Positions 1 to 64,000 of a stretch of 64,000 bases of DNA are shown one piece after another. The translations under genes were made by a program, and so were the position numbers. Numbering within the stretch: position 1 is the stretch's first letter; every line of letters begins with the position of its first letter. The notes under the pieces were generated by a model, which saw nothing but the letters and a program-made list of their open reading frames with translations, did no database searches and had not been told where the DNA came from. Source of the DNA: Apibacter raozihei (GTDB taxonomy: Bacteria > Bacteroidota > Bacteroidia > Flavobacteriales > Weeksellaceae); NCBI RefSeq assembly GCF_004014855.1, contig NZ_CP034930.1, positions 124,001 through 188,000 on the forward strand, written 5' to 3'.

Positions 1-310
1 TTAAAAAAGAAATAACCGGAAGTGAAACAGATAAAAACCATATTTGATAGCTGAGTATGATTAGATCGTAACGGTCAGATAAAATATCATTTTCATGAGT
101 ATCCAACTCCATAGGGATTTGTAAAAAAGTCTCTGGAAATACATCAAAAAACTCATTTTTTGTCCAAGGAAAAGGAAATTTATGTACGGGCTTAATCTGG
201 TAATAGGTTAATTTTACTTCAGCATCTTTGGCTAAAGGCTTGACAATATTATCAACTATATCTTTTTGCTGACCTGTTTGCGAATAATATACTATTAAAA
301 CGTTTTTCAT
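1..310 (-). CDS. darA: Dialkylresorcinol condensing enzyme DarA (partial, C-terminus off the left edge)
   Basis: The first roughly 103 residues are visible; the frame stays open to base 1, so the C-terminal part lies outside the window. The start reads MKNVLIVYYSQTGQ, a flavodoxin-like first strand and loop, followed by a segment with PFPWTKNEFFDVFPETF that I recognise from flavobacterial DarA proteins. DarA and its partner DarB make the dialkylresorcinol half of flexirubin pigments. The gene starts 6 bases downstream of the acyltransferase gene and is probably cotranscribed with it and the ACP gene. The flavodoxin-like appearance is seen directly; the pathway assignment rests on family recognition and the surrounding pigment genes. 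Confidence 0.82.
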   Translation of the reverse strand, partial: MKNVLIVYYSQTGQQKDIVDNIVKPLAKDAEVKLTYYQIKPVHKFPFPWTKNEFFDVFPETFLQIPMELDTHENDILSDRYDLIILSYQIWFLSVSLPVISFL

Positions 311-316
311 TTTTTG

Positions 317-1180
317 TTATTTCCAAAAATTATAATAATTAAACCATTGTAACGGATATTTTTCCAGCATTCCTTCAATATTATGAATATATGATTCTAA
401 AAGTCCCTGCGCATCTCTGTTTTTAAATTCAGCTTTTCTTGCATAGAAATGATAATGTTTATTTTTTTCTCTCATTACATAAACAAATAAAACCGGACAT
501 TGCAATCTGGAACTGATAAGAAACGGACCTGCAGGGAATTTTGCAGTTTGTTCTAAAAAATCAGCTTCTAATGTCTTGTTTCCTGGAAAGTAACGATCTC
601 CTGTAAAACATATGATTTCTTCATTACTTAAAACTTCGTTAATTCTGAATATATGAGACATATCATTTTGTACGACAATAAAATCAATTTTAGGTTTAGC
701 GGTGACACTTTCCAAATATTTTTTTATAGCTTTTCTTTCTTCGTCTGTAGTGACCAAATGAATTTTCTTTTCAAATTCATCCATAAAATGCTGAGAAACT
801 TCAAAGTTACCTATATGAGCACTGATCATCACCCCTCCTTTTTGTTCCTGTGCTAGTTGATGTATTAATTCAATTCCATCAAACTCATACGTAAATTTAT
901 TTTCAAGGCCTGAAGTAATAGCAACTTTATCTATAAGGGTTTGTCCAAAAACATAGTTGTTACGGTAAGTATTTACTATACTATTTAGGAAGGTGTTTTT
1001 TCTACGGAAGCGAAAATATTTGTATATTTCTCTGGTTTGCCTGTAATTGAACAGGCAATAGTATAATGATACAAAAAATAATAAGAAATATGCGGAATTT
1101 AATCCTATTTTTTTTATTATAAATGTAAAAATCTTATATCCTGTTACGGTACCTTTTGATTTTCCTTCCCATTCTGCCAT
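317..1180 (-). CDS. LpxL/HtrB-like lysophospholipid acyltransferase of the flexirubin locus
   Basis: This 287-residue protein has a single hydrophobic segment near the N-terminus (about residues 18-45) and the acyltransferase motif HIGNFE (within MISAHIGNFEVSQHF), matching the HxxNxE block of lipid A biosynthesis acyltransferases. Such LpxL-like enzymes are regular members of aryl polyene and flexirubin clusters, where they are thought to move the ACP-bound polyene acyl chain onto another acceptor at the inner membrane. It lies between the ACP and DarA genes, all on the minus strand with gaps of 11 and 6 bases, which suggests one operon. A true lipid A acyltransferase is less likely because of the neighbours, but the substrate cannot be read from the sequence. 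Confidence 0.8.
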   Translation of the reverse strand: MAEWEGKSKGTVTGYKIFTFIIKKIGLNSAYFLLFFVSLYYCLFNYRQTREIYKYFRFRRKNTFLNSIVNTYRNNYVFGQTLIDKVAITSGLENKFTYEFDGIELIHQLAQEQKGGVMISAHIGNFEVSQHFMDEFEKKIHLVTTDEERKAIKKYLESVTAKPKIDFIVVQNDMSHIFRINEVLSNEEIICFTGDRYFPGNKTLEADFLEQTAKFPAGPFLISSRLQCPVLFVYVMREKNKHYHFYARKAEFKNRDAQGLLESYIHNIEGMLEKYPLQWFNYYNFWK

Positions 1181-1191
1181 GGTAGGGGGCT

Positions 1192-1440
1192 TTATAATCG
1201 GTTCTCAATCAATGAATAAAAATCTTCAAAAGTATTTACACCTTCAAAATCCTTTTTTTCTAATTTCACTCCGAATTTATTCTTTATTGCAACTACTAAA
1301 TCCACAAAGTCTAAACTATCAAGCTCCAACGTTGTTTTAAGTTCTGCTTCAGGTTTTATCAAATCCGAATCAACTTCGAATTCTTGGACTAAAAGCTCAT
1401 TGGTAACTTTTATGATATCCTCTTTTGTAATGGTATTCAT
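1192..1440 (-). CDS. Acyl carrier protein of the flexirubin locus
   Basis: This 82-residue acidic protein has the phosphopantetheine attachment motif LDSLDFVDL, with Ser42 as the attachment site, and the expected four-helix length. It differs from a housekeeping AcpP (DSLDTVE type) and is a dedicated carrier. It would carry the growing polyene chain for the ketosynthase and ketoreductase genes at 6509-8460. It is the first gene of the minus-strand unit that continues into the acyltransferase and darA, and a good Bacteroidota promoter lies just upstream at 1469-1499. Confidence 0.9.
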   Translation of the reverse strand: MNTITKEDIIKVTNELLVQEFEVDSDLIKPEAELKTTLELDSLDFVDLVVAIKNKFGVKLEKKDFEGVNTFEDFYSLIENRL

Positions 1441-1468
1441 TTTATTATATTAACAACTGATTTATCTG

Positions 1469-1499
1469 CAAAAGTACATAATTTGTCTCTTTTAACCAA
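1469..1499 (-). promoter_or_regulatory. Predicted promoter of the ACP-acyltransferase-darA unit
   Basis: On the minus strand TACTTTTG (1469-1476) matches the Bacteroidota -7 box TAnnTTTG, and TTG (1497-1499) sits 20 bases upstream as the -33 element. This lies about 30 bases before the ACP start codon. Confidence 0.6.
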
Positions 1500-1585
1500 T
1501 CAAAAATATTTTATATTATACTAAAGTTTGAGAAATAGATAATTTTATAACACATATTTCAGTATCGCTGATTATTAAAACATAA

Positions 1586-1622
1586 AAAAATCCCTCAAAG
1601 ATTAAATCTTTGAGGGATTTTT
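1586..1622. terminator. Hairpin terminator after the DUF4374 lipoprotein gene
   Basis: A perfect inverted repeat with arms AAAAATCCCTCAAAGATT and AATCTTTGAGGGATTTTT separated by one base. It lies just downstream of the DUF4374 gene on the minus strand and has T-rich flanks on both strands. It separates the TonB/DUF4374 operon from the ACP unit. Confidence 0.8.
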
Positions 1623-1638
1623 ATAACATAATGTATTA

Positions 1639-2991
1639 TTAAAAAGCTCCGATAAATTGAGCTCCGGCTCTATTTTTCAGTTTTGCTCCTTTAGTTACAG
1701 TTCCTGTGTTTCTGTCTATCACATAAATATTTCCGTCTTTTCCAACGGGAGATATAGCTACATAGACTTTACCTCCGTGTGCTAAAATTCCTTGGTGTTG
1801 AAAGAAATACATATCAACATCATAAGGTAAATCAACCTGAACTGCAGTTTTTGCATTTAAATCTATACGTGCTAAATAGCTCTGAGGATTATTAGTCAAT
1901 GTTGAAACAGCTGCCCCATTATGAGAGTACATTAAATAGGCAATTCCGTTCCCTGCGTATTTCCATGTTTCTACAGTTACTCCCTGAACGCCTAAGGCTG
2001 TATCTAAATTAAACACATAGGAATCATCGTATTCATTGCTTTGATTTATTTTCAAGATGTGTCCTCCATCCTGATCTCTTGATGTAGCCTGGTATACATT
2101 ACCATCATCAGATAAGAAACTGTTTAAACTTCTGTATCCTGAAGTATCTCCATGACTGATGGTTGAAGTAATAACTTTAGGATTTGTTAACGAAGGGTAA
2201 TCAAGAATTATGGTTTTTGAACCTAATTTTGCATAAGTAGTGTTATCAACTTGTCCGGTTGCCGGATTTATTTTTCTCATCCAGGTTCCTATGTACAATT
2301 TATTACCTGCTCTGTTTAACGCCGGTGAGTCCATTCTGAAAATATAGTGTCCCAGAACTTCTTCTGCAGAAGTTAATGGTACTTCAAAGGAAACATTTGT
2401 CTTGATTTGAGGATTTTGTAAGTCAATAGCAACTGTTGTAGCTGTACCTCTTGTATATTGATAAACGTTATTATCATATTTATTAGTAACTCCTGAAATA
2501 TTATTAGCGATTCCCGTTCTATCGTTATCATATAGTTTTCCCCAACGAGGTGCATTTGTTACATAAGGTGCTATATTTACTGATGTTCCTTCCTGAACAA
2601 AATTGGCTCCCCCTCCGATTTTATATCTGCTGAATAAACCTCCGTTATCTCCGGTATAAGGCAAAGCATATAATGTATTTCCATCGGTAGATGTATATAA
2701 TCTTGAAGTTCTTTGCGAGGGTACTATAAATCCGTTATCAAAGATACTGATTTCTTTTTCAGGATTTTTAGCATCTTCTTCACTTAACGAATATATAATC
2801 ATTCCTCCGTTTCCATCTCCGGGAACAGTACCTTGTAATGAACCAGCAATGGTAATCCAACGATTATTATCACTGCCGGGAGTTCCTCCATTATTTTCGG
2901 AGATGTCGTCACTGCTACAATTAATCATTGTACCAGATATAATGCCCGCTGATAACGCTAGTCTCAGGCTTTTAATAATTCCTTTTTTCAT
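1639..2991 (-). CDS. DUF4374 domain lipoprotein, TonB-receptor partner
   Basis: This 450-residue protein has a lipoprotein signal peptide with lipobox Cys in GTMINCSSDD; the acidic run after the Cys resembles the Bacteroidota surface-export signal. The rest is repeats of the beta-propeller kind (for example GNTLYALPYTGD and HGGKVYVAISPVGKDG), typical of DUF4374. In Bacteroides the DUF4374-type lipoprotein XusB is the surface siderophore-binding partner of the TonB receptor XusA. Here it follows the receptor gene by 18 bases, the same arrangement as at 53914-57544. Binding of a ferric siderophore is inferred from family and context; the ligand is unknown. Confidence 0.8.
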   Translation of the reverse strand: MKKGIIKSLRLALSAGIISGTMINCSSDDISENNGGTPGSDNNRWITIAGSLQGTVPGDGNGGMIIYSLSEEDAKNPEKEISIFDNGFIVPSQRTSRLYTSTDGNTLYALPYTGDNGGLFSRYKIGGGANFVQEGTSVNIAPYVTNAPRWGKLYDNDRTGIANNISGVTNKYDNNVYQYTRGTATTVAIDLQNPQIKTNVSFEVPLTSAEEVLGHYIFRMDSPALNRAGNKLYIGTWMRKINPATGQVDNTTYAKLGSKTIILDYPSLTNPKVITSTISHGDTSGYRSLNSFLSDDGNVYQATSRDQDGGHILKINQSNEYDDSYVFNLDTALGVQGVTVETWKYAGNGIAYLMYSHNGAAVSTLTNNPQSYLARIDLNAKTAVQVDLPYDVDMYFFQHQGILAHGGKVYVAISPVGKDGNIYVIDRNTGTVTKGAKLKNRAGAQFIGAF

Positions 2992-3009
2992 ATTTTTTTT
3001 GATTTTTAT

Positions 3010-5415
3010 TTATAATGAATAGTTTAATTTAACATAAAAAGCTCTTCCGGGTTTCTGTACGGCAAAATTGTCAAAGGCCTGCTTATCAAAAATATTTTTA
3101 GCATCCAGACTAATCATAAAATGCTGGTTTGGAAATTTGTATGTAATACCCACATCGTGTATATTTTGACTAGGAACTTTAAAATGATCGGCTCCTTGCA
3201 ATTTTTCTATCAAGAGGCTATTAAATTCTCCAACGAATCGAAAGTTATAATAAAGAATAAGTCTTGAACCTTTACTTAGTATATTTTTAAAACTATACTG
3301 AGCATTTGTATTCATAGTAAAATAGGGTTCGTTGGGTAATTGTTCTTTATAGGTATAAGTATCTTTTTTATTATTCATAAAAGATTTGAATCTAGATAGA
3401 TTAAAAAATAATCTTAAATTGTCTTTATATGAATAATTAATTTCTAAATCAATTCCTCTGGACATTGTTTTTAATTGATTTTTACTTTGATATGTTTCCT
3501 GAACCGATATATTTTTTGTAATATCAAACTCGTAAATCCGGTCTCTGGTGTCTCTGATAAATCCGTTTACTGAAATTCCCGCTTTATGAAATTTTCCAAT
3601 TTCATACGGTCCGGCTTTAAAGCCCAGATTGTAATTATTACTTTTTTCCGGTTTTAAGTAAAAGTTTTCCTGTTTATTGTCTGCAACGTTTCCAAAAACC
3701 TCTCCTTCGCTAGGCATTCTGATAGCTTTTTCAGCTGAAGCCATAATCATTATTGAATTTGAAATTAAATAAGATGCCGCAAATCCATAGCCATTTTCAT
3801 TGACGTCTGACTGATCTTTTTTCAAAACTCTTACATCCTGATTCAATTCATTTTTGACAGCTATTGGCTTAGTCCTTTCAATTGATTGCATGTAATACTT
3901 ACCAAATAGCGAGGTTTTAAGCTTTTCTTCAAAAGCGGTTAACTCATAAGATAGTGCAAAATTATTTTTGGTGATTTTATTACTCTCATTGTATAAATTT
4001 TCTACTACAGCTCGTAACTCATCATTATCTTTTCTATTCTGATGAAAAAATAAATAATTAAATGAAAAACTGTGATGATTGTTTATTTTATATGAAACTC
4101 CTGCATTTGCACTGGCTGATTTTCTATCAATATGATTGATGGTGGCGGTTCCCTGCTGGGCTCCGTAAGAGGAGCGGACCGGCCTGCCATTTAAATCTAT
4201 AATGGGTTTTCCATTCCAATTATATGCCAGTCTATTGGTATCACTTAATAATTGTTTTCTTTCCGTATAAATAGCTCTGAAATTTATATCTAAGCCTGAA
4301 GTTAAGAAATCTTTTTTATTATATGTGATACTGGCTATGTGTGCATTTCTTTTTGCATATCTTCCCATATAAGCGCGGTTCATAAACTGACCATGCTGAA
4401 TTTCATTATAATCAAAACTATTACTGTATCCGATTAAAAATTTATCTGCCCACTTCGTTTTTGTTACTCCTATTTCCGTAATACTTCCGTAGGAATAGTA
4501 TGCGTCATTGAATCTTCTAGCCTTAATATATTCTATAGTACCGTTGGGATTTGTATTAAATATACTTCTTCCCCATACTTTATAATTATTGTCTGAATAA
4601 TTATAAAACATGGAAGTTTTGAAAGTAAAACCGGATTTAGCTCTGTAGTTGGCTGAAAAATTTGCCTGTGTGGTATTAAAAGAACCATACGACAACGATG
4701 CACTTAAATTGTTTCGGTAATAATTTTTTAAGACAATGTTAATAGCTCCCCCCAAGGCATCGTTTGCCAAATAACCAGGCACTACTCCTTTAAACACTTC
4801 TACACGTTCTATCATTGCTGGAGGAATACTGTTAAGACTGAACGCCCCCCCATATGTTTCCATCGGTAATCCGTCTATAAATACTTTTATTGAGTTGCCG
4901 GTCATTCCATTAATATTAAACTGATAGTTTGATCCCAGCCCTCCATCCTGACGTATTCTTACACCCACTGATTGATCTAAAAGTTCCAATGTTTGTGTAT
5001 TTCTTTCAGATGCTTCTTTTGTTTCAATCACATTGACAGCAAAGCCTTTTTTTTCCAATTCAGATTTAACCGATCTGATTTTTGATACATTTATAGTTTC
5101 TAGGGTAACTTCTTTATTTAAAGTAATAGTAGGATCAAATTCTATATTTTGATTATTTATTTTAACATGAAACTCCTGTGTTTTATTTTTTTCTTTAACG
5201 ATTAGAACATAGTTACCCGATTCTAAATTAAAAAACTGATATTTCCCCTCCTCATTTGTTTGAGAATTTATTATTTTGTTTGAGTGTTTGAGATTTATTT
5301 CTGTATTGCTGACAGGTTTAAAATTCTCATCATATACATATCCGGAAATAGAGTACTGAGCATATAGAACAACAGAAAAAAGAAAAAAAGACCATTGAGC
5401 TAGTTTCTTAAACAT
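3010..5415 (-). CDS. TonB-dependent outer-membrane receptor (XusA-like)
   Basis: This 801-residue protein has a signal peptide (to about residue 19, ending in LYAQ), a carboxypeptidase-regulatory-like domain (about 22-95, SISGYVYDENFKPV), a plug domain (about 115-230, with GLGSNYQFNINGMTGNSIKV and VFKGVVPGYL), and a 22-strand barrel ending in an aromatic C-terminus (AFYVKLNYSL). It is clearly paralogous to the receptor at 55160-57544, sharing the plug motif and the C-terminal KPGRAFY/KPGRAYY block. It is the first gene of a two-gene operon with the DUF4374 lipoprotein. Its place inside the pigment locus is unusual. Siderophore import is inferred. Confidence 0.88.
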   Translation of the reverse strand: MFKKLAQWSFFLFSVVLYAQYSISGYVYDENFKPVSNTEINLKHSNKIINSQTNEEGKYQFFNLESGNYVLIVKEKNKTQEFHVKINNQNIEFDPTITLNKEVTLETINVSKIRSVKSELEKKGFAVNVIETKEASERNTQTLELLDQSVGVRIRQDGGLGSNYQFNINGMTGNSIKVFIDGLPMETYGGAFSLNSIPPAMIERVEVFKGVVPGYLANDALGGAINIVLKNYYRNNLSASLSYGSFNTTQANFSANYRAKSGFTFKTSMFYNYSDNNYKVWGRSIFNTNPNGTIEYIKARRFNDAYYSYGSITEIGVTKTKWADKFLIGYSNSFDYNEIQHGQFMNRAYMGRYAKRNAHIASITYNKKDFLTSGLDINFRAIYTERKQLLSDTNRLAYNWNGKPIIDLNGRPVRSSYGAQQGTATINHIDRKSASANAGVSYKINNHHSFSFNYLFFHQNRKDNDELRAVVENLYNESNKITKNNFALSYELTAFEEKLKTSLFGKYYMQSIERTKPIAVKNELNQDVRVLKKDQSDVNENGYGFAASYLISNSIMIMASAEKAIRMPSEGEVFGNVADNKQENFYLKPEKSNNYNLGFKAGPYEIGKFHKAGISVNGFIRDTRDRIYEFDITKNISVQETYQSKNQLKTMSRGIDLEINYSYKDNLRLFFNLSRFKSFMNNKKDTYTYKEQLPNEPYFTMNTNAQYSFKNILSKGSRLILYYNFRFVGEFNSLLIEKLQGADHFKVPSQNIHDVGITYKFPNQHFMISLDAKNIFDKQAFDNFAVQKPGRAFYVKLNYSL

Positions 5416-5440
5416 TTGTTAATTTTTTTCAAAAATAATT

Positions 5441-5457
5441 TTTATTTAGAATAAATA
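5441..5457 (-). promoter_or_regulatory. Candidate iron-responsive operator upstream of the TonB/DUF4374 operon
   Basis: On the minus strand this reads TATTTATTCTAAATAAA. It matches 14 of 17 bases of the site at 57597-57613 upstream of the other TonB/DUF4374 operon. A weak -7 box (RC of caaaaata, 5430-5437) lies immediately downstream of it. Fur is the obvious candidate binder, but that is inference. Confidence 0.45.
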
Positions 5458-5651
5458 CAAATAAAAACTCATTTTATATAAACTCTTGTGTATAATTACC
5501 GAAACCAACTTATTTTAAACAATTAATAATCAAATTATTATCTCAAATATAAGCTAATAAAACGGACTGATAAATCTTAACTAAACATGTACTAATAATG
5601 AGCAAAAATTATGATCCTGACAGGATTAACTTATTCATTTTGGTTAATAAA

Positions 5652-5692
5652 AGCATAAAAAAAGAGAGTCTAAGACTCTCTTTTTTTATGCT
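5652..5692. terminator. Strong hairpin terminator ending the TAL-ketoreductase-ketosynthase unit
   Basis: A perfect 19-bp stem with a 3-base loop (taa); the core arms are GAGAGTC and GACTCTC flanked by A7 and T7. It lies 14 bases downstream of the minus-strand broken gene and can act on either strand. Confidence 0.85.
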
Positions 5693-5705
5693 TTTATTTT
5701 ACTAT

Positions 5706-6500
5706 TTATTTCTCTTCAGAAGCTAGTTTGGTATATTCTAAAATTAAATATCCCAGATTTCTCCAATCCGCTGATTCTAAAGGATATTTATTCATAAATT
5801 CTTTGCAATCACCAAATAACTCATTATAGTAATCATTAAAATCTTTTTTCTCTAACCAATATACCTTGTCCCCTTTTTTCACATAATAAGATTTAGTAAC
5901 TCCTCCTCCTATAGTGGGACCACCTCCGAAAGAAACACCACCTGTTTCTTTTGCCATTGGATCTCCATATACTTCTATTATGCTGCTGAATTCTGGATTA
6001 ATCAACTGCATAAGATATTCTTTTTTCTCTTTTTTATTTTTTATAGAGACTTCCTGATTTTTTATATAGATATATCCCTGAGATACTATTTTATTCAAAC
6101 TTTTTCTTCCATAATTATTCACATTTCCAAAAAAAGACTGCATTTTTAACGATTTTTGAAATCCAGAAGGATATAGATACATTTCAGAAATTTGTTCTGC
6201 TGTAAACTTTTCCTTTTTTTGGAAATACTATCTTCTATTTCAATTGATAAAATCAAACCACTTTTTTGTTTAATTCCTGTTTTATACCCTTGTATAATTC
6301 TTCCGTCTTTTAAAGTAACCGTAGATATTTTTTTTGAAGAAAAAGCAGTATAAACTGATTCGAAGAGATCTTTTCCCATCTCTAATTTTAATTCTCTATC
6401 TGCTTTTTTCTTAGCCTCTTTTTCCTCTTTGGTCTGAGCAATGAAAGAAACACTCGTAATTGCTGTTAGCACTAAGGCAATAAATAATTTTTTTTTTCAT
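5706..6500 (-). pseudogene. Secreted protein of unknown function with two homopolymer frameshifts
   Basis: Two overlapping reading frames add up to one protein of about 265 residues. From the natural start (ATG at 6500-6498) the reading frame is off by one because ten A bases follow the ATG; with nine, it reads MKKKLFIALVLTAITSVSFIAQ, a perfect signal peptide. The middle frame (6472 to about 6210) carries VTLKDGRIIQGYK; at a run of seven A bases (about 6213-6219) the frame must shift again to continue as EKFTAEQISEMYLYPSGF to the stop at 5706. The joined product resembles flavobacterial hypothetical proteins with an 'EQISEMYL' block; I do not know its function. It closes the TAL-ketoreductase-ketosynthase operon. 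It may be a true pseudogene, a slippage-rescued gene or two sequencing errors. Confidence 0.7.
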
Positions 6501-6508
6501 ATATATAT

Positions 6509-7726
6509 TTAATTAATTTTATTCATAATAATTGCTGAATTGGTTCCACCAAATCCGAAGGAATTTGATAAAAAGGTGTCAAATTCAGCATCAATAGTTT
6601 TTTTCACTAAATTTAAGTTCTTGGCCGTTTCATCTACCTCTTGCAGGTTTATATTGGGAGCAATAAAATTATTGTGCATCATTATAAGTGAGTAAACCAG
6701 CTCACTGGTTCCTGCCATCCAGCATTCGTGACCAGTCATAGATTTTGTTGAACTTACCCACGGGCTGTTTCCAAAAAGAGAATCAATTGCCCGAGCTTCA
6801 TTAGCATCACCAACAATTGTAGAAGTTGCATGAGCGTTTATATACATAATATCTTCAATCTTTTTGCCGGAATCTTTTACAGCCATTTGCATTGCTCTTC
6901 TGGGCCCGTCAACGTTAGGTGATGAAATATGATCTCCATTGGATGAAAATCCATAGCCTGTAATTTCTCCTAAAATAGGGGCTCCACGCTTTATTGCAGA
7001 ATCATAGCTTTCTAAAATCAGTGTAGCTCCCCCACCACTGGGAACCAATCCATCTCTTAAACGGTCAAAGGGTCTGGATGCTTTTTCTGGTTCCTGTTCC
7101 TGTGTGGAGAACACGCCTAAACCGTCAAAACTACACATAGCATAGGGATTAACCTCCTGAGCTCCTCCACAAATTATAACATCCTGCAATCCTTGCTTTA
7201 TAAACATATAGCCCAATCCAACAGAATGTGAACCACTTGCACAGGCCGCACTTATAGTCATGTTAATTCCTTTGATTTTAAACAAAGTAGATAAATTCAT
7301 GGTTATGGTTGAATTCATTGACTTAAATATAGCTCCGGAACCAACCATAGTCGTATCTTTTGCTTCTCTTATTAAATCAATTGATTCAATCACTGCCTGG
7401 GCAACGCTATCGTTACCATATAAAATACCCACTTCATTTTTTTCAAAAAACTCTAAATCTATCCCGGCATATTGCAACGCTTCTATGGTTGCCTGATAAG
7501 CATATTCACCTTCCTGTCCTAAACTTATTCTCTGCCTTCTATTTAATACACTCTTTAAATCCGGTTTTTCAACTATTCCGGTTAAACCGGATCGATAACC
7601 AAATTCTTTCCTTTCCTGAGAAAATCTTATTCCAGAGATTCCCTTATATAAAGATTCTTTTACTTCATGCAAATTTTTCCCTAAACAGGAATAAATTCCC
7701 ATTCCGGTAACCACTACCCTTCTCAT
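6509..7726 (-). CDS. Beta-ketoacyl-ACP synthase (FabF-like KS) of the flexirubin locus
   Basis: This 405-residue thiolase-fold enzyme has all three KAS II catalytic residues: Cys162 in SAACASGS, His299 in NAHATSTIVGD and His333 in SMTGHECWMAG, plus the C-terminal NSFGFGGTNS loop. It would extend the ACP-bound aryl polyene by condensation with malonyl-ACP. It overlaps the ketoreductase gene by 4 bases (7723-7726), so the two are translationally coupled. A housekeeping FabF is unlikely because it sits between a TAL and dedicated pigment genes. Confidence 0.9.
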   Translation of the reverse strand: MRRVVVTGMGIYSCLGKNLHEVKESLYKGISGIRFSQERKEFGYRSGLTGIVEKPDLKSVLNRRQRISLGQEGEYAYQATIEALQYAGIDLEFFEKNEVGILYGNDSVAQAVIESIDLIREAKDTTMVGSGAIFKSMNSTITMNLSTLFKIKGINMTISAACASGSHSVGLGYMFIKQGLQDVIICGGAQEVNPYAMCSFDGLGVFSTQEQEPEKASRPFDRLRDGLVPSGGGATLILESYDSAIKRGAPILGEITGYGFSSNGDHISSPNVDGPRRAMQMAVKDSGKKIEDIMYINAHATSTIVGDANEARAIDSLFGNSPWVSSTKSMTGHECWMAGTSELVYSLIMMHNNFIAPNINLQEVDETAKNLNLVKKTIDAEFDTFLSNSFGFGGTNSAIIMNKIN

Positions 7727-8460
7727 GAATAGATTCCTCCGTTAATGTTAATAACTTCCCCAGTTATATACGCTGCTTTTTCAGAAGCTAAAAAACAAAC
7801 TAAGTCGGCTACTTCTTCAGCTTTGCCAAAACGATTCATGGGAATCATTTTTTTAAGCTCATTTTCATCAAGTTCGCTGGTCATATCTGTTTCAATGAAT
7901 CCTGGAGCCACAGCATTAACGGTAATTTTTCGTTTAGCAACTTCTTGTGCCAATGCTTTTGTTGCTGCTACCAAGGCTCCTTTAGCTGCTGAATAATTTA
8001 CTTGTCCGGCAGTTCCTTTAACTCCTGAAACAGATACTATGTTGATAATACGACCGTACCGGTTTCTAACCAATCTTTCTATCAATGTTCTGGTAACATT
8101 ATAAAAGCCGTTTAAGCTTGTATTAATGACTTGGTCCCAAGCTTCATTTTCCATCCACACAAATAAACCATCTGCTGTAATTCCCGCATTGTTAATTATG
8201 GTTTCAACCACAGCTTCCGGATTTTCCTTTTGCCAGCTTTCCAAAACCGATAATGTTTGTTCCCTGTTAGAAACGTCAAAAGGTATTAATTCTGCAAAAC
8301 CACCGAATTCTTCAATTCTACGTTTGGTATCTTCCGCCTCGGACTGGTTAGAACGATAATTGATCAGCACAGAATATTTTAATTCTTTTGCTAATTTCAA
8401 GCATATTTCTTTTCCTATCCCACGGGAACCTCCTGTAACTAAGGCATACTTCGTTTTCAT
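7723..8460 (-). CDS. 3-oxoacyl-ACP reductase (FabG-like SDR) of the flexirubin locus
   Basis: A 245-residue short-chain dehydrogenase with the NADP(H)-binding TGGSRGIG at 9-16, NNAG at 90-93, catalytic Ser (about 143), Tyr156 and Lys160 in YSAAK, and the C-terminal GEVINING block. It reduces the beta-keto group after each condensation. It lies 12 bases downstream of the ammonia lyase and overlaps the ketosynthase by 4 bases. Confidence 0.9.
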   Translation of the reverse strand: MKTKYALVTGGSRGIGKEICLKLAKELKYSVLINYRSNQSEAEDTKRRIEEFGGFAELIPFDVSNREQTLSVLESWQKENPEAVVETIINNAGITADGLFVWMENEAWDQVINTSLNGFYNVTRTLIERLVRNRYGRIINIVSVSGVKGTAGQVNYSAAKGALVAATKALAQEVAKRKITVNAVAPGFIETDMTSELDENELKKMIPMNRFGKAEEVADLVCFLASEKAAYITGEVININGGIYS

Positions 8461-8472
8461 AGAACTGTTTTA

Positions 8473-9990
8473 TTATTTCTTTAGATATTCTTTAATTTTC
8501 ATCAGCGGTTCACTCAAAATATCATCCTGATCAAATTTTGGTACTATTTTTCTAATTTCAGTGTATAATTTTTTTCCTTTCTCCGAAATTTCATCTTCAT
8601 ATTTTAGATAATCTACTGCCTGAATAAGTGTCAAAACATAAATTGAAAGCACTTCGTAAGTATTATCTATTACTTTTTCAGTTAACAGGGCTGCATTTGT
8701 TCCCATGCTTACTATATCCTGATTATCTTTATTGTTAGGAATACTGTGTGTGTATATAGGCGTAGCGAGCGTTTGGTTTTCAGCAGTAGTAGATGTTGCT
8801 GTAAATTGGGCGGCCTGCATTCCAAAATTAAGACCTAAAGTACCTAAATTAACAAATGCTGGTAATATCTCATTAAGCGATGGGTTTAATAAGTAATTCA
8901 ATTGTCTTTCCAGCAACATACTTAATTTAGTTATACAAATTCTTAATTTGTCCATTTCTAAAGAAACATAATCTCCATGAAAATTTCCACCATGATAAAC
9001 ATTTCGTGTATTTATGTCTACAATGGGATTATCATTTGCTGAATTTACTTCATTAATCAAAATAGTCTCTACCTGATTAATTGTGTCTTGTATAGGCCCT
9101 AATATTTGGGGCACACAACGTAAAGAATAGTATTCCTGAACTTTTTCTTTAAAAACAGATTCATTTCTATTTCCTGTATATAAGTGGTCTTCTCTTTTTC
9201 TTATTAATTTACTATCTGAAACAATTTCTCTGATTTCTTTAGCTATATTTTGTTGCCCCTGATGTTTTTTTACTCCATTCAATTCTTCTGAGAAATGGTC
9301 ATCAAATGCTTGCACTATTTCATTAATTAAAGCTGAGGTAAGAATACTCCAATTCAACAATTTTTTAGCATACCAGATATTTACCAATCCTATACCGGTC
9401 ATTACAGAGGTTCCGTTAATCAATGCCAATCCTTCTCGTAAATGAATTTCTATGGGCTGAATATTTTCTTTTTTGAAAACAACTTGTGCATCAGTAATTT
9501 CTCCTTTATACCAAAGTTTACCCTCTCCTATCAGCCCTAAAGCCAAATGTGCCAGCTGGACTAAATCTCCGCTAGCTCCTACACCTCCATGCTTATGTAT
9601 GACAGGATATATTTCCTTATTAATAAATTCTTTCATCAGATTTATTACTGAAATATGGACTCCTGAATTTCCTAATGATAAAGTTTGTAAACGTGCCAGT
9701 AACACAGCGCGGGCATAAACAGGGGATAAAATTTCACCCATTCCCGCAGAGTGGCTTCTGATCAGATTATACTGCAATTGCAATTGATCCTTTTCACTGA
9801 TACGATATTGGGCCATAGGACCAAAACCTGTATTTACTCCGTAGATGATTTTATTTTTCGCAAACTCTTTTAAAAAAGAAAAACTATTCTCTATTCTCTC
9901 CAATGTACTGTTTTCCAATTCAATTCCTTCATTATAAAGAACAACCGATTCAAAACTATCAAAAGAAATCAGGTCAGAAATTTTTACCAT
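8473..9990 (-). CDS. Tyrosine ammonia lyase (HAL/PAL family), flexirubin starter enzyme
   Basis: This 505-residue enzyme has the MIO-forming triad Ala139-Ser140-Gly141 in GGVGASGDLVQLAHLAL, the catalytic Tyr50 in IYGVNTGFGP and the conserved SANDNPI and SIPNNKDNQD blocks. From memory it is very close to the characterised tyrosine ammonia lyase of Flavobacterium johnsoniae along its full length, including the segment LQLQYNLIRSHS that sets substrate choice. It would convert tyrosine to 4-coumarate, which the ligase at 12996-14297 would activate as the starter of the aryl polyene. It is first in its operon and divergent from the halogenase-like gene. Histidine as substrate is possible but less likely. 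Confidence 0.9.
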   Translation of the reverse strand: MVKISDLISFDSFESVVLYNEGIELENSTLERIENSFSFLKEFAKNKIIYGVNTGFGPMAQYRISEKDQLQLQYNLIRSHSAGMGEILSPVYARAVLLARLQTLSLGNSGVHISVINLMKEFINKEIYPVIHKHGGVGASGDLVQLAHLALGLIGEGKLWYKGEITDAQVVFKKENIQPIEIHLREGLALINGTSVMTGIGLVNIWYAKKLLNWSILTSALINEIVQAFDDHFSEELNGVKKHQGQQNIAKEIREIVSDSKLIRKREDHLYTGNRNESVFKEKVQEYYSLRCVPQILGPIQDTINQVETILINEVNSANDNPIVDINTRNVYHGGNFHGDYVSLEMDKLRICITKLSMLLERQLNYLLNPSLNEILPAFVNLGTLGLNFGMQAAQFTATSTTAENQTLATPIYTHSIPNNKDNQDIVSMGTNAALLTEKVIDNTYEVLSIYVLTLIQAVDYLKYEDEISEKGKKLYTEIRKIVPKFDQDDILSEPLMKIKEYLKK

Positions 9991-10018
9991 AGTAATTTAT
10001 CATTAAAATATAAGTTCG

Positions 10019-10044
10019 CAAAGTTAGTTATTTTTATAAATTTG
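10019..10044. promoter_or_regulatory. Divergent promoter pair between TAL and the halogenase-like gene
   Basis: In the 77-base gap, TAACTTTG on the minus strand (10019-10026) and TAAATTTG on the plus strand (10037-10044) both fit the -7 consensus TAnnTTTG. Each lies about 25-30 bases from its start codon. No clear -33 TTG is seen for either one. Confidence 0.45.
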
Positions 10045-10067
10045 TCATTGAATTAGCAAAACTAATC

Positions 10068-11306
10068 ATGAAAAAAGAAACTGTAGATGTTCTTATTATC
10101 GGTGCCGGTCCTTCCGGTGCTGTTTCTGCCGGAATTCTGGCTAAGAACGGAATCAACTTCAAAATTGTTGATAAAGAAAGATTTCCGAGATTTGTTATAG
10201 GTGAAAGTTTACTTCCGCGGAGTATGGAACACTTTGAGGAAGCTGGTTTGTTGGATGACCTTATGAAATATGGATTTGAAAAGAAAATCGGTGCTCGCTT
10301 CCTTCGTGGGGAAGATGTATGCTGGTTTAAATTCAATGATAAATTTACAGATGGCTGGGATTGGACATGGCAAATACCTAGGGCCGAATTTGATAAAGCT
10401 ATTACTGATTCTTTGGAATCTAAGGGGATCAAAATAGACTTTGAAACCAAAGTAGAAAGTATTACGTTTAATGGTTCTGAATCTCTATCTGTTATTAGCG
10501 ATGCTCAGGGAAATAAAACAGAAGTTCATGCAAAATTCATAATTGATGCCAGTGGATATGGCAGAGTTTTACCTGAAATTGAAAATCTGGAAGCCCCTTC
10601 TGTTCTCGCTCCTAAAACTTCTATGTTTGTTCATGTTAAAGACAGTAACAAACCCGAGGGTATAGAAGGCCCCACCATTACTTTTGATGTGTTGGAACTT
10701 GAGCACTGGTTTTGGATGATTCCTTTTTCAAATGGAATAACTTCTTTAGGACTAGTTGCTCCGTCGGATTATTTCCCAAAGAATGATAGCTATGATAAAG
10801 AGTCGTTTTTCAGAGATATAATCAGAAGAAGTTCATATTATAAAGACAGATTTGAAGATGTTGAATTTGTCTTCGAACCAAAACAAATCATCGGCTATTC
10901 AAAATCTGTAAAAAAACTTTATGGCAATGGCTATGTTCTTACTGGTAACAGTTCGGAATTTCTTGATCCGGTTTTTTCTTCAGGTGTATGCTTTGCGACA
11001 GAATCCGGAAGCCTTGCCGCAAAACTTATATCCAAGCAGTTAAAAGGTGATGTTGTTGACTGGGAAAAAGAATATTCTGAATATATTGCCTGGGGTGTCG
11101 ATGTTTTTCGTTCTTACATTCAGGACTGGTATTCCGGAGACTTGCAGGAATTTTTCTTTCATAAAGAAGAAAACCCTGAAGTCAGAAGAAAAGTTTGTTC
11201 CGTTTTAGCCGGATATGTATGGGACAAAAATAATCCGTTCGTTTCCAAACATAATCGTGCTGTAAAGGCTATTGCCAATATGATACGGGAAGGTAAAAAC
11301 AGTTAA
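10068..11306 (+). CDS. FAD-dependent halogenase-like oxidoreductase of the flexirubin locus
   Basis: A 412-residue flavoprotein with the FAD-binding GAGPSG at 12-17, the GESLLP segment at 45-50 and a WxWxIP motif at 214-219 (WFWMIP), the signature that marks flavin-dependent halogenases rather than monooxygenases. A second related block, WTWQIP, occurs at 99-104. Some flexirubins are chlorinated, so ring halogenation is the best guess; hydroxylation of the aryl head group is the alternative. It heads a plus-strand unit with the C45 enzyme, ligase and secreted protein. Confidence 0.8.
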   Translation: MKKETVDVLIIGAGPSGAVSAGILAKNGINFKIVDKERFPRFVIGESLLPRSMEHFEEAGLLDDLMKYGFEKKIGARFLRGEDVCWFKFNDKFTDGWDWTWQIPRAEFDKAITDSLESKGIKIDFETKVESITFNGSESLSVISDAQGNKTEVHAKFIIDASGYGRVLPEIENLEAPSVLAPKTSMFVHVKDSNKPEGIEGPTITFDVLELEHWFWMIPFSNGITSLGLVAPSDYFPKNDSYDKESFFRDIIRRSSYYKDRFEDVEFVFEPKQIIGYSKSVKKLYGNGYVLTGNSSEFLDPVFSSGVCFATESGSLAAKLISKQLKGDVVDWEKEYSEYIAWGVDVFRSYIQDWYSGDLQEFFFHKEENPEVRRKVCSVLAGYVWDKNNPFVSKHNRAVKAIANMIREGKNS

Positions 11307-11331
11307 TACTAAATTTCAGACTATTAAATAT

Positions 11332-12996
11332 ATAAAAACATATAAAATATTTCAGTGGCTAATCACCGGAAGTTTAGCCACTCTCTTTTTTTCTTGTTCT
11401 GTACAAAAATTACCCGATTATGAAAAGTATCCTTCAATAGTAAATGAAAGAATAAAAATTACGGATGACTTTTACAAATCCGGAAACAATATTCTTAAAA
11501 AGAATACTCAGGGAATCTGGGAATTATACACGGAAGGAAATCCTTTAGAAAGAGGGCTGGCAAATGGGATACTGACTCAAGAGCTAACATATAATCAGGA
11601 AAAAATCTTTACAGATAAAATCAAAGAATTTATTCCTTCTCCCTTTTATCAAAAAATACTTAAAAAATTTGTCCTTTTTTTCAACAGGGAACTGTATAAA
11701 AATGTACCCGAAGAGTATTTAATTGAACTTTATGGGATGTCTAAATATGCTTCTGAAGATTTTAATTTTATTGCTAAACCTTATTGGAGAATGTTATATT
11801 TTCATGCAGCTCATGATATTGGACATTCTTTACAGGATTTGGCTTTAGTGGGTTGTACCTCATTCGCTGCATGGGGTGATAAAACTGCTGATGGTAAATT
11901 ACTTATCGGACGTAATTTTGATTTTTATGTTAATGATAGCTTTAATAAAAACAAAGTTATTGCTTTTGTGAGTCCTGATCGGGGGTATAAATACGCTTTG
12001 GTGACCTGGCCGGGTATGATAGGGGCAGTATCCGGCATGAACATGAAAGGACTAACGGTTACTATTAATGCTGGAAAATCCGGAATTCCTTTTAAAGCAA
12101 AAACTCCTATTTCTTTTGTAACTAAAGAAATATTACAATACGCTAAAAATATTGAGGAAGCTATTCAAATTGCTAAAAACAGAGAGGTTTTTGTTGCCGA
12201 ATCAATTCTGGTTGGAAGTAGTGAGGATAATAGAGCGGTGACTATTGAAGTTTCTCCTAATAAATTTGGAGTTTACGAAACAGACAATACTAATTTTTTA
12301 ATCTGTGCCAACCATTTTCAAAGCAATGAATACAAAGAAGATAAACGCAATCGTAAACAAATTGCTGAAAGTCACTCTATGTATCGGTTTAATAAAATGA
12401 AAGAGTTGCTAACTTCTGCACCTTTATTGACTCCTTCTGCAGGAGCAGAGATTCTAAGGAATAAACAAGGTTTAAACGAATTGCCTTTAGGAATGGGTAA
12501 TGAAAAGGCTATTAATCAGCTATTGTCTCATCATGGAATATTATTTCAGCCAGATAAAAAGATTTTATGGGTGTCTGCAAATCCTTATCAATTAGGAGAA
12601 TTTGTAGCGTATGATTTAAATAAGGTTTTTAATACTTTTACTTTACAAAAAGAAATATCTAATTTTTCTGAAACAGATTTAAATATACCTGAGGATCCTT
12701 TTCTGTATTCTTTACCCTATTCTCAATATGAAGAATACAGGAAACAGAGCCGCCATTTAATCACAAAATTTAAAGAAAACCGTACAGTCAGCAACGAATA
12801 TTTAAACTCCTATCTTAGTTTAAACCCTGAGTATTGGGAAAGTTATTTTAATGTGGCTGAATATTATTTCAGACATAAAAATTTTTCTAAGGCATTATTT
12901 TATTATAATTTAGCTTTAACAAAAGAAATTTCGACGATACCTGCTCAAACAAAAATTAAGGATCGTATCCTAAAATGTGAAAAGAAATTGCACTAA
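11332..12996 (+). CDS. C45-family autoproteolytic acyltransferase/hydrolase lipoprotein, start codon lost
   Basis: The frame is open from 11284 and encodes about 554 residues if read from codon 11332. The reading there, (I/M)KTYKIFQWLITGSLATLFFSCS, is a good lipoprotein signal with lipobox FFSC, but the codon is ATA, and no ATG, GTG or TTG occurs in frame between the stop at 11281 and the ATG at 11737. Starting at 11737 would delete the signal peptide and about 135 residues. The catalytic core is LALVGCTSFAAWG; the Cys (about 175) is the autoproteolytic nucleophile expected of penicillin-V-acylase/AAT-like Ntn hydrolases. Family members occur in flexirubin loci, where they may transfer the polyene acyl group to the resorcinol in the periplasm (inference). 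It overlaps the ligase gene by one base. Confidence 0.75.
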   Translation: MKTYKIFQWLITGSLATLFFSCSVQKLPDYEKYPSIVNERIKITDDFYKSGNNILKKNTQGIWELYTEGNPLERGLANGILTQELTYNQEKIFTDKIKEFIPSPFYQKILKKFVLFFNRELYKNVPEEYLIELYGMSKYASEDFNFIAKPYWRMLYFHAAHDIGHSLQDLALVGCTSFAAWGDKTADGKLLIGRNFDFYVNDSFNKNKVIAFVSPDRGYKYALVTWPGMIGAVSGMNMKGLTVTINAGKSGIPFKAKTPISFVTKEILQYAKNIEEAIQIAKNREVFVAESILVGSSEDNRAVTIEVSPNKFGVYETDNTNFLICANHFQSNEYKEDKRNRKQIAESHSMYRFNKMKELLTSAPLLTPSAGAEILRNKQGLNELPLGMGNEKAINQLLSHHGILFQPDKKILWVSANPYQLGEFVAYDLNKVFNTFTLQKEISNFSETDLNIPEDPFLYSLPYSQYEEYRKQSRHLITKFKENRTVSNEYLNSYLSLNPEYWESYFNVAEYYFRHKNFSKALFYYNLALTKEISTIPAQTKIKDRILKCEKKLH

Positions 12997-14297
12997 TGAA
13001 ATCAACACCCATAGATCGAACCAGTTTAGAAGAAATTAAAGAATTTCAGGAAAAAAGGTTGAAAGAACAACTGGAGTATGTTAACAAGTTTTCACCCTAT
13101 TATTCTAAACTCTTTAAAAACCATTCGATTGACATTTCTGAAATTAAAAGGATTGAAGATTTAGTATATATTCCGGTTACAACAAAAAAAGAATTACAGG
13201 CAAATAACCATGATTTTTTTTGTGTTCCCCCTGATAAAATTATAGACTATGTTACTACTTCCGGCACTTCCGGAGATCCGGTTTTATGTATTTCTACAGA
13301 AAAAGATTTACATCGGATTGCTTTAAACGAGTCATTATCGTATGAAGAAGCCGGATTATCCAATCAGGATATTATTCAGCTTACCACCACTCTTGATCGT
13401 AGATTTATGGCCGGAATTGCATATTTTTTAGGTGCTCAGCAGTCTGGAATAGGAGTCATTCGTGTAGGTTCAGGTGTTCCAGAACTTCAATGGGATACCA
13501 TTCAAAAGATTAAACCTACCGTACTTGTTTGTGTTCCTTCATTTTTATTAAAAATGATTGAATTTGCAGAGGAAAATTCTATAGATTTTATCAATTCCAG
13601 TGTGAAGAAAGCAATCTGCATCGGCGAGCCTATCCGAAATCCTGATTTAACCCTGAATGTGTTAGCAAAAAAAATAACTTCTCAATGGAATATCCGTTTG
13701 TATTCTACCTATGCATCTACAGAAATGGCAACTGCTTTTACAGAATGTGAATACGGAAAAGGCGGACATCATCATCCGGAATTGGTTATAACAGAATTTC
13801 TTGATGAAAACAATCAACCTGTACCCGAAGGCGAACCTGGAGAGTTGACCATCACCCATTTACAAACGGAAGGTATGCCCTTAGTACGTTTTAAAACCGG
13901 CGACATCATTCAACCGTTTTATGAAAAGTGTGAATGTGGAAGAGTTTCTTTGCGGGTAGGACCGGTCATTGGCAGAAAAAATCAAATGATTAAATATAAA
14001 GGAACAACTCTTTATCCCCCTTCGATGTTTAATTTGCTTAACGATTTTGAAGATATTTGTAATTACGTGGTTGAAATTTCTTCTAACGATATAAATGAAG
14101 ATGAAATTTTAATAAAAATTGGCGTTAAAAATGCTTCAGAAAATTTATTATCTAAAGTTAAAGATCATTTCAGAGCAAAATTAAGGGTTAGCCCCAGAAT
14201 TGAATTCATGTCTACTGAAGAAATTGAATTATTAAAAAATCCACCAAATTCCAGAAAAACCAGATTATTAATTGATAAACGAAATTCAGTGATTTAA
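12996..14297 (+). CDS. PaaK-like adenylate-forming ligase (probable aryl-acid activation)
   Basis: A 433-residue phenylacetate-CoA-ligase-type enzyme with the P-loop-like motif TTSGTSGDP at 88-96, the acceptor-site YSTYASTEMATAF, and the C-terminal GRKNQMIKYKGTTLYPP hinge. A CxC-type zinc-like block (CECG) is present near residue 310. It is the likely activator of 4-coumarate from the tyrosine ammonia lyase, loading CoA or the ACP. Its ATG overlaps the stop of the C45 gene (TAATG), so the two are translationally coupled. Confidence 0.85.
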   Translation: MKSTPIDRTSLEEIKEFQEKRLKEQLEYVNKFSPYYSKLFKNHSIDISEIKRIEDLVYIPVTTKKELQANNHDFFCVPPDKIIDYVTTSGTSGDPVLCISTEKDLHRIALNESLSYEEAGLSNQDIIQLTTTLDRRFMAGIAYFLGAQQSGIGVIRVGSGVPELQWDTIQKIKPTVLVCVPSFLLKMIEFAEENSIDFINSSVKKAICIGEPIRNPDLTLNVLAKKITSQWNIRLYSTYASTEMATAFTECEYGKGGHHHPELVITEFLDENNQPVPEGEPGELTITHLQTEGMPLVRFKTGDIIQPFYEKCECGRVSLRVGPVIGRKNQMIKYKGTTLYPPSMFNLLNDFEDICNYVVEISSNDINEDEILIKIGVKNASENLLSKVKDHFRAKLRVSPRIEFMSTEEIELLKNPPNSRKTRLLIDKRNSVI

Positions 14298-14308
14298 AAA
14301 CTTATATC

Positions 14309-14893
14309 ATGTACAAAAAAACTATCTACTCATTATTTTCTCTATTTATAACACTCTTGATCAGTGCTCAAAAAATGGAAGTATTATCCGGTGATTTTAA
14401 TTTCTTAAAAAATGTAAAAGAGATTAATGTTGTCTTTGATTATTCAGACGTTACTTTTTATAGAAAAAAAATGCCTGAGAGCCAATATATACAGTTACGT
14501 AGTGATCAGGTGGAGGCTAAAGAAACTACTGAGAATTGGCAGCAAACCTGGAACGAATACAAAGAAATAAAATTTCCTGATAAGTTTTTCGCCAGTGCTA
14601 ACAAGTATATCGAACCTAATACGATTACATTTACTAAAAACAGCCAGAGTCCGTATACTTTAATTATTAAGACCATTTGGATAAGAGCTGGCTCAGCAAT
14701 ATTACAAGCCTTAGTAAGTACTACCCTGCATTTTGTAGAAACTAATAATCCTTCAAAAGAGCTTTTAGTTATTTCTAGTAAAGAAGCACCAGGAAAGAGT
14801 TATGCAATCCACAGAAATATTATAATTTCGGAAGGTTATGCTATGACTGGTAAGAAACTGGCTAATCTTTTGAATAAAAAAATTAAACCTTAG
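14309..14893 (+). CDS. Secreted protein of unknown function at the end of the flexirubin unit
   Basis: A 194-residue protein with a clear signal peptide (MYKKTIYSLFSLFITLLISAQ). The mature part has an N-terminal alternating strand region (KEINVVFDYSDVTFYRKK) and a more hydrophobic stretch around 125-145 (AGSAILQALVSTTLHFVE). I do not recognise a family. It starts 11 bases after the ligase gene and is probably cotranscribed with it, which suggests an envelope role linked to the pigment. Confidence 0.7.
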   Translation: MYKKTIYSLFSLFITLLISAQKMEVLSGDFNFLKNVKEINVVFDYSDVTFYRKKMPESQYIQLRSDQVEAKETTENWQQTWNEYKEIKFPDKFFASANKYIEPNTITFTKNSQSPYTLIIKTIWIRAGSAILQALVSTTLHFVETNNPSKELLVISSKEAPGKSYAIHRNIIISEGYAMTGKKLANLLNKKIKP

Positions 14894-15074
14894 TTTTTTA
14901 CTGGCTGTTTGCATAAATAAAGACACCAAATTTCTTATAAATTATTACTATTAAAACAATTTTTAGTAAAAAAAATTATTAACGGATTTTATTATTTTGA
15001 TTCCTGAAAACATAATTATATATTTTTACATTTAAGAGTTTTTGTGTTTTTATAAAAAATGAGCTAGTTTATCC

Positions 15075-15109
15075 CATAAAACCTTACATTGTTCATATAA
15101 GGTTTTATG
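15075..15109. other. Perfect 12-bp inverted repeat in a gene-free stretch
   Basis: Arms CATAAAACCTTA (15075-15086) and TAAGGTTTTATG (15098-15109) with an 11-base loop. No T-run follows, so it is not a typical terminator. The rest of the gap 14894-15222 is AT-rich and I see no gene in it. Confidence 0.5.
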
Positions 15110-15222
15110 AGAGGCCATTCAAAATTTACAATTTGGTTTATCTAAGAGAAAATTTATTAGTTTGAAACATTTCGCTTTTCTGAAATAATTTTCATGATTT
15201 ATGCTCAATTTATATATTTGGT

Positions 15223-15861
15223 TTAGTATGTTTTGATTTTTGACAAAAACTCTTGTGTATTTTCTATAGATGAATAATAATAGCTTAAAGCTGCCAAAAA
15301 TGCTGTTTGTACATTATTTGAAGTTACAGTAGCCCCATCAACTGACAGATCTTTGGTTGCACAAGCATCACTAATGATCGTACAATTAAAATTATAATCT
15401 TTTGCAGCTCTTACTGTAGCATCAATACACATATGTGTCATCATTCCACAGATAACTAAATCAGTGATATTTTGAGCTTTCAGGTATTCTAACAGTTCTG
15501 TATTTATAAAGCTATTAGGGTAATTTTTAATAATTACCTTTTCCTGTGCAAGTGGTGCTACGTTTTCATGAATCTCTGCACCTTTGGTATTGGGAATAAA
15601 AAATGTTGAACCACTTCGTAAGGACAAATGTTTTATATGTATCACGGGTAAAGAGTCCTGTCTAAATTTGTTTAGAATCTTTTTAGCATTTAAACTTGCT
15701 TCAAGTGATCCTGATAATGGATTTGCTCCTCCTTCAAAATAATCATTCTGAATATCTATAATCAGTAACGCTTGTTTTGCGTTTTTACGCTGTCCATTAA
15801 TTTGAATTAGCCCAGTAAAAAATATAATCAAAAGCCACACTAAAATATTTTTCTTTTTCAT
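15223..15861 (-). CDS. Secreted cysteine hydrolase (isochorismatase family)
   Basis: A 212-residue protein with a signal peptide (to about residue 23, INGQ) and an isochorismatase-like hydrolase fold. The catalytic triad is visible as Asp36 (LLIIDIQND), Lys112 (VIIKNYPNS) and Cys145 (MMTHMCIDATVRAA). Export of such an enzyme is uncommon; most family members are cytosolic nicotinamidase- or YcaC-like amidases. The substrate is unknown. It is divergently transcribed from an HxlR-type regulator, which probably controls it. Confidence 0.85.
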   Translation of the reverse strand: MKKKNILVWLLIIFFTGLIQINGQRKNAKQALLIIDIQNDYFEGGANPLSGSLEASLNAKKILNKFRQDSLPVIHIKHLSLRSGSTFFIPNTKGAEIHENVAPLAQEKVIIKNYPNSFINTELLEYLKAQNITDLVICGMMTHMCIDATVRAAKDYNFNCTIISDACATKDLSVDGATVTSNNVQTAFLAALSYYYSSIENTQEFLSKIKTY

Positions 15862-15921
15862 ATTTAAACTATTTAGATTGTTAGTATGGGGTAAAAGTAA
15901 AACTTATATATATTTGTGTCA

Positions 15922-15960
15922 AGTATATACATTTTTGTATACTACATACTTTATTGTATG
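15922..15960. promoter_or_regulatory. Candidate HxlR operator dyads between divergent genes
   Basis: Two dyads lie next to each other: AGTATA - 10 bases - TATACT (15922-15943) and CATAC - 6 bases - GTATG (15945-15960). The second overlaps the putative TTG start of the regulator. Paired GTATAC-type dyads between a regulator and its divergent target are what HxlR family autoregulation would require; binding is inferred. Confidence 0.45.
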
Positions 15961-16319
15961 TAATATTGATTATTAATAACTTAAATAATTCAAAAAAAGA
16001 AATTTGTGTTCTTGATTTTGCCTTTCAACGTATAGGTGGTAAATATAAAGGACGAATTCTATGGGCTTTACATAAACATAATGTGATGAGATATGGTGAA
16101 TTAAGACGTAATATATCTGGTATTACAACTAAAATGTTAACTCAAACTTTACGTGAGCTAGAAATGGATATGTTAATTCACAGAGAAATGTATCCTCAGG
16201 TTCCACCCAAAGTAGAATATACACTTACTGAAGAGGGAAAAGAATTAATCCCTTTTATAAAGTTTCTTGTTGAATGGGGTTATAAAAAAATGTTAGCATT
16301 TAAATTATCAGAAAAATAA
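15954..16319 (+). CDS. HxlR-family transcriptional regulator
   Basis: A winged-helix protein of about 121 residues with the HxlR pattern: Cys near the N-terminus (ICVLDFAFQRIGGKYKGRILWAL), the recognition region RYGELRRNISGITTKMLTQTLRELE and the wing PKVEYTLTEEGKEL. The lone Cys before helix 1 is the position used as a redox or electrophile sensor in several HxlR proteins (YodB, HypR), so stress sensing is possible. No ATG start is in frame before mid-gene: TTG at 15954 or TTG at 15966 are the only reasonable starts, so the exact N-terminus is uncertain. Confidence 0.82.
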   Translation: MYVILIINNLNNSKKEICVLDFAFQRIGGKYKGRILWALHKHNVMRYGELRRNISGITTKMLTQTLRELEMDMLIHREMYPQVPPKVEYTLTEEGKELIPFIKFLVEWGYKKMLAFKLSEK

Positions 16320-16409
16320 TTTTTCAATAAGAGCCTGAATTGTAAGAATTTGTTTGCTTTTGATTTTATAAATTTTTATTTTGAATTTAAGCTTTGGCAA
16401 ATATGCTGC

Positions 16410-16955
16410 TTATGAGAAAGCTTTATACCACTCCCATAAGATAATTCCTGTACAAACACTTACATTCAGAGAGTGTTTGGTTCCTGATTGAGGAATTTCA
16501 ACAAAAACATCAATCTCTTGCAATATATTTTCACTAATTCCTTCTACTTCATTCCCCATTATAATTGCAAATTTTTTACCAGTATCAATCTTATAGTCTT
16601 GCAGTAGGGTACTCCCTTTTACCTGTTCAATTCCAACGATAAGGTACCCCTCATTTTTTAGCGATTTAATTAATTCCGATATGCTTTCCACATGCTGCCA
16701 ATATACACTTTCTGTTGCTCCCAAAGCAGTTTTTTGTATTTCTCTGTGAGGGGGAGTTGGGGTGATTCCACATAAGTAAATTTTTTCCATAGAAAAAGCA
16801 TCTGAGGTACGGAAGACGGAACCTACATTGTGCATGGAACGTACATTATCTAATAAAATTACTACGGGAATTTTATCACTTTCTTTAAATTCTTCTACGG
16901 ATTTTCGATTAAGGGCTTCCAGTTTTAACTTTTCTGGTTTTTGAAACAAATTCAT
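16410..16955 (-). CDS. TrmH-family RNA 2'-O-methyltransferase (SpoU class)
   Basis: A 181-residue SPOUT methyltransferase with the three SpoU motifs: LLDNVRSMHNVGSVFRTSDAF (motif 1), IMGNEVEGISENIL (motif 2) and IPQSGTKHSLNVSVCTGIILWE (motif 3, knot). It lacks an N-terminal substrate-binding extension. It would methylate a ribose 2'-OH in tRNA or rRNA; the target nucleotide cannot be told from the sequence. Confidence 0.88.
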   Translation of the reverse strand: MNLFQKPEKLKLEALNRKSVEEFKESDKIPVVILLDNVRSMHNVGSVFRTSDAFSMEKIYLCGITPTPPHREIQKTALGATESVYWQHVESISELIKSLKNEGYLIVGIEQVKGSTLLQDYKIDTGKKFAIIMGNEVEGISENILQEIDVFVEIPQSGTKHSLNVSVCTGIILWEWYKAFS

Positions 16956-17024
16956 ATTGGTATTTATTTAACTCAACAATTTTAAATTAGTAGCTGATTT
17001 TTATAAATAGGAAAGGGAGCTCTT

Positions 17025-17792
17025 TTATTTTTTTCTAACTACTGGTAAAATTTCATTATGTGAAAGAGAGTACCTTTTGAATACTTCAGGAGACAAGGTT
17101 TCATAATATTTTACTTGTTCTACTTCAAAACCGGCTTTTTCCAAACGTTTAAAATAATCCAACCCGTACCAGCGAACATGATCATACTGTCCAAAGTGTT
17201 TTTTTCGCTCCTCTTTTTCAGTAATTGAAAAATCTTCATACGTTTTTTCTTCATTATATCTCATGGGAACCTGAAATATTCCCCATCCTCCCGGTTTCAT
17301 TACTCTGTATAATTCAGACATTGCTTTGGAATCGTCCTCAATATGTTCTAATACATGATTACAAAATACTACATCAAATTCATCATCTTTAAATGGTAAA
17401 TCCAATATGTCTGCTTTGACGTCCACAATAGGGGAATATAAATCAGCTGTGGTATATTGCAAATTTTTTAATTCTTTAAACCGCTTTAAAAAGCATTGTT
17501 CGGGTGCTATACTTAGTACATTAAGATTTGCGGTAAAGAAATCTGTATCATTTTTCAGATATAGCCACATGAGTCTATGCCGTTCTAATGATAAGGTTCC
17601 GGGAGCCAATACGTTATCCCTGACCTTACCATATCCATAAGGTAAAAATTTTCTATACGATTTCCCGTCTATAGGGTCGGTAAATTTATTTCCTCTGTAA
17701 AAAACGGATATTAACGGTGCCAGAATGTAGCTGAATTTAATAAGTATTGGCCTTGGAATTAAATTCAAAAAAAATTTAAATATACTTTTCAT
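17025..17792 (-). CDS. Class I SAM-dependent methyltransferase
   Basis: A 255-residue protein with a short basic, hydrophobic N-terminus (MKSIFKFFLNLIPRPIL) and a methyltransferase domain: motif I is weak (LNVLSIAPEQCFLKRF), motif II is clear as FDVVFCNHVLEHIEDD, and motif III is MKPGGWGIFQVP. It ends 6 bases before the map gene region and may be cotranscribed with it. The substrate is unknown; such proteins often act on lipids, quinones or sugars. Confidence 0.8.
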   Translation of the reverse strand: MKSIFKFFLNLIPRPILIKFSYILAPLISVFYRGNKFTDPIDGKSYRKFLPYGYGKVRDNVLAPGTLSLERHRLMWLYLKNDTDFFTANLNVLSIAPEQCFLKRFKELKNLQYTTADLYSPIVDVKADILDLPFKDDEFDVVFCNHVLEHIEDDSKAMSELYRVMKPGGWGIFQVPMRYNEEKTYEDFSITEKEERKKHFGQYDHVRWYGLDYFKRLEKAGFEVEQVKYYETLSPEVFKRYSLSHNEILPVVRKK

Positions 17793-17798
17793 TTAAAT

Positions 17799-18617
17799 TT
17801 ATGAAAGAGTAGGTTTAAATAAAAATTCTTCTTCTTCGTCTGAGGTTATTCCCTGAGCTTCATAAATATATTTATAGGTGCTTAATAGCTTGGGTAAACC
17901 ATCTACTACAGCAACATCATGTTCAAAGTGACAAGAAGGCTTATTATCCTGTGTAGTTACCGTCCATCCGTCATTATGAAACTTAACTTTGTAAGTACCC
18001 AGATTAATCATAGGCTCAATAGCAATAACCAAACCCTCTTCTATTTTCGGACCGCTTCCCTTTCGTCCATAATTTGGAACCTGCGGATCTTCATGCATGT
18101 CTTTTCCTAAACCATGACCAACCAATTCTCTTACCACTCCGTACCCTGCATTTTCACACATAAGCTGAATAGCAAAACTAATATCTCCTATCCGATTACC
18201 TGCTTTGCATTTTTTTATTCCAGCATAAAGACTTTTTTTGGTAATATCCATCATTTTTTTTACCTCATCAGAAATTTCACCTACTGAAAATGTATAGGCC
18301 TGATCTCCATAGAATCCATTAATCAAAGCACCACAATCTATAGAAATTATCTCTCCTTCCTCTAAAGGTTTATTATTAGGTATTCCGTGCACAACCTGCT
18401 CATTTGGAGACATGCAAAGTGTGTTAGGAAAATCATACATTCCTAAAAAACCGGGAATTGCACCGTGATCTCTAATATATTCTTCAGCAAGTTTATCTAA
18501 ATGCAAGGTGGTTACACCTGGCTTTACTTCTTTAGCCAACATTCCCAATGTTTTGGAAACCAATTGAGCACTTTCGTACATCAACTCTATTTCTTCTTTT
18601 GTTTTTAATTTTATCAT
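17799..18617 (-). CDS. map: Type I methionine aminopeptidase
   Basis: A 272-residue M24 peptidase that removes the initiator methionine from new proteins. The five metal ligands are visible in their usual motifs: two Asp in IDCG and GDQAYTF, His in GHGLGKDMHE, Glu in AIEPMINLG and Glu in FEHDVAVVDG. The substrate His occurs in VVHGIP. Its start overlaps the stop of the HAD hydrolase gene by 4 bases, indicating coupling. Confidence 0.93.
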   Translation of the reverse strand: MIKLKTKEEIELMYESAQLVSKTLGMLAKEVKPGVTTLHLDKLAEEYIRDHGAIPGFLGMYDFPNTLCMSPNEQVVHGIPNNKPLEEGEIISIDCGALINGFYGDQAYTFSVGEISDEVKKMMDITKKSLYAGIKKCKAGNRIGDISFAIQLMCENAGYGVVRELVGHGLGKDMHEDPQVPNYGRKGSGPKIEEGLVIAIEPMINLGTYKVKFHNDGWTVTTQDNKPSCHFEHDVAVVDGLPKLLSTYKYIYEAQGITSDEEEEFLFKPTLS

Positions 18618-19057
18618 GATCCGAATACTCGTGAAAAAAATCCTTTTTTACTTTTAGTTTTTCTTTTTGAATATGGAATAATTTCTCTTCCTTCTACTCC
18701 AAATTCTATTTTTTCCCGAATTATTTCATAAACTTCTCCCCAACCCGGAAAACCTCCTAGGTTTCTGTCATCTATGAAATAATCTGCATTAATTTTTCTA
18801 CTTTGTCCTTCACTATCAAAGACTTCTCCTTCAAAGCTTGAATTAACAGCATAAAACTCAATTCCGTTTTTTTTGCAAAACTCTACTGCTTCATTAAGTC
18901 TGTTTCCATGCCGATAAGTCCAAAGTATAAGACGATACCCTCTTTCCTGAAGTTTTTTCATAGTATCAAACGCAAAAATTAAAGGTTTTCCTATTTCAGG
19001 ATATCTATCTTCTACTATGGTTCCGTCGAAATCTACTGCAATGATCTTATTATTCAT
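18614..19057 (-). CDS. HAD-superfamily hydrolase (BT0820-like)
   Basis: The best start is the ATG at 19057 (MNNKIIAVDFDGTIVED), giving 147 residues, because the HAD motif I DFDGT must lie near the N-terminus; the frame is open 14 codons further upstream but that part looks non-coding. Later motifs are LWTYRHGN and the acidic FIDDRNLGG. Members are small phosphatases of unknown substrate. The 3' end overlaps map by 4 bases. Confidence 0.82.
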   Translation of the reverse strand: MNNKIIAVDFDGTIVEDRYPEIGKPLIFAFDTMKKLQERGYRLILWTYRHGNRLNEAVEFCKKNGIEFYAVNSSFEGEVFDSEGQSRKINADYFIDDRNLGGFPGWGEVYEIIREKIEFGVEGREIIPYSKRKTKSKKGFFSRVFGS

Positions 19058-19323
19058 AATAAAAAAATTAATATTTATGGTATTAAAAATTATTTGCAAA
19101 GTTATACAATTTCACTCATCTTTCCTTCATATAAGACCTTGATTTTTATACGATCATCAAATACAATTGAAAAGTAACGGTTGTTTAATTATGAATTTAT
19201 ATAAAATCGTAAAAATATGTAATTATACTGCGGTTCTTTTTTTATAAAAAAAATAATATAAATTTATCAACTTTGGTATAATATTAGATATTTTTTTTAC
19301 ATTAAAATTTTAATTTTTTAACT

Positions 19324-19857
19324 ATGAAACTAAAACTTTTATTGATAAGCGGTATGTGTTTATTACTTGCAAGTTGTGCTATCAGTACATCTTATGATTA
19401 TGATAAAACTGCTGATTTCTCCCAATATAAAACATTTAGTATTTATCAGGAAGGAATTGATCAGTTAAAATTGAATGATTTAGATAAAAATCGTATTGTA
19501 AGAGCACTTGTCGGACAATTAAAAGCGAAAGGTTTATCTGAATCTGCTGATGGGGATTTAAAAGTAAATGTTTTAGCTTCCTCAAAAAAAGTCATCAATG
19601 TAGATAACAATCCTTATTGGGGAGGTCCCTGGGGATGGGGATATGGCTGGTCTAGTTCCAGCACAGTATATGAAACACGAGAAGGAAAACTTACTGTTCA
19701 TTTGGTAGACTCTAAGAAAAATATTTTGGTATGGGAAGGTATTGCTGAAGGTTTTGATGTTAACAATATAGCTAACAAAGAAGATCAAATAAATAAAGCT
19801 ATACAGAAAGTATTTACTTATTACCCTCCTAAAGAAAAGAAAAATTCTTATTATTAA
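19324..19857 (+). CDS. DUF4136 lipoprotein
   Basis: A 177-residue lipoprotein with lipobox LLLASC (Cys at about residue 18), followed by the DUF4136 pattern YDYDKTADFSQYKTFSIY. A Gly/Trp-rich loop (NPYWGGPWGWGYGW) lies mid-protein. The fold is thought to be envelope-associated; the role is unknown. It stands alone, followed by a strong terminator. Confidence 0.85.
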   Translation: MKLKLLLISGMCLLLASCAISTSYDYDKTADFSQYKTFSIYQEGIDQLKLNDLDKNRIVRALVGQLKAKGLSESADGDLKVNVLASSKKVINVDNNPYWGGPWGWGYGWSSSSTVYETREGKLTVHLVDSKKNILVWEGIAEGFDVNNIANKEDQINKAIQKVFTYYPPKEKKNSYY

Positions 19858-19860
19858 AAT

Positions 19861-19899
19861 AAAAAAATCTCAAAATTTAAATTTTGAGATTTTTTTTTT
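19861..19899. terminator. Bidirectional terminator between convergent genes
   Basis: A long AT-rich perfect inverted repeat, core ATCTCAAAATTT / AAATTTTGAGAT, flanked by A7 and T10. It ends the DUF4136 gene (plus) and the siderophore esterase operon (minus). Confidence 0.85.
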
Positions 19900-19903
19900 A
19901 CTG

Positions 19904-20968
19904 TTATCTATTATTCCTTATTATCAACTCAATTTCTTTAGTTTTATCTGATTGCTTTTTATTTAAAAGGTTGTAATCCAAAATTTTTTGGGCACCTTTA
20001 AATTCTTTGACAGACAATGCATATTCAGCCAGATTATTTATTAAGGTTTCAGAAGGTATAAATTTATACCCCAGCTGCTCAGATAAATGATCGTAGGTTA
20101 TCTTAATCAATTCCGGATTTTCGGGTATTTTTTTTACAGGTAAAGTAATTCCTTGAAAATTAAACTTTAAAGCATCGTACATACCCGGTAAAATTACAGT
20201 CCCATGATCTTCCTCAGCATAATATTTCCATTTACTCCTTAATCCATTACTTTTATACAAACTATCTATAACATCATCACAAAACATCTGTATGGATTCA
20301 GAATGTTCACTTTTATCTTTTCCCTCATCTTTTGCCTTAGCAATAAATACATTTATTCCTTTATAATTAATTCCCTTTTCCATTGTTAAAGCTTCATTGA
20401 ATATTTTCCTGTTGTCCCACCAGATACTGGGATCTAAAGCTATATAGGAATTGAAAGAAACAGGGTTATGTATAAGTGTATAAAGCGTAAATAAACCTCC
20501 GAACGAATGACCTATCAAGGTATTATACCCGTTCGTTCGGTATTGGTTATTAATATACGGTCTGAGCTCTTTTATTAAAAAATTATGAAAATTCACTGCC
20601 CCACCACTATTTTCAAAGAAAACTTTTTCGTCTCTTTTCAAAAAAGACTTTGAAGGAGTAAGATCCCGTGTCCGATCTGTGTTAACTATACCGATAATTA
20701 TCGATTCGGGCATATAATTATACATACCTTTAGTAAATGCTTTTTGAATTGCTACTAAAGAATGAAAATTAGTTTCTCCATCAATTAAATATATAACCGG
20801 ATATTCAGAAGAACCTTCTTTATACTCGGGAGGAGTATATACCCAGAATTCTCTTTCTTCATTTAAAATTTGTGAATAAATCTTATATTTTTCTCCTATT
20901 ATAATTGGTTCCTGTGCATTTAATCCAAAAGAACTCAGGAAACAGATAAATATTACAAATGCTTTCAT
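19904..20968 (-). CDS. Secreted alpha/beta-hydrolase esterase (siderophore esterase-like)
   Basis: A 354-residue protein with a signal peptide (to LNAQ, about residue 19) and an esterase-D/Fes-type domain. The nucleophile elbow is GHSFGG (in YNTLIGHSFGGLFTLY), with DGETNFHS early and the late acid/His in the EEDHGTVILPGMYDAL block. The C-terminal 80 residues look like a helical extension. It follows a TonB siderophore receptor gene by 6 bases, so hydrolysis of an imported ferric siderophore in the periplasm, as for IroE, is the natural reading. Confidence 0.83.
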   Translation of the reverse strand: MKAFVIFICFLSSFGLNAQEPIIIGEKYKIYSQILNEEREFWVYTPPEYKEGSSEYPVIYLIDGETNFHSLVAIQKAFTKGMYNYMPESIIIGIVNTDRTRDLTPSKSFLKRDEKVFFENSGGAVNFHNFLIKELRPYINNQYRTNGYNTLIGHSFGGLFTLYTLIHNPVSFNSYIALDPSIWWDNRKIFNEALTMEKGINYKGINVFIAKAKDEGKDKSEHSESIQMFCDDVIDSLYKSNGLRSKWKYYAEEDHGTVILPGMYDALKFNFQGITLPVKKIPENPELIKITYDHLSEQLGYKFIPSETLINNLAEYALSVKEFKGAQKILDYNLLNKKQSDKTKEIELIIRNNR

Positions 20969-20974
20969 ACGTAT

Positions 20975-23305
20975 TTAAAAATTAAATGTTAAAGAGGCCA
21001 GAATTTGCTTAGGTTTCTGCGGTTGCCCCCAGTAACTGCTTGTCCAATATTTTTCATTTGTAAGATTATTTATCTTACAGGATAACTTGTAGCGCGCCTG
21101 ACTATAATAAATTCCTGCATCCCAGGTCGTATATCCTTTTAGTTCAAAAGTATTGGCATCATCCCAATAACTTTTACTTACAGAATTACCTCCTAGTCCT
21201 ACTCCCAGCCCTTTTAACCAACCATTTTCAAGAGTATACTCTGCCCAGAAATTAAATGAGTTATAAGGGGTATTATAAGGATGTTTACCTTCTATAGTCG
21301 AGATAGCTTTTATATATCTACTGTCGTTATATCCGTAACCTAAAAATATATTCCAGCCTGTTAAAGGTATTGCTTTGATCTCAATATCAATACCTTTACT
21401 TTTTCTGGTTCCATCCTGTACAGTAAATGTTTCCGAGCCGTCTGAAACAGTTCGCAGAGAATTCTTTACTTTAATATCATAATAACTTAGAGTTGATATA
21501 ATTCTATGATTCCAAATATCAAATTTTATTCCTGTTTCCCATTGATTTGCATGTTCCGGTTTATAGCTTTTCTTTTGTCCTGCGGGTGAACCTGTATCCA
21601 CCACATTATTAAACCCATCCATATAATTTCCAAAAAGAGATATTTGATTTTTTACCAACTCATACACAATTCCCAGCTTGGGAGACCAGGAAGTTTGATC
21701 CGTATCGTAATTATATGCCTCCATATTCAGATAATTCCCACCTTTGGCTTTATAATAATCCATGCGTAATGAAAACATAAAGCTTAATCTTTCCTTTATA
21801 TTTATCACATCAGAAACATACACACCCAAAGTATTATGTTTTCTAAAATACTCTGCAAAAGGAGTTGTTCCAGCAATCAATGAATTATATTTATCAACAG
21901 ATAAAGATACATCGGACTGATTAACATCAATAATATCATAAGTAATCTGAGACCTTTTATCTTCTGTTGTGTAATATAAATAATCAATACCTAGTAAAAG
22001 ATCATTTTTTAAATCTCCCCAATTAAATCTTCCTACAAAATTCTGCTGAAAATTATAACGGGTAAAAGTACTGGGGATCTGCATAATTTTTCTTTGTACA
22101 TGTTCATTATCCGTAAATGTAAGAAAGAGGTAATTTGCTTTGTTATCGGACTTGGAAAACGAAAAAAGACTCTGAGAATTCCAAACCTCAGATACTCTGT
22201 AATTGGCTTCAGCAAATGCATTGAAAACATCGGCCTCACTTACCAGATTCTTATCTGAAAGAGATCTTTCCGTATTATATTTCAATTTATTAAATGAGTT
22301 TACCGTAACTCCTTTTCCTTTCCCATAAAAGCTGGTATTACCTGATGTATGAAATAATTCAAAATCTAAATTAAGAATTAATCGATCTGTTACCTTATAC
22401 GTTAAACTGGGATCTATAGCCCAAGTGTTCCTACCGGAATAATCCTGAAAATAATCCTCTTTATGCACCAATGTGTTAATTCTAAAAAACAATGCGGAAT
22501 CTTTAATTGATGTATTTAAATCTGCTGTTAAACGGGATAATCCCCAGGAACCTGTTGTATAACTTATATTGCCTCCAAACTTCTGATATGGTTTTTTGGT
22601 AATTTTATTAATCATTCCCCCATAGGAAATAACAGAACCAAATAAAGTTCCGGAAGGCCCTTTAACTACATCTAAACGTTCTACGTTTATCATGTCAGTT
22701 AAAGTAGCTGAATTAGTTGACAAACCGTTACGTAAACCTATGTCTGTACTGAATCCTCTCATCATTACATAGAGACCTATTCCTCCAGATCCGGGTCCCT
22801 GTACACTATTGCTGGCTCCAGGCACATTTTTAAGCGCATCTTCCGTGCCTGTTATTACCTGATTACTCAGCATTTCTTTAGTTATTACTGTATATACCTG
22901 TGGATTCTCAATATTTTTCAAGGGTAATTTAGCCACATAATTACTATTAGCATTTAATTTATTTCCCTGAATAACGATTTCATTAATTTCAAGTTCTTTA
23001 TCTTCATTTAATTTTACATTAAAATAATAATTTTTATACTTATCTATACGAATCTGATCAATAAAAATAATTTCATTTTTATACCAGACCTGGATATCAT
23101 ACCTTCCTAAACCAGTCAGCTTAAGTTCAAATTTACCCTTTATGTCTGTTCGGACTCTAAACACTGAATCTTTAAGAAATCTAATTTCTGCATCTGCAAT
23201 TGGTAAGCCATTAGATGCTTCAACTTTTCCCTCTATAAAAGAAAAATGTTGACTATATAAAGTCAAAAAAAGAAAAAATGCTGTCAAGCTAAAGTATATT
23301 TTCAT
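20975..23305 (-). CDS. TonB-dependent siderophore receptor
   Basis: A 776-residue receptor with a signal peptide, a carboxypeptidase-like domain (about 20-95, EGKVEASNGLPIADAEIRF), a plug with VYTVITKEMLSNQVITG and GPSGTLFGS (the FhuA/FecA-type siderophore-receptor plug), and a C-terminal barrel ending LASLTFNF. It is not close to the XusA-like receptors in this window. It forms an operon with the downstream esterase. A Fur-like dyad lies upstream at 23342-23360. Confidence 0.9.
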   Translation of the reverse strand: MKIYFSLTAFFLFLTLYSQHFSFIEGKVEASNGLPIADAEIRFLKDSVFRVRTDIKGKFELKLTGLGRYDIQVWYKNEIIFIDQIRIDKYKNYYFNVKLNEDKELEINEIVIQGNKLNANSNYVAKLPLKNIENPQVYTVITKEMLSNQVITGTEDALKNVPGASNSVQGPGSGGIGLYVMMRGFSTDIGLRNGLSTNSATLTDMINVERLDVVKGPSGTLFGSVISYGGMINKITKKPYQKFGGNISYTTGSWGLSRLTADLNTSIKDSALFFRINTLVHKEDYFQDYSGRNTWAIDPSLTYKVTDRLILNLDFELFHTSGNTSFYGKGKGVTVNSFNKLKYNTERSLSDKNLVSEADVFNAFAEANYRVSEVWNSQSLFSFSKSDNKANYLFLTFTDNEHVQRKIMQIPSTFTRYNFQQNFVGRFNWGDLKNDLLLGIDYLYYTTEDKRSQITYDIIDVNQSDVSLSVDKYNSLIAGTTPFAEYFRKHNTLGVYVSDVINIKERLSFMFSLRMDYYKAKGGNYLNMEAYNYDTDQTSWSPKLGIVYELVKNQISLFGNYMDGFNNVVDTGSPAGQKKSYKPEHANQWETGIKFDIWNHRIISTLSYYDIKVKNSLRTVSDGSETFTVQDGTRKSKGIDIEIKAIPLTGWNIFLGYGYNDSRYIKAISTIEGKHPYNTPYNSFNFWAEYTLENGWLKGLGVGLGGNSVSKSYWDDANTFELKGYTTWDAGIYYSQARYKLSCKINNLTNEKYWTSSYWGQPQKPKQILASLTFNF

Positions 23306-23341
23306 AATGATCTATATTTTGATGAGCAAATGTATAAATTA

Positions 23342-23360
23342 ATTTAGATCAATTCTAAAT
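23342..23360 (-). promoter_or_regulatory. Fur-like dyad upstream of the siderophore receptor
   Basis: The palindrome ATTTAGA-TCAAT-TCTAAAT lies 37 bases upstream of the receptor start and just upstream of a TACATTTG -7 box (23327-23334, minus strand). It shares the CTAAATA half with the sites at 5441 and 57597. The position fits a repressor site over the promoter. Confidence 0.45.
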
Positions 23361-23464
23361 AGTTGTTAAATAATTTATCTTGAGTTGAAATAAAAAAAAT
23401 TTAGTTTTAATCTGAACCATAATAGAAAATAAGTAATTAATGCAATAAAAGTTAATTTTATTTT

Positions 23465-23472
23465 TATTTTTG
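23465..23472 (+). promoter_or_regulatory. Predicted -7 box of the tandem permease genes
   Basis: TATTTTTG fits TAnnTTTG and lies 43 bases before the first permease start. No clear -33 TTG is present. Confidence 0.35.
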
Positions 23473-23514
23473 TACCCATCGTAATATTTCTACTACAACA
23501 CATAAAAAATACGA

Positions 23515-25185
23515 ATGAATATTAACTCGCTTTTTCAAAAAAAAAACATTGCTGATTTACAAGAAGTAAATAATTCATCGCAGCTTAATAAAGTATTAAG
23601 CATCAAAGATTTAACTTTTTTCGGCATCGCTGCTATTATTGGTGCAGGAATTTTTAGCACCATAGGTCGAGCTTCCTATGAGGGAGGTCCCGCTGTTTCT
23701 CTTTTATTTGTCTTTGTTGCTATAGCCTGCATATTTACAGCTTTATGCTATGCTCAGTTTGCTTCTATGATACCCGTTAGTGGAAGTGCGTATACCTATG
23801 CTTATGTTTCTTTAGGCGAAATATTTGCATGGACTATTGGATGGGCTTTAATTCTGGAATATGCCGTCTCCAATATGGTAATATCCATTTCATGGTCAGG
23901 ATATTTTGTTTCAATGCTTAAAGGATTTGGCATCAATTGGCCGGAATGGCTGGCTATAGACTATTGGAATGCTCACAAAGCTTACCTTGAAGTTCAGACT
24001 CAGCAACTCTCTGCTTCAGCAACAACATTAAAACTGGCGAAAATTTTTGAATCAGCACCTGAAATAGCAGGAATTAAAATATTATTCAATCTCCCTGCCG
24101 GTTTAATAACTTTAGCTGTTACTGCTCTGGCTTATATAGGAATTAAAGAATCTACAAGGGTAAGCAATGCTCTGGTATGGATTAAGCTGGTTGTTATTGT
24201 CGGGATTATTGCCATTGGAGCTTTTTATGTAAAACCTGAAAACTGGACACCTTTTTTACCTAATGGGTTTGAAGGCGTTATGGGAGGAGTTGCAGCTGTT
24301 TTCTTTTCTTTTATAGGCTTTGATTCCATTTCCACTACGGCAGAAGAGTGTAAAAATCCACAACGAGATCTTCCACGCGCAATGATATACTGCATTATAA
24401 TCTGTACGGTATTATATGCCTCCATAGCTTTAATTTTAACTGGTATGGTCAATTTCAGCGAACTTAAAGTCGATGACCCGCTGGCTTATGTTTTTGATAA
24501 AATCGGAATGAATTTCATTGCAGGTGTAATTTCAGTAAGTGCCGTAATTGCCATGACAGGAGCAATATTGGTATATCAGGTGGGACAACCCAGAATCTGG
24601 ATGACCATGAGCCGTGACGGACTTCTTTGGAAACCTTTTGGCAGGATTCACAAAAAATATCATACCCCTGCTTTTGCTACTGTAGTTGCCGGATTTTTTG
24701 TTGGTATACCTGCCATGTTTATAGATATGCAAATCGTTGTAGATTTAACCAGCGTCGGGACTTTTTTTGCTTTTATCCTTGTGTGTTCCGGAGTTCTTTT
24801 TCTTGATTATAAAGGATATTCCAAACAAGCTAAATTTAAACTCCCTTATTTTAACGGGCAATATTTAATTGGAATATTGTTCCTATTGGGTTTATATTTA
24901 TTTATTAACCATACTGATTACAAAAGCATCTTATCAGATAAACCTCTGCTTTCAATTTTCTGGCTGGTTTGGCTAGGCTTATCTTTATCATCGCTAAAAT
25001 ATAAATTTTCATTATTGCCGGTACTTGGAATCTTGTTTAATTTATATTTGATGACTGAGCTTGGCTGGTCTAACTGGGGCATGTTCCTTATCTGGTTAAT
25101 CATAGGACTTGCCATTTATTTCTTATACGGAAAACGCAACAGTAAACTAGATCAGTTGTTAAGAAAAAAACAAGAATCTTTATAA
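23515..25185 (+). CDS. APC-family amino acid permease (first of a tandem pair)
   Basis: A 556-residue transporter with about 12-14 membrane segments and the APC entry motif GAGIFSTIGR in TM1. A loop of about 45 residues between early helices (QTQQLSASATTLKL) is characteristic of Bacteroidota members. It is closely similar to the gene that follows along its entire length, which marks a tandem duplication. The family (CAT/YfnA-like) usually takes up cationic or branched amino acids; the specificity is not readable. Confidence 0.9.
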   Translation: MNINSLFQKKNIADLQEVNNSSQLNKVLSIKDLTFFGIAAIIGAGIFSTIGRASYEGGPAVSLLFVFVAIACIFTALCYAQFASMIPVSGSAYTYAYVSLGEIFAWTIGWALILEYAVSNMVISISWSGYFVSMLKGFGINWPEWLAIDYWNAHKAYLEVQTQQLSASATTLKLAKIFESAPEIAGIKILFNLPAGLITLAVTALAYIGIKESTRVSNALVWIKLVVIVGIIAIGAFYVKPENWTPFLPNGFEGVMGGVAAVFFSFIGFDSISTTAEECKNPQRDLPRAMIYCIIICTVLYASIALILTGMVNFSELKVDDPLAYVFDKIGMNFIAGVISVSAVIAMTGAILVYQVGQPRIWMTMSRDGLLWKPFGRIHKKYHTPAFATVVAGFFVGIPAMFIDMQIVVDLTSVGTFFAFILVCSGVLFLDYKGYSKQAKFKLPYFNGQYLIGILFLLGLYLFINHTDYKSILSDKPLLSIFWLVWLGLSLSSLKYKFSLLPVLGILFNLYLMTELGWSNWGMFLIWLIIGLAIYFLYGKRNSKLDQLLRKKQESL

Positions 25186-25208
25186 GATAAATAAGAACTA
25201 TCCAAAGT

Positions 25209-26864
25209 ATGAATTTAAATTCATTATTTAGAAGAAAATCTATTTCAAGCCTTGATGCTGAAAGTAATGATAAATCACAACTCCATAAAGTACTGGGAGT
25301 AAAGGATCTTACTTTCTTAGGTGTTGCAGCTATTGTAGGAGCAGGTATATTCAGCACCATTGGTAGGGCTTCCTACGAAGGAGGTCCTGCGGTTTCACTA
25401 CTTTTTATTTTGGTAGCCACTGCCTGTATCTTTACTGCACTATGCTATGCTCAATTTGCATCCATGATCCCTATAAGTGGTAGTGCTTATACCTATACGT
25501 ATGCTTCTTTAGGAGAAATATTCGCATGGGTAATAGGCTGGGCCTTACTTTTGGAATACGCTGTTTCCAATATGGTAGTAGCCATATCCTGGTCAGAGTA
25601 TTTTACTACTATGCTGGCTGGTTTCGGTGTCCATTGGCCCGGATGGCTGGAAATTGATTATGGCTCTGCTAAAGCTGCTTTTATACAAGTTCGAGATGCT
25701 CATGTTGGAGATCATATTCCAGACTCTGTTCTTAAAGCAGCCAAGACTTACGCTTCAGCTCCAGAAATGGGAGGCATAAAAATTTTATTTGATTTACCAG
25801 CCGGATTAGTCACTTTATTTATAACTTTTGTTGTCTACATAGGTATCAAAGAATCTAAAAATCTAAGCAACCTATTAGTTTACCTTAAATTGGGAGTCAT
25901 ACTTTTAGTAATTATTGCCGGTTCTTTTTTTGTAAAACCTGAAAATTGGTCTCCTTTTCTTCCCAATGGTTTTGGTGGAGTAATGGGAGGTGTAGCAGCC
26001 GTATTTTTTGCTTTTATAGGGTTTGATTCTATTTCAACTACCGCAGAAGAAGCAAAAAATCCGCAAAAAGATTTACCCAAAGCTATGATTTACTGTTTGA
26101 TTATCTGTACAGTATTATATGTGGTGCTCTCATTAATCCTTACTGGAATGGTAAATTACAAAGAACTTAAAGTAGATGATCCGCTGGCTTATGTCTTTGG
26201 TAAAGTCGACATGAATTTCATAGCCGGCATAATTTCAGTGAGTGCAGTTATTTCAATAACCAGCACCTTACTAGTCTATCAGATCGGCCAGCCAAGAATA
26301 TGGATGTCTATGAGCCGCGACGGACTACTAGGAAAAAAATTTGGGGAAATAAATAAAAAATACAGGACTCCTGGTTTTTCAACTTTGCTTACCGGAGTTA
26401 TTGTGGGTATACCTGCCATGTTCCTGGATATGCAGTTTGTAGTGGATCTAACCAGTGTGGGTACTTTTTTCGCCTTCATTCTTGTATGCTCCGGAACTTT
26501 GTATCTCGAACACAAAGGAGAAACTCAAAAAGCAAAATTCAAAATTCCTTATATCAACAGCCAGTTTATTACCGGTATCGGATTTATCTTAAGTCTATGT
26601 TTCCTTTTTACACAGACTGATTACGAGGGCTTAATTAAAGAAAAACCATTACTGGTTATTTTTTGGATTGTCTGGGCTGCTTTATCTATAGCTACTCTTA
26701 AATATAAGTTTTCTCTACTTCCCGTTTTAGGCATATTATTCAATTTTTACCTAATGACAGAATTAGGATGGTCCAACTGGTTGATGTTTATACTCTGGTT
26801 ACTCATAGGACTTGCCATATATTTTTTATATAGCTATAAAAACAGTAAGTTGAACAAAAAATAA
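25209..26864 (+). CDS. APC-family amino acid permease (second of a tandem pair)
   Basis: A 551-residue paralogue of the preceding gene, starting 23 bases after it. TM1 carries the same GAGIFSTIGRASYEGG block and the last 60 residues are almost identical. The middle periplasmic loop diverges most (VRDAHVGDHIPDS), as expected if the two transporters have different substrates. Confidence 0.9.
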   Translation: MNLNSLFRRKSISSLDAESNDKSQLHKVLGVKDLTFLGVAAIVGAGIFSTIGRASYEGGPAVSLLFILVATACIFTALCYAQFASMIPISGSAYTYTYASLGEIFAWVIGWALLLEYAVSNMVVAISWSEYFTTMLAGFGVHWPGWLEIDYGSAKAAFIQVRDAHVGDHIPDSVLKAAKTYASAPEMGGIKILFDLPAGLVTLFITFVVYIGIKESKNLSNLLVYLKLGVILLVIIAGSFFVKPENWSPFLPNGFGGVMGGVAAVFFAFIGFDSISTTAEEAKNPQKDLPKAMIYCLIICTVLYVVLSLILTGMVNYKELKVDDPLAYVFGKVDMNFIAGIISVSAVISITSTLLVYQIGQPRIWMSMSRDGLLGKKFGEINKKYRTPGFSTLLTGVIVGIPAMFLDMQFVVDLTSVGTFFAFILVCSGTLYLEHKGETQKAKFKIPYINSQFITGIGFILSLCFLFTQTDYEGLIKEKPLLVIFWIVWAALSIATLKYKFSLLPVLGILFNFYLMTELGWSNWLMFILWLLIGLAIYFLYSYKNSKLNKK

Positions 26865-27097
26865 TTTGTTTAATATTTATCATTTATATTTCAAATATAT
26901 ATTTTATACAGGTAATGAAAGTGTTAATAAAATTCAGAAGTAAATTTTATCGACTTAAATCATTGATACTATTAAAATATACGACAAGTTGTCTTAAATC
27001 TATCCTTTGTCTGACTAAATGACAGCGCCTTATAAACATTAAATTAAATTGTTTTTTACACTTATCTTAGATCAAGGGATTTAGCACTTAGTCGTTT

Positions 27098-27105
27098 TAC
27101 CTTTG
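27098..27105 (+). promoter_or_regulatory. Predicted -7 box of the pirin gene
   Basis: TACCTTTG fits TAnnTTTG and lies 25 bases before the pirin ATG at 27130. Its position supports that ATG over the upstream TTG at 27103. Confidence 0.45.
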
Positions 27106-27129
27106 CATTATATAAAAAAGAGATTTATC

Positions 27130-27852
27130 ATGAAAACAACTTTGTATGTCGCCAGCAGTAGAGGACATGCAAATCACGGCTGGTTAGATTCCTATCATAC
27201 TTTTAGCTTTGCAAACTATTTTGATCCGGAACGAATTCAGTTCGGAGCTTTGCGAGTGATAAACGATGATATTGTCAAAGAAGGCAAAGGTTTTGGTTTA
27301 CACCCTCATAAAAATATGGAAATTATTTCAATTCCTCTTTATGGTGATTTGGAACATAAAGATGATATAGGTAATTCTCAAACAATAAAATCCGGAGATG
27401 TACAGGTCATGAGTGCCGGCTCAGGAGTACAACACAGCGAGTACAATCCTAATCCGCAAAAACCTGTCAATTTCTTTCAGATATGGATTTTACCTGCTCA
27501 GCAGAATGTTACTCCCAGATACGAACAGAAAACTTTTAATTTTTTTGATCATAAAAATAGACTTATCTCTATTGTATCTCCTGTTTCACAATGTACCGAA
27601 AATGAATTAGGCATTTACCAAAATGCCTGGATGAGCACAGGAATTTTTGACAATACTCAGAGTATAGATTACAAAATGCATCTTTCAAACAATGGCTTGT
27701 ATGCAATGGTTATAGAAGGTGAATTTTTGATTGAAGGTAAAAAATTAACCCGGCGTGACGGCTTAGCCATTTGGGAAACGAATTCTGTAACAATAAAATC
27801 TATAACGGATAATTCCAGACTCTTACTTATTGAAGTACCCATGAATCCTTAA
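27130..27852 (+). CDS. Pirin family protein (YhhW-like)
   Basis: A 240-residue bicupin starting at MKTTLYVASSRGHANHGW; an upstream TTG at 27103 would add nine residues that overlap the promoter. The N-terminal cupin has the metal ligands His58, His60, His102 and Glu104 (GFGLHPHKNME and GVQHSEYN). Bacterial pirins of this type can act as quercetin dioxygenases or redox-responsive regulators of metabolism; the role here is not known. Confidence 0.88.
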   Translation: MKTTLYVASSRGHANHGWLDSYHTFSFANYFDPERIQFGALRVINDDIVKEGKGFGLHPHKNMEIISIPLYGDLEHKDDIGNSQTIKSGDVQVMSAGSGVQHSEYNPNPQKPVNFFQIWILPAQQNVTPRYEQKTFNFFDHKNRLISIVSPVSQCTENELGIYQNAWMSTGIFDNTQSIDYKMHLSNNGLYAMVIEGEFLIEGKKLTRRDGLAIWETNSVTIKSITDNSRLLLIEVPMNP

Positions 27853-27880
27853 CACATTTAATATATTGTTTCTTATTTCT

Positions 27881-27914
27881 AAAAACCGGAAGATATTATT
27901 ATCTTCCGGTTTTT
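27881..27914. terminator. Terminator after the pirin gene
   Basis: Perfect 14-bp stem AAAAACCGGAAGAT / ATCTTCCGGTTTTT with a 6-base loop, followed by T-rich sequence. Confidence 0.85.
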
Positions 27915-28032
27915 AATATTTTATTCTAACCAAAAGTATATATGACAATGGATACTTTGGTTTAGAATTTGTAACTATAATAAAATATAAAATTAAAATA
28001 TTTTAGATTAATACAAAAACTACAAGACATAT

Positions 28033-28944
28033 ATGGCATTTATAGATTACTATAAAGTATTAGGTTTGGATAAAAATGCTACTCAGGATGATATTAAAAA
28101 AGCATACAGAAAGCTTGCCCGAAAATATCATCCGGATCTGAATCCTGATGATAAAGAAGCACATATGAAATTTCAGCAGATTAATGAAGCTAATGAAGTT
28201 TTAAGTGATGCTGAGAAAAGAAAAAAATATGACCAATACGGTGAGAACTGGAAGCATGCGGATCAATTTGAACAGGCTCGCCAACAACAAGGTTCCGGAG
28301 GGCAATATTATTACGACAATACAGGAAATCCTTTTGAGGGGTATTCTCAAGGGTTTGGAACTGAAGATTTTTCAGATTTTTTTAGTGAAATGTTTGGAAA
28401 CAGAGGTGGTAGAAGCCGAGGAGGTAGAAGCTCTCAATTTAAAGGACAGGATTATACGACCGAGTTACATTTATCTTTAAAGGAGGCCGCTAACACTCAT
28501 AAACAAACACTTAATGTAAATGGCAAGCAAATAAGAATTACCATTCCTGCCGGCGTGAACAACGGGCAACAAATAAAGCTTAACGGGCAGGGTGGAGAAG
28601 GAATGAATGGAGGACCTAAAGGCGATTTGTATATTACATTTGTTATTTCTGATGATCCTGATTTTAAAAGATTAAATAATGATCTTACCACGGTAGCAGA
28701 AATTGATTTGTACACTGCTGTTTTAGGAGGTGAAACAACAGTTTCCACTCTTGACGGAAAGGTAAAGCTTAAAGTTGCACCCGGCACTCAAAATGATACA
28801 CGCGTGCGATTAAAAGGTAAAGGTTTTCCTGTTTACAAAAAAGAAGGACAGCATGGAGATTTATTTGTAACATATAAAGTTAAAATTCCAACTCAATTAA
28901 GCGATAAACAAAAGGATCTATTTAAACAATTGGCAGAATCATAA
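28033..28944 (+). CDS. cbpA: J-domain co-chaperone, CbpA type
   Basis: A 303-residue protein with an N-terminal J domain (residues 4-69; HPD at 33-35), a Gly/Phe-rich linker (about 75-135, including [10 protein letters not shown]) and a DnaJ C-terminal substrate-binding domain (about 140-295). There is no zinc-finger region, which separates it from DnaJ and matches CbpA. It works with DnaK. The partner cbpM-like gene follows 10 bases later. Confidence 0.9.
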
Positions 28945-28954
28945 AAATTTAAGT

Positions 28955-29242
28955 ATGGAAAACGAATTTATAACATTACAGGAATACTGTATCCATTATA
29001 AGGTAGACCCTTCTTTTATTGAGGAGCTCGAAGGACTGGGATTGATACAAATCCATGTTAAAGAAAAAACTAAATATATTCCTTTTGAGGCACTTTCTGA
29101 GCTGGAATCTTACAGCCGGATGTTTTATGATTTAGAAATAAACATGCAGGGAATAGATGCTATACATCATTTGCTCTATAAAATCAGAAACTTACACCAG
29201 GAAATGAATGAATTGAGAAACAGATTACGGTATTACGAATAA
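28955..29242 (+). CDS. cbpM: Chaperone modulator CbpM
   Basis: A 95-residue MerR-like helix-turn-helix protein (FITLQEYCIHYKVDPSFIEELEGLGLI) with a C-terminal coiled coil (IDAIHHLLYKIRNLHQEMNELRNRL). CbpM binds the J domain of CbpA and blocks its action on DnaK. Its position 10 bases after cbpA supports the call. Confidence 0.87.
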   Translation: MENEFITLQEYCIHYKVDPSFIEELEGLGLIQIHVKEKTKYIPFEALSELESYSRMFYDLEINMQGIDAIHHLLYKIRNLHQEMNELRNRLRYYE

Positions 29243-29270
29243 ATATTCTCTGATTATTAAATATAATTTT

Positions 29271-29308
29271 CCCGGTCATAAAAACATTAAATGTTTTTTA
29301 TGACCGGG
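29271..29308. terminator. Terminator between cbpM and the DUF5686 gene
   Basis: Inverted repeat CCCGGTCATAAAAACAT / ATGTTTTTTATGACCGGG with one bulged T; it lies between convergent genes and can serve both. Confidence 0.82.
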
Positions 29309-29330
29309 ATTTATGTATCAAAATAATTTT

Positions 29331-31673
29331 TTACTTAAATAAGGTATAGGTCAATTTAATATACAAATTATCTTCAAAGTTACCCGAATGGTAAGATCCT
29401 AAGCGATAGTAGGCACCTAAACCAAAAATACTGATTAGTTTATTAAATTCAATTCCTACCTCCTGATAATATTTGTCCGGCACAGTATAAGAATGAAGCG
29501 TGTGTAGCTCTTTATGTTCCATATTCCCTATCATTCCATTATACACTAAAGTCAGATATAAATACTTATTTCCCCAGACTCTCAAATCTTTAAATGTATG
29601 GGTAATAAAAAATGCAACATATTTACTCGCAAAAAAACTTCCAGGATGAATTGTTTCAAAAGTATTATATCCTTTCAGTTCAAATCTTTTAAGAATATTA
29701 TCTCCGTTTTTTACTACCCCAAAGCCTTCATATAAATTAAATAATGAAGTTCTACCAGAAATAAATCCGGCATTTGCGGTAATTTTTGTATTACCCCAGC
29801 GATTTTTTAAATTAAAAAATGTAGTAAAATCGAATTTATCGTATTCAAAATCAGAAGAAAATGCTTTCCAACTCCGCGTATAATTGAAGAAAAAATAAGG
29901 CATTTCATCTTCGATTGCTATTTTATTTATCGGAGTTTTCATATATTTTACAAAAGGTGTAAATTTAATTCTCAGTGAGGAAGCAAACTGATGGTACTCT
30001 TTGGATACAAGGTTGTCTTTATATGAATAATCAAATAATGATTTCTGAGTCTGATAATCCGTAACAAGCGAAGCTGTAAAGTAATCAAAAAAATCCTGTT
30101 GATACTGCAATTCTCCTTTTTTATAGCGATAATATATATTATTAGACAAATTATTGGTCTGATCTCTAACATTCTCGATAGCTCCATATTCTCTGAACTG
30201 GTTTTTTCCTGCTGCATTAACATCTGACTCTCCTAGCAAACTAAATTTCCCGTTATTAATCTTATTCACAAAAAAATCAATTCCCGCACCATATTTTAAT
30301 TGTTGATCTTTTGCCGCCCATGCAGTATATCCCTTTAACGAAATATCTTTGCTAAAATCATAATTGGTTCTTCCTCCTAGCTGAAATCTTAAACCTTCGA
30401 AATCGTTAAATCTTATACTGTTGAATAAATCCATATTTACTTTGTTCATACGAACCTCTCCTAGTAATAAAGGTGAAAGAAACTGCATTTTTTTTATTAA
30501 ATGATAATTATGTGCAACACTATCAATTGCCGAATAGGTTTGACTTTCTCTAAGGGTAAGTGCAGGCTGTCGCACCTTCTCTAGCCGTGCTTCATTATTC
30601 CAGAAATCTTTGCTTACTTCATATTCATATCCAAAAAATTCTTCCTTTGAAAAAGTTACCGGATAAGTAAAACCTGAATATAGAGTTGAAATTGTAGCCC
30701 ATGACTGAGTCCCTGTAGTATTCTTGTTTAGAATACGAGTCAGTGGAAATATAATTCTTATAAACTCTCTGGAGGTCATCCAAACGCCTGTCCGTGACTC
30801 TCTTTCAACATTATATTCATATAACCATTGATTTTTTATGGATCCAATGTATCTCACTAGAGCTAAACTTTCTGCATCAATATAAAGAGTACCGCTGGAT
30901 GATGTATTTTTATTATACTGACGAGTGAGATAAAAAGATATTTTATAGGTTTTTTTATCATGCAGGGTAAGACTGTCTAATAATCGAAATCTATAAAATT
31001 TTAAATTTTTAATTTCTAAAAATTCAGGGAGTTCGTTCCTCCTTAATTCTTTAGCTAGTATTTCATACACCGGCTTTTGAATTCCGGATATTTTATTGGC
31101 TGTTATAATATTTTTTTCACCCAACTTTTCATCAAAAAGATGATCCATGGAACGTTCCGCTAAAAAAAACATATTGTTTTTAAGTGCTTTTTTTACTTTA
31201 TTGTTAATACGGTCTTTTCTTTTTTCCGGATTTTCAATATAGGACATAGAAAGACTATCTGCATCAATCTCAAATTTAGTATAGGATGAATATTTATAAT
31301 TATGCAATGAATGAGGATGATTAATTTTTTCTTTTTGAATCATACCTATTATTAAATTTTCCGCATTTAACCTGTTATTTTTTATTTGTACACCAGATTC
31401 CAAAAAAATAGTTTTGGTACCTTCGGATATATGGTCAAAACGCGAAAGATATCCTTCTGCTTCAATATAAAAAGTTTCTTTTTCAATATTTTCATCATTA
31501 ATCGTGAGAAAGCCCTGCAAATCTGTACTTCCTAACAAAGCTCTGTTTGCATGTTTATACACCCTGGCCTTCTGTACAGGCTGTCCCGTATCAAAATCTT
31601 TGATTTGTATCGTTGATTGAGGAAATGCTAAAAGAAAAAAGTTAAAAATTAGAATTAGAAAAATAGGTTTCAT
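29331..31673 (-). CDS. DUF5686 outer-membrane protein with carboxypeptidase-like domain
   Basis: A 780-residue protein with a signal peptide (to FPQS, about residue 20), a carboxypeptidase-regulatory-like domain (about 22-95) and a long barrel-like C-terminal part with alternating aromatic strands ending YIKLTYTLFK. This layout is typical of Bacteroidota DUF5686 proteins, which lack a TonB plug. The function is unknown. It lies 63 bases downstream of a TonB receptor gene on the same strand. Confidence 0.85.
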   Translation of the reverse strand: MKPIFLILIFNFFLLAFPQSTIQIKDFDTGQPVQKARVYKHANRALLGSTDLQGFLTINDENIEKETFYIEAEGYLSRFDHISEGTKTIFLESGVQIKNNRLNAENLIIGMIQKEKINHPHSLHNYKYSSYTKFEIDADSLSMSYIENPEKRKDRINNKVKKALKNNMFFLAERSMDHLFDEKLGEKNIITANKISGIQKPVYEILAKELRRNELPEFLEIKNLKFYRFRLLDSLTLHDKKTYKISFYLTRQYNKNTSSSGTLYIDAESLALVRYIGSIKNQWLYEYNVERESRTGVWMTSREFIRIIFPLTRILNKNTTGTQSWATISTLYSGFTYPVTFSKEEFFGYEYEVSKDFWNNEARLEKVRQPALTLRESQTYSAIDSVAHNYHLIKKMQFLSPLLLGEVRMNKVNMDLFNSIRFNDFEGLRFQLGGRTNYDFSKDISLKGYTAWAAKDQQLKYGAGIDFFVNKINNGKFSLLGESDVNAAGKNQFREYGAIENVRDQTNNLSNNIYYRYKKGELQYQQDFFDYFTASLVTDYQTQKSLFDYSYKDNLVSKEYHQFASSLRIKFTPFVKYMKTPINKIAIEDEMPYFFFNYTRSWKAFSSDFEYDKFDFTTFFNLKNRWGNTKITANAGFISGRTSLFNLYEGFGVVKNGDNILKRFELKGYNTFETIHPGSFFASKYVAFFITHTFKDLRVWGNKYLYLTLVYNGMIGNMEHKELHTLHSYTVPDKYYQEVGIEFNKLISIFGLGAYYRLGSYHSGNFEDNLYIKLTYTLFK

Positions 31674-31736
31674 ACCATAGGGTTCATCTTCATACTAAAC
31701 GCATATTTCTCTTTAATAGTATAAGTTACCATTTAT

Positions 31737-33560
31737 TTACTTGAATACGTTGGTGAAAGTAATACCTGCCTGAACCCATCTTCCGGGCATAGGAACTAGA
31801 TTGGTTTCCGTATAGCGTGTATTTAAAATGTTATTAACCTGTAAAAAAGCTTTTATTTTTTTAGATTGAAATGAGATTTTGTCGTCAAGTAGATGATAAT
31901 CATCCAGTGCTACTCTGTCGTTGTAACGATAACTAATCTCATGGGTTAATTTATTTTTAACAATTTGGTGTTCAACCCTTGCAACTAACTGATGTCTAAG
32001 ATTATCAAGCGAATATTTAGAAAATCCTTTTACTGTATTTTTAAGCTCATTATCTAGATAAGTGTAACCTATATGATAAGATACTATAAAAGAAGAAGGA
32101 AAATGTTGAGAAAGACTAAGTTCTGCACCATTCGTATTAACTTTAGCAATATTAACCGGTGTCCATTTATCTTGTTCCGTTTCTTTAAACCAGTCTATCA
32201 GGTCTGTGGATTCTCTGCGGAAAAAACTTACTGTTGCTTTAAGAGATTTATGAGACCATCGGTACCCCAATTCATAAGACCACGCATTTTCTGGTTTTAA
32301 ATCAGGATTTCCATTATTAGAAGGGTCTGAATAGTATAAATCTGTATAAGAAGGAATCCGATACGTTTTCCCTATATTGGCAAATAATTTATTTTCTGCG
32401 TTTAATTTATATCCGATATCAATGCCCGGATACCAAAAACTACCCATATCTGAATAATGAGCAAAGCTAACTCCAGGAGTTATATCCAGCTTTCCGTTGA
32501 ATATACTGAATAGCTGGTCGGCATATATAAAACTTATTTCTCTTTGCCTATCTCCTAAATTATTAGAATTCATATATTCCTTATGAAAATCTCCGCCAAA
32601 ACCGGTAATTCCTAATTTTGAAGTATAGGATATTCCTGCTTCAACACCTATATGATTCCCTATATGAAGATTACGATATGCGGAAGGATTATTGCGAATA
32701 AATAAGTATTCTCCCTGGGCTCTTCTCCAATAAGCATTCGCATTAATTTTAAATTGGTTAAGTTTCTGGTTCCATCCGATACTAATCAAAGATACCTGAT
32801 CTTTTTCGTATTGTTCTTTAGCTGCAGGTGTTGAATAAAAACCGTTGGCTCCGAATTTTTTTTCTATAATTCCGGCCTGAAAATGGATATCACCGTCAGA
32901 TAAAAGATATTGGTTCTGATACCACACATTTTTAGTTAAATAATCGGTATTGTATCTGTAACCGTCCGATTGAGAAGTTCCTGCCTGCAAAAATTGTGAA
33001 AACTTTTTTCCTGACAGATTAAGTCCCGCATCTAATGCATAAGTTCCGTATTCACCTCCCGAAAAAGATACTTTTACCTCATCCTTACCTGAGGGTCTGG
33101 TTATAATGTTTACAGCTCCTGCATAGGCATTTTGTCCGAAACGTCGGGCTGCCGGCCCCTTGATTACTTCAATTCTTTCCACTGCTGACAAATCAAAAGG
33201 AATGCTTAGTGCATTGTGCCCGGTACGGCTGTCGTTCATTCGAATTCCATTTACCATAATTAATACCTGCTCAAATGAACTGCCCCGAATACTTATATCC
33301 GCCTGGGTACCGTTCACTCCTCTTCTACGTATGTCTATTCCTGAATAGTATGACAACAATTCGGCAATACTGGTTGCCGGTATTTTTTCTATCTGTTTAC
33401 GAGTGATGATCTGTACATTCTGCGAAGTTTGTTTAAAAGGTAATGAAAGGGCTTTACCTTCAATAACCACATGTTCCAAATCATTTTCCTGCTGAGCTTG
33501 AAGATTGGCTGTCATTGAAAAAAAAAGTATGCATCCTCCCTTTATCCATATTTTTTTCAT
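31737..33560 (-). CDS. TonB-dependent receptor (BtuB/CirA-like)
   Basis: The start is best placed at 33560 (MKKIWIKGGCILFFSMTANLQAQ, a good signal peptide); the frame continues 20 codons upstream, but that part contains the promoter. The mature protein of about 585 residues begins directly with the plug (VQIITRKQIEKIPATSIAELLSYY, then RGSSFEQVLIMVNGIRM) with no carboxypeptidase-like domain, and ends in a barrel (WVQAGITFTNVF). Compact receptors of this type import vitamins, haem or small siderophores. The divergent MocR-type gene suggests a cofactor- or amine-related substrate, but this is only inference. Confidence 0.87.
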   Translation of the reverse strand: MKKIWIKGGCILFFSMTANLQAQQENDLEHVVIEGKALSLPFKQTSQNVQIITRKQIEKIPATSIAELLSYYSGIDIRRRGVNGTQADISIRGSSFEQVLIMVNGIRMNDSRTGHNALSIPFDLSAVERIEVIKGPAARRFGQNAYAGAVNIITRPSGKDEVKVSFSGGEYGTYALDAGLNLSGKKFSQFLQAGTSQSDGYRYNTDYLTKNVWYQNQYLLSDGDIHFQAGIIEKKFGANGFYSTPAAKEQYEKDQVSLISIGWNQKLNQFKINANAYWRRAQGEYLFIRNNPSAYRNLHIGNHIGVEAGISYTSKLGITGFGGDFHKEYMNSNNLGDRQREISFIYADQLFSIFNGKLDITPGVSFAHYSDMGSFWYPGIDIGYKLNAENKLFANIGKTYRIPSYTDLYYSDPSNNGNPDLKPENAWSYELGYRWSHKSLKATVSFFRRESTDLIDWFKETEQDKWTPVNIAKVNTNGAELSLSQHFPSSFIVSYHIGYTYLDNELKNTVKGFSKYSLDNLRHQLVARVEHQIVKNKLTHEISYRYNDRVALDDYHLLDDKISFQSKKIKAFLQVNNILNTRYTETNLVPMPGRWVQAGITFTNVFK

Positions 33561-33592
33561 TTTGTCAGTTTTTTGTTTTTTATTATATGAGA

Positions 33593-33620
33593 CAAAAGTA
33601 GTACCTTGCCGGATGATCAA
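33593..33620 (-). promoter_or_regulatory. Promoter of the BtuB/CirA-like receptor gene
   Basis: On the minus strand TTG (33618-33620) is followed after 17 bases by TACTTTTG (33593-33600), a full match to the Bacteroidota -33/-7 pattern. The -7 box is 33 bases upstream of the chosen start and inside the longer open frame, which argues against the longer start. The -33 end is 21 bases from the start of the divergent regulator. Confidence 0.65.
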
Positions 33621-33640
33621 TCTATACCAGTTTTACACTT

Positions 33641-35125
33641 ATGGCTAGTCCGGTTTCCATTCCTTTTACCAGCTTTATTGTATTAGAGCGTTCTTCTGCC
33701 ACTCCTATATACCTACAGTTAGTCACCCAGATTATTAATGCCATACAAAGAGGTTTTCTGGTTAAAGGAACTCCCCTTCCGGGAACGCGTACCTTAGCTT
33801 CGGTTCTAGGTGTAAACCGGAACACACTTGTGGTTGTATATGAAGAACTGGAAGCTTTAGGCTGGATTGAAATTGTTCCGAATAAAGGGGCTTTTATATT
33901 GCAACAAACTATAAATAAAGCAGAAAAAATACCTTCCTCTACGAAAAATTTCACTATTGCTTATCCTTCTAAAACTGGTTATGATTTTGAAAAATCACAG
34001 TTACTGGATACACCTTTTGAAAATTCGAATCATACTCTCATTTTAAATGATGGTATTCCTGACATTCGTCTTCTTTCTATTCACCAGCTAACTCAATCTT
34101 ATACATCCAGCCTGAAAAGGAAAACCCATCAGAATAAAAACGACGAAAACCCTCAGAACGGTAGAATATATTTTAAGGAAAACCTTTCAAATTTTCTGAA
34201 TTTAACCCGCGGACTTCATATATCAACGAAAAACCTGCTTATCACAAGAAGTATTGAAATGGGTATATATATCACTTCTGAGATATTAATTTCCAGAGGA
34301 GATAAAGTAATTGTCGGGGAACTGAGTTATTTTACCCCTAATATGATTTTCCAGAATTCAGGAGCCCAATTACTTACTGTACCCGTTGATTCGGAAGGTA
34401 TTGATGTGGATGCTGTACAAAAACTGTGTGAGAATAATAAAATACGTATGTTATATCTAACCCCTCACCACCATTATCCTACAACGGCAACGCTTAGTGC
34501 ACAGCGAAGAATAGAGTTATTACGGCTTTCTCAGATTTATGGTTTTATTATTCTTGAAGATGACTATGAATACGACTTTCAGTTCGGAAACAATCAGGTA
34601 CTCCCTCTTGCCAGTGCCGATACGGAGGGGATGGTTGTATATATAGGTTCATTTGGAAGATCGCTTGCTCCTGGTTTTCGTACCGGTTTTATTGTAGCTC
34701 CTGAAAATCTGATAGTGGAAATGCAAAAATTTATATCCATACTGGATAGACAAGGGGATACATTTATGGATTATGCTTTGGGCAATCTTATTCAGGAGGG
34801 CGATATCTTACGTCATATAAAAAAAACATCTCTTATTTATAAAGAAAGAAGAGATGTTCTGGCTCAGCTTATAGACAAATATTTAAATGAATGGGTTAAC
34901 TATACGTTACCTACCGGCGGATTAGCCATATGGACCCGCTGGGATGCATCAATAAATCTGATGAAATTGCGGGAAGACTGCCTAAAACTTGACCTTCATA
35001 TTCCCAAGCACCTGCTATACCAAAATCTAAAAATTTCGGCTATGAGAATAGGATTTGGAAGTTTCACACCCCAGGAGTTGGAATTTATTATTCATAAAAT
35101 ATTCCAAATTCTTAGAAAATCTTAG
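33641..35125 (+). CDS. MocR-type GntR/aminotransferase regulator lacking the PLP lysine
   Basis: A 494-residue fusion of an N-terminal GntR winged helix (about 15-80; LPGTRTLASVLGVNRNTLVVVYEELEALG) and a class I aminotransferase-like domain (about 120-490; LEDDYEYDF holds the PLP-contact Asp/Tyr block). The position of the Schiff-base lysine, normally in a pattern like SFSKSLxPxLRxG, reads SFGRSLAPGFRTGF, with Arg340 (codon AGA, 34658-34660) instead of Lys. The domain may bind PLP non-covalently or another ligand. It is divergent from the TonB receptor at 31737 and probably regulates it. Confidence 0.85.
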   Translation: MASPVSIPFTSFIVLERSSATPIYLQLVTQIINAIQRGFLVKGTPLPGTRTLASVLGVNRNTLVVVYEELEALGWIEIVPNKGAFILQQTINKAEKIPSSTKNFTIAYPSKTGYDFEKSQLLDTPFENSNHTLILNDGIPDIRLLSIHQLTQSYTSSLKRKTHQNKNDENPQNGRIYFKENLSNFLNLTRGLHISTKNLLITRSIEMGIYITSEILISRGDKVIVGELSYFTPNMIFQNSGAQLLTVPVDSEGIDVDAVQKLCENNKIRMLYLTPHHHYPTTATLSAQRRIELLRLSQIYGFIILEDDYEYDFQFGNNQVLPLASADTEGMVVYIGSFGRSLAPGFRTGFIVAPENLIVEMQKFISILDRQGDTFMDYALGNLIQEGDILRHIKKTSLIYKERRDVLAQLIDKYLNEWVNYTLPTGGLAIWTRWDASINLMKLREDCLKLDLHIPKHLLYQNLKISAMRIGFGSFTPQELEFIIHKIFQILRKS

Positions 35126-35256
35126 TTTAATACTTAATGCACCGTTAGAAGTATAATTATTTATATTTAATAATTAAAATTATAAATCTATATATATATT
35201 TATTTAAAAATAAATATATAATTTATTTCATAATATTATAAAATATATTTTTTTGA

Positions 35257-35264
35257 TATTTTTG
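35257..35264 (+). promoter_or_regulatory. Predicted -7 box upstream of the secreted protein gene
   Basis: TATTTTTG fits TAnnTTTG, 22 bases before the start at 35286, in a very AT-rich stretch without a clear -33 TTG. Confidence 0.3.
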
Positions 35265-35285
35265 TATAATTAAAAATTATATTTT

Positions 35286-36161
35286 ATGAAATCAACATTC
35301 AATATTGTAATTATTTTATTTTTCGCTACCACCTTTTGTTTTTCACAAATGGGTGTAAATACCCCTGCACCCGTGGGAGTATTTCATGTTGACGCATCAA
35401 AAGATAATAATTTATCGGGCTTACCTACTGATGTCCAACAACAGAATGACATACTTATAGATTCTTTAGGTAATATGGGTATTGGTACAATTCAGCCTAA
35501 AAAAAAGCTACATGTTAACACACGTTCCGAATCTATACGATTAGAAAATTTATCGGTTTTACCAGTAAACTCAAGTGCTTCCGGATTGGTAATTGATGAA
35601 AACGGGGATGTATATAAAAATAATACGGTATCTGTTGAGGGACAAATTATACGAATTGGTATTAATAAATCGACTTACCCTATGAATATTCAATCTGCAT
35701 TACGATTTAGTGACCACAGTACTTTTGTTCAAATGAGAAATGCGCCTAACGGAGCACCTAATTTTATTAATACGATTACAGATGCTTATTTTGTTACCAA
35801 TGACACGCTTGCAGCTGGCACAGGTTCTCCCTCCAGAGTAACTGATAGAATTATTCTTCATCCGGGAGTTTATAAAATACAAGTACGACTGACTGGTAAT
35901 TTTACAACGGGAATTCCTTCTAATGCGATGTTTTTAAAATGTATCGTTAACAATAACGAATATTCTCTGGTAAACTTATCAAACACTTCCGCCCAAGCTT
36001 CCACTTATTATTATATCGACTATATTAATATAACGGAGAGAGATCAACCGGTAGACTTTACTTTAGCTCCATCCGGAAGCAACTTTGTAACAAATAGCAG
36101 CTCAACTCCCGGTGAGGGGTATTCTTACAGAAGCTTGATTCTTATACAGCGGTTAAGATAA
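35286..36161 (+). CDS. Secreted protein with 'GIGT..P.KKLHV' head repeats, unknown function
   Basis: A 291-residue protein with a signal peptide (to FCFSQ, about residue 20). The next 90 residues contain head-like repeats, MGVNTPAPVGVFHVDA and MGIGTIQPKKKLHVNT, of the kind found in many Bacteroidota surface proteins and trimeric adhesins. Residues 150-290 form a beta-rich domain (IILHPGVYKIQVRLTG, SYRSLILIQRL) that resembles a C1q/TNF-like jelly roll. It is related in layout to the protein at 38102-38956. A cell-surface or secreted adhesive role is possible but unproven. Confidence 0.75.
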   Translation: MKSTFNIVIILFFATTFCFSQMGVNTPAPVGVFHVDASKDNNLSGLPTDVQQQNDILIDSLGNMGIGTIQPKKKLHVNTRSESIRLENLSVLPVNSSASGLVIDENGDVYKNNTVSVEGQIIRIGINKSTYPMNIQSALRFSDHSTFVQMRNAPNGAPNFINTITDAYFVTNDTLAAGTGSPSRVTDRIILHPGVYKIQVRLTGNFTTGIPSNAMFLKCIVNNNEYSLVNLSNTSAQASTYYYIDYINITERDQPVDFTLAPSGSNFVTNSSSTPGEGYSYRSLILIQRLR

Positions 36162-36204
36162 AATTTAAAAAGGTTATTATTGAATAATAACCTTTTTAAA
36201 TTTT
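36160..36204. terminator. Bidirectional terminator between the secreted protein and the MFS gene
   Basis: A perfect 22-bp AT-rich stem (core AAAAAGGTTATTATT / AATAATAACCTTTTT) with a single loop base, placed between two convergent genes. Confidence 0.85.
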
Positions 36205-36222
36205 ATTTTATCTTCATACTTA

Positions 36223-37374
36223 TTAACGTGTTTTATTTTTATTTAAGTAAATTATAAACAATATAAACCCTACACTAGTTAATACTATACCCGGTAAGAC
36301 ACTGTATTCATACGGATAATTTTTATAAATAAACACTCCGCCTGAATAAGCGCCTAAGGCATTTCCTATATTAAAGGCAACCTGTACCAGAGCTGCTCCC
36401 AGCATTTCACCGCCTTTTGAGTTCTGCAACAACAGAATTTGTTGTGGAGCAGATACTGCAAATAAACAAGCGGTACCTACAAACATTAATACCAATGAAG
36501 CTGCTTGTGAATGTACTAAAAGAAAAAATAAAACCAGTGTTAACATAGCCAAGCCCTGAGTAACTGTCCCCACTTTTTCAGGAGAGTATTGATCCGATAG
36601 TTTACCACTGACCAGATTCCCCACTACCATACCTAAACCCGCAAACATCATTACACCTGTCATGGATTCTGATGAGAATCCTACCGATTGCGTCATAATT
36701 GGATTAATATAGCTGTACCAGCAGAATATGCCTCCGTTACCTAGGATAGTAGTAAAAAGTATAATCCAGGGATTTAACTTTTTTAAAAAATGAAACTGTT
36801 TTTTAAAGCCTACATCGGGCAAGGGCTCTAAATCGGGAATATATTTTATGATTGTGTAAAATATAAAAAATCCCAGTGCTCCTATAATCAAGTAGGTTAC
36901 CGACCATGAAAAATTATGGCTGATAAAAGTTCCTAAAGGCACACCTACCAGATTAGCCACTGTCATACCCGAAATCATTCCTGCCACTGCAGAGGTTCCT
37001 TTTCCTTCTTTTGCCAACCTTTGTGCAACAATAGATCCTACTCCGAAATAAGCCCCGTGGGGAAGACCGGAGATAAAACGAAAAAACAGGTTTATCTTGT
37101 AAGAAGAAAAGAAAGAAAAACATAAATTACCTACCATATAAATAAGGATAAGCCCTAACAAAACTTTTTTTAAGGGAAGTTTACGGCCTGCAAGTACTAA
37201 TAGTGGTGCTCCTACGGCTACTCCCAGAGCATAGGCCGAAATAAAATGACCAGCCTGTGGAATGCTTATGGATAAGTCTTTAGCTATATCCGGAAGTATA
37301 CCCATCATTCCAAATTCAGACATTCCTAAACCTAAGGTTCCTAATGCTAATGCTACGGTTGACTTTCTCATCAA
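36223..37374 (-). CDS. MFS efflux transporter, AraJ/sugar-efflux type
   Basis: A 383-residue protein with 12 predicted membrane segments and the drug:H+ antiporter-1 features: GMSEFGMMGILPDIAKDL in TM1-2 and GLPHGAYFGVGSIVA in TM4. This matches the AraJ/YdhP group, which exports sugars or drugs. The start could equally be the second Met (MRKST). The substrate is unknown. Confidence 0.87.
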   Translation of the reverse strand: MMRKSTVALALGTLGLGMSEFGMMGILPDIAKDLSISIPQAGHFISAYALGVAVGAPLLVLAGRKLPLKKVLLGLILIYMVGNLCFSFFSSYKINLFFRFISGLPHGAYFGVGSIVAQRLAKEGKGTSAVAGMISGMTVANLVGVPLGTFISHNFSWSVTYLIIGALGFFIFYTIIKYIPDLEPLPDVGFKKQFHFLKKLNPWIILFTTILGNGGIFCWYSYINPIMTQSVGFSSESMTGVMMFAGLGMVVGNLVSGKLSDQYSPEKVGTVTQGLAMLTLVLFFLLVHSQAASLVLMFVGTACLFAVSAPQQILLLQNSKGGEMLGAALVQVAFNIGNALGAYSGGVFIYKNYPYEYSVLPGIVLTSVGFILFIIYLNKNKTR

Positions 37375-37774
37375 ACTACTTATTTAATTACTATTGCAAA
37401 ATTACTCAGCAGCCAGCTTATATTTTTAATTATAAAGAATTTTTTAAAGAAAAAAATAAGATAAAATACGCTAAAATATTTTTCTTTATTTAAAATCAAT
37501 TTAATTGATTAAACAGTAAAATATTCTATAAAAATAAAATAAGATATTCTTACTATCAGGTAGTTATTAATTGTAAATACTAAACTAACAATTCTCAAAA
37601 TATTGAATGGAAATTAAAAAATTAACCTATAACTGTTTTTATTTATAATTTTATTTAAAAAAATAAAATTCAAAAATTAAAAGATTTTATTATTATATTT
37701 TCATTATTTATTATATTTGCCTAAATGTTTAATGTTTTTTACCTTACTAATAGTAACTAATTTTCGATGAAATA

Positions 37775-37876
37775 ATGAATAAACAGATAACTATGTTCTT
37801 CTTTTTGACAACACATACAGTCAAAGTGTTCCTGCGGAACGCACCATTTAAGTTTTATTTGCCTAATTCAATTTAA
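37775..37876 (+). pseudogene. Decayed start of a third secreted-protein paralogue
   Basis: A 33-codon frame begins MNKQITMFFFL and its DNA matches the start of the gene at 38102 (MNKKLAMFFL) over roughly the first 30 bases, then diverges and stops. It reads like the leftover signal peptide of a duplicate. The rest of the gap 37375-38101 is very AT-rich and I see no other gene in it. Confidence 0.35.
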
Positions 37877-38101
37877 AAGACAAAAAAGCTCATTAAATTA
37901 CTCTAACTAAATATCAAATAAACTATGAATACTGATTCAAAATTGTTCTTTATAATCTAACTATTAATACAAAGAACTTCCATTTAAATAAAAGAAAATA
38001 GTAAATTATTTCCTTAACGACTATTAATTATACAATAAATTTAAATTAATTAGATTTTTATATATACTAGTTCAATAAATATAAATAATTAAAGCGAAAT
38101 T

Positions 38102-38956
38102 ATGAATAAAAAATTAGCAATGTTCTTTTTATCCTGTATGTTTACAGGATTTACCCTAGCCCAGGGAGTGGGCATTAATACCGATAATCCGAAAGGAATT
38201 TTACATGTAGACGGAGCCGGAGATAATAAATCTGCTACCCCTACAGCCACAGAACTGGCCAACGACGTAGTTATTGGTTCTGATGGAAAAATGGCTATCG
38301 GGCAATTACCTGATGCAACCAACACATCTATTTTACAAGTTAACGGTTCTATATCTGTAAATGCTAACATTGCAGAATCTCCTAAAGACGGAGTTACTTA
38401 TGTGCTAGCTAGCACGGATGGATCACTCAATGCTAAATGGTTACAAAACGTAGCTTTATCTCCAACTGTTATCGGAGTATTAGGAACTGATGGAAGCGAT
38501 TCGACCACTGTTCCACCGGATGGTGTAGCTAAAGACGGTTATGCCGGTGCATTTTTAGGGTTTGATGTTGGTTCTTGGACAGGTGCATGGATAAAACTAC
38601 CTCCAGGATCTTGGATTATCCAATCCAGTATTTTACTTTATACTGCTGCTGCACCATCCAGTGCTCAGTCCGTATGGGCCAGACTTTCATGGAGCTCTTC
38701 AAAAGATGCCGGCCGTTGGGATAGCACAGATGTAATTGCAGGTCGTTATGTTTCCGGAGTTGTTCCGCCAACCAACACATTCGGGCTTGCCGTAGGTACA
38801 ACTTTAATTACTAACAAATCAGGTGCTGACAAAGTTTACTACCTGAACATGAACTGGAGTACTTCCAGCGGTGGTTTTAACACTACATGGAAAAACGTAG
38901 GTTCTTCTCAATGGAGTGAGAACACCATTGTTGCTTATCCGGTTATCAGTTTATAG
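38102..38956 (+). CDS. Secreted protein with head-type repeats, unknown function
   Basis: A 284-residue protein with signal peptide MNKKLAMFFLSCMFTGFTLAQ followed by GVGINTDNPKGILHVDGAGD, the same head-like motif as in the protein at 35286. Residues 120-284 are rich in Ser, Thr, Gly and Trp and look like a beta-sandwich domain. Its codon use is visibly richer in G and C than the flanking DNA, typical of a highly expressed gene. A 700-base non-coding leader precedes it. The function is unknown. Confidence 0.75.
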   Translation: MNKKLAMFFLSCMFTGFTLAQGVGINTDNPKGILHVDGAGDNKSATPTATELANDVVIGSDGKMAIGQLPDATNTSILQVNGSISVNANIAESPKDGVTYVLASTDGSLNAKWLQNVALSPTVIGVLGTDGSDSTTVPPDGVAKDGYAGAFLGFDVGSWTGAWIKLPPGSWIIQSSILLYTAAAPSSAQSVWARLSWSSSKDAGRWDSTDVIAGRYVSGVVPPTNTFGLAVGTTLITNKSGADKVYYLNMNWSTSSGGFNTTWKNVGSSQWSENTIVAYPVISL

Positions 38957-38983
38957 TTTAAACACGATTTTTTTTATACAATA

Positions 38984-39014
38984 AAAAAACTTCGGAGTAA
39001 TTCCGAAGTTTTTT
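38984..39014 (+). terminator. Terminator after the secreted protein gene
   Basis: Stem AAAAAACTTCGGA / TCCGAAGTTTTTT with a 5-base loop. Beyond it, 39015-39371 holds no gene; a short open stretch (about 39125-39223) that would read GWNFTLEKLDEIVQKL may be a gene fragment. Confidence 0.85.
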
Positions 39015-39371
39015 ACTTTTATTCCTATTCTAAATTCTTGATTTTTCAGGTATAATACATCTCTCCTACTCTATATATTCCCGAACTGATGTCTTATTAA
39101 ATAACAAACGGGTAAATATCTTTTTATTCTATTGAATCCATCTATTACAACAATATAACTAAAGGTTGGAATTTTACTCTGGAAAAATTAGATGAGATTG
39201 TGCAAAAGTTAGCTATTCTTATTTAAGGAAAAATAATTTTTAGTGTGAATATTCAAAGATTATAATTTAGAAAATATATTCTCTTTTATTTTTAAACCAA
39301 TGCTTTACATTATTAAACTCCTTATTAATTTATTAAAGTTGTGAAAAAAAGAGAAAAAATCTTTTTCAATT

Positions 39372-39890
39372 TTAACTAAAAAGTTGTTTAATCGTATTCA
39401 TCGGAAGAAACATTTTTTTACTGTCCGGTAATTCTATGAATCCGTATTTTAAATAAAAATCTTTGGCTTTATCATGCAAAGGATCTACAATAACAGCAAA
39501 AGAACCTATTTCCAGAGACAGTTGCCAGCTTCTTTTAAGAGCATCTACAAGCAATAATTTACCTAATCCTCCGGATTGATACCTTTTATCTATTGCTAAC
39601 CGTCCTAACAAAGTTGTGGGTAAAGTAGCATAAGAGGATGGAATTTTTTTTCTAACTAAATCAGGAACTAAATTTAATGGTATTCCATTATTAGAAAGAG
39701 TATAATATCCTTTCACTAAATTAATTTGTTCATCATTAAGGACAAAGCAAACCGATAGTTTTCTTTTTACGTCCTGTCCTGCCTGTTTATGCAAATAATT
39801 ATCCAACATAGCCTCTCCACAACAAAATTCTTTTTTATTATGATAAGAAGCTAAAAGTTCCGTTTTAAATTTATTCTGAGAGAGACTCAT
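39372..39890 (-). CDS. GNAT acetyltransferase toxin (TacT/AtaT-like)
   Basis: A 172-residue GNAT protein with the acetyl-CoA-binding run LLGRLAIDKRYQSGGLGKLLL and the C-terminal FYLKYGFIELPD block shared by toxins that acetylate aminoacyl-tRNA. It overlaps the DUF1778 antitoxin gene by 20 bases, the standard arrangement of this type II toxin-antitoxin family. Blocking translation by acetylating charged tRNA is inferred from the family. Confidence 0.88.
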   Translation of the reverse strand: MSLSQNKFKTELLASYHNKKEFCCGEAMLDNYLHKQAGQDVKRKLSVCFVLNDEQINLVKGYYTLSNNGIPLNLVPDLVRKKIPSSYATLPTTLLGRLAIDKRYQSGGLGKLLLVDALKRSWQLSLEIGSFAVIVDPLHDKAKDFYLKYGFIELPDSKKMFLPMNTIKQLFS

Positions 39891-40227
39891 ATTCCCGGGC
39901 AGCGTTTAATAAGGCCTTATTAGGAGAGGTTTGTTTCATCAGAGCATCAAAAAAAATATCACTATCTGCCTGTGAGGCTATTATTTTCTCATTTTCTTCT
40001 ATAATTTTCTCTGCTTTTTCCTTTACCGTAAGGATAACAAAATCGGTTAAGCTCCTGTATCCCCCCAACAATGCAGCCTTTTCAAAAAGTTCTTTCTGTC
40101 TTTTAGGTAAACGGGCATCAAAACGGGTTTGTTGTTCTTCCCTATCAGTAGTAGATCTTCCCGTTCTCCCTTGCAAAGGGACTGACTTTTTACCTTTTAC
40201 AGGTTTTTCTTTCTTTGAAACTGACAT
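39871..40227 (-). CDS. DUF1778 (ribbon-helix-helix) antitoxin
   Basis: A 118-residue protein: a basic, probably disordered N-terminus (about 1-30), then the RHH domain (RFDARLPKRQKELFEKAALLGGYRSLTDFV), then a C-terminal helix that would wrap the toxin (SDIFFDALMKQ). DUF1778 antitoxins neutralise GNAT toxins and repress their own promoter. The N-terminal extension is longer than usual. Confidence 0.87.
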   Translation of the reverse strand: MSVSKKEKPVKGKKSVPLQGRTGRSTTDREEQQTRFDARLPKRQKELFEKAALLGGYRSLTDFVILTVKEKAEKIIEENEKIIASQADSDIFFDALMKQTSPNKALLNAAREYESLSE

Positions 40228-40239
40228 ACTAATTTTTTA

Positions 40240-40264
40240 CAAATGTACGAATAATATCCGTACA
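40240..40264 (-). promoter_or_regulatory. Promoter and operator of the toxin-antitoxin pair
   Basis: The dyad TGTACG - 9 bases - CGTACA (40244-40264) overlaps a -7 box TACATTTG (40240-40247, minus strand), 13 bases upstream of the antitoxin start. The overlap is what an autorepressing RHH antitoxin needs. Confidence 0.5.
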
Positions 40265-40296
40265 AATATTTTTATTAAAAGATATATTTACTTTTA

Positions 40297-40761
40297 CTAT
40301 ATCTGCTTTTCGTTTTCCATCTCATTAAGCATATAATCACATAAAGTAAAAACAAATTTTTTCAACTTTTCTATTGAAATTTCTTTTGTATTAAGAGTTA
40401 ATTTTTTATTAAAAAAATCTTTAAAAATAAATGAACTAATTTCTCCTTTAGATTCACATGCTTTTAAATGATAATGAGATATTGAATTTCTTAAATGTCG
40501 GGCTACATTTTTTACAGAGTAATCTTCTTTAGCTATTTTAATAATATCTTCTTTAGCTATACCCCAATCTTTTCTTTCAATAGAATTTGTTGGTAATTTG
40601 TCGTACCAATGTTGCTGAGGAATAATAAGAAGTCCTACCAAACAATTCATAAAAAGAGTAATTTCATATTTTTCGTTACCCAAATTAAGTGAATTATACT
40701 GTTCCAGTATTTTTCTTGTTCTGGTTATAAAATCAAATTCTTGTTGTTTATAATAACTCAT
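40297..40761 (-). CDS. HEPN-family protein (putative RNase), pEK499_p136-like
   Basis: A 154-residue helical protein with the HEPN signature R-X4-H at Arg91-Asn92 to His96 (VARHLRNSISHYH), the catalytic pair of HEPN ribonucleases. It resembles the pEK499_p136 HEPN group. It starts 16 bases after the nucleotidyltransferase-HEPN gene and probably shares its operon. A toxin whose activity is controlled by the neighbouring nucleotidyltransferase is one reading, by analogy with MNT/HEPN toxin-antitoxin modules. Confidence 0.72.
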   Translation of the reverse strand: MSYYKQQEFDFITRTRKILEQYNSLNLGNEKYEITLFMNCLVGLLIIPQQHWYDKLPTNSIERKDWGIAKEDIIKIAKEDYSVKNVARHLRNSISHYHLKACESKGEISSFIFKDFFNKKLTLNTKEISIEKLKKFVFTLCDYMLNEMENEKQI

Positions 40762-40777
40762 ATCATAATTAATTTAC

Positions 40778-41653
40778 TCACATCTCCCCATATTCTTTTA
40801 TTTTTTCTTTGCAGATGCGTTCGGTGATGGTGCGGAGAAGTTCTACTTTGGGTAACAATATATCAATATCCTGTTGGGTTACAAGAAAATCAGGGTTATA
40901 ACGAGCTTCTACATAAGCATTTTTCAGCAGATTAAACAAGCGTTTTTCTTCTTCGGTGTTTCGGGGAAAAACTTTTACCAATTCTTCGGAATGCTTTTTA
41001 ACAGATGAGGAAAGTTTGGATAAATTGTGTTGTTTATTACTCCGAAGGGTAAAAACCAAACGAATAGCATAATAAAAATTTTCTGCTGCCTGATGAAGTT
41101 GAAAAGAAGCCATAACATATTTATTTCTTCCGTAGGCGAATTTTGTTTGTTCTAAAAATTCAATTGCTCTATCAAATTTTTCATTAAAATATTCCTGCGC
41201 CTGTTGTTGTATTTCTTTAAAATTGAGTTTGCGGCGTCGGGTAAGTTTTAGTTTTCCGCTATCGTACAATATAATTCCTTCCTGCTTTAGCTGGGTATAA
41301 AAATACCGTCCTTCTTCTAACTGTCGGTTCAGGGTTTTTATATCCTCCGTTATAAATTGTACGGGTGTTTGTGTTTCGGGATCTTTATAATACAAATCGT
41401 CTATATTATCCAAAACAGTTTCGGCTTTGCGGTTGGCAATTCCCTGGGTTACCACCAAAATATCGTAATCACTCATAAAAGAGGTAGGCACGCCAAATTC
41501 TACCCGCTCATCATATTCCACATATTTACCGGTGGCATAGCTTCCGTACAGAATAACCAACTCTGCCTGTGGCAGGCGTTTATTGATTTCCCGTACCAGA
41601 AAAATAAGATCTTCCTGCTTGCGTTTTGGTAAATAGGCTATAGATTTTTTCAT
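40778..41653 (-). CDS. Nucleotidyltransferase-HEPN fusion protein
   Basis: The start is set at 41653 (MKKSIAYLPKRKQEDL); eight further codons are open upstream. The N-terminal minimal nucleotidyltransferase domain has LYGSYATGK and, after an insertion of about 20 residues, SDYDILVV, giving the GS...DxD active site. The C-terminal HEPN domain (about 150-285) carries AAENFYYAIR and RSNKQH, an R-X4-H motif. Fused MNT-HEPN proteins are common in Bacteroidota mobile regions. Together with the following free HEPN gene this could form an AMP-transfer-controlled toxin system. Confidence 0.82.
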   Translation of the reverse strand: MKKSIAYLPKRKQEDLIFLVREINKRLPQAELVILYGSYATGKYVEYDERVEFGVPTSFMSDYDILVVTQGIANRKAETVLDNIDDLYYKDPETQTPVQFITEDIKTLNRQLEEGRYFYTQLKQEGIILYDSGKLKLTRRRKLNFKEIQQQAQEYFNEKFDRAIEFLEQTKFAYGRNKYVMASFQLHQAAENFYYAIRLVFTLRSNKQHNLSKLSSSVKKHSEELVKVFPRNTEEEKRLFNLLKNAYVEARYNPDFLVTQQDIDILLPKVELLRTITERICKEKIKEYGEM

Positions 41654-41699
41654 GGAATATGCGGTTTCTGAATACAAAGATATAAAGATAAATTTTCAT

Positions 41700-42620
41700 A
41701 TTCTTTTGTCTTGAAACAAAAGAAACAAAAATTCAAGAAAAATAAGAACTCGCCTATCGGCTCAAACAATTATTTTTCAATGAAACGGTTACTTTTTTTA
41801 ATTTGATGGTAAAATAAAAACTTTGCTTTTTTTTATGTTTTAATCTATAATTTTGAATTTGTCTCAGACTTCTAAAATAAGTCCTTCTATTTAGCTATTC
41901 TTTTGTCTTAAAACAAAAGAAAAAAAATCAAGAAAAATAAAAACTCGCCTGTCAGCTCAAACAGTTATTTTTCAAAGAAACGGATACTTTTTTTAATTTG
42001 ATGGTAAAATAAAAAACTTTGCTTATTTTATGGTTTAATCTATAATTTTGAATTTGTCTCAGACTTCTAAAATAAGTCCTTCTGTTTATCTATTCTTTTG
42101 TCTTGAAACAAAAGAAACAAAAATTCAAAAAAATAAGAACTCGCCTATCGGCTCAAACAATTATTTTTCAACGAAACGGATACTTTTTTTAATTTGATGG
42201 TAAAATAAAAACTTTGCTTTTTTTATGGTTTAGTCTATAATTTTGAATTTGTCTTAGACTTCTAAAATAAGTCCTTCTATTTAGCTATTCTTTTGTCTTA
42301 AAACAAAAGAAAAAAAAATCAAGAAAAATAAGAACTCACCTATCGGCTCAAACAATTATTTTTCAACGAAACGAATATTTTTTTGAATTGACAGTAAAAT
42401 AAAAACTTTGCTTATTTTAGATTTTGGTCTATAGTTTGGAATTTGACCTAGTTCTTTAAAATAAGTCCTTCTATTTAGCTATTCTTTTGTCTTAATACAA
42501 AGAATCATAAATGTTTAAGAAAAATAAGAACTCGCCTATCGGCTTAAACAATTATTTTTTCAACGGAACGGTTATTTTTTTTGACTTGATAGTAAAATAG
42601 AATTTTCGTGAAGTTTGAAC
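41700..42620. repeat. Five-copy tandem repeat, unit about 195 bp, with internal hairpins
   Basis: Units begin at about 41700, 41897, 42092, 42287 and 42481, each starting ATTCTTTTGTCTT. The first four are nearly identical; the fifth is degraded and truncated. Each unit holds a 9-bp hairpin (TTCTTTTGT / ACAAAAGAA), a conserved block CTCGCCTATCGGCTC, and a second small dyad (GACTT / AAGTC). No frame is open through the array, so it is non-coding. The function is unknown; it may be a structured RNA array or an expanded dispersed repeat. The remaining gap to 42818 shows no gene. Confidence 0.9.
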
Positions 42621-42818
42621 ATTTTTTTAGGATACAAAATTTAACTATTCGGATAAACTACTATCTTTGTACTCTGTTTGATTTTGATCTGTAATTTTAT
42701 ATTTCCTGTTACTTCTACAGAAATATAAGCCAAAGCACACAGGCGAAACGCATTCCCTTTATTTTTATTCGTGTAACCTGCTTTCTGCTGATAACAGAAG
42801 GTGTAAATACAGATATTT

Positions 42819-43208
42819 ATGCAAAATCAATTATATACCACTCATATAAAAATAGCTTTATATATAAACTTTGCTTTAAAATTGTTGCATTGTAAACAAA
42901 AAAGGCTAAAAAGAATTTTTTCGGGTTCCTCTGCTTGCCTTATTCAATTTCTTGATAAACACCAGACAGAAAAGATATTGGAAGTGGAACTGAAACAGGC
43001 AAATCTTACTATCAGTTGCCATATAAATAATAAAAAGCGCTGTTCTGCCTTATTCCTTTTTCCGGATGCATCTGAATTGGTTAATTATGCCAGTTATTTT
43101 AATACCCATTATGCCTACGATTTCCAAAAGAAATATTGGATATTGCCTAATGGCTATATATGCATTCATAAAGGTACGTATAGCCAAGGATTCTATCTGT
43201 ATACGTAA
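42819..43208 (+). CDS. Hypothetical protein, doubtful
   Basis: A 129-residue open frame with ATG start. The N-terminal third is basic with little pattern, the C-terminal two thirds (ILEVELKQANLTISCHINNKKR and FPDASELVNYASYFNTHYAYDF) look more protein-like with a plausible alpha/beta fold. I recognise no family. It lies between the repeat array and the aldo-keto reductase. It could be real or a chance frame. Confidence 0.35.
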   Translation: MQNQLYTTHIKIALYINFALKLLHCKQKRLKRIFSGSSACLIQFLDKHQTEKILEVELKQANLTISCHINNKKRCSALFLFPDASELVNYASYFNTHYAYDFQKKYWILPNGYICIHKGTYSQGFYLYT

Positions 43209-43342
43209 TTTTACAGGTATACTTACTTCCCAATGCCTGATTGTTTGCAATGCGGGTAATCAGGTTTTTGATAAATACTGCAAGAGTATGGTACGGTATT
43301 GGTAATTATTGTAATTTTGATAGAAACAAATAAGGAAATCCT

Positions 43343-44200
43343 ATGAATATAACAGATATTTCAGGCTCAGCCCTTCTTTCCAACGGGGTAAAGATGCCTT
43401 ACCTTGGACTGGGGGTTTATAAGGCTGAAGACGGACAGGAAGTGGTAAATGCCATTCATTATGCTTTGGATGCCGGTTACCGGCATATTGACACAGCAGC
43501 CTATTATTATAATGAAGAAGGAGTGGGTAAAGCCATAAAAACCGCTTCGGTAGCAAGGGAAGATATCTTTGTAGCTACCAAGGTCTGGTTTTCCCAGCAA
43601 AAATATGAAGATACGCTAAAAGCTTTTGATGATTCCATGCAAAAACTGGGACTTGAGTATCTGGATTTGTATTTAATCCACTGGCCACATCCGGAACATT
43701 ACCTGGAAGCATGGAAAGCTATGGAAGAACTATATAAGGCCGGAAGAATACGTGCGATAGGGGTTTGCAATTGCATGCAACACCACCTGCAAAGTATTAT
43801 TGATCTGGGAGGTACGGCTCCAATGGTTAATCAGGTAGAGTTTCATCCCAGTCTGGTTCAACAGGATTTACTAAACTTTTGTTCTCAAAACGGAATTCAG
43901 GCCGAAGCCTGGTCTCCGTTAAAACGTGGAGGTTTATTTGACAACCCTTTATTAAAGGAACTGGCGGAAAAATATAGTAAAAATATTGCCCAGATTATTA
44001 TTCGCTGGGATTTGCAAAAAGGAGTGATTACTATTCCTAAAAGTACCAAGAATGAACGTATTGTTTCCAATGCAGACGTTTTCGACTTTCAGTTATCTGA
44101 TGAGGATGTAAAAAAAATAGATGCTCTGGATACTAACGACCGAACGGGAGCACATCCGGATCATTTCATGGAATATTTTGCAAAAAAAGGTGTAAAATAA
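43343..44200 (+). CDS. Aldo/keto reductase
   Basis: A 285-residue (beta/alpha)8 NADPH-dependent reductase with the complete tetrad Asp50, Tyr55, Lys80 and His113 (DTAAYYYNEEGVGKA, VATKVWF, LIHWPHP) and the cofactor-binding IPKSTKNERI segment. It resembles the 2,5-diketo-D-gluconate reductase group, which reduces diverse aldehydes and ketones. It is a single-gene unit ended by a strong terminator. Confidence 0.92.
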   Translation: MNITDISGSALLSNGVKMPYLGLGVYKAEDGQEVVNAIHYALDAGYRHIDTAAYYYNEEGVGKAIKTASVAREDIFVATKVWFSQQKYEDTLKAFDDSMQKLGLEYLDLYLIHWPHPEHYLEAWKAMEELYKAGRIRAIGVCNCMQHHLQSIIDLGGTAPMVNQVEFHPSLVQQDLLNFCSQNGIQAEAWSPLKRGGLFDNPLLKELAEKYSKNIAQIIIRWDLQKGVITIPKSTKNERIVSNADVFDFQLSDEDVKKIDALDTNDRTGAHPDHFMEYFAKKGVK

Positions 44201-44203
44201 AGG

Positions 44204-44232
44204 ATAAGCCCGGAAGTAACTTCCGGGCTTAT
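44204..44232. terminator. Bidirectional terminator between convergent genes
   Basis: GC-rich perfect stem ATAAGCCCGGAAGT / ACTTCCGGGCTTAT followed by a T-run; the right arm overlaps the stop codon of the glycosyltransferase gene. Confidence 0.9.
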
Positions 44233-45293
44233 TTTTTCACTACTGATTCATATATTTCCAGATAGTCCCTGGCCGCGTTTTTCCAACTGAACAAAGCGGC
44301 TCTGTCTTTCATTTTCCTGGCATTTACGTCTTCATTTTTATAAAAGCATGCCAGACCTTCATCAACTGTATTTTTCATTTCTTCAGGATCAAAATTATCC
44401 CAGTAAAAAGCATCTGTTCCTCCTACTTCGGGAAGAGAGGTAAGACGGGAAAGAAATACCGGTTTACCGAAATGCATGGCTTCAACCACCGGAAGTCCGA
44501 ATCCTTCCTGAATTGAAGGTAGCAATAAAGCTCGGGCATTTTTTAAATAATACTGCTTACTTTGCTCGGAAATTTTACCGGTTACTAGTACCCGTTTTTC
44601 TAAATGGTAATTTTGTATGAGATCTTTGATCTGCTGACCGTAAGAATTTTCATTGTTTCCTGCCAGAATAAGCGTATACTCTGTAGTTAACCTCATCATT
44701 TCTATCAAAGCTGTATAATTTTTTCTGGTCTGGAAATTTCCTATAGCCAGTAAAAATGGTTTTTCTGGAACTATTTCAGGGGTAAAATCTCCGAGTTCTT
44801 TTACATTAGCCATAGAATTCCCGTTGTAAATAACTTTTTCTGTTATATTTGCAGGAATGTCAAAATACTGATGAGTCTGCTCTTTTACAAATTCTGAAAT
44901 ATAAGTTATGGCATGGGAACGATTAATTTTCTCGCGAAACTGCTTACTTCTTTTTTTGTTACCTTCCACTGCGGGAATAATATCATGGATGGTAAGTAAA
45001 TAAGGCATCGTATGATACGGTTCCACCCGTATATTCTGATTTAAAGAATGCCACAAATCAAATTTTTTCCTTATTCTTGTGAAAGCATGTCTTTGAAACG
45101 AATAATATTTATGGAATTTTAAATGCTGCCCTTCAAATAAATCTAAATAGGAAGCATTAGGCAAATTTAACGTAAGTCCGAAATTTTTATTTTGTTTAGC
45201 CAGCTCTTTAACCAGCTCATAGGTAAAGACACCAAAGCCAAATGTCCTGTTTCTAATATTGTGCGTTTCTAAAAAAATTTGCGGCAATCCCAT
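44229..45293 (-). CDS. GT4-family glycosyltransferase
   Basis: A 354-residue GT-B enzyme with the C-terminal donor-binding motif EGFGLPVVEAMHFGKPVF (the EX7E pattern of GT4) and a Rossmann start in FLLAIGNFQTRKNY. The N-terminal domain has HDIIP, also frequent in this group. It would add a sugar in surface polysaccharide or lipooligosaccharide synthesis. No other polysaccharide genes are nearby, so it looks like a stray gene. Confidence 0.88.
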   Translation of the reverse strand: MGLPQIFLETHNIRNRTFGFGVFTYELVKELAKQNKNFGLTLNLPNASYLDLFEGQHLKFHKYYSFQRHAFTRIRKKFDLWHSLNQNIRVEPYHTMPYLLTIHDIIPAVEGNKKRSKQFREKINRSHAITYISEFVKEQTHQYFDIPANITEKVIYNGNSMANVKELGDFTPEIVPEKPFLLAIGNFQTRKNYTALIEMMRLTTEYTLILAGNNENSYGQQIKDLIQNYHLEKRVLVTGKISEQSKQYYLKNARALLLPSIQEGFGLPVVEAMHFGKPVFLSRLTSLPEVGGTDAFYWDNFDPEEMKNTVDEGLACFYKNEDVNARKMKDRAALFSWKNAARDYLEIYESVVKK

Positions 45294-45311
45294 GTACTTT
45301 TTATTTTTTAA

Positions 45312-45473
45312 TCAATATTTGGCAAAACTGCTTTCCAAAAATTTGAAGTATTTAAACTGCAAGCTCCTGAAAAGATTTTTTCTATTCAAAAGTACTACTT
45401 TTACAGCAAGCGGGTGCAGTATTGCTTCTTCCAATTCATTTTTGTTGCGTTTGTTTCCACTTTTTACAGATAC
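45312..45473 (-). pseudogene. Possible remnant of a leucine-rich-repeat protein gene
   Basis: A 53-codon frame without a usual start reads ELEEAILHPLAVKVVLLNRK, which resembles the N-terminal part of Bacteroidota leucine-rich-repeat proteins (pattern 'LEEAL..P..V..LdLr...L'). It lies between the glycosyltransferase and apbE. It is too short to be a working gene; the resemblance is by eye only. Confidence 0.25.
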
Positions 45474-45477
45474 CTAT

Positions 45478-46506
45478 TTATTCTGATTCGGGTATCAGCT
45501 TTGTATCAAATATTTCCAGCTGTGCATGAAAATGTTCCGACTTCAAGATTTCGCCCTTATCCGTTATCATCAGACAACTGTATTCCGGATACTGATTCAT
45601 CAACTTCATTCCTGATTCAGATCCCAAAACCATTAATGAAGTACTGAATCCGTTGGCCATTTCTGCATTGGGACCTATAACCGTAACACTCATAATTCCC
45701 CTGACCGGATAACCGGTGCGGGGATTAATGATATGAGAATATTTTTCACCTTTCAGTACCACATATTTTTCGTAAGATCCTGAGGTGGTTACACTCTCGT
45801 TTTGGAGAGAAAATGCTCCCATAATATCGGCCGGATCAAAAGGATTTATTACTCCTATTTTCCATTCTTTACCGGTTATCTGCTTCCCCCAGGCGCTTAT
45901 ATCTCCGGATGCGTTAATTATTCCGGCCGGCACATTTTCTGCTACCATCAATTCTTTTGCTTTATCTGCTGCATATCCTTTTCCTATTGAGCCAAAGCCA
46001 ATTTTCATTCCGGGTAGTTTTAAATAAATGGTAGAGTTAATACTATCCAGCTCTATATTTTTGTAGCCTATCTTTTTAATGGATTTCCTGATCTGTCCCC
46101 GGGTTGGAATTTTCTTCATTGAACCGTCAAATTTCCATACTTTGTCTAAAGCTGCAAAACTAATATCAAAAGCTCCACCGGTCATTTCAGATATATCTAA
46201 TGCCCTGCGGGTAAGCTGCCATACTTCAGGATCTACTTTAACCGGACGAATGCCTGCATTTTGATTTACCCGGGAAATCTGTGATTCAGGAATCCAGTCG
46301 GAAATTAATTGTTCTATGCGATCTATTTCTGCAACAACCTGGTCTATGTGTTTTTCTGCCGTGAGCGAATCTTCTGCTACAATAGTAAAGTCAAAACGAC
46401 ATCCCATAAGTGTTACAGCTCTGTTTCTCTGAACCTGTGCTCCTGCTACTAAAAACAATAAAGAAAAAACACCGATTAAACTTATTTTAATTTCATTTAT
46501 TCTCAT
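45478..46506 (-). CDS. apbE: FAD:protein FMN transferase ApbE
   Basis: A 342-residue exported enzyme (signal segment ISLIGVFSLLFLVAGAQ) that attaches FMN covalently to Thr/Ser of target proteins. Family motifs are GSIGKGYAAD (residues ~170-180), NASGDISAWG, and the Asp/His region YSHIINPRTGYPV. It lies 19 bases downstream of the PepSY-reductase gene. Its likely target is the DUF2271 protein two genes upstream, which has a TGAS site. This placement supports a flavin-based redox module. Confidence 0.92.
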   Translation of the reverse strand: MRINEIKISLIGVFSLLFLVAGAQVQRNRAVTLMGCRFDFTIVAEDSLTAEKHIDQVVAEIDRIEQLISDWIPESQISRVNQNAGIRPVKVDPEVWQLTRRALDISEMTGGAFDISFAALDKVWKFDGSMKKIPTRGQIRKSIKKIGYKNIELDSINSTIYLKLPGMKIGFGSIGKGYAADKAKELMVAENVPAGIINASGDISAWGKQITGKEWKIGVINPFDPADIMGAFSLQNESVTTSGSYEKYVVLKGEKYSHIINPRTGYPVRGIMSVTVIGPNAEMANGFSTSLMVLGSESGMKLMNQYPEYSCLMITDKGEILKSEHFHAQLEIFDTKLIPESE

Positions 46507-46525
46507 TCATTGGATTCTTTGGGTG

Positions 46526-48724
46526 TTAATAACAATCTGAAAGTATCTGCCCTTTATTCTTATAATCGATGATTCTTTTCGCATATTTTTCGAACACAAT
46601 TTCTTCTAAAACCGCTTCCACCTCTGCCTGCATCTGCAAAGCTCCACAAATCATAAGTATTCCGTCATTTTCCAGAAGATCTGCAAAAAATTCTGTATCT
46701 CTTCTCACTAAATCCATAACATACCGATGTTCCTGACTTCTGGAATAACAAAATGTATAATCAACTAATTGCTGATTTTTAACCTGCTCATCTAAAAAAA
46801 TTTTATAGCGACTGGTTATTTCAGTTTCCCTACGAAAACCGCAATAAAGAAAGGTTTCCGTTTTATGGGTATTCTGCTGTACCATTCCTAAAAACGGGGC
46901 TATTCCTGTTCCGTTGGCAATTAGTACAACCTTAGAAGCTTTATCAGGAAAGTGAAAGGAGGTATTAGGCATTACGCGTGCATTAAGTTCATCCCCGACC
47001 TTACGTTTAATTAAGAATTCCGACGCCAGTCCTCCGGGTAAATATTTTATGGAAAGCTGTATACGGTTATCGACTCTTGCGATGGAATAATACCTTTCTT
47101 TTTCATCATTGTCCGGATAAACTACTAATAAGTCTCCGGAAGTATATTTGAGATTCCCCGGATTAATTCTTAACATAAAAGTATTTTCAGAATCTTCAGG
47201 AGAAAAAATCTCATCCACTTTCATTTTTTTCAGTCCCTGAGGTACTTTTTTATAAAATTTGGAATCAGCATAAAGTTTCATCAGTGTCTGCTTGTTCCAT
47301 TCTTTTACCCATGCTGTAAACTCTTCGGGAGATTTATCATTTACCGTATGTATTTTCATAAACGGTTCTCCCCACGATTCTGCCCGTATATTAGTGTTTA
47401 CAACTTGTGCAAATCCGCAGTAATCTTTATAGGCTTTGGATCCGAATCCTACGACACAGTACTTTAATGGATGATTTTGTGGGTGTTTTTTCAGCAGCAG
47501 CTCAAATTTTGAAGCATTTGATGGTGCATCTCCCAGTCCGTAGGTAGAGGTGAAGATAACCAAATATTCAGCCTTCGGAAATTCTTGATACCGATTTAAT
47601 TCGGCAAGATAGGAATGCTGATTTTGAGCCAGCAACTGCTTATGCACTTGATGGGCAAACCAGAAAGTGCTACCGTTTTCGGAACCTACCAGGAGAATTA
47701 TCTTACTTTCTTTTGCAGAAAATTTATTTTTAAACTTAGGTACTCTTCTTTTCCACATAATGGTAAAGCCTGAATATATGAAAAACAGGATATAAAGAGA
47801 CGATATCATAAGTACAGCCGCCCACACGATATGGGTTCTTCCGGTATGTAAATCGAGACTTAGTTCTGTCCAGCGTTTTGTAAGTGGATAATCGGTCTGC
47901 GAAATGATAGATCCGTTGAACTGATTTACTTCAATTTCTTTATCTTTTAATTTGATGATATAAAAATCATCGGGTTCTTCGGAAAAAGGAAATTCTATTT
48001 TTTGTACTTCTGCAAGTTTTATTTGTTTAAACAGCGGAATATCTTTGCTGTTTATTTTAACCGTTTCTTCATTCTCCGCAGTTGGATTCTGTATCTTTTT
48101 ATTTTCTGTTTTCGGAAAAAAATTAAATCTTTCCATAGAAAGATAGGTACCTGTCACAGATATTATAATAATTGGTATAAGGAGCAACCTCCCAAATACG
48201 GCATGATAGTATTGTGAGAAAGAACTTTTTTTAATTTTGGAAAAGAAACGGGAAAGTTTTTTTTGTCTTTTAATTATAAGTATGCTTCCTGAAACAGCAA
48301 TAAGGGCCAGTAAAAATGAATTAATACCTATGATCCATCTACCGGTTTCATGTAAAAATAAAGAACGGTGAAAGGAAGTGACCCATTGTATAAAATCACT
48401 TTTTTTTTCGGTTTTTCCTATAATTTTGCCATCTAAGGGATTTATATATCCTTCTACATCATTACCTTCTTCATCCAAACCCTGTAATTTTATGTATGAG
48501 TTTTCAGTAATTTCCAACTCGGTTATTTCCAAATATTTATTCTGCAAAACAGGAAGCACCTGTGCCAGAGAAATATCTTTTAAATTATGAATACGATTGG
48601 GAGAGGTATTTTCTTTTATGGTATTAAAAGCGAGTATGGATCCCGTAATGGAAGCCATACTCAAAAATATGAAAGAAGTTATTGCCAATATTAAATGAGC
48701 ATATCTCCAAATTGAAAGGGTCAT
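46526..48724 (-). CDS. PepSY membrane protein fused to flavodoxin and NAD(P)H:flavin reductase (XusC-like)
   Basis: A 732-residue three-part protein. Residues 1 to about 335 are a PepSY-associated membrane region with four membrane segments (near 10-35, 135-160, 185-205, 305-330) and histidines that could bind haem. Residues 350-480 are a flavodoxin domain (VGSENGSTFWFAH, FTSTYGLGDAPSNA). Residues 515-732 are a CysJ-like FAD/NAD(P)H reductase (YYSIARV, ANGTGIAPFLG). Cytosolic NAD(P)H would reduce an acceptor outside the inner membrane. In Bacteroides the PepSY protein XusC belongs to the xusABC siderophore system. It is preceded by the DUF2271 gene with a 6-base gap. Confidence 0.88.
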   Translation of the reverse strand: MTLSIWRYAHLILAITSFIFLSMASITGSILAFNTIKENTSPNRIHNLKDISLAQVLPVLQNKYLEITELEITENSYIKLQGLDEEGNDVEGYINPLDGKIIGKTEKKSDFIQWVTSFHRSLFLHETGRWIIGINSFLLALIAVSGSILIIKRQKKLSRFFSKIKKSSFSQYYHAVFGRLLLIPIIIISVTGTYLSMERFNFFPKTENKKIQNPTAENEETVKINSKDIPLFKQIKLAEVQKIEFPFSEEPDDFYIIKLKDKEIEVNQFNGSIISQTDYPLTKRWTELSLDLHTGRTHIVWAAVLMISSLYILFFIYSGFTIMWKRRVPKFKNKFSAKESKIILLVGSENGSTFWFAHQVHKQLLAQNQHSYLAELNRYQEFPKAEYLVIFTSTYGLGDAPSNASKFELLLKKHPQNHPLKYCVVGFGSKAYKDYCGFAQVVNTNIRAESWGEPFMKIHTVNDKSPEEFTAWVKEWNKQTLMKLYADSKFYKKVPQGLKKMKVDEIFSPEDSENTFMLRINPGNLKYTSGDLLVVYPDNDEKERYYSIARVDNRIQLSIKYLPGGLASEFLIKRKVGDELNARVMPNTSFHFPDKASKVVLIANGTGIAPFLGMVQQNTHKTETFLYCGFRRETEITSRYKIFLDEQVKNQQLVDYTFCYSRSQEHRYVMDLVRRDTEFFADLLENDGILMICGALQMQAEVEAVLEEIVFEKYAKRIIDYKNKGQILSDCY

Positions 48725-48730
48725 TTTTTA

Positions 48731-49207
48731 TTAAATCTTACTTAAACGTATATAATTAATATATCCTGTACCGCTTAATTTACCTGACATGCCTTCGGTA
48801 GTTAAAGGAATTTCCAAATCTTTTGCATGATATTTCTGATCTTCCACTGCTGTTTCAAATCGTAGTTTATATCCTTTATTCATTTTAGAGTTTTCAATTT
48901 CCAGCGTGGTTACGCTTCTATCTCCTCCGGTTACAGAAGCTCCTGTTTTTGCATTTACTTCCTTTTTTTTAGAATAAAATTTGTACCATTCTTTCAGACT
49001 GTTATACCATCTCTTATCATCCCCCATTACATACAAGGTTTTTTCATACTGTCCTTTAGGGTTTATTAAGGATACAACTATATAAGCTCCTTCACCTATA
49101 TAATTATTCATTTGTAAGAGACATTTATATTTGGTTGTTTGTGCTGTTCCAAAAACTGATATCATAAGAAACAGACAAAATGCTATTCTTTTTAAGTTAT
49201 TTTTCAT
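48731..49207 (-). CDS. DUF2271 secreted protein with a probable covalent-FMN site
   Basis: A 158-residue protein with a signal peptide (to FGTAQ, about residue 23) and the DUF2271 pattern. Residues 85-91 read NAKTGAS, close to the flavinylation signal D-x-x-(S/T)-G-A-(T/S) recognised by ApbE, with Ser91 at the attachment position; the usual Asp is Asn here. A periplasmic flavoprotein taking electrons from the PepSY reductase next door is the natural inference. Gaps to both neighbours are 6 bases. Confidence 0.82.
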   Translation of the reverse strand: MKNNLKRIAFCLFLMISVFGTAQTTKYKCLLQMNNYIGEGAYIVVSLINPKGQYEKTLYVMGDDKRWYNSLKEWYKFYSKKKEVNAKTGASVTGGDRSVTTLEIENSKMNKGYKLRFETAVEDQKYHAKDLEIPLTTEGMSGKLSGTGYINYIRLSKI

Positions 49208-49213
49208 CTTTTT

Positions 49214-50683
49214 TTATTTAAGAAAATCTACAGATATTTTATTTTGAGTTAATACTTCGTTTTCTTTGGCCAGGTCGAAAGCGGTTTCTCCAAATTCGGT
49301 TTTGGCTGTTTTTTGAGCTCCTATGCTCACCAGATATTTTAAGATACTATCGTCTTTTGCAGTCATTGCAGCACGTTGCAAAGCAGTTATTCCTTCATCG
49401 TTTACCTGATTTACATTTGCGTTTAAATCAGCCAGTTTTTTTATAAGATTTAAATCCCCTTTTACAACTGCCAGATGATAAATCGTATTGCCATCATGCT
49501 GTTTTGCTGAAAAGTCTAATCCTTTTTCTTTAAGGAGATTTAATTTTGCATCGAAATCTTTATTTTGAGGATTGTATGACTGTACAAGGTAATAAGCCAA
49601 GCTATTTCCGTTGTTATCTACTAGTTTTATGTCTGCCCCTTTGCTAAGTAATAAGGCTACCATTTCAGCAGTGCTTGATTTTACGGCCTGCGCTAATGCA
49701 CTTTCTCCCTTACTATTAACTGCATTTATATTTTTAGTTAACGGTAAAAGTAACTCCGTATTTTGAACATCTTTACCTGAAGCACTATTCATAAAGGCTG
49801 TATTTCCGTTTTTATCGGTTTTACCTGCATCTACTCCTTTGCTTAAAAAGTAAGTCATTATTTCAGACTGTTTAGGTTTAGTTGCTAAAATATGAAGTAC
49901 TGTTTGTTGGTTTTCATTGGTAAGTGCAGGATTTATTTTTAATTCTTCTACGAGATACTGAAATACATCTAAGGTATTGGCTGATCTTCGGGTAGCTTCT
50001 GCTGCCATGAAAAGTGCCTGATTGGTATATTTTACACCTCGAGCCTTCAGTTTTTTCAGTAATTCAACATTTCCTTTTCTTGCTGCATAATCAAAGGCTG
50101 TTCCTCCTTTAGAATCAGTATCTGATAGTGATAATCCCTGAGTAATTAAAAAATCAGTCAGATGAAGATCTGTATCGTATGGAATAGCTAATAATAAAAG
50201 GTTAGTACCTTCTTTATATTTCATTTTAGGATCTAGTCCTGCTTTGAAAAACAGCTTATAAATTTCAATATCCGTTTGTCCTGCGTTAGCTGCAAATACC
50301 AATGGAGTAAGTCCGTGAGAGTCTTCCAGGTTTATATCGCTTTTTTTCTCAATCAGATATTTAATTAATTCAATATTTCCACGATATGCAGCCCAATGGA
50401 GGTATATACGATTGTCGTGGGTTAATTTGTTTACATCATTCCCTTTTTGGCTTAGTAGGTATTTGATGGTTTCCAGAGGAGCATCATTTAAAATTGCTAC
50501 GGAAACAGCATCAAATTTTCTATCATTAAATTCTACCGGATTATTCCCATTCTTAATTTCTGTTTCCACCACCTGTACTTCAGGTTTGTTTTTCCAGAAA
50601 TCATTATCTAACAGGGAATTATTTTTTTGAGCGCTCATCCATAAGGATGCCAGGCATAAGATCGTTACTACTATTTTTTTCAT
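49214..50683 (-). CDS. Secreted ankyrin-repeat protein
   Basis: A 489-residue protein with a signal peptide (to MSAQ, about residue 18) and about 12 ankyrin repeats (for example RIYLHWAAYRGNIELIKYL, GLTPLVFAANAGQTDIEIY and GITALQRAAM). It heads the operon that continues into DUF2271, PepSY-reductase and apbE. Exported ankyrin proteins usually act as binding scaffolds; the partner here is unknown, but the operon suggests an iron-reduction or siderophore component. Confidence 0.88.
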   Translation of the reverse strand: MKKIVVTILCLASLWMSAQKNNSLLDNDFWKNKPEVQVVETEIKNGNNPVEFNDRKFDAVSVAILNDAPLETIKYLLSQKGNDVNKLTHDNRIYLHWAAYRGNIELIKYLIEKKSDINLEDSHGLTPLVFAANAGQTDIEIYKLFFKAGLDPKMKYKEGTNLLLLAIPYDTDLHLTDFLITQGLSLSDTDSKGGTAFDYAARKGNVELLKKLKARGVKYTNQALFMAAEATRRSANTLDVFQYLVEELKINPALTNENQQTVLHILATKPKQSEIMTYFLSKGVDAGKTDKNGNTAFMNSASGKDVQNTELLLPLTKNINAVNSKGESALAQAVKSSTAEMVALLLSKGADIKLVDNNGNSLAYYLVQSYNPQNKDFDAKLNLLKEKGLDFSAKQHDGNTIYHLAVVKGDLNLIKKLADLNANVNQVNDEGITALQRAAMTAKDDSILKYLVSIGAQKTAKTEFGETAFDLAKENEVLTQNKISVDFLK

Positions 50684-50739
50684 TATTTTTTCTTTTAAAA
50701 AGTAAAATATAAAAGTATAAAATATTTATGAATATTTTT

Positions 50740-50756
50740 TATATAGACTAAATAAA
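50740..50756 (-). promoter_or_regulatory. Candidate shared iron-type operator upstream of the ankyrin operon
   Basis: TATATAGACTAAATAAA (plus-strand reading) differs at two positions from TGTTTAGACTAAATAAA at 57597-57613. It lies 57 bases upstream of the ankyrin start. Confidence 0.45.
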
Positions 50757-50884
50757 TATAAGGAAAGATTAAACTCATTCACTTCAAGGCAGATTCCTTG
50801 CTATATATTAAGCTAATACACTATAAATGAAATGGGTACAATTTTATTTCGTTTGAGTAGTAAGAACTTTTCATATTAAAATAA

Positions 50885-50921
50885 ACAAGCCAATACGTAA
50901 AATTAATACGTATTGGCTTGT
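50885..50921 (-). terminator. Terminator after the tandem secreted paralogues
   Basis: Perfect 15-bp stem ACAAGCCAATACGTA / TACGTATTGGCTTGT with a 7-base loop; on the minus strand it is followed by TTTATTTT. It separates the paralogue pair from the ankyrin operon. Confidence 0.8.
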
Positions 50922-50949
50922 TGCTTGTTATTTGTTTCTAAAAAAATGA

Positions 50950-51540
50950 TCAGGGCTCACCTAAAAATATGGAAATAACCTTGTTATTAGTAAAAAGTAT
51001 TCCAAACCCTATTTCATACCGAACATTATTATCATCTACCAGATTGTTGGAGGAAATATAACCTGTGTAATCTATATTTCTACTTCTCCCCTTCTCTTTT
51101 TTAATATCTGTATCAGTAAACCCTCCTATATAATTTTCCACCGTCTTTATTTTAGGCATTCCGGATCCTCTATCACGATAATATATTTTTGTTTGTATTT
51201 CATCTCCTATTCTGATTTGAAATTTGTTTTTTTTCCCGAAAGCCAGCGTATTATCTGATAAATCTATACTTGAAACTTTATTATTCAATATAAAGATTTT
51301 GTTTTTGTTATAGTAGTAAATTTTCCCATATTCCTCATTTATTTCAAAATAAAAATCTTCGATTTTGGTGGGTTTCCCTAAAACACGGGTTACTTTATCC
51401 ACAGTATCGTCGTAAGCAATCCCTTGAGACATTACTCCTGGTTTCATAACTATCATCTCAGATATTTTATACTGAGCACTTAAAATACCGCTTAGAAAAA
51501 GCAATCCAAACAAGAATGTTTTTTTAATTATTTTTTTCAT
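50950..51540 (-). CDS. Secreted protein of unknown function (second of a tandem pair)
   Basis: A 196-residue protein with a signal peptide (to ILSAQ, about residue 22). The segment YDDTVDKVTRVLGKPTKIEDFYF has the 'G/D-x-x-x-x-x-V-x-x-x-x-G-x-P' pattern of BamE/SmpA-like folds. It is a paralogue of the gene at 51576, sharing QYKISEM.VMKPG and AFGKKNKFQI. The role is unknown; it lies between the DUF4374 lipoproteins and the ankyrin operon. Confidence 0.75.
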   Translation of the reverse strand: MKKIIKKTFLFGLLFLSGILSAQYKISEMIVMKPGVMSQGIAYDDTVDKVTRVLGKPTKIEDFYFEINEEYGKIYYYNKNKIFILNNKVSSIDLSDNTLAFGKKNKFQIRIGDEIQTKIYYRDRGSGMPKIKTVENYIGGFTDTDIKKEKGRSRNIDYTGYISSNNLVDDNNVRYEIGFGILFTNNKVISIFLGEP

Positions 51541-51575
51541 TTTATTTTGATCCTACCTTTAATTAGCGGCAATCA

Positions 51576-52154
51576 TTATACTGGTTCACCTAAAAATATA
51601 GAAACCACTTTGTTTTCATTTAAAAGTATCTCAAATAACACAGTATCATATCTTTTATCATTATCATCCAGAAAGTATTCCGAAGAAATATAACTTGTAT
51701 AATTTACATCTCTACTTGTCCCCTCATCCTTTACAATATCTGTATCAATGAAATCTCCTATGCGTTCAACCTCTTTCTTTGATTTTGACTTTTTCTGTCC
51801 TTCATTTTGTATTTGATCGCCTATAGTTATTTGAAATTTATTTTTTTTTCCAAAAGCCAGGGAATTATCTGATATTTCAAAACACAAAACTTTCCCGTGC
51901 AGTATATATATTTTACTATTATTATAATAACAAATTTTACCATAGGTTTGTTCTATTCTATAGTAAACATTTTCTATTTTAACCGGCTTTCCTAAAACAC
52001 TGATTACTTTTTGCAATGTATCATCGTAAGAAATTCCTTTGGTCAAGATACCCGGTTTCATAACTACCATTTCTGATATTTTGTATTGAGCACTCAAATT
52101 ATTACTCGTTGCTATTACTCCTAAAAGGAAAATTATTTGAAATATCTTTTTCAT
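51576..52154 (-). CDS. Secreted protein of unknown function (first of a tandem pair)
   Basis: A 192-residue paralogue of the preceding gene on the same strand with a 35-base gap. The signal peptide ends NLSAQ. The conserved parts are QYKISEMVVMKPGILTKGISYDD and VVSIFLGEP at the C-terminus; the middle Lys/Glu loop diverges. A decayed third copy lies just upstream at 52370-52485. Confidence 0.75.
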   Translation of the reverse strand: MKKIFQIIFLLGVIATSNNLSAQYKISEMVVMKPGILTKGISYDDTLQKVISVLGKPVKIENVYYRIEQTYGKICYYNNSKIYILHGKVLCFEISDNSLAFGKKNKFQITIGDQIQNEGQKKSKSKKEVERIGDFIDTDIVKDEGTSRDVNYTSYISSEYFLDDNDKRYDTVLFEILLNENKVVSIFLGEPV

Positions 52155-52369
52155 TTTTTTATACTAAAAAGTTATAAACAAAATTAAAAAATATATAACA
52201 ACATATACTATATTGATGTAACAAATATAAAATAATATAAATAAAAATAAATTTTATATTTTATCTAATTGAACACCATTGAATTAGAAATTATTTAATT
52301 TTACTCTCTACTTATTATCCGATTCTCCTCTTATTAGGTTTTGTTTTACTTCACCTTCTACTTAGATTT

Positions 52370-52485
52370 AATCCCCCGGTTACTTTATTTACAGTATTGC
52401 TTTAAGGGACTCCTTTTTTAAATTCTTATGGGTTCATTATTATTAATAATGTGTACTGAGCATTTTAAATAATACTTTGAAAAAA
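52370..52485 (-). pseudogene. Decayed third copy of the tandem secreted-protein gene
   Basis: On the minus strand this DNA aligns with the 5' part of the gene at 50950-51540: TGCTCAGTA (the end of the signal peptide), then after a diverged stretch GATACTGTGGATAAAGTAACC in the intact gene matches AATACTGTAAATAAAGTAACC here. Several stops break the frame. The remainder of the gap 52155-52661 is AT-rich and holds a terminator at its end. Confidence 0.6.
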
Positions 52486-52606
52486 TTTATCCGAACAAAA
52501 AAGCTTTTTTATGATCTTTTAACTCTAATAAAAAAATCTTGGTTGTCTCTTAGGCTTTTACAAATGAGATATTAAACATCCAATATGTAAAATGTAATAA
52601 TAAAAA

Positions 52607-52634
52607 TAAAGCAGCCAAAAAATTGGCTGCTTTA
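52607..52634 (-). terminator. Terminator after the DUF4374 genes
   Basis: Perfect 12-bp stem TAAAGCAGCCAA / TTGGCTGCTTTA with a 4-base loop, downstream of the minus-strand DUF4374 gene and followed on that strand by TTTTTA. Confidence 0.85.
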
Positions 52635-52661
52635 TCCTTATCATATTTGATAAAATGTTAA

Positions 52662-53885
52662 CTATTTAAAATATGAAACGGCTCTGATTTGTTCTGTTTC
52701 ATTGTTAATCTCAAATCCTTTCACTGCATTACCTGATACAGGATTTATAACATATACGGCAGATTTACCACTTACCGGATTAATAGGTAAATACATTTTA
52801 CCTTCGTAAGCCAATGGCCACCCGTTACTGGATATTTCGTTATAGGCCGGAAGTCCTTCTACCCATTTAAATTCTTTGCTACTCATTTTTACAATTGCAT
52901 ATCGGGTTGCATTCGCGGTATTTCCTGTATTAGTAGTATCGTTATAAAATTCCAATAAATAATAATCATTACTAACAGGAAATACTTTTCTAAATTTATA
53001 TCCTCCTGAAGCAGTTTCAATATCAAAGAAATAGTTGGTATCAAAGCTATTTTCACCTTTATTAATTTTTAAAGCTCCTGCTTTTTTTGTTGTCGCATTG
53101 CCAGAACCTGCTCCTGAAAATACGTAAGTAAGTCCTGACGCTTCAGAAGCTATCTGAGAATACACAGCACCTCTCCACTGACCTCCTGAATAACTCATTC
53201 GCGCATCCTGTATTACAGATTTTATAGTAAAGTTATAATCCATAATCGCTACAACTGCTTCGTCTACTGATGCATATTTAAATGCTGCAACAATTTCATT
53301 GTTACCTCTGTCTGCAATTCCTGTAATAGTTGCTTTTTCTTCTCCTATTTTATGTGATTCAAAATCAATAGGCTTATCCATCATGGTAACATTGTCTCCG
53401 CTTCTTTCAAATAAATAACTGTTATCGGTACTGGAAACAGCATAAATAAAATTCCCAAAGCTTCCTGTTACTGTAAATCTTCCTGTTGGAAAAGGGCTTC
53501 CTTGTAATTCTACCATTTTATTATCGGTTCCGAACTTAAATGCTCTGGCTCCTGATTGTCCTTGCCCCAAATCGGATCCATTCGGATAAATAAATCCCAT
53601 CAGTGTTGAAGAGTTATTTACCACAATCTGTGTAAATGAACTGGTCGTTTTAACCGCGTTTGAATTTTCAACAATCGCATCGGTTCCTGAATCCAGTCCG
53701 TCAACTGTTAAAAAGTAAGTTCCTGTACCTAAACTTCCGGTTCCAGGTGCTGATGATATAACAAATTTACCTTTTACTTCCTGAGGAATAACTTCTGAAG
53801 TTGAGTCGTCATTACTACAAGATATGGATATGTAGCTAACTAAGGTACTTAGTAATACTTTTTGAATGAGTTTACATGTTTTCAT
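52662..53885 (-). CDS. DUF4374 lipoprotein (second copy)
   Basis: A 407-residue lipoprotein with lipobox SISC followed by SNDDSTSE, an acidic tail typical of surface-exported Bacteroidota lipoproteins. The mature part is a DUF4374 propeller-like domain. It is a tandem paralogue of the next gene upstream (shared SYSGGQWRGAVYSQ / SYSAGRWRSAMYSQ and SGGYRFRKVF / SGGYKFRKVF). It would act as a siderophore-binding partner of the receptor at 55160. Two copies may bind different ligands or forms. Confidence 0.83.
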   Translation of the reverse strand: MKTCKLIQKVLLSTLVSYISISCSNDDSTSEVIPQEVKGKFVISSAPGTGSLGTGTYFLTVDGLDSGTDAIVENSNAVKTTSSFTQIVVNNSSTLMGFIYPNGSDLGQGQSGARAFKFGTDNKMVELQGSPFPTGRFTVTGSFGNFIYAVSSTDNSYLFERSGDNVTMMDKPIDFESHKIGEEKATITGIADRGNNEIVAAFKYASVDEAVVAIMDYNFTIKSVIQDARMSYSGGQWRGAVYSQIASEASGLTYVFSGAGSGNATTKKAGALKINKGENSFDTNYFFDIETASGGYKFRKVFPVSNDYYLLEFYNDTTNTGNTANATRYAIVKMSSKEFKWVEGLPAYNEISSNGWPLAYEGKMYLPINPVSGKSAVYVINPVSGNAVKGFEINNETEQIRAVSYFK

Positions 53886-53913
53886 ACTATGTTTGTTTAA
53901 ATATATTGTGTTT

Positions 53914-55140
53914 TTATTGTTTTTTAAGTAATGATACTGCCGTAATTCCGCCGGATTCCACTACTAAACCTGATTTTGCAGTTGCTGAAACCGGATCTAT
54001 GACGTATACTGTTGGTTGTTCGTTCAGCGTAGTAACCGGTAAATATATTTTCCCTTCGTAGCTTAGAGGCCACCCTGTTGCAGATATTTGTTCTTTAGAT
54101 GGTAAGCCGGTTCTTACCCAGGTAAATTTTTTAGTATCCATTTTAAGTATAGCATATTGAGATGCAGGACTTATGTTTTCGTATTGTAATTCATTATAAA
54201 ATTCAAGAAGAAAGTAGTCTTCTGTTATATGGAACACTTTCCTGAAACGATATCCTCCTGAAGCTTGTTCTATATTATAATAATAGTCCTGATCAAAACC
54301 TGTAGCTCCTTTATTTATACGTAATGCCCCGGCAAGTTTCGTAGTGGTTGTTTCATAAGATCCTGAAAATACGTAGGTATTACCAGCATCGTCCATTGCC
54401 AATTGAGAATACATTGCCGAACGCCATCTTCCTGCAGAATAACTTATTCTATCATCAGTATATATTCTTTTTACATTAAGATCTGCATCTAATGCCAGAA
54501 CATATACTTTATCCGGATCTTCCGGAGTTACCAGAGCGGTTAGAAATTCACCGTTACCTGTGTCTACAATTCCACTGATAGTAGGATTGTAACCGTTCCC
54601 CGTTATGTTATCTGTATGCAGAGTTTTTTGGACAATAGACAAGTTAGTTCCGATTTGCTGAATAAAACTGAACACAGCACCGGTTGTTCCGTCCGCCAAT
54701 GCCTGAGCCCCTCTGGCTGCAATCATATAATCACCAAAGTTACCTACCGTATTATAATTGCTTACCTGAAACCCCATATCTCCTTCTCCTTTGAGTTTTT
54801 GGACTCTACCGTTTGAACCTAATACAAATGTGTATCCGGCATAGGTTCCCCCCTGACCGTAAATTAGTCCTGATAATGACTGGTATTTGTAATTTATAAA
54901 ATGTGTAAACACTCTTCCCACTTCTAATCCGTTTCCGGTGATAGTAGTATTACCTGAGTCCAACTGATCGGATGTTAACATATAAGTTGAGGTTCCCAAT
55001 GTAGCTGCTATAACAAATTTTTGTGTGAAATTCGGATCTTCGGTTTCGTCTGAAACCGAAGTGCTGTCATCACTTCCACAACTATACATCACTATAAGTC
55101 CTGACAGAAGGAATACTATTTTTTTTGTAAATACTTTCAT
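53914..55140 (-). CDS. DUF4374 lipoprotein (first copy, XusB-like)
   Basis: A 408-residue lipoprotein with lipobox VMYSC and acidic GSDDSTS after the Cys. The DUF4374 domain follows, with the same repeated blocks as its neighbour. It lies 19 bases downstream of the TonB receptor gene, the same order as the 3010/1639 pair and as xusA-xusB in Bacteroides. Ferric-siderophore capture at the cell surface is inferred. Confidence 0.85.
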   Translation of the reverse strand: MKVFTKKIVFLLSGLIVMYSCGSDDSTSVSDETEDPNFTQKFVIAATLGTSTYMLTSDQLDSGNTTITGNGLEVGRVFTHFINYKYQSLSGLIYGQGGTYAGYTFVLGSNGRVQKLKGEGDMGFQVSNYNTVGNFGDYMIAARGAQALADGTTGAVFSFIQQIGTNLSIVQKTLHTDNITGNGYNPTISGIVDTGNGEFLTALVTPEDPDKVYVLALDADLNVKRIYTDDRISYSAGRWRSAMYSQLAMDDAGNTYVFSGSYETTTTKLAGALRINKGATGFDQDYYYNIEQASGGYRFRKVFHITEDYFLLEFYNELQYENISPASQYAILKMDTKKFTWVRTGLPSKEQISATGWPLSYEGKIYLPVTTLNEQPTVYVIDPVSATAKSGLVVESGGITAVSLLKKQ

Positions 55141-55159
55141 TTTTTCTTTTACTTTATTA

Positions 55160-57544
55160 TTAATTGTTTTTGTTTGATTTATATAAAAAATATCGAAGTT
55201 TCAGGTAATAGGCTCTTCCTGGTTTTTGTAAGCTATAATTGTCATAGAGAAACTCATTAGTCAGATTTTTCAATTCTAGTGAAGCATTAAATTTCCCGTT
55301 TAAAAATGAATAATTAATCATAAAATCATGAGAAAGCTGTCCGGGTAAAGTATATTTAGAATTTTTCACCCCTAAACTCTCCCAGTTTAAATAAAACTTA
55401 CCTATAAAATTAAATGTATATCCAATACTTAAAATATTCCCTTTGTTACCTATATTATTTATATAATAAGCAACATCTGCATTTCCAAAAAAATAGGGCA
55501 CATTAGGTATCCTGTCGTTGTATGTTATGTCTTTTCTGTTACCGCTGGTCGACGAATAGCGTTCTTTGTTTCTAATATCCTGATAGGTAACATTTGCTCC
55601 CATCATAAATTTGTTTTGAAAATAAAATTTCAGTTCGGCATCTATTCCTACATTAGTTACTTTTCCATGATTTACATAACTGGCCGTCCCATATTGTTGT
55701 TCTATAATTCTGCGAATGTAATCATGGGTATCTCTGTAATATGCAGTCAAATCAACATAAAGTGTATTTTTACTTGAAAATTCTTTATTATAGGTTAGAC
55801 CTATATTGTAGTTCATTGAATTTTCGGCTTTTAAAATGGTATTTCCTGTCTCTAATACCTCATCTCCGAAAAGTTCATTATCGGTTGGAAGGCGATACGC
55901 TTTTTCTATTGAACCTTTCCACTGGTAATCTTTTAAAAACCAAGTAAAAGCAATTCCATACCCTGTGGTATTAAATTTTTCAATTGTTTCTATGTATTTT
56001 GTACTATTGGTAACTGTGGATATATTTTTAGGTCCTTTAACTTTCTGATAGTAATATTTTCCAAAAATATCTGCGTTCCATTTATTTTTATAGTTAAATT
56101 TGTATGAACCTCCTATTATGTTTTTTATGTTGGTTCTGCGCATGGTATCCTGCACTGAACCCGTTTCGATAATAGCTACCCGATCCGATTGTTTTCTCTC
56201 ATATGCTGAAATAACATTATTAACAGTAAAAGAGTGCCAATCACTAATTTTATACTGAAGGTTCGCAGTTGCAGATACATTTTGGTTGTAAAATCTTGCT
56301 AAGGAATATATGCCTTCTCCTTTTGTTTTTTTGGGTATATAGTTTCCAAGCCAATTGTATTGTCTGGCTACTGTATCAATGTTTTTGTTATAATTTTTAT
56401 TATAATTTGCGGTTAACCGGAAATTAAGATTTTTAATAACAAAATTCTTTTTTTCATAACTTAATGAAGGCATGATAGTGGTAGCCTCTCTTTTTTTCAT
56501 ACCATAAACTATCTCCATCAAATTCGCATTTTGTATATCTGCAAATTCCTGCCCCAAGGTTACTCCAATTAAAAATCTATCTGCCCATTGTTTATTTACC
56601 ACTCCTAATTTCACTATTGCTGTCTCATTGTGATACTTTCCATGAAAACGTTTAACCCAATATTTTTCAGAAGAGAATACATTGGTATCCAGATCCAACA
56701 CGGAAGTTTTCACTTTGTAATTATTATCTGAATAATTTTGAAAAGCATTTAACTGAAAAGTAAAACCAGAGGCAGATGTATATCCTAAGTTTACATTAGT
56801 CTTATAGGTATTAAAAGAGCCTGATGAATAGGACAGATCTAAATATGTACTGGATTTGTTAGCTGTTACTATATTTACAACCCCTCCGATAGCATCAGTT
56901 CCAAATTCAACAGGGACAACTCCTTTGTAAATTTCTATACGCTCAGCAATATTAACCGGAATATTATTGAGCTGAAAAGCGCTTCCAAAACCTTGCATGG
57001 GAACTCCATCCATAAATATCTTTACGTGTCTGCCGGTAAATCCATTTAAAGAAACTGATACATCAGAACCTAGTCCACCTGATTCTCTTATTTTTACTCC
57101 GGGGGCTTTTTCTAATAAATGAGCCAAATCTAAAGATGAATTATAAAACGATTTTGCATCTAACACGGTTACGCTAAAAGCGGATTCTTTTATTTTTTGT
57201 AATGCAGATTTCCCTTTTATGGTGATATTATCAATTTCTTTATATTTAACCGGTTTTAATTGAGTCTCAATTTTTTTTATCTCTCCTTTTTTAATGGTTA
57301 ATGATATTTCTGAGTCTTCATAATCTTTATCCATAAATTGTAAAATATAATTTCCTGAAGGAAGGTCTATTTTATAATATCCATGTTTATCTGTTTTAGT
57401 TGAAAAATCGGTATCCTTAATCCAGACAAACACATTCGAAAGCAATTTTTGTTCTGAGCTGACAATTCCTTCAACTCTTCCTGTCTGTGAATGTAAATAA
57501 CTTGAAATTACAAGTATAAAAAGGAGTGGTAAAAATATTTTCAT
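55160..57544 (-). CDS. TonB-dependent receptor (XusA-like)
   Basis: A 794-residue receptor with a signal peptide (to LHSQ, about residue 19), a carboxypeptidase-like domain (about 22-95), a plug (about 110-225; GLGSDVSVSLNGFTGRHVKI, IYKGVVPVEFGTDAIGGVVN) and a barrel ending KPGRAYYLKLRYFLYKSNKNN. The C-terminus runs some ten residues past the usual terminal aromatic. It is a paralogue of the receptor at 3010. It leads the iron island and is divergent from an AraC regulator. Confidence 0.9.
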   Translation of the reverse strand: MKIFLPLLFILVISSYLHSQTGRVEGIVSSEQKLLSNVFVWIKDTDFSTKTDKHGYYKIDLPSGNYILQFMDKDYEDSEISLTIKKGEIKKIETQLKPVKYKEIDNITIKGKSALQKIKESAFSVTVLDAKSFYNSSLDLAHLLEKAPGVKIRESGGLGSDVSVSLNGFTGRHVKIFMDGVPMQGFGSAFQLNNIPVNIAERIEIYKGVVPVEFGTDAIGGVVNIVTANKSSTYLDLSYSSGSFNTYKTNVNLGYTSASGFTFQLNAFQNYSDNNYKVKTSVLDLDTNVFSSEKYWVKRFHGKYHNETAIVKLGVVNKQWADRFLIGVTLGQEFADIQNANLMEIVYGMKKREATTIMPSLSYEKKNFVIKNLNFRLTANYNKNYNKNIDTVARQYNWLGNYIPKKTKGEGIYSLARFYNQNVSATANLQYKISDWHSFTVNNVISAYERKQSDRVAIIETGSVQDTMRRTNIKNIIGGSYKFNYKNKWNADIFGKYYYQKVKGPKNISTVTNSTKYIETIEKFNTTGYGIAFTWFLKDYQWKGSIEKAYRLPTDNELFGDEVLETGNTILKAENSMNYNIGLTYNKEFSSKNTLYVDLTAYYRDTHDYIRRIIEQQYGTASYVNHGKVTNVGIDAELKFYFQNKFMMGANVTYQDIRNKERYSSTSGNRKDITYNDRIPNVPYFFGNADVAYYINNIGNKGNILSIGYTFNFIGKFYLNWESLGVKNSKYTLPGQLSHDFMINYSFLNGKFNASLELKNLTNEFLYDNYSLQKPGRAYYLKLRYFLYKSNKNN

Positions 57545-57596
57545 TTAAGAACTATTATTTCTTATTTATTTAATTTATAAATTTGTGTTTAATTTT

Positions 57597-57613
57597 TGTT
57601 TAGACTAAATAAA
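57597..57613 (-). promoter_or_regulatory. Candidate iron-type operator upstream of the XusA-like receptor
   Basis: TGTTTAGACTAAATAAA (plus-strand reading), 53 bases upstream of the receptor start. A -7 box TACTTTTG (57623-57630, minus strand) lies just upstream of it, so a bound protein would sit at the transcription start. It matches the sites at 50740 and 5441. Confidence 0.5.
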
Positions 57614-57689
57614 AATTAGAAGCAAAAGTATAGTAACTTAGTCAGTAAATGATAACCAATTTGGTATAAAAAATAATGGATATGGTACA

Positions 57690-58682
57690 ATGCGTATTTT
57701 TACGGAAATAAATGGAACCCCTTCTTTAGATATAAAAATTAAGGATGATATGGATATTCACTCACCTATAATTAAGGAACAAAAAAAGTTTTCTAATGAA
57801 TGGGTTAAGGGTGAACAGGAACTTATTTATACTAATGGGTTGTGCATTCTTTATCACAAATTCACTGTAATTAAAAATTTTATTAATTTTTTCTCAATTG
57901 AAAAAGAATATATTCAGCTGTCTCTATTATTTAATGGAAATTCGCAAGTTCTTAAAAAAGAAAATAAATTTATAAAAGATATTAAAGCAGGTGTTTTGCA
58001 GCTTGCTTATCAAGAAAAAAATAACATAAAAGTACGAGTTTCCAACGATTCAATCACAATGAATTATATACGCATATTTATTTCTAAAGAATATTTTCTT
58101 GTGCTTTTAAAAAATGAGATATGGTTTACTGAAAGTACTTTACATAAAAAAATATCAGATAGTGAATACATAAATTTTGGTGAAATTATTCTACCTGTAA
58201 ACTTTTCAATATTAAATATTTTTAGTGAAATAATTAACAATTCTAATAGCGGAGTATTAGGTCATAGTTATTATCATCTAAAACTTAAAGAGCTTATACT
58301 CATGATTTTTATTAATTTTTCAGCTAAATTACAAACCACTCAAAATATAAAGCTTATAGAAATTGAAAAAATTGAGATGGCTAAGGCTTATCTAAATACA
58401 CATTATGAAGCTCCTCCTACCATTAGACAACTTTCCAGAATAGTTCATTTAAATGAGCTAAAGCTTAAAACAAGCTTTAAATCTTTATACAAATACACTA
58501 TTCACAACTATATTATCAAATTACGTATGGAACAGGCAAATGTATTACTTTTTCAAGGGTACCCTGTCAACGAAATAGCGCTTACCATAGGTTACAAAAG
58601 TACCTCACATTTTATTGCATCTTTTAAAAAATTTTACGGAAAAACTCCCAAACAGTTTATTAATTCTTCAATCTCAAATTAA
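57690..58682 (+). CDS. AraC-family transcriptional regulator
   Basis: A 330-residue protein with a C-terminal double helix-turn-helix (about 225-325; FQGYPVNEIALTIGYKSTSHFIASFKKFYGKTPKQF) and an unassigned N-terminal sensor of about 210 residues. It resembles PchR-type regulators, which sense ferric siderophores and switch on the matching receptor. It is divergent from the XusA-like receptor gene, 145 bases away, so control of that operon is likely. Confidence 0.85.
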   Translation: MRIFTEINGTPSLDIKIKDDMDIHSPIIKEQKKFSNEWVKGEQELIYTNGLCILYHKFTVIKNFINFFSIEKEYIQLSLLFNGNSQVLKKENKFIKDIKAGVLQLAYQEKNNIKVRVSNDSITMNYIRIFISKEYFLVLLKNEIWFTESTLHKKISDSEYINFGEIILPVNFSILNIFSEIINNSNSGVLGHSYYHLKLKELILMIFINFSAKLQTTQNIKLIEIEKIEMAKAYLNTHYEAPPTIRQLSRIVHLNELKLKTSFKSLYKYTIHNYIIKLRMEQANVLLFQGYPVNEIALTIGYKSTSHFIASFKKFYGKTPKQFINSSISN

Positions 58683-58792
58683 AAAATCAATTGATTTATA
58701 AAACACATTAGTAAGTTTGTAATTATAAAAAAATTGATGCTGCATATTTTTACTTAGTACCTTTTTATACTACGTAAATTATTTTTTTATAG

Positions 58793-58800
58793 TAGATTTG
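58793..58800 (+). promoter_or_regulatory. Predicted -7 box of serS
   Basis: TAGATTTG fits TAnnTTTG, 27 bases before the serS ATG. No clear -33 TTG is present. Confidence 0.4.
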
Positions 58801-58826
58801 CATCTTATAACGAGATAAACGAGATT

Positions 58827-60092
58827 ATGTTACAAGTTGCATTTATTAAAGAAAACAGAGAAAAAGTTTTTAATGGGTTAAAGAAAAGAAATTTCGCAAA
58901 ACTTGACTTGATTGATGAAATTCTTTCTATGGATGAAAGCCGTAAAAAAATTCAATTCGAGTTAGATTCAGAACTAGCTGAAATGAACAAAATATCGAAA
59001 GAGGTAGGACTTTTAATGAAAGAAGGAAAAAAGGATGAGGCTGAACAATCCAAATTAAAAACTGCAACTTTAAAGGAGTCTACAAAAAAACTTCAATCGG
59101 AACTTAATGAATTAGCTTCGGTATTACAAAACTATTTATATGAAATCCCTAACATTCCTAACGAAATAGTTCCTGAAGGTAGTAGTGAAGAAAATAATCA
59201 GGAGATATTTGTACATACTGAAGAATTAGCATGTATTAACAATCCGCTTCCACATTGGGAACTGGCTAAAAAGCATGATTTGATTGACTTTGAACTGGGA
59301 GTAAAAATAACTGGTGCCGGATTTCCGGTTTATAAAGGTAAAGGTGCTCGTTTACAAAGATCTCTTATCCAGTATTTTCTTGATAAAAATTCGGAAGCAG
59401 GATATACTGAAATTGTTCCTCCCTTTGTGGTTAATGAAGCTTCGGGCTATGGTACCGGTCAACTTCCGGATAAAGAAGGACAAATGTATTATGTTAATGA
59501 AGATCGATTATACCTTATTCCTACTTCAGAAGTACCCGTAACCAATATTTACCGTGACGAACTTTTAAATCAGGAACAATTACCAGTAAAACTTACTGCT
59601 TACTCTCCTTGTTTTAGAAGAGAAGCCGGATCATATGGAAAAGATGTACGTGGACTAAACCGTCTTCACCAATTCGAAAAAGTAGAAATTGTACGTATTG
59701 AGAAACCTGAGAATTCTTATCAGGCTCTAGATGAAATGGTTGAACATGTAAAGGGTATTTTGGAGTCTTTGCAACTCACATACAGAATTTTAAGACTTTG
59801 TGGAGGCGATTTAGGCTTTACTTCTGCAATTACTTACGATTTTGAGGTATGGTCAGCAGCTCAGGGCAGATGGCTGGAAGTTAGCTCTGTTTCAAATTTT
59901 GAAACCTATCAGGCTAACAGGCTAAAACTAAGATATAAAAGTGAAGGAAAAAACCAGCTTTGTCATACATTGAATGGTTCTTCTCTTGCTCTTCCTCGAG
60001 TTCTTGCCGCTTTATTGGAAAATCATCAGATTAACGACGGAATAAAAATACCGGATGTATTAGTTCCTTACACAGGTTTCAGCCAAATTTAA
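58827..60092 (+). CDS. serS: Serine-tRNA ligase
   Basis: A 421-residue class II synthetase with the N-terminal tRNA-binding coiled coil (about 30-105), motif 2 in SPCFRREAGSYGKDVRG and motif 3 in NGSSLALPRVLAALLE. Length and motifs match bacterial SerS. It charges tRNA-Ser and tRNA-Sec type acceptors with serine. Confidence 0.97.
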   Translation: MLQVAFIKENREKVFNGLKKRNFAKLDLIDEILSMDESRKKIQFELDSELAEMNKISKEVGLLMKEGKKDEAEQSKLKTATLKESTKKLQSELNELASVLQNYLYEIPNIPNEIVPEGSSEENNQEIFVHTEELACINNPLPHWELAKKHDLIDFELGVKITGAGFPVYKGKGARLQRSLIQYFLDKNSEAGYTEIVPPFVVNEASGYGTGQLPDKEGQMYYVNEDRLYLIPTSEVPVTNIYRDELLNQEQLPVKLTAYSPCFRREAGSYGKDVRGLNRLHQFEKVEIVRIEKPENSYQALDEMVEHVKGILESLQLTYRILRLCGGDLGFTSAITYDFEVWSAAQGRWLEVSSVSNFETYQANRLKLRYKSEGKNQLCHTLNGSSLALPRVLAALLENHQINDGIKIPDVLVPYTGFSQI

Positions 60093-60103
60093 AATATAAA
60101 ATT

Positions 60104-61324
60104 TTGATATTTATTATAAAAAAATTAAAACCATTGTTTCCGGCAAATAAATTTGAAACAATGGTTTTTTTCTTTTTCTATTCTATATACCTGCTTATAG
60201 GAAGCATTTTAGTTTTTAACTCAACAATAGTATTAAATCCTGAAATACCTGTTGATGCGTATCTTGGATTTGACAATGCAATTTTTATGAGTAGTATTGT
60301 CCGTCATCCTTTGCTAAAGCTTTTTATGTATCCCATTTACATCGTTGCCAAATGTATTTATATTTGCTTTCAACTTAAAGCAGCTACTTTTTTTTATATT
60401 ATTGTTTTAAATTATTTAGTAAGCTCCTCAATTATATTTATATTTAGATATTTAAGAGAAATTATAGAACTTCCGATTAAAAACTGTTTATTAATTATAT
60501 TGTTTTATGGTTTTTTTTCAACTAATTTAGTTTTATCTTTTACCATAGAGTCCTATCCTTTTAGTCTATTTTCCCTCTCCATATTTACTTATATTTATAC
60601 CCGTTCTCTAGTAAAAAAATACGATTTACCTACTTATTTTTATATCCTTTCATCTATTGTTATTGGCGGTATTACAATCACCAATATTTTAAAAACTTTT
60701 ATACCAGGAATACTAAAAAATAAAAAAAAATCTTGGCTAAAACTAAGCGTGCTCCCTTTGTTACTTGTATTAGTTGCCTACGCATTTTCATTTAAATATA
60801 TTAAAAAGTCTCTGTTACATTTCATAAGTTTTATTCCTGACAACTTAACTATAAGTGAATATACAGAAAAACTGATTTCTTTATCCTGGGGCTCAAATAT
60901 ACTTTTTTCTTCGTTGTACGTAAATAAAACCCCAGCTTTAACCAGTATTCTTGAAAATACATACGAATATGTTCCTCAGTATATTTATAGTCTATTTTTA
61001 TTAGCAATGATTATTTTAAGTATGATAGTTAATTATAAAAATAAAGCTGTTAAATTCTTAGCCTTGGCTTTTTTAATTGATGTAGTTATTCATGCCGTTT
61101 TCAAAGTTGGCATTACAGAAGGTTATATATATGGAGGAAATTGGATATTCGTAATACCTTTGCTAATTGGATGGTTATACCATTCTTTCATTTATAAGAA
61201 AAAAGAATCAAGCATTTTAATATTGAATATTTCTTTATTACTTTGTACTATTATATTAATTGTTAACAATACTATAAGAATGGTAGAATTTATTGATTTA
61301 GCAATTAAAAATTTTAAAATATAA
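60104..61324 (+). CDS. Multi-spanning membrane protein of unknown function
   Basis: A protein of up to 406 residues with about 10 hydrophobic segments (for example LPLLLVLVAYAFSF and IFVIPLLIGWLYHSF). The longest start is TTG at 60104; the first in-frame ATG is at 60161. It lacks motifs I can name; the pattern resembles flavobacterial membrane proteins near glycosyltransferases. It is 11 bases after serS and 4 before sufE, so it may be cotranscribed. Confidence 0.7.
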   Translation: MIFIIKKLKPLFPANKFETMVFFFFYSIYLLIGSILVFNSTIVLNPEIPVDAYLGFDNAIFMSSIVRHPLLKLFMYPIYIVAKCIYICFQLKAATFFYIIVLNYLVSSSIIFIFRYLREIIELPIKNCLLIILFYGFFSTNLVLSFTIESYPFSLFSLSIFTYIYTRSLVKKYDLPTYFYILSSIVIGGITITNILKTFIPGILKNKKKSWLKLSVLPLLLVLVAYAFSFKYIKKSLLHFISFIPDNLTISEYTEKLISLSWGSNILFSSLYVNKTPALTSILENTYEYVPQYIYSLFLLAMIILSMIVNYKNKAVKFLALAFLIDVVIHAVFKVGITEGYIYGGNWIFVIPLLIGWLYHSFIYKKKESSILILNISLLLCTIILIVNNTIRMVEFIDLAIKNFKI

Positions 61325-61328
61325 AAAA

Positions 61329-61748
61329 ATGACAATCTCTGAAATACAAAAAGAACTAATTAGCGAATTCAGCTTTTTTGATGACTGGCAACAACGTTAC
61401 GAATATGTTATTGAACTTGGAAAATCATTAAAAGCCATGCCCATGGATCAAAAAACAAATGACAAATTGATTAAAGGATGTCAATCACAAGTTTGGCTTA
61501 ACGCTTATAGTAAAGATAATAAACTATTTTTTGAAGCTGATTCTGATGCTATTTTACCTAAAGGAATTGCTGCTATGCTAATCAGAATATATTCTGGGCA
61601 GCCAATGGACGATATATTAAAATCGAATGAAAATTTCATTCAGGAAATTGGATTACAGGAATTTTTATCCCCTACCCGAGCCAATGGTCTCTTAGCTATG
61701 ATTAAACAAATTAAATATTATGCCATAGCATATTCCGTAAAAAAATAA
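61329..61748 (+). CDS. sufE: SufE-family sulfur acceptor protein
   Basis: A 139-residue protein with the active-site Cys51 in IKGCQSQVWL, the same position as in E. coli SufE, and the C-terminal ANGLLAMI helix. It accepts persulfide sulfur from the cysteine desulfurase SufS during Fe-S cluster assembly. Confidence 0.92.
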   Translation: MTISEIQKELISEFSFFDDWQQRYEYVIELGKSLKAMPMDQKTNDKLIKGCQSQVWLNAYSKDNKLFFEADSDAILPKGIAAMLIRIYSGQPMDDILKSNENFIQEIGLQEFLSPTRANGLLAMIKQIKYYAIAYSVKK

Positions 61749-61758
61749 TAATTGAACT

Positions 61759-62739
61759 GTGAATACTAGCAAAATAAAAATACTGGTTTTCCGATTTTCT
61801 GCGATGGGTGATGTCGCAATGACTGCTCCCGTACTTAAAGAACTTACAGAACAAAACCCTGATATTGAATTAGTCATTGTTTCCAGGGGTTCTTACCAAC
61901 CTTTTTTTAACTCGGTTTCAAATTCAACCTTTGTGGGTGTTAATCTGGAGGATTATAAAGGAATTGGCGGTTTGAAAAAATTAGCATCTCTGTTAGAGGG
62001 TTATAAAGCGGACATGATCGCTGATTTGCATAACGTATTAAGAACTAAAATTTTAAAATTTTTCCTTACATTCTCTGTGAAAAAAATAGCTACACTTAAC
62101 AAAGGAAGAAAGGAAAAGAAAAAATTAATACAAAAAAATAATAAAACTCTCAAACCTTTGCGACAAATGTCCGAGAGATATGCAGATGTTTTTCGTGAAC
62201 TTGGTTTTAAAATTCGTTTATCCCACCAATTATCCAGCCAAAATAGTAAATCTTGCCGTATTATAGGTATTGCTCCTTTTGCTAATTACAAAGAAAAAAT
62301 GTTTCCATTGAAAAAAATGGAAGAACTGTGTCTTCATTTAGCAAATAATAATTACACCATTTTATTGTTCGGCGGAGGAAAAGAAGAAATCAAAATTTTA
62401 AATTCATGGGAAAATCTTAATTCTAATATACAATCTATAGCTGGAAAAAAAAGTCTGGACGAAGAAATAAAGTTAATTCAAACACTACCACTAATGATTA
62501 GCATGGATTCAGCAAATATGCATATAGCCTCACTGGCAGGCACACGCGTAATTTCCATCTGGGGAGCAACGCACCCTTTTGCCGGATTTTTAGGTTACGG
62601 ACAGAAAGAAGATGATTGTGTGCAACTTAATACTCTTACCTGCAGACCTTGTTCAATATTTGGGAATAAACCTTGCTATAGAAAAGATTGGGCGTGCATG
62701 AATAACTTAGCTATTCAGGATATTTTATCTAAAATATAA
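61759..62739 (+). CDS. GT9-family glycosyltransferase (heptosyltransferase-like)
   Basis: A 326-residue GT-B protein with a GTG start at 61759, the family opener VFRFSAMGDVAMTAPVL, and the donor-site SMDSANMHIASLAGTRVISIWGATHP. The Cys-rich C-terminus (TCRPCSIFGNKPCYRKDWAC) is typical of Bacteroidota members. It is likely to act in lipooligosaccharide core assembly. Confidence 0.9.
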   Translation: MNTSKIKILVFRFSAMGDVAMTAPVLKELTEQNPDIELVIVSRGSYQPFFNSVSNSTFVGVNLEDYKGIGGLKKLASLLEGYKADMIADLHNVLRTKILKFFLTFSVKKIATLNKGRKEKKKLIQKNNKTLKPLRQMSERYADVFRELGFKIRLSHQLSSQNSKSCRIIGIAPFANYKEKMFPLKKMEELCLHLANNNYTILLFGGGKEEIKILNSWENLNSNIQSIAGKKSLDEEIKLIQTLPLMISMDSANMHIASLAGTRVISIWGATHPFAGFLGYGQKEDDCVQLNTLTCRPCSIFGNKPCYRKDWACMNNLAIQDILSKI

Positions 62740-62757
62740 ACACTTACCCAACTTAAT

Positions 62758-63330
62758 CTATTTTCTATTGTTTTTTGTATTATAAAAGCTGATCACCTCA
62801 GAGGGATTAAATGTAAAGATTTGATAAACTTTTTCATCAAATATAAAACTACCAGATTCATTCATGGGATAATGCCTATGAATTTGTAACGACTTCTCAT
62901 TATTTTTTTCAACAAAAGCTGCTCCTAATACAAAATCATTTTCAAGGGTTAAACATATATGGGTTAAAAGTAAAGTAAGAATCCCTCTTCCCCTGTAACT
63001 ACGTTTAATTGCAGCCGGTCCATATAAAAATATTTGTTCTTTATTCACTCGTGGGAATATATCTACTACCGACTTATATAACTCTCCTGCGGGTCCATTT
63101 TTAATAACTCCACCTTTGGATACAAGAACTACACCTGCTATTTCCCCAAAACTCTTTGCTACATAAACTCCTAAACCTTTAATAAATTTTAAAAGTAAAT
63201 CTTCATTAATTTTACCTTGAACAAAACCTTGCTTCTTTCTTTCTTCTTCGGATAAATCGCTTCCTTTTGCTTCATCTAAAATACTAAGAATTTCTTTTAT
63301 ATCTTCCTGAACTGCTTTTTCTATTTTCAT
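62758..63330 (-). CDS. GNAT-family N-acetyltransferase
   Basis: A 190-residue acetyltransferase; the acetyl-CoA motif is KRSYRGRGILTLLLTHICL, with the beta-5 region FVLGAAFVEKNNEKSLQIHRHY. The substrate is unknown. It stands alone, convergent with the GT9 gene and divergent from pdhB. Confidence 0.85.
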   Translation of the reverse strand: MKIEKAVQEDIKEILSILDEAKGSDLSEEERKKQGFVQGKINEDLLLKFIKGLGVYVAKSFGEIAGVVLVSKGGVIKNGPAGELYKSVVDIFPRVNKEQIFLYGPAAIKRSYRGRGILTLLLTHICLTLENDFVLGAAFVEKNNEKSLQIHRHYPMNESGSFIFDEKVYQIFTFNPSEVISFYNTKNNRK

Positions 63331-63518
63331 AATTATTTTTCTTCCATATAAATTTATTAAATAATTAGTTTATAAACTCGGAAAAATTCAATAATTAATT
63401 GAACGATAATTTTGTATACTGCAAAATCAGGCTTTATTTAACCCAATAATTAATAATGATTTAACTCTATTACATTATGTCATATTTACAAAAAAGATGT
63501 TATTTTAACAGAGCCTAA

Positions 63519-63547
63519 TTTGAATATATAAAAAATTTGTACTTTTG
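63519..63547 (+). promoter_or_regulatory. Promoter of the pyruvate dehydrogenase E1 beta gene
   Basis: TTTG (63519-63522) and TACTTTTG (63540-63547) are 17 bases apart, fitting the Bacteroidota -33/-7 pattern, with the start codon 20 bases downstream. Confidence 0.65.
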
Positions 63548-63567
63548 CATTATTAATTATACAGAAA

Positions 63568-64000
63568 ATGAAGGAAGTTCAGTTTAGACAAGCAATATGT
63601 GAAGCCATGAGCGAAGAAATGAGAAGAGATCCTTCCATTTATTTAATTGGTGAAGAAGTCGCAAATTATAATGGAGCTTACAAAGCTTCAAAAGGTATGT
63701 TAGACGAATTTGGTCCCAAAAGAATTATTGACTCCCCTATCGCTGAAGGCGGATTTTCAGGAATAAGTGTGGGTGCAGCAATGAATGGATGCAGACCTAT
63801 CGTAGAATACATGACTTTTAACTTTTCATTGGTTGCTATAGATCAGATTATTAATAACGCAGCTAAAATATACCAAATGACCGGAGGACAATGGAATGTA
63901 CCTATTGTATTTCGTGGTCCTACAGCCTCAGCTGGTCAATTAGGAGCAACTCACTCTCAGGCATTTGAAAGTTGGTTTGCCAACTGCCCTGGGTTAAAAG
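63568..64000 (+). CDS. pdhB: Pyruvate dehydrogenase E1 component, beta subunit (partial, runs off the right edge)
   Basis: The first 144 residues are visible, beginning MKEVQFRQAICEAMSEEMRR with the transketolase-like Pyr domain: LIGEEVANYNGAYKASKG, then DSPIAEGGFSGISVGAAMNG and GPTASAGQLGATHSQAFESW. This is the thiamine-diphosphate-binding beta subunit that, with the alpha subunit, decarboxylates pyruvate. The catalytic Glu lies in GEEV. The gene continues past the window. Confidence 0.92.
   Translation, partial: MKEVQFRQAICEAMSEEMRRDPSIYLIGEEVANYNGAYKASKGMLDEFGPKRIIDSPIAEGGFSGISVGAAMNGCRPIVEYMTFNFSLVAIDQIINNAAKIYQMTGGQWNVPIVFRGPTASAGQLGATHSQAFESWFANCPGLK

Follow-up and report, generated by a model that had tools for sequence, protein, structure and literature searches.

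How Bacteroidota release iron from the siderophores they import is an unsettled question, and an island of Apibacter raozihei, in which capture genes lie beside a putative flavinylated reductase, raises the question of whether the two act together. We analysed a window of 64,000 nt (NZ_CP034930.1 of assembly GCF_004014855.1, positions 124,001 to 188,000), whose numbering is used throughout. A Pfam search and the translations confirmed the nine genes given by the initial annotation, in the order claimed, on the minus strand at 45478-57544. The features of the island were as follows:

57690..58682, plus strand: regulator of the AraC family (HTH_18, 7.9e-18), transcribed divergently from the TonB gene
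57595..57613, no strand: iron-box-like palindrome preceding the TonB receptor gene; differs from TTTATTTAGNCTAAATAAA at 1 position
55160..57544, minus strand: TonB-dependent receptor in the XusA position (Pfam barrel 1.9e-20, Plug 4.3e-19)
53914..55140, minus strand: DUF4374 lipoprotein 1, predicted XusB-type beta-propeller, 408 aa (Pfam DUF4374, 8e-61)
52662..53885, minus strand: DUF4374 lipoprotein 2, 407 aa (Pfam 3e-41)
52597..52644, minus strand: terminator-like hairpin 3' of the second DUF4374 gene, 20 pairs counted
51576..52154, minus strand: small secreted paralogue 1, without Pfam or NCBIfam family
50950..51540, minus strand: small secreted paralogue 2, without Pfam or NCBIfam family
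50738..50756, no strand: iron-box-like palindrome preceding the ankyrin gene, likewise with 1 mismatch
49214..50683, minus strand: secreted ankyrin-repeat protein, 489 aa (Pfam ankyrin repeats 2.1e-44)
48731..49207, minus strand: DUF2271 periplasmic protein with TGAS, Ser91 (Pfam 5.2e-37)
46526..48724, minus strand: PepSY_TM-flavodoxin-ferredoxin-reductase fusion (Pfam PepSY_TM 4.5e-37, flavodoxin 1.6e-12, NAD-binding 3.1e-8)
45478..46506, minus strand: ApbE (Pfam 1e-82), an FAD:protein FMN transferase that carries a signal peptide

Judged by its sequence, the island is not a single set but two units, both preceded by an iron-box-like palindrome, since the terminator-like hairpin (52644-52597) and the palindrome at 50738-50756 lie between the halves. 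The first unit, or front end, comprises the genes for the TonB receptor and for both DUF4374 lipoproteins of the XusB type, with the AraC gene divergent and the terminator at its end; the second, or reductase cassette, comprises the ankyrin, DUF2271, PepSY/flavodoxin/FNR and ApbE genes. Because promoter and terminator counts were close to expectation (59 found against 58.7, and 8 against 7.0, respectively), only the single strong hairpin was used as evidence; hairpins were also visible by sequence in the corresponding gap of three other loci (L096, L103 and L108), which likewise carry the DUF4374 gene pair. The AraC-family regulator, which was missing from the earlier gene list, belongs to the neighbourhood and occupies the same divergent position in these three loci.

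The small secreted paralogues between the two units matched no Pfam or NCBIfam family. Searches with paralogue 2 found the pair in none of eight other sampled genomes of the genus and, among 296 genomes of the family, in its own genome only; outside it, G099 had one relative at 37% and G118 a match that was weak and partial. The gap that holds them measures 1,978 bases here and 139-140 bases in L096, L103 and L108. We therefore rejected the paralogues as members of the system, contrary to the initial annotation, which had counted them in. Its reading of the island as one complete capture-import-reduction set was not supported either, given two units, unconserved paralogues and a front end that is optional (see below).

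In the front end, the TonB receptor gene adjoins a DUF4374 lipoprotein gene, as in Xus uptake. The top NCBIfam equivalog of the receptor was MxcH (421.9 of 925 bits), a likeness to the myxochelin receptor that falls below the cut-off. The two DUF4374 proteins share about 40% identity, and XusB structures were the best matches, over all others, to the predicted structure. Their translations contain a Cys followed by GSDD and SNDD, a candidate surface-export signal. Both proteins are of the short type, without a hook-sized insert, yet retain the Arg that aligns with Arg167 in XusB of B. theta; they were placed between the enterobactin and ferrichrome types.

In the cassette, the TGAS motif with Ser91 was confirmed in the DUF2271 translation, and of the 83 standalone DUF2271 proteins surveyed, 80 had [ST]GA[ST], two of the three that lack it lying beside an ankyrin and a PepSY gene. 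The PepSY protein has four histidines (His10, His119, His174 and His293) that were invariant in 81/81 sequences and are putative haem ligands. Pfam matches and gene order supported the claim that ApbE is encoded beside a flavinylation-type reductase next to Xus-type capture genes. One ApbE and one DUF2271, but neither FMN_bind nor NqrB/RnfD, were found in the genome, which leaves DUF2271 as the one recognised ApbE client among those sought.

Several of these elements have been described together. XusABC of Bacteroides (PMC13142918) similarly has a TonB receptor, a surface lipoprotein of the XusB (DUF4374) fold and a nearby PepSY protein, XusC itself being one, and its published model closes with an inner-membrane reductase and an unknown Fe(II) importer. 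Unlike it, the island has two short-type DUF4374 paralogues, and its PepSY protein is a reductase fusion, set past the terminator in the other unit, which also encodes DUF2271, ApbE and ankyrin. The PepSY-like clusters of PMC8238504 share DUF2271 with [S/T]GA[S/T], a PepSY-like membrane protein, ApbE and a proposed role in iron reduction; that source describes DUF2271 as an ApbE substrate, reports the clusters to be under Fur repression and counts TonB genes in 231 of them. The statement that xusABC and flavinylated redox proteins are known separately thus does not wholly hold (PMC8238504, PMC13142918). In the same source the frequent secreted partner is DUF4198 and the word ankyrin is absent from the main text, whereas in Bacteroidota a secreted ankyrin occupies the slot before DUF2271; moreover, the membrane protein of the island, unlike theirs, is fused to flavodoxin and FNR domains. 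In Caulobacter, a PepSY/DUF2271 locus is required under EDTA (PMC12004947), and VciB of Vibrio cholerae, a PepSY-like protein cited in PMC8238504, is reported to aid iron reduction. Since Xus systems have been published already, and so have flavinylated DUF2271-PepSY clusters that include TonB receptors, the new point is the ankyrin, whose link to such clusters was not found in the literature searched.

We then asked how firmly the two units are tied. The initial annotation had made its reading depend on co-occurrence of these genes in other genomes, and this was found for the reductase half, whose genes recur together; the TonB/lipoprotein front end proved optional across the phylum, lying near 28 of 80 cassettes. 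The other 52 had no TonB gene like that of the window (P0001-like) and no XusB-like gene within the fetched stretch, although calls by likeness to the window receptor may miss other receptor types. Conversely, of 12 genomes in the family that have a Pfam DUF4374, 7 had no clear DUF2271; the cassette and the front end are therefore not bound to one another. An iterated DUF4374 profile called 19 of 83 loci; all eight longer called proteins that were submitted lacked a Pfam DUF4374 match, and by alignment the Pfam type was confined to the window, L096, L103 and L108, the other 15 loci holding a sister family whose relationship to it was shown by comparing profiles (97.2%). DUF4374 was therefore rejected as a general cassette partner, with the Pfam type in 4 of the 19 called loci.

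The cassettes without a front end fit a general periplasmic reductase of ferric iron, or of other metals or thiols, with incidental Xus-like neighbours, as do L087, a locus of the same genus in which the upstream DUF4374 and AraC genes are reduced to short remnants while cassette and box are intact, and the Pseudomonadota plasmid relatives (5 loci), which adjoin metal ATPases, VIT1-type genes and two-component systems. We regard such a general reductase as a serious possibility, if short of an even chance. Against it, receptor and lipoprotein neighbours occur in four arrangements, with at least 17 presence/absence changes on the ankyrin tree, which suggests repeated association, and the same rare palindrome precedes both units. 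We propose that in many Bacteroidota the cassette occurs by itself, and that various receptors serve it as front ends.

Among the standalone Bacteroidota loci that could be read, the ankyrin gene immediately preceded DUF2271 in 81 of 82 (the exception being L144), as it did in 80/80 named loci, nearly all from Flavobacterium. Left out before the 82-locus count were L119 (weak), L152 (divergent), L145 (contig beginning at DUF2271) and four ApbE-DUF2271 fusions (L139, L141, L148 and L151); the fusions and L152 are loci without such an ankyrin, and none was annotated in the five Pseudomonadota plasmid loci read. An ankyrin profile, built partly from the 296 family genomes and scoring five candidates in each, matched in the same 55 genomes as clear DUF2271. 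The ankyrin thus appears, from gene neighbourhoods, to be a core member of the cassette and a near-invariant partner of DUF2271; it is no mere addition, but stands beside DUF2271 nearly always. Its structure was modelled with a pLDDT of 92.7, and the model matched only generic ankyrins and designed repeats in the PDB. Judging by genomic linkage, the solenoid most likely binds DUF2271 or a partner and holds the chain together; that no fusion or structure physically joins ankyrin to DUF2271 was counted against this explanation. More tentatively, and with some doubt, the ankyrin (~14 repeats) might be an obligate, Bacteroidota-specific fourth subunit of a periplasmic flavin iron reductase, docking FMN-DUF2271 and the PepSY reductase, or bridging both toward the outer-membrane receptor, and so fixing the electron path, in a cassette that would be an interchangeable module joined repeatedly by several receptor kinds.

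The same strict adjacency could instead reflect maturation, the ankyrin holding DUF2271 for ApbE or shielding it rather than organising electron transfer. The ApbE of the island has an Asn at position 285, which is Asp in the three solved ApbE aligned with it, and this unusual Asn recurred in 72 of 73 cassette ApbE; it could alter activity, and the enzyme might therefore need help. However, PMC8238504 reports that a Pseudomonadota DUF2271 is flavinylated on co-expression with ApbE alone, and we consider a maturation role unlikely.

Both halves also carry the palindrome. At up to 3 mismatches the window contained 3 palindrome sites against 0.53 expected, and the site upstream of ankyrin was kept in L087, L096, L103 and L108. 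Among surveyed loci, palindromes preceded ankyrin in 37/79, TonB in 20/37 and other genes in 2/587 cases; among named loci, the counts were 59/76, 48/53 and 3/295. In the A. raozihei genome, 10 sites matched when as many as 2 mismatches were allowed, and the reversed pattern gave 2; seven of the 10 precede feoAB, the ankyrin gene, the gene of a Plug-domain protein, the receptor of the island or one of three other receptors, and three have no evident iron gene downstream. The half-sites, ATTTAG and CTAAAT, and the small distance to the start codon are those described for the Fur box in Riemerella anatipestifer, whose Fur protein bound promoters bearing that box (PMC5609570, PMC10986502), whereas the half-sites are 7 bp apart there and 1 bp here. 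This spacing, and the existence of other Bacteroidota iron regulators such as MliR of Bizionia (PMC9478572), would suit a different iron- or receptor-linked regulator, with shared control real but not iron repression, which the common half-sites and the sites ahead of feoAB and several receptors make quite improbable. In both halves the sequence does show signs of control by iron.

Taken together, we consider it probable that the island encodes two iron-controlled units in series, ferric-siderophore capture followed by periplasmic reduction through FMN-DUF2271, with the ankyrin as scaffold. Under iron starvation, a Fur-like repressor would leave the palindromes and both units would be switched on. 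As the XusB fold and gene order suggest, the two DUF4374 surface lipoproteins would catch the ferric siderophore and pass it to the TonB receptor, and the AraC protein probably senses the ligand. The ankyrin-DUF2271-PepSY-ApbE cassette would then reduce iron in the periplasm: by analogy with these protein families, electrons from NAD(P)H would pass through the FNR and flavodoxin domains to the membrane part, where the four histidines are invariant, and from there to FMN on DUF2271 Ser91 and to Fe(III), the chain being kept assembled most likely by the ankyrin. Fe(II) would be imported by FeoAB, encoded elsewhere in the genome.

These data name a conserved, box-bearing cassette as a candidate for the reduction step in Bacteroidota and add to it a secreted ankyrin as a near-invariant partner, with the capture genes as an optional, movable front end. 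The palindrome, which is common to feoAB, may serve as a signal for listing iron genes in a group that has been little studied.

Translations, with Pfam and NCBIfam matches, bore out the gene order proposed in the initial annotation (minus strand, 57544 down to 45478; the genome is one contig of 3.29 Mb) and confirmed a TGAS motif with Ser91 in the DUF2271 protein. The gene content is:

57690-58682, AraC-type gene, divergent from the receptor
Minus strand, TonB-dependent receptor, first gene of the island
Minus strand, two DUF4374 lipoproteins directly after the receptor, the first at 53914-55140
52644-52597, terminator-like hairpin 3' of the second DUF4374 gene
Minus strand, two small secreted proteins of no family, between the DUF4374 pair and ankyrin
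Minus strand, secreted ankyrin-repeat protein
Minus strand, DUF2271 protein, next after ankyrin
Minus strand, PepSY_TM-flavodoxin-NAD-binding fusion, next after DUF2271
45478-46506, minus strand, ApbE, last gene of the island

Rather than the single set first proposed, these genes form two units, a front end (receptor and DUF4374 lipoproteins) and a cassette (ankyrin to ApbE), split by the hairpin and by a separate palindrome that the ankyrin gene has upstream. Hairpins were also visible in the equivalent gap at three related loci (L096, L103, and L108), where this gap measures 139-140 bases. In the window both small secreted genes sit between the units. Besides this genome, a search of 296 family genomes for the pair gave a single 37% relative (G099) and a partial, weak match (G118), and nothing in the other 8 members of the genus. 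That absence and the short gap in relatives place the secreted paralogues, previously counted as members, outside the conserved system.

We explored the linkage of the cassette genes by DUF2271 searches of 296 family genomes (56 matched, one of them weakly) and 395 phylum genomes (33 above cut-off, own genome included); 88 stretches were fetched, and their genes were called by profiles that had been expanded from the proteins of the window. A standalone DUF2271 was found by its own profile in 83 of 89 stretches, the window counted. Ankyrin was the same-strand gene directly upstream in 80 of the 81 loci with a visible upstream gene, and in 81/82 once L083 (genome G034) had been resolved by genome-level DUF2271 and ankyrin searches; L145, whose stretch starts at a contig end, was left out. 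The sole exception, L144, is without a TGAS motif and has no PepSY gene beside it. Outside this count stood a weak match (L119), a divergent locus (L152), and four ApbE-DUF2271 fusions (L139, L141, L148, and L151), and no such ankyrin was present at L152 or the fusion loci. The fusions, which lie near short PepSY-like genes, come from other families within the class and form an architecture of their own. In the reverse direction, an ankyrin profile (E 1e-60), built partly from these same family genomes, matched 55 of the 296, exactly the 55 with a clear DUF2271. Named genomes gave the pair in 80/80 (the best 80 of 578 relatives, nearly all Flavobacterium, overlapping in part with the main survey). 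For the reductase half, the proposed co-occurrence was thus upheld: the genes recur together in a near-invariant order, and ankyrin is a core part of the cassette, with a job that we infer.

For a view beyond Bacteroidota, 97 plasmid records with DUF2271 were scanned: an ankyrin matching over most of its length (E 1e-15) occurred in a Spirosoma record alone; a Thermus plasmid carried one 24% identical. No ankyrin was annotated at five Pseudomonadota plasmid loci, in a gene table incomplete by its own statement, which places before DUF2271 a small PepSY protein (3/5), a small unnamed protein (1/5) or no gene (1/5).

The front end is optional. A window-like receptor or XusB-like lipoprotein was present in the fetched stretch of 28/80 cassettes, upstream on the same strand (13), downstream on the same strand (7), upstream on the opposite strand (6) or downstream on the opposite strand (2), and its presence changed at least 17 times on a quick ankyrin tree. 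In named loci, a window-like receptor lay within 6 kb in 47/80. A tight link to DUF4374 is weakened because 7 of the 12 family genomes (among 296) with Pfam DUF4374 above cut-off have no clear DUF2271, and Pfam-type DUF4374 is missing from 50 of the 55 genomes that hold a cassette. At L087, from the same genus, the cassette is intact and box-bearing, with no matching front-end receptor upstream of ankyrin; all that is left there of DUF4374 and AraC are short stretches (about 11850-12149) matching their ends. This locus has lost its front end and kept its cassette.

The palindrome is common to both units. With up to three mismatches, TTTATTTAGNCTAAATAAA had three sites in the window (0.53 expected; three were reached in 2/100 shuffles): before the island receptor, before ankyrin, and at 5441-5459 before a second receptor (3010-5415). 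Genome-wide, with up to two mismatches, it occurred at 10 places versus 2 for the reversed pattern. Seven are directly upstream of receptor genes (the island and second receptors, one with a PepSY gene after it, and one of 804 aa), ankyrin, feoAB or the gene for a Plug-domain protein of 917 aa; the remaining three fall before or inside genes without an evident iron role. In surveyed loci it preceded 37/79 ankyrin genes, 20/37 receptors, and 2/587 other genes, and in named loci 59/76, 48/53, and 3/295, respectively; cassettes without a front end had it before ankyrin in 26/52. Gel shifts have shown Fur binding to the Riemerella anatipestifer Fur box (PMC5609570, PMC10986502). The palindrome has the half-sites of that box, but they are spaced by 1 bp instead of 7 bp, so that Fur itself is a candidate regulator here.

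The DUF4374 lipoprotein is predicted to have the fold of XusB, the surface lipoprotein of the Bacteroides xenosiderophore system. When the 53914-55140 product was compared with PDB 9gbc, 9gcy, 9hq1, and 8gex, B. theta XusB looked like a circular permutant of it and of B. viscericola XusB: profile alignment put residues 209-408 on 135-347 and 38-157 on 350-460 of B. theta XusB, and structural alignment was limited to model 149-408 on 36-350. The main text of the XusB paper makes no mention of permutation. A second receptor-lipoprotein pair (1639-5415, minus strand, box 5441-5459) includes a 450-aa lipoprotein with no Pfam match; its family has B. fragilis XusB, a ferrichrome binder, as sole PDB match (5.3e-6) and adjoins the ankyrin cassette at 15 loci in other genera. 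Immediately after a further TonB receptor (20975-23305, minus strand) comes a gene for a putative esterase (19904-20968, minus strand); according to the XusB paper, one Xus operon of P. distasonis includes a periplasmic esterase.

The PepSY protein kept four histidines in 81/81 sequences, and in its cytosolic part it is similar to P450 and sulfite reductase flavoproteins. The genome encodes one ApbE, FeoA and FeoB; of the reported ApbE substrates, the search covered DUF2271, FMN_bind and NqrB/RnfD, and it found one DUF2271 and neither of the other two. Residue 285 of the cassette ApbE, which we take to be Mg-binding, was Asn in 72/73 sequences and Asp in three aligned solved ApbE structures, a difference that may bear on metal or FAD use. 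Ser91 would carry FMN; electrons may run as proposed, from cytosolic NAD(P)H through the PepSY protein, with iron as a possible acceptor.

Published work already describes DUF2271-PepSY-ApbE clusters tied to iron and TonB genes (PMC8238504), Fur control and a Caulobacter EDTA phenotype (PMC12004947), and the Xus system (PMC13142918). A literature search found no ankyrin-DUF2271 pairing, although such neighbours may appear, without remark, among the supplementary gene tables to PMC8238504, and no ankyrin together with PepSY and TonB-dependent; co-mentions of ankyrin and ApbE, judged by title and abstract start, did not bear on the cassette. With the clusters, their iron and TonB links, and Xus in print, what is new is therefore one conserved part, the ankyrin, added to an otherwise known kind of system.
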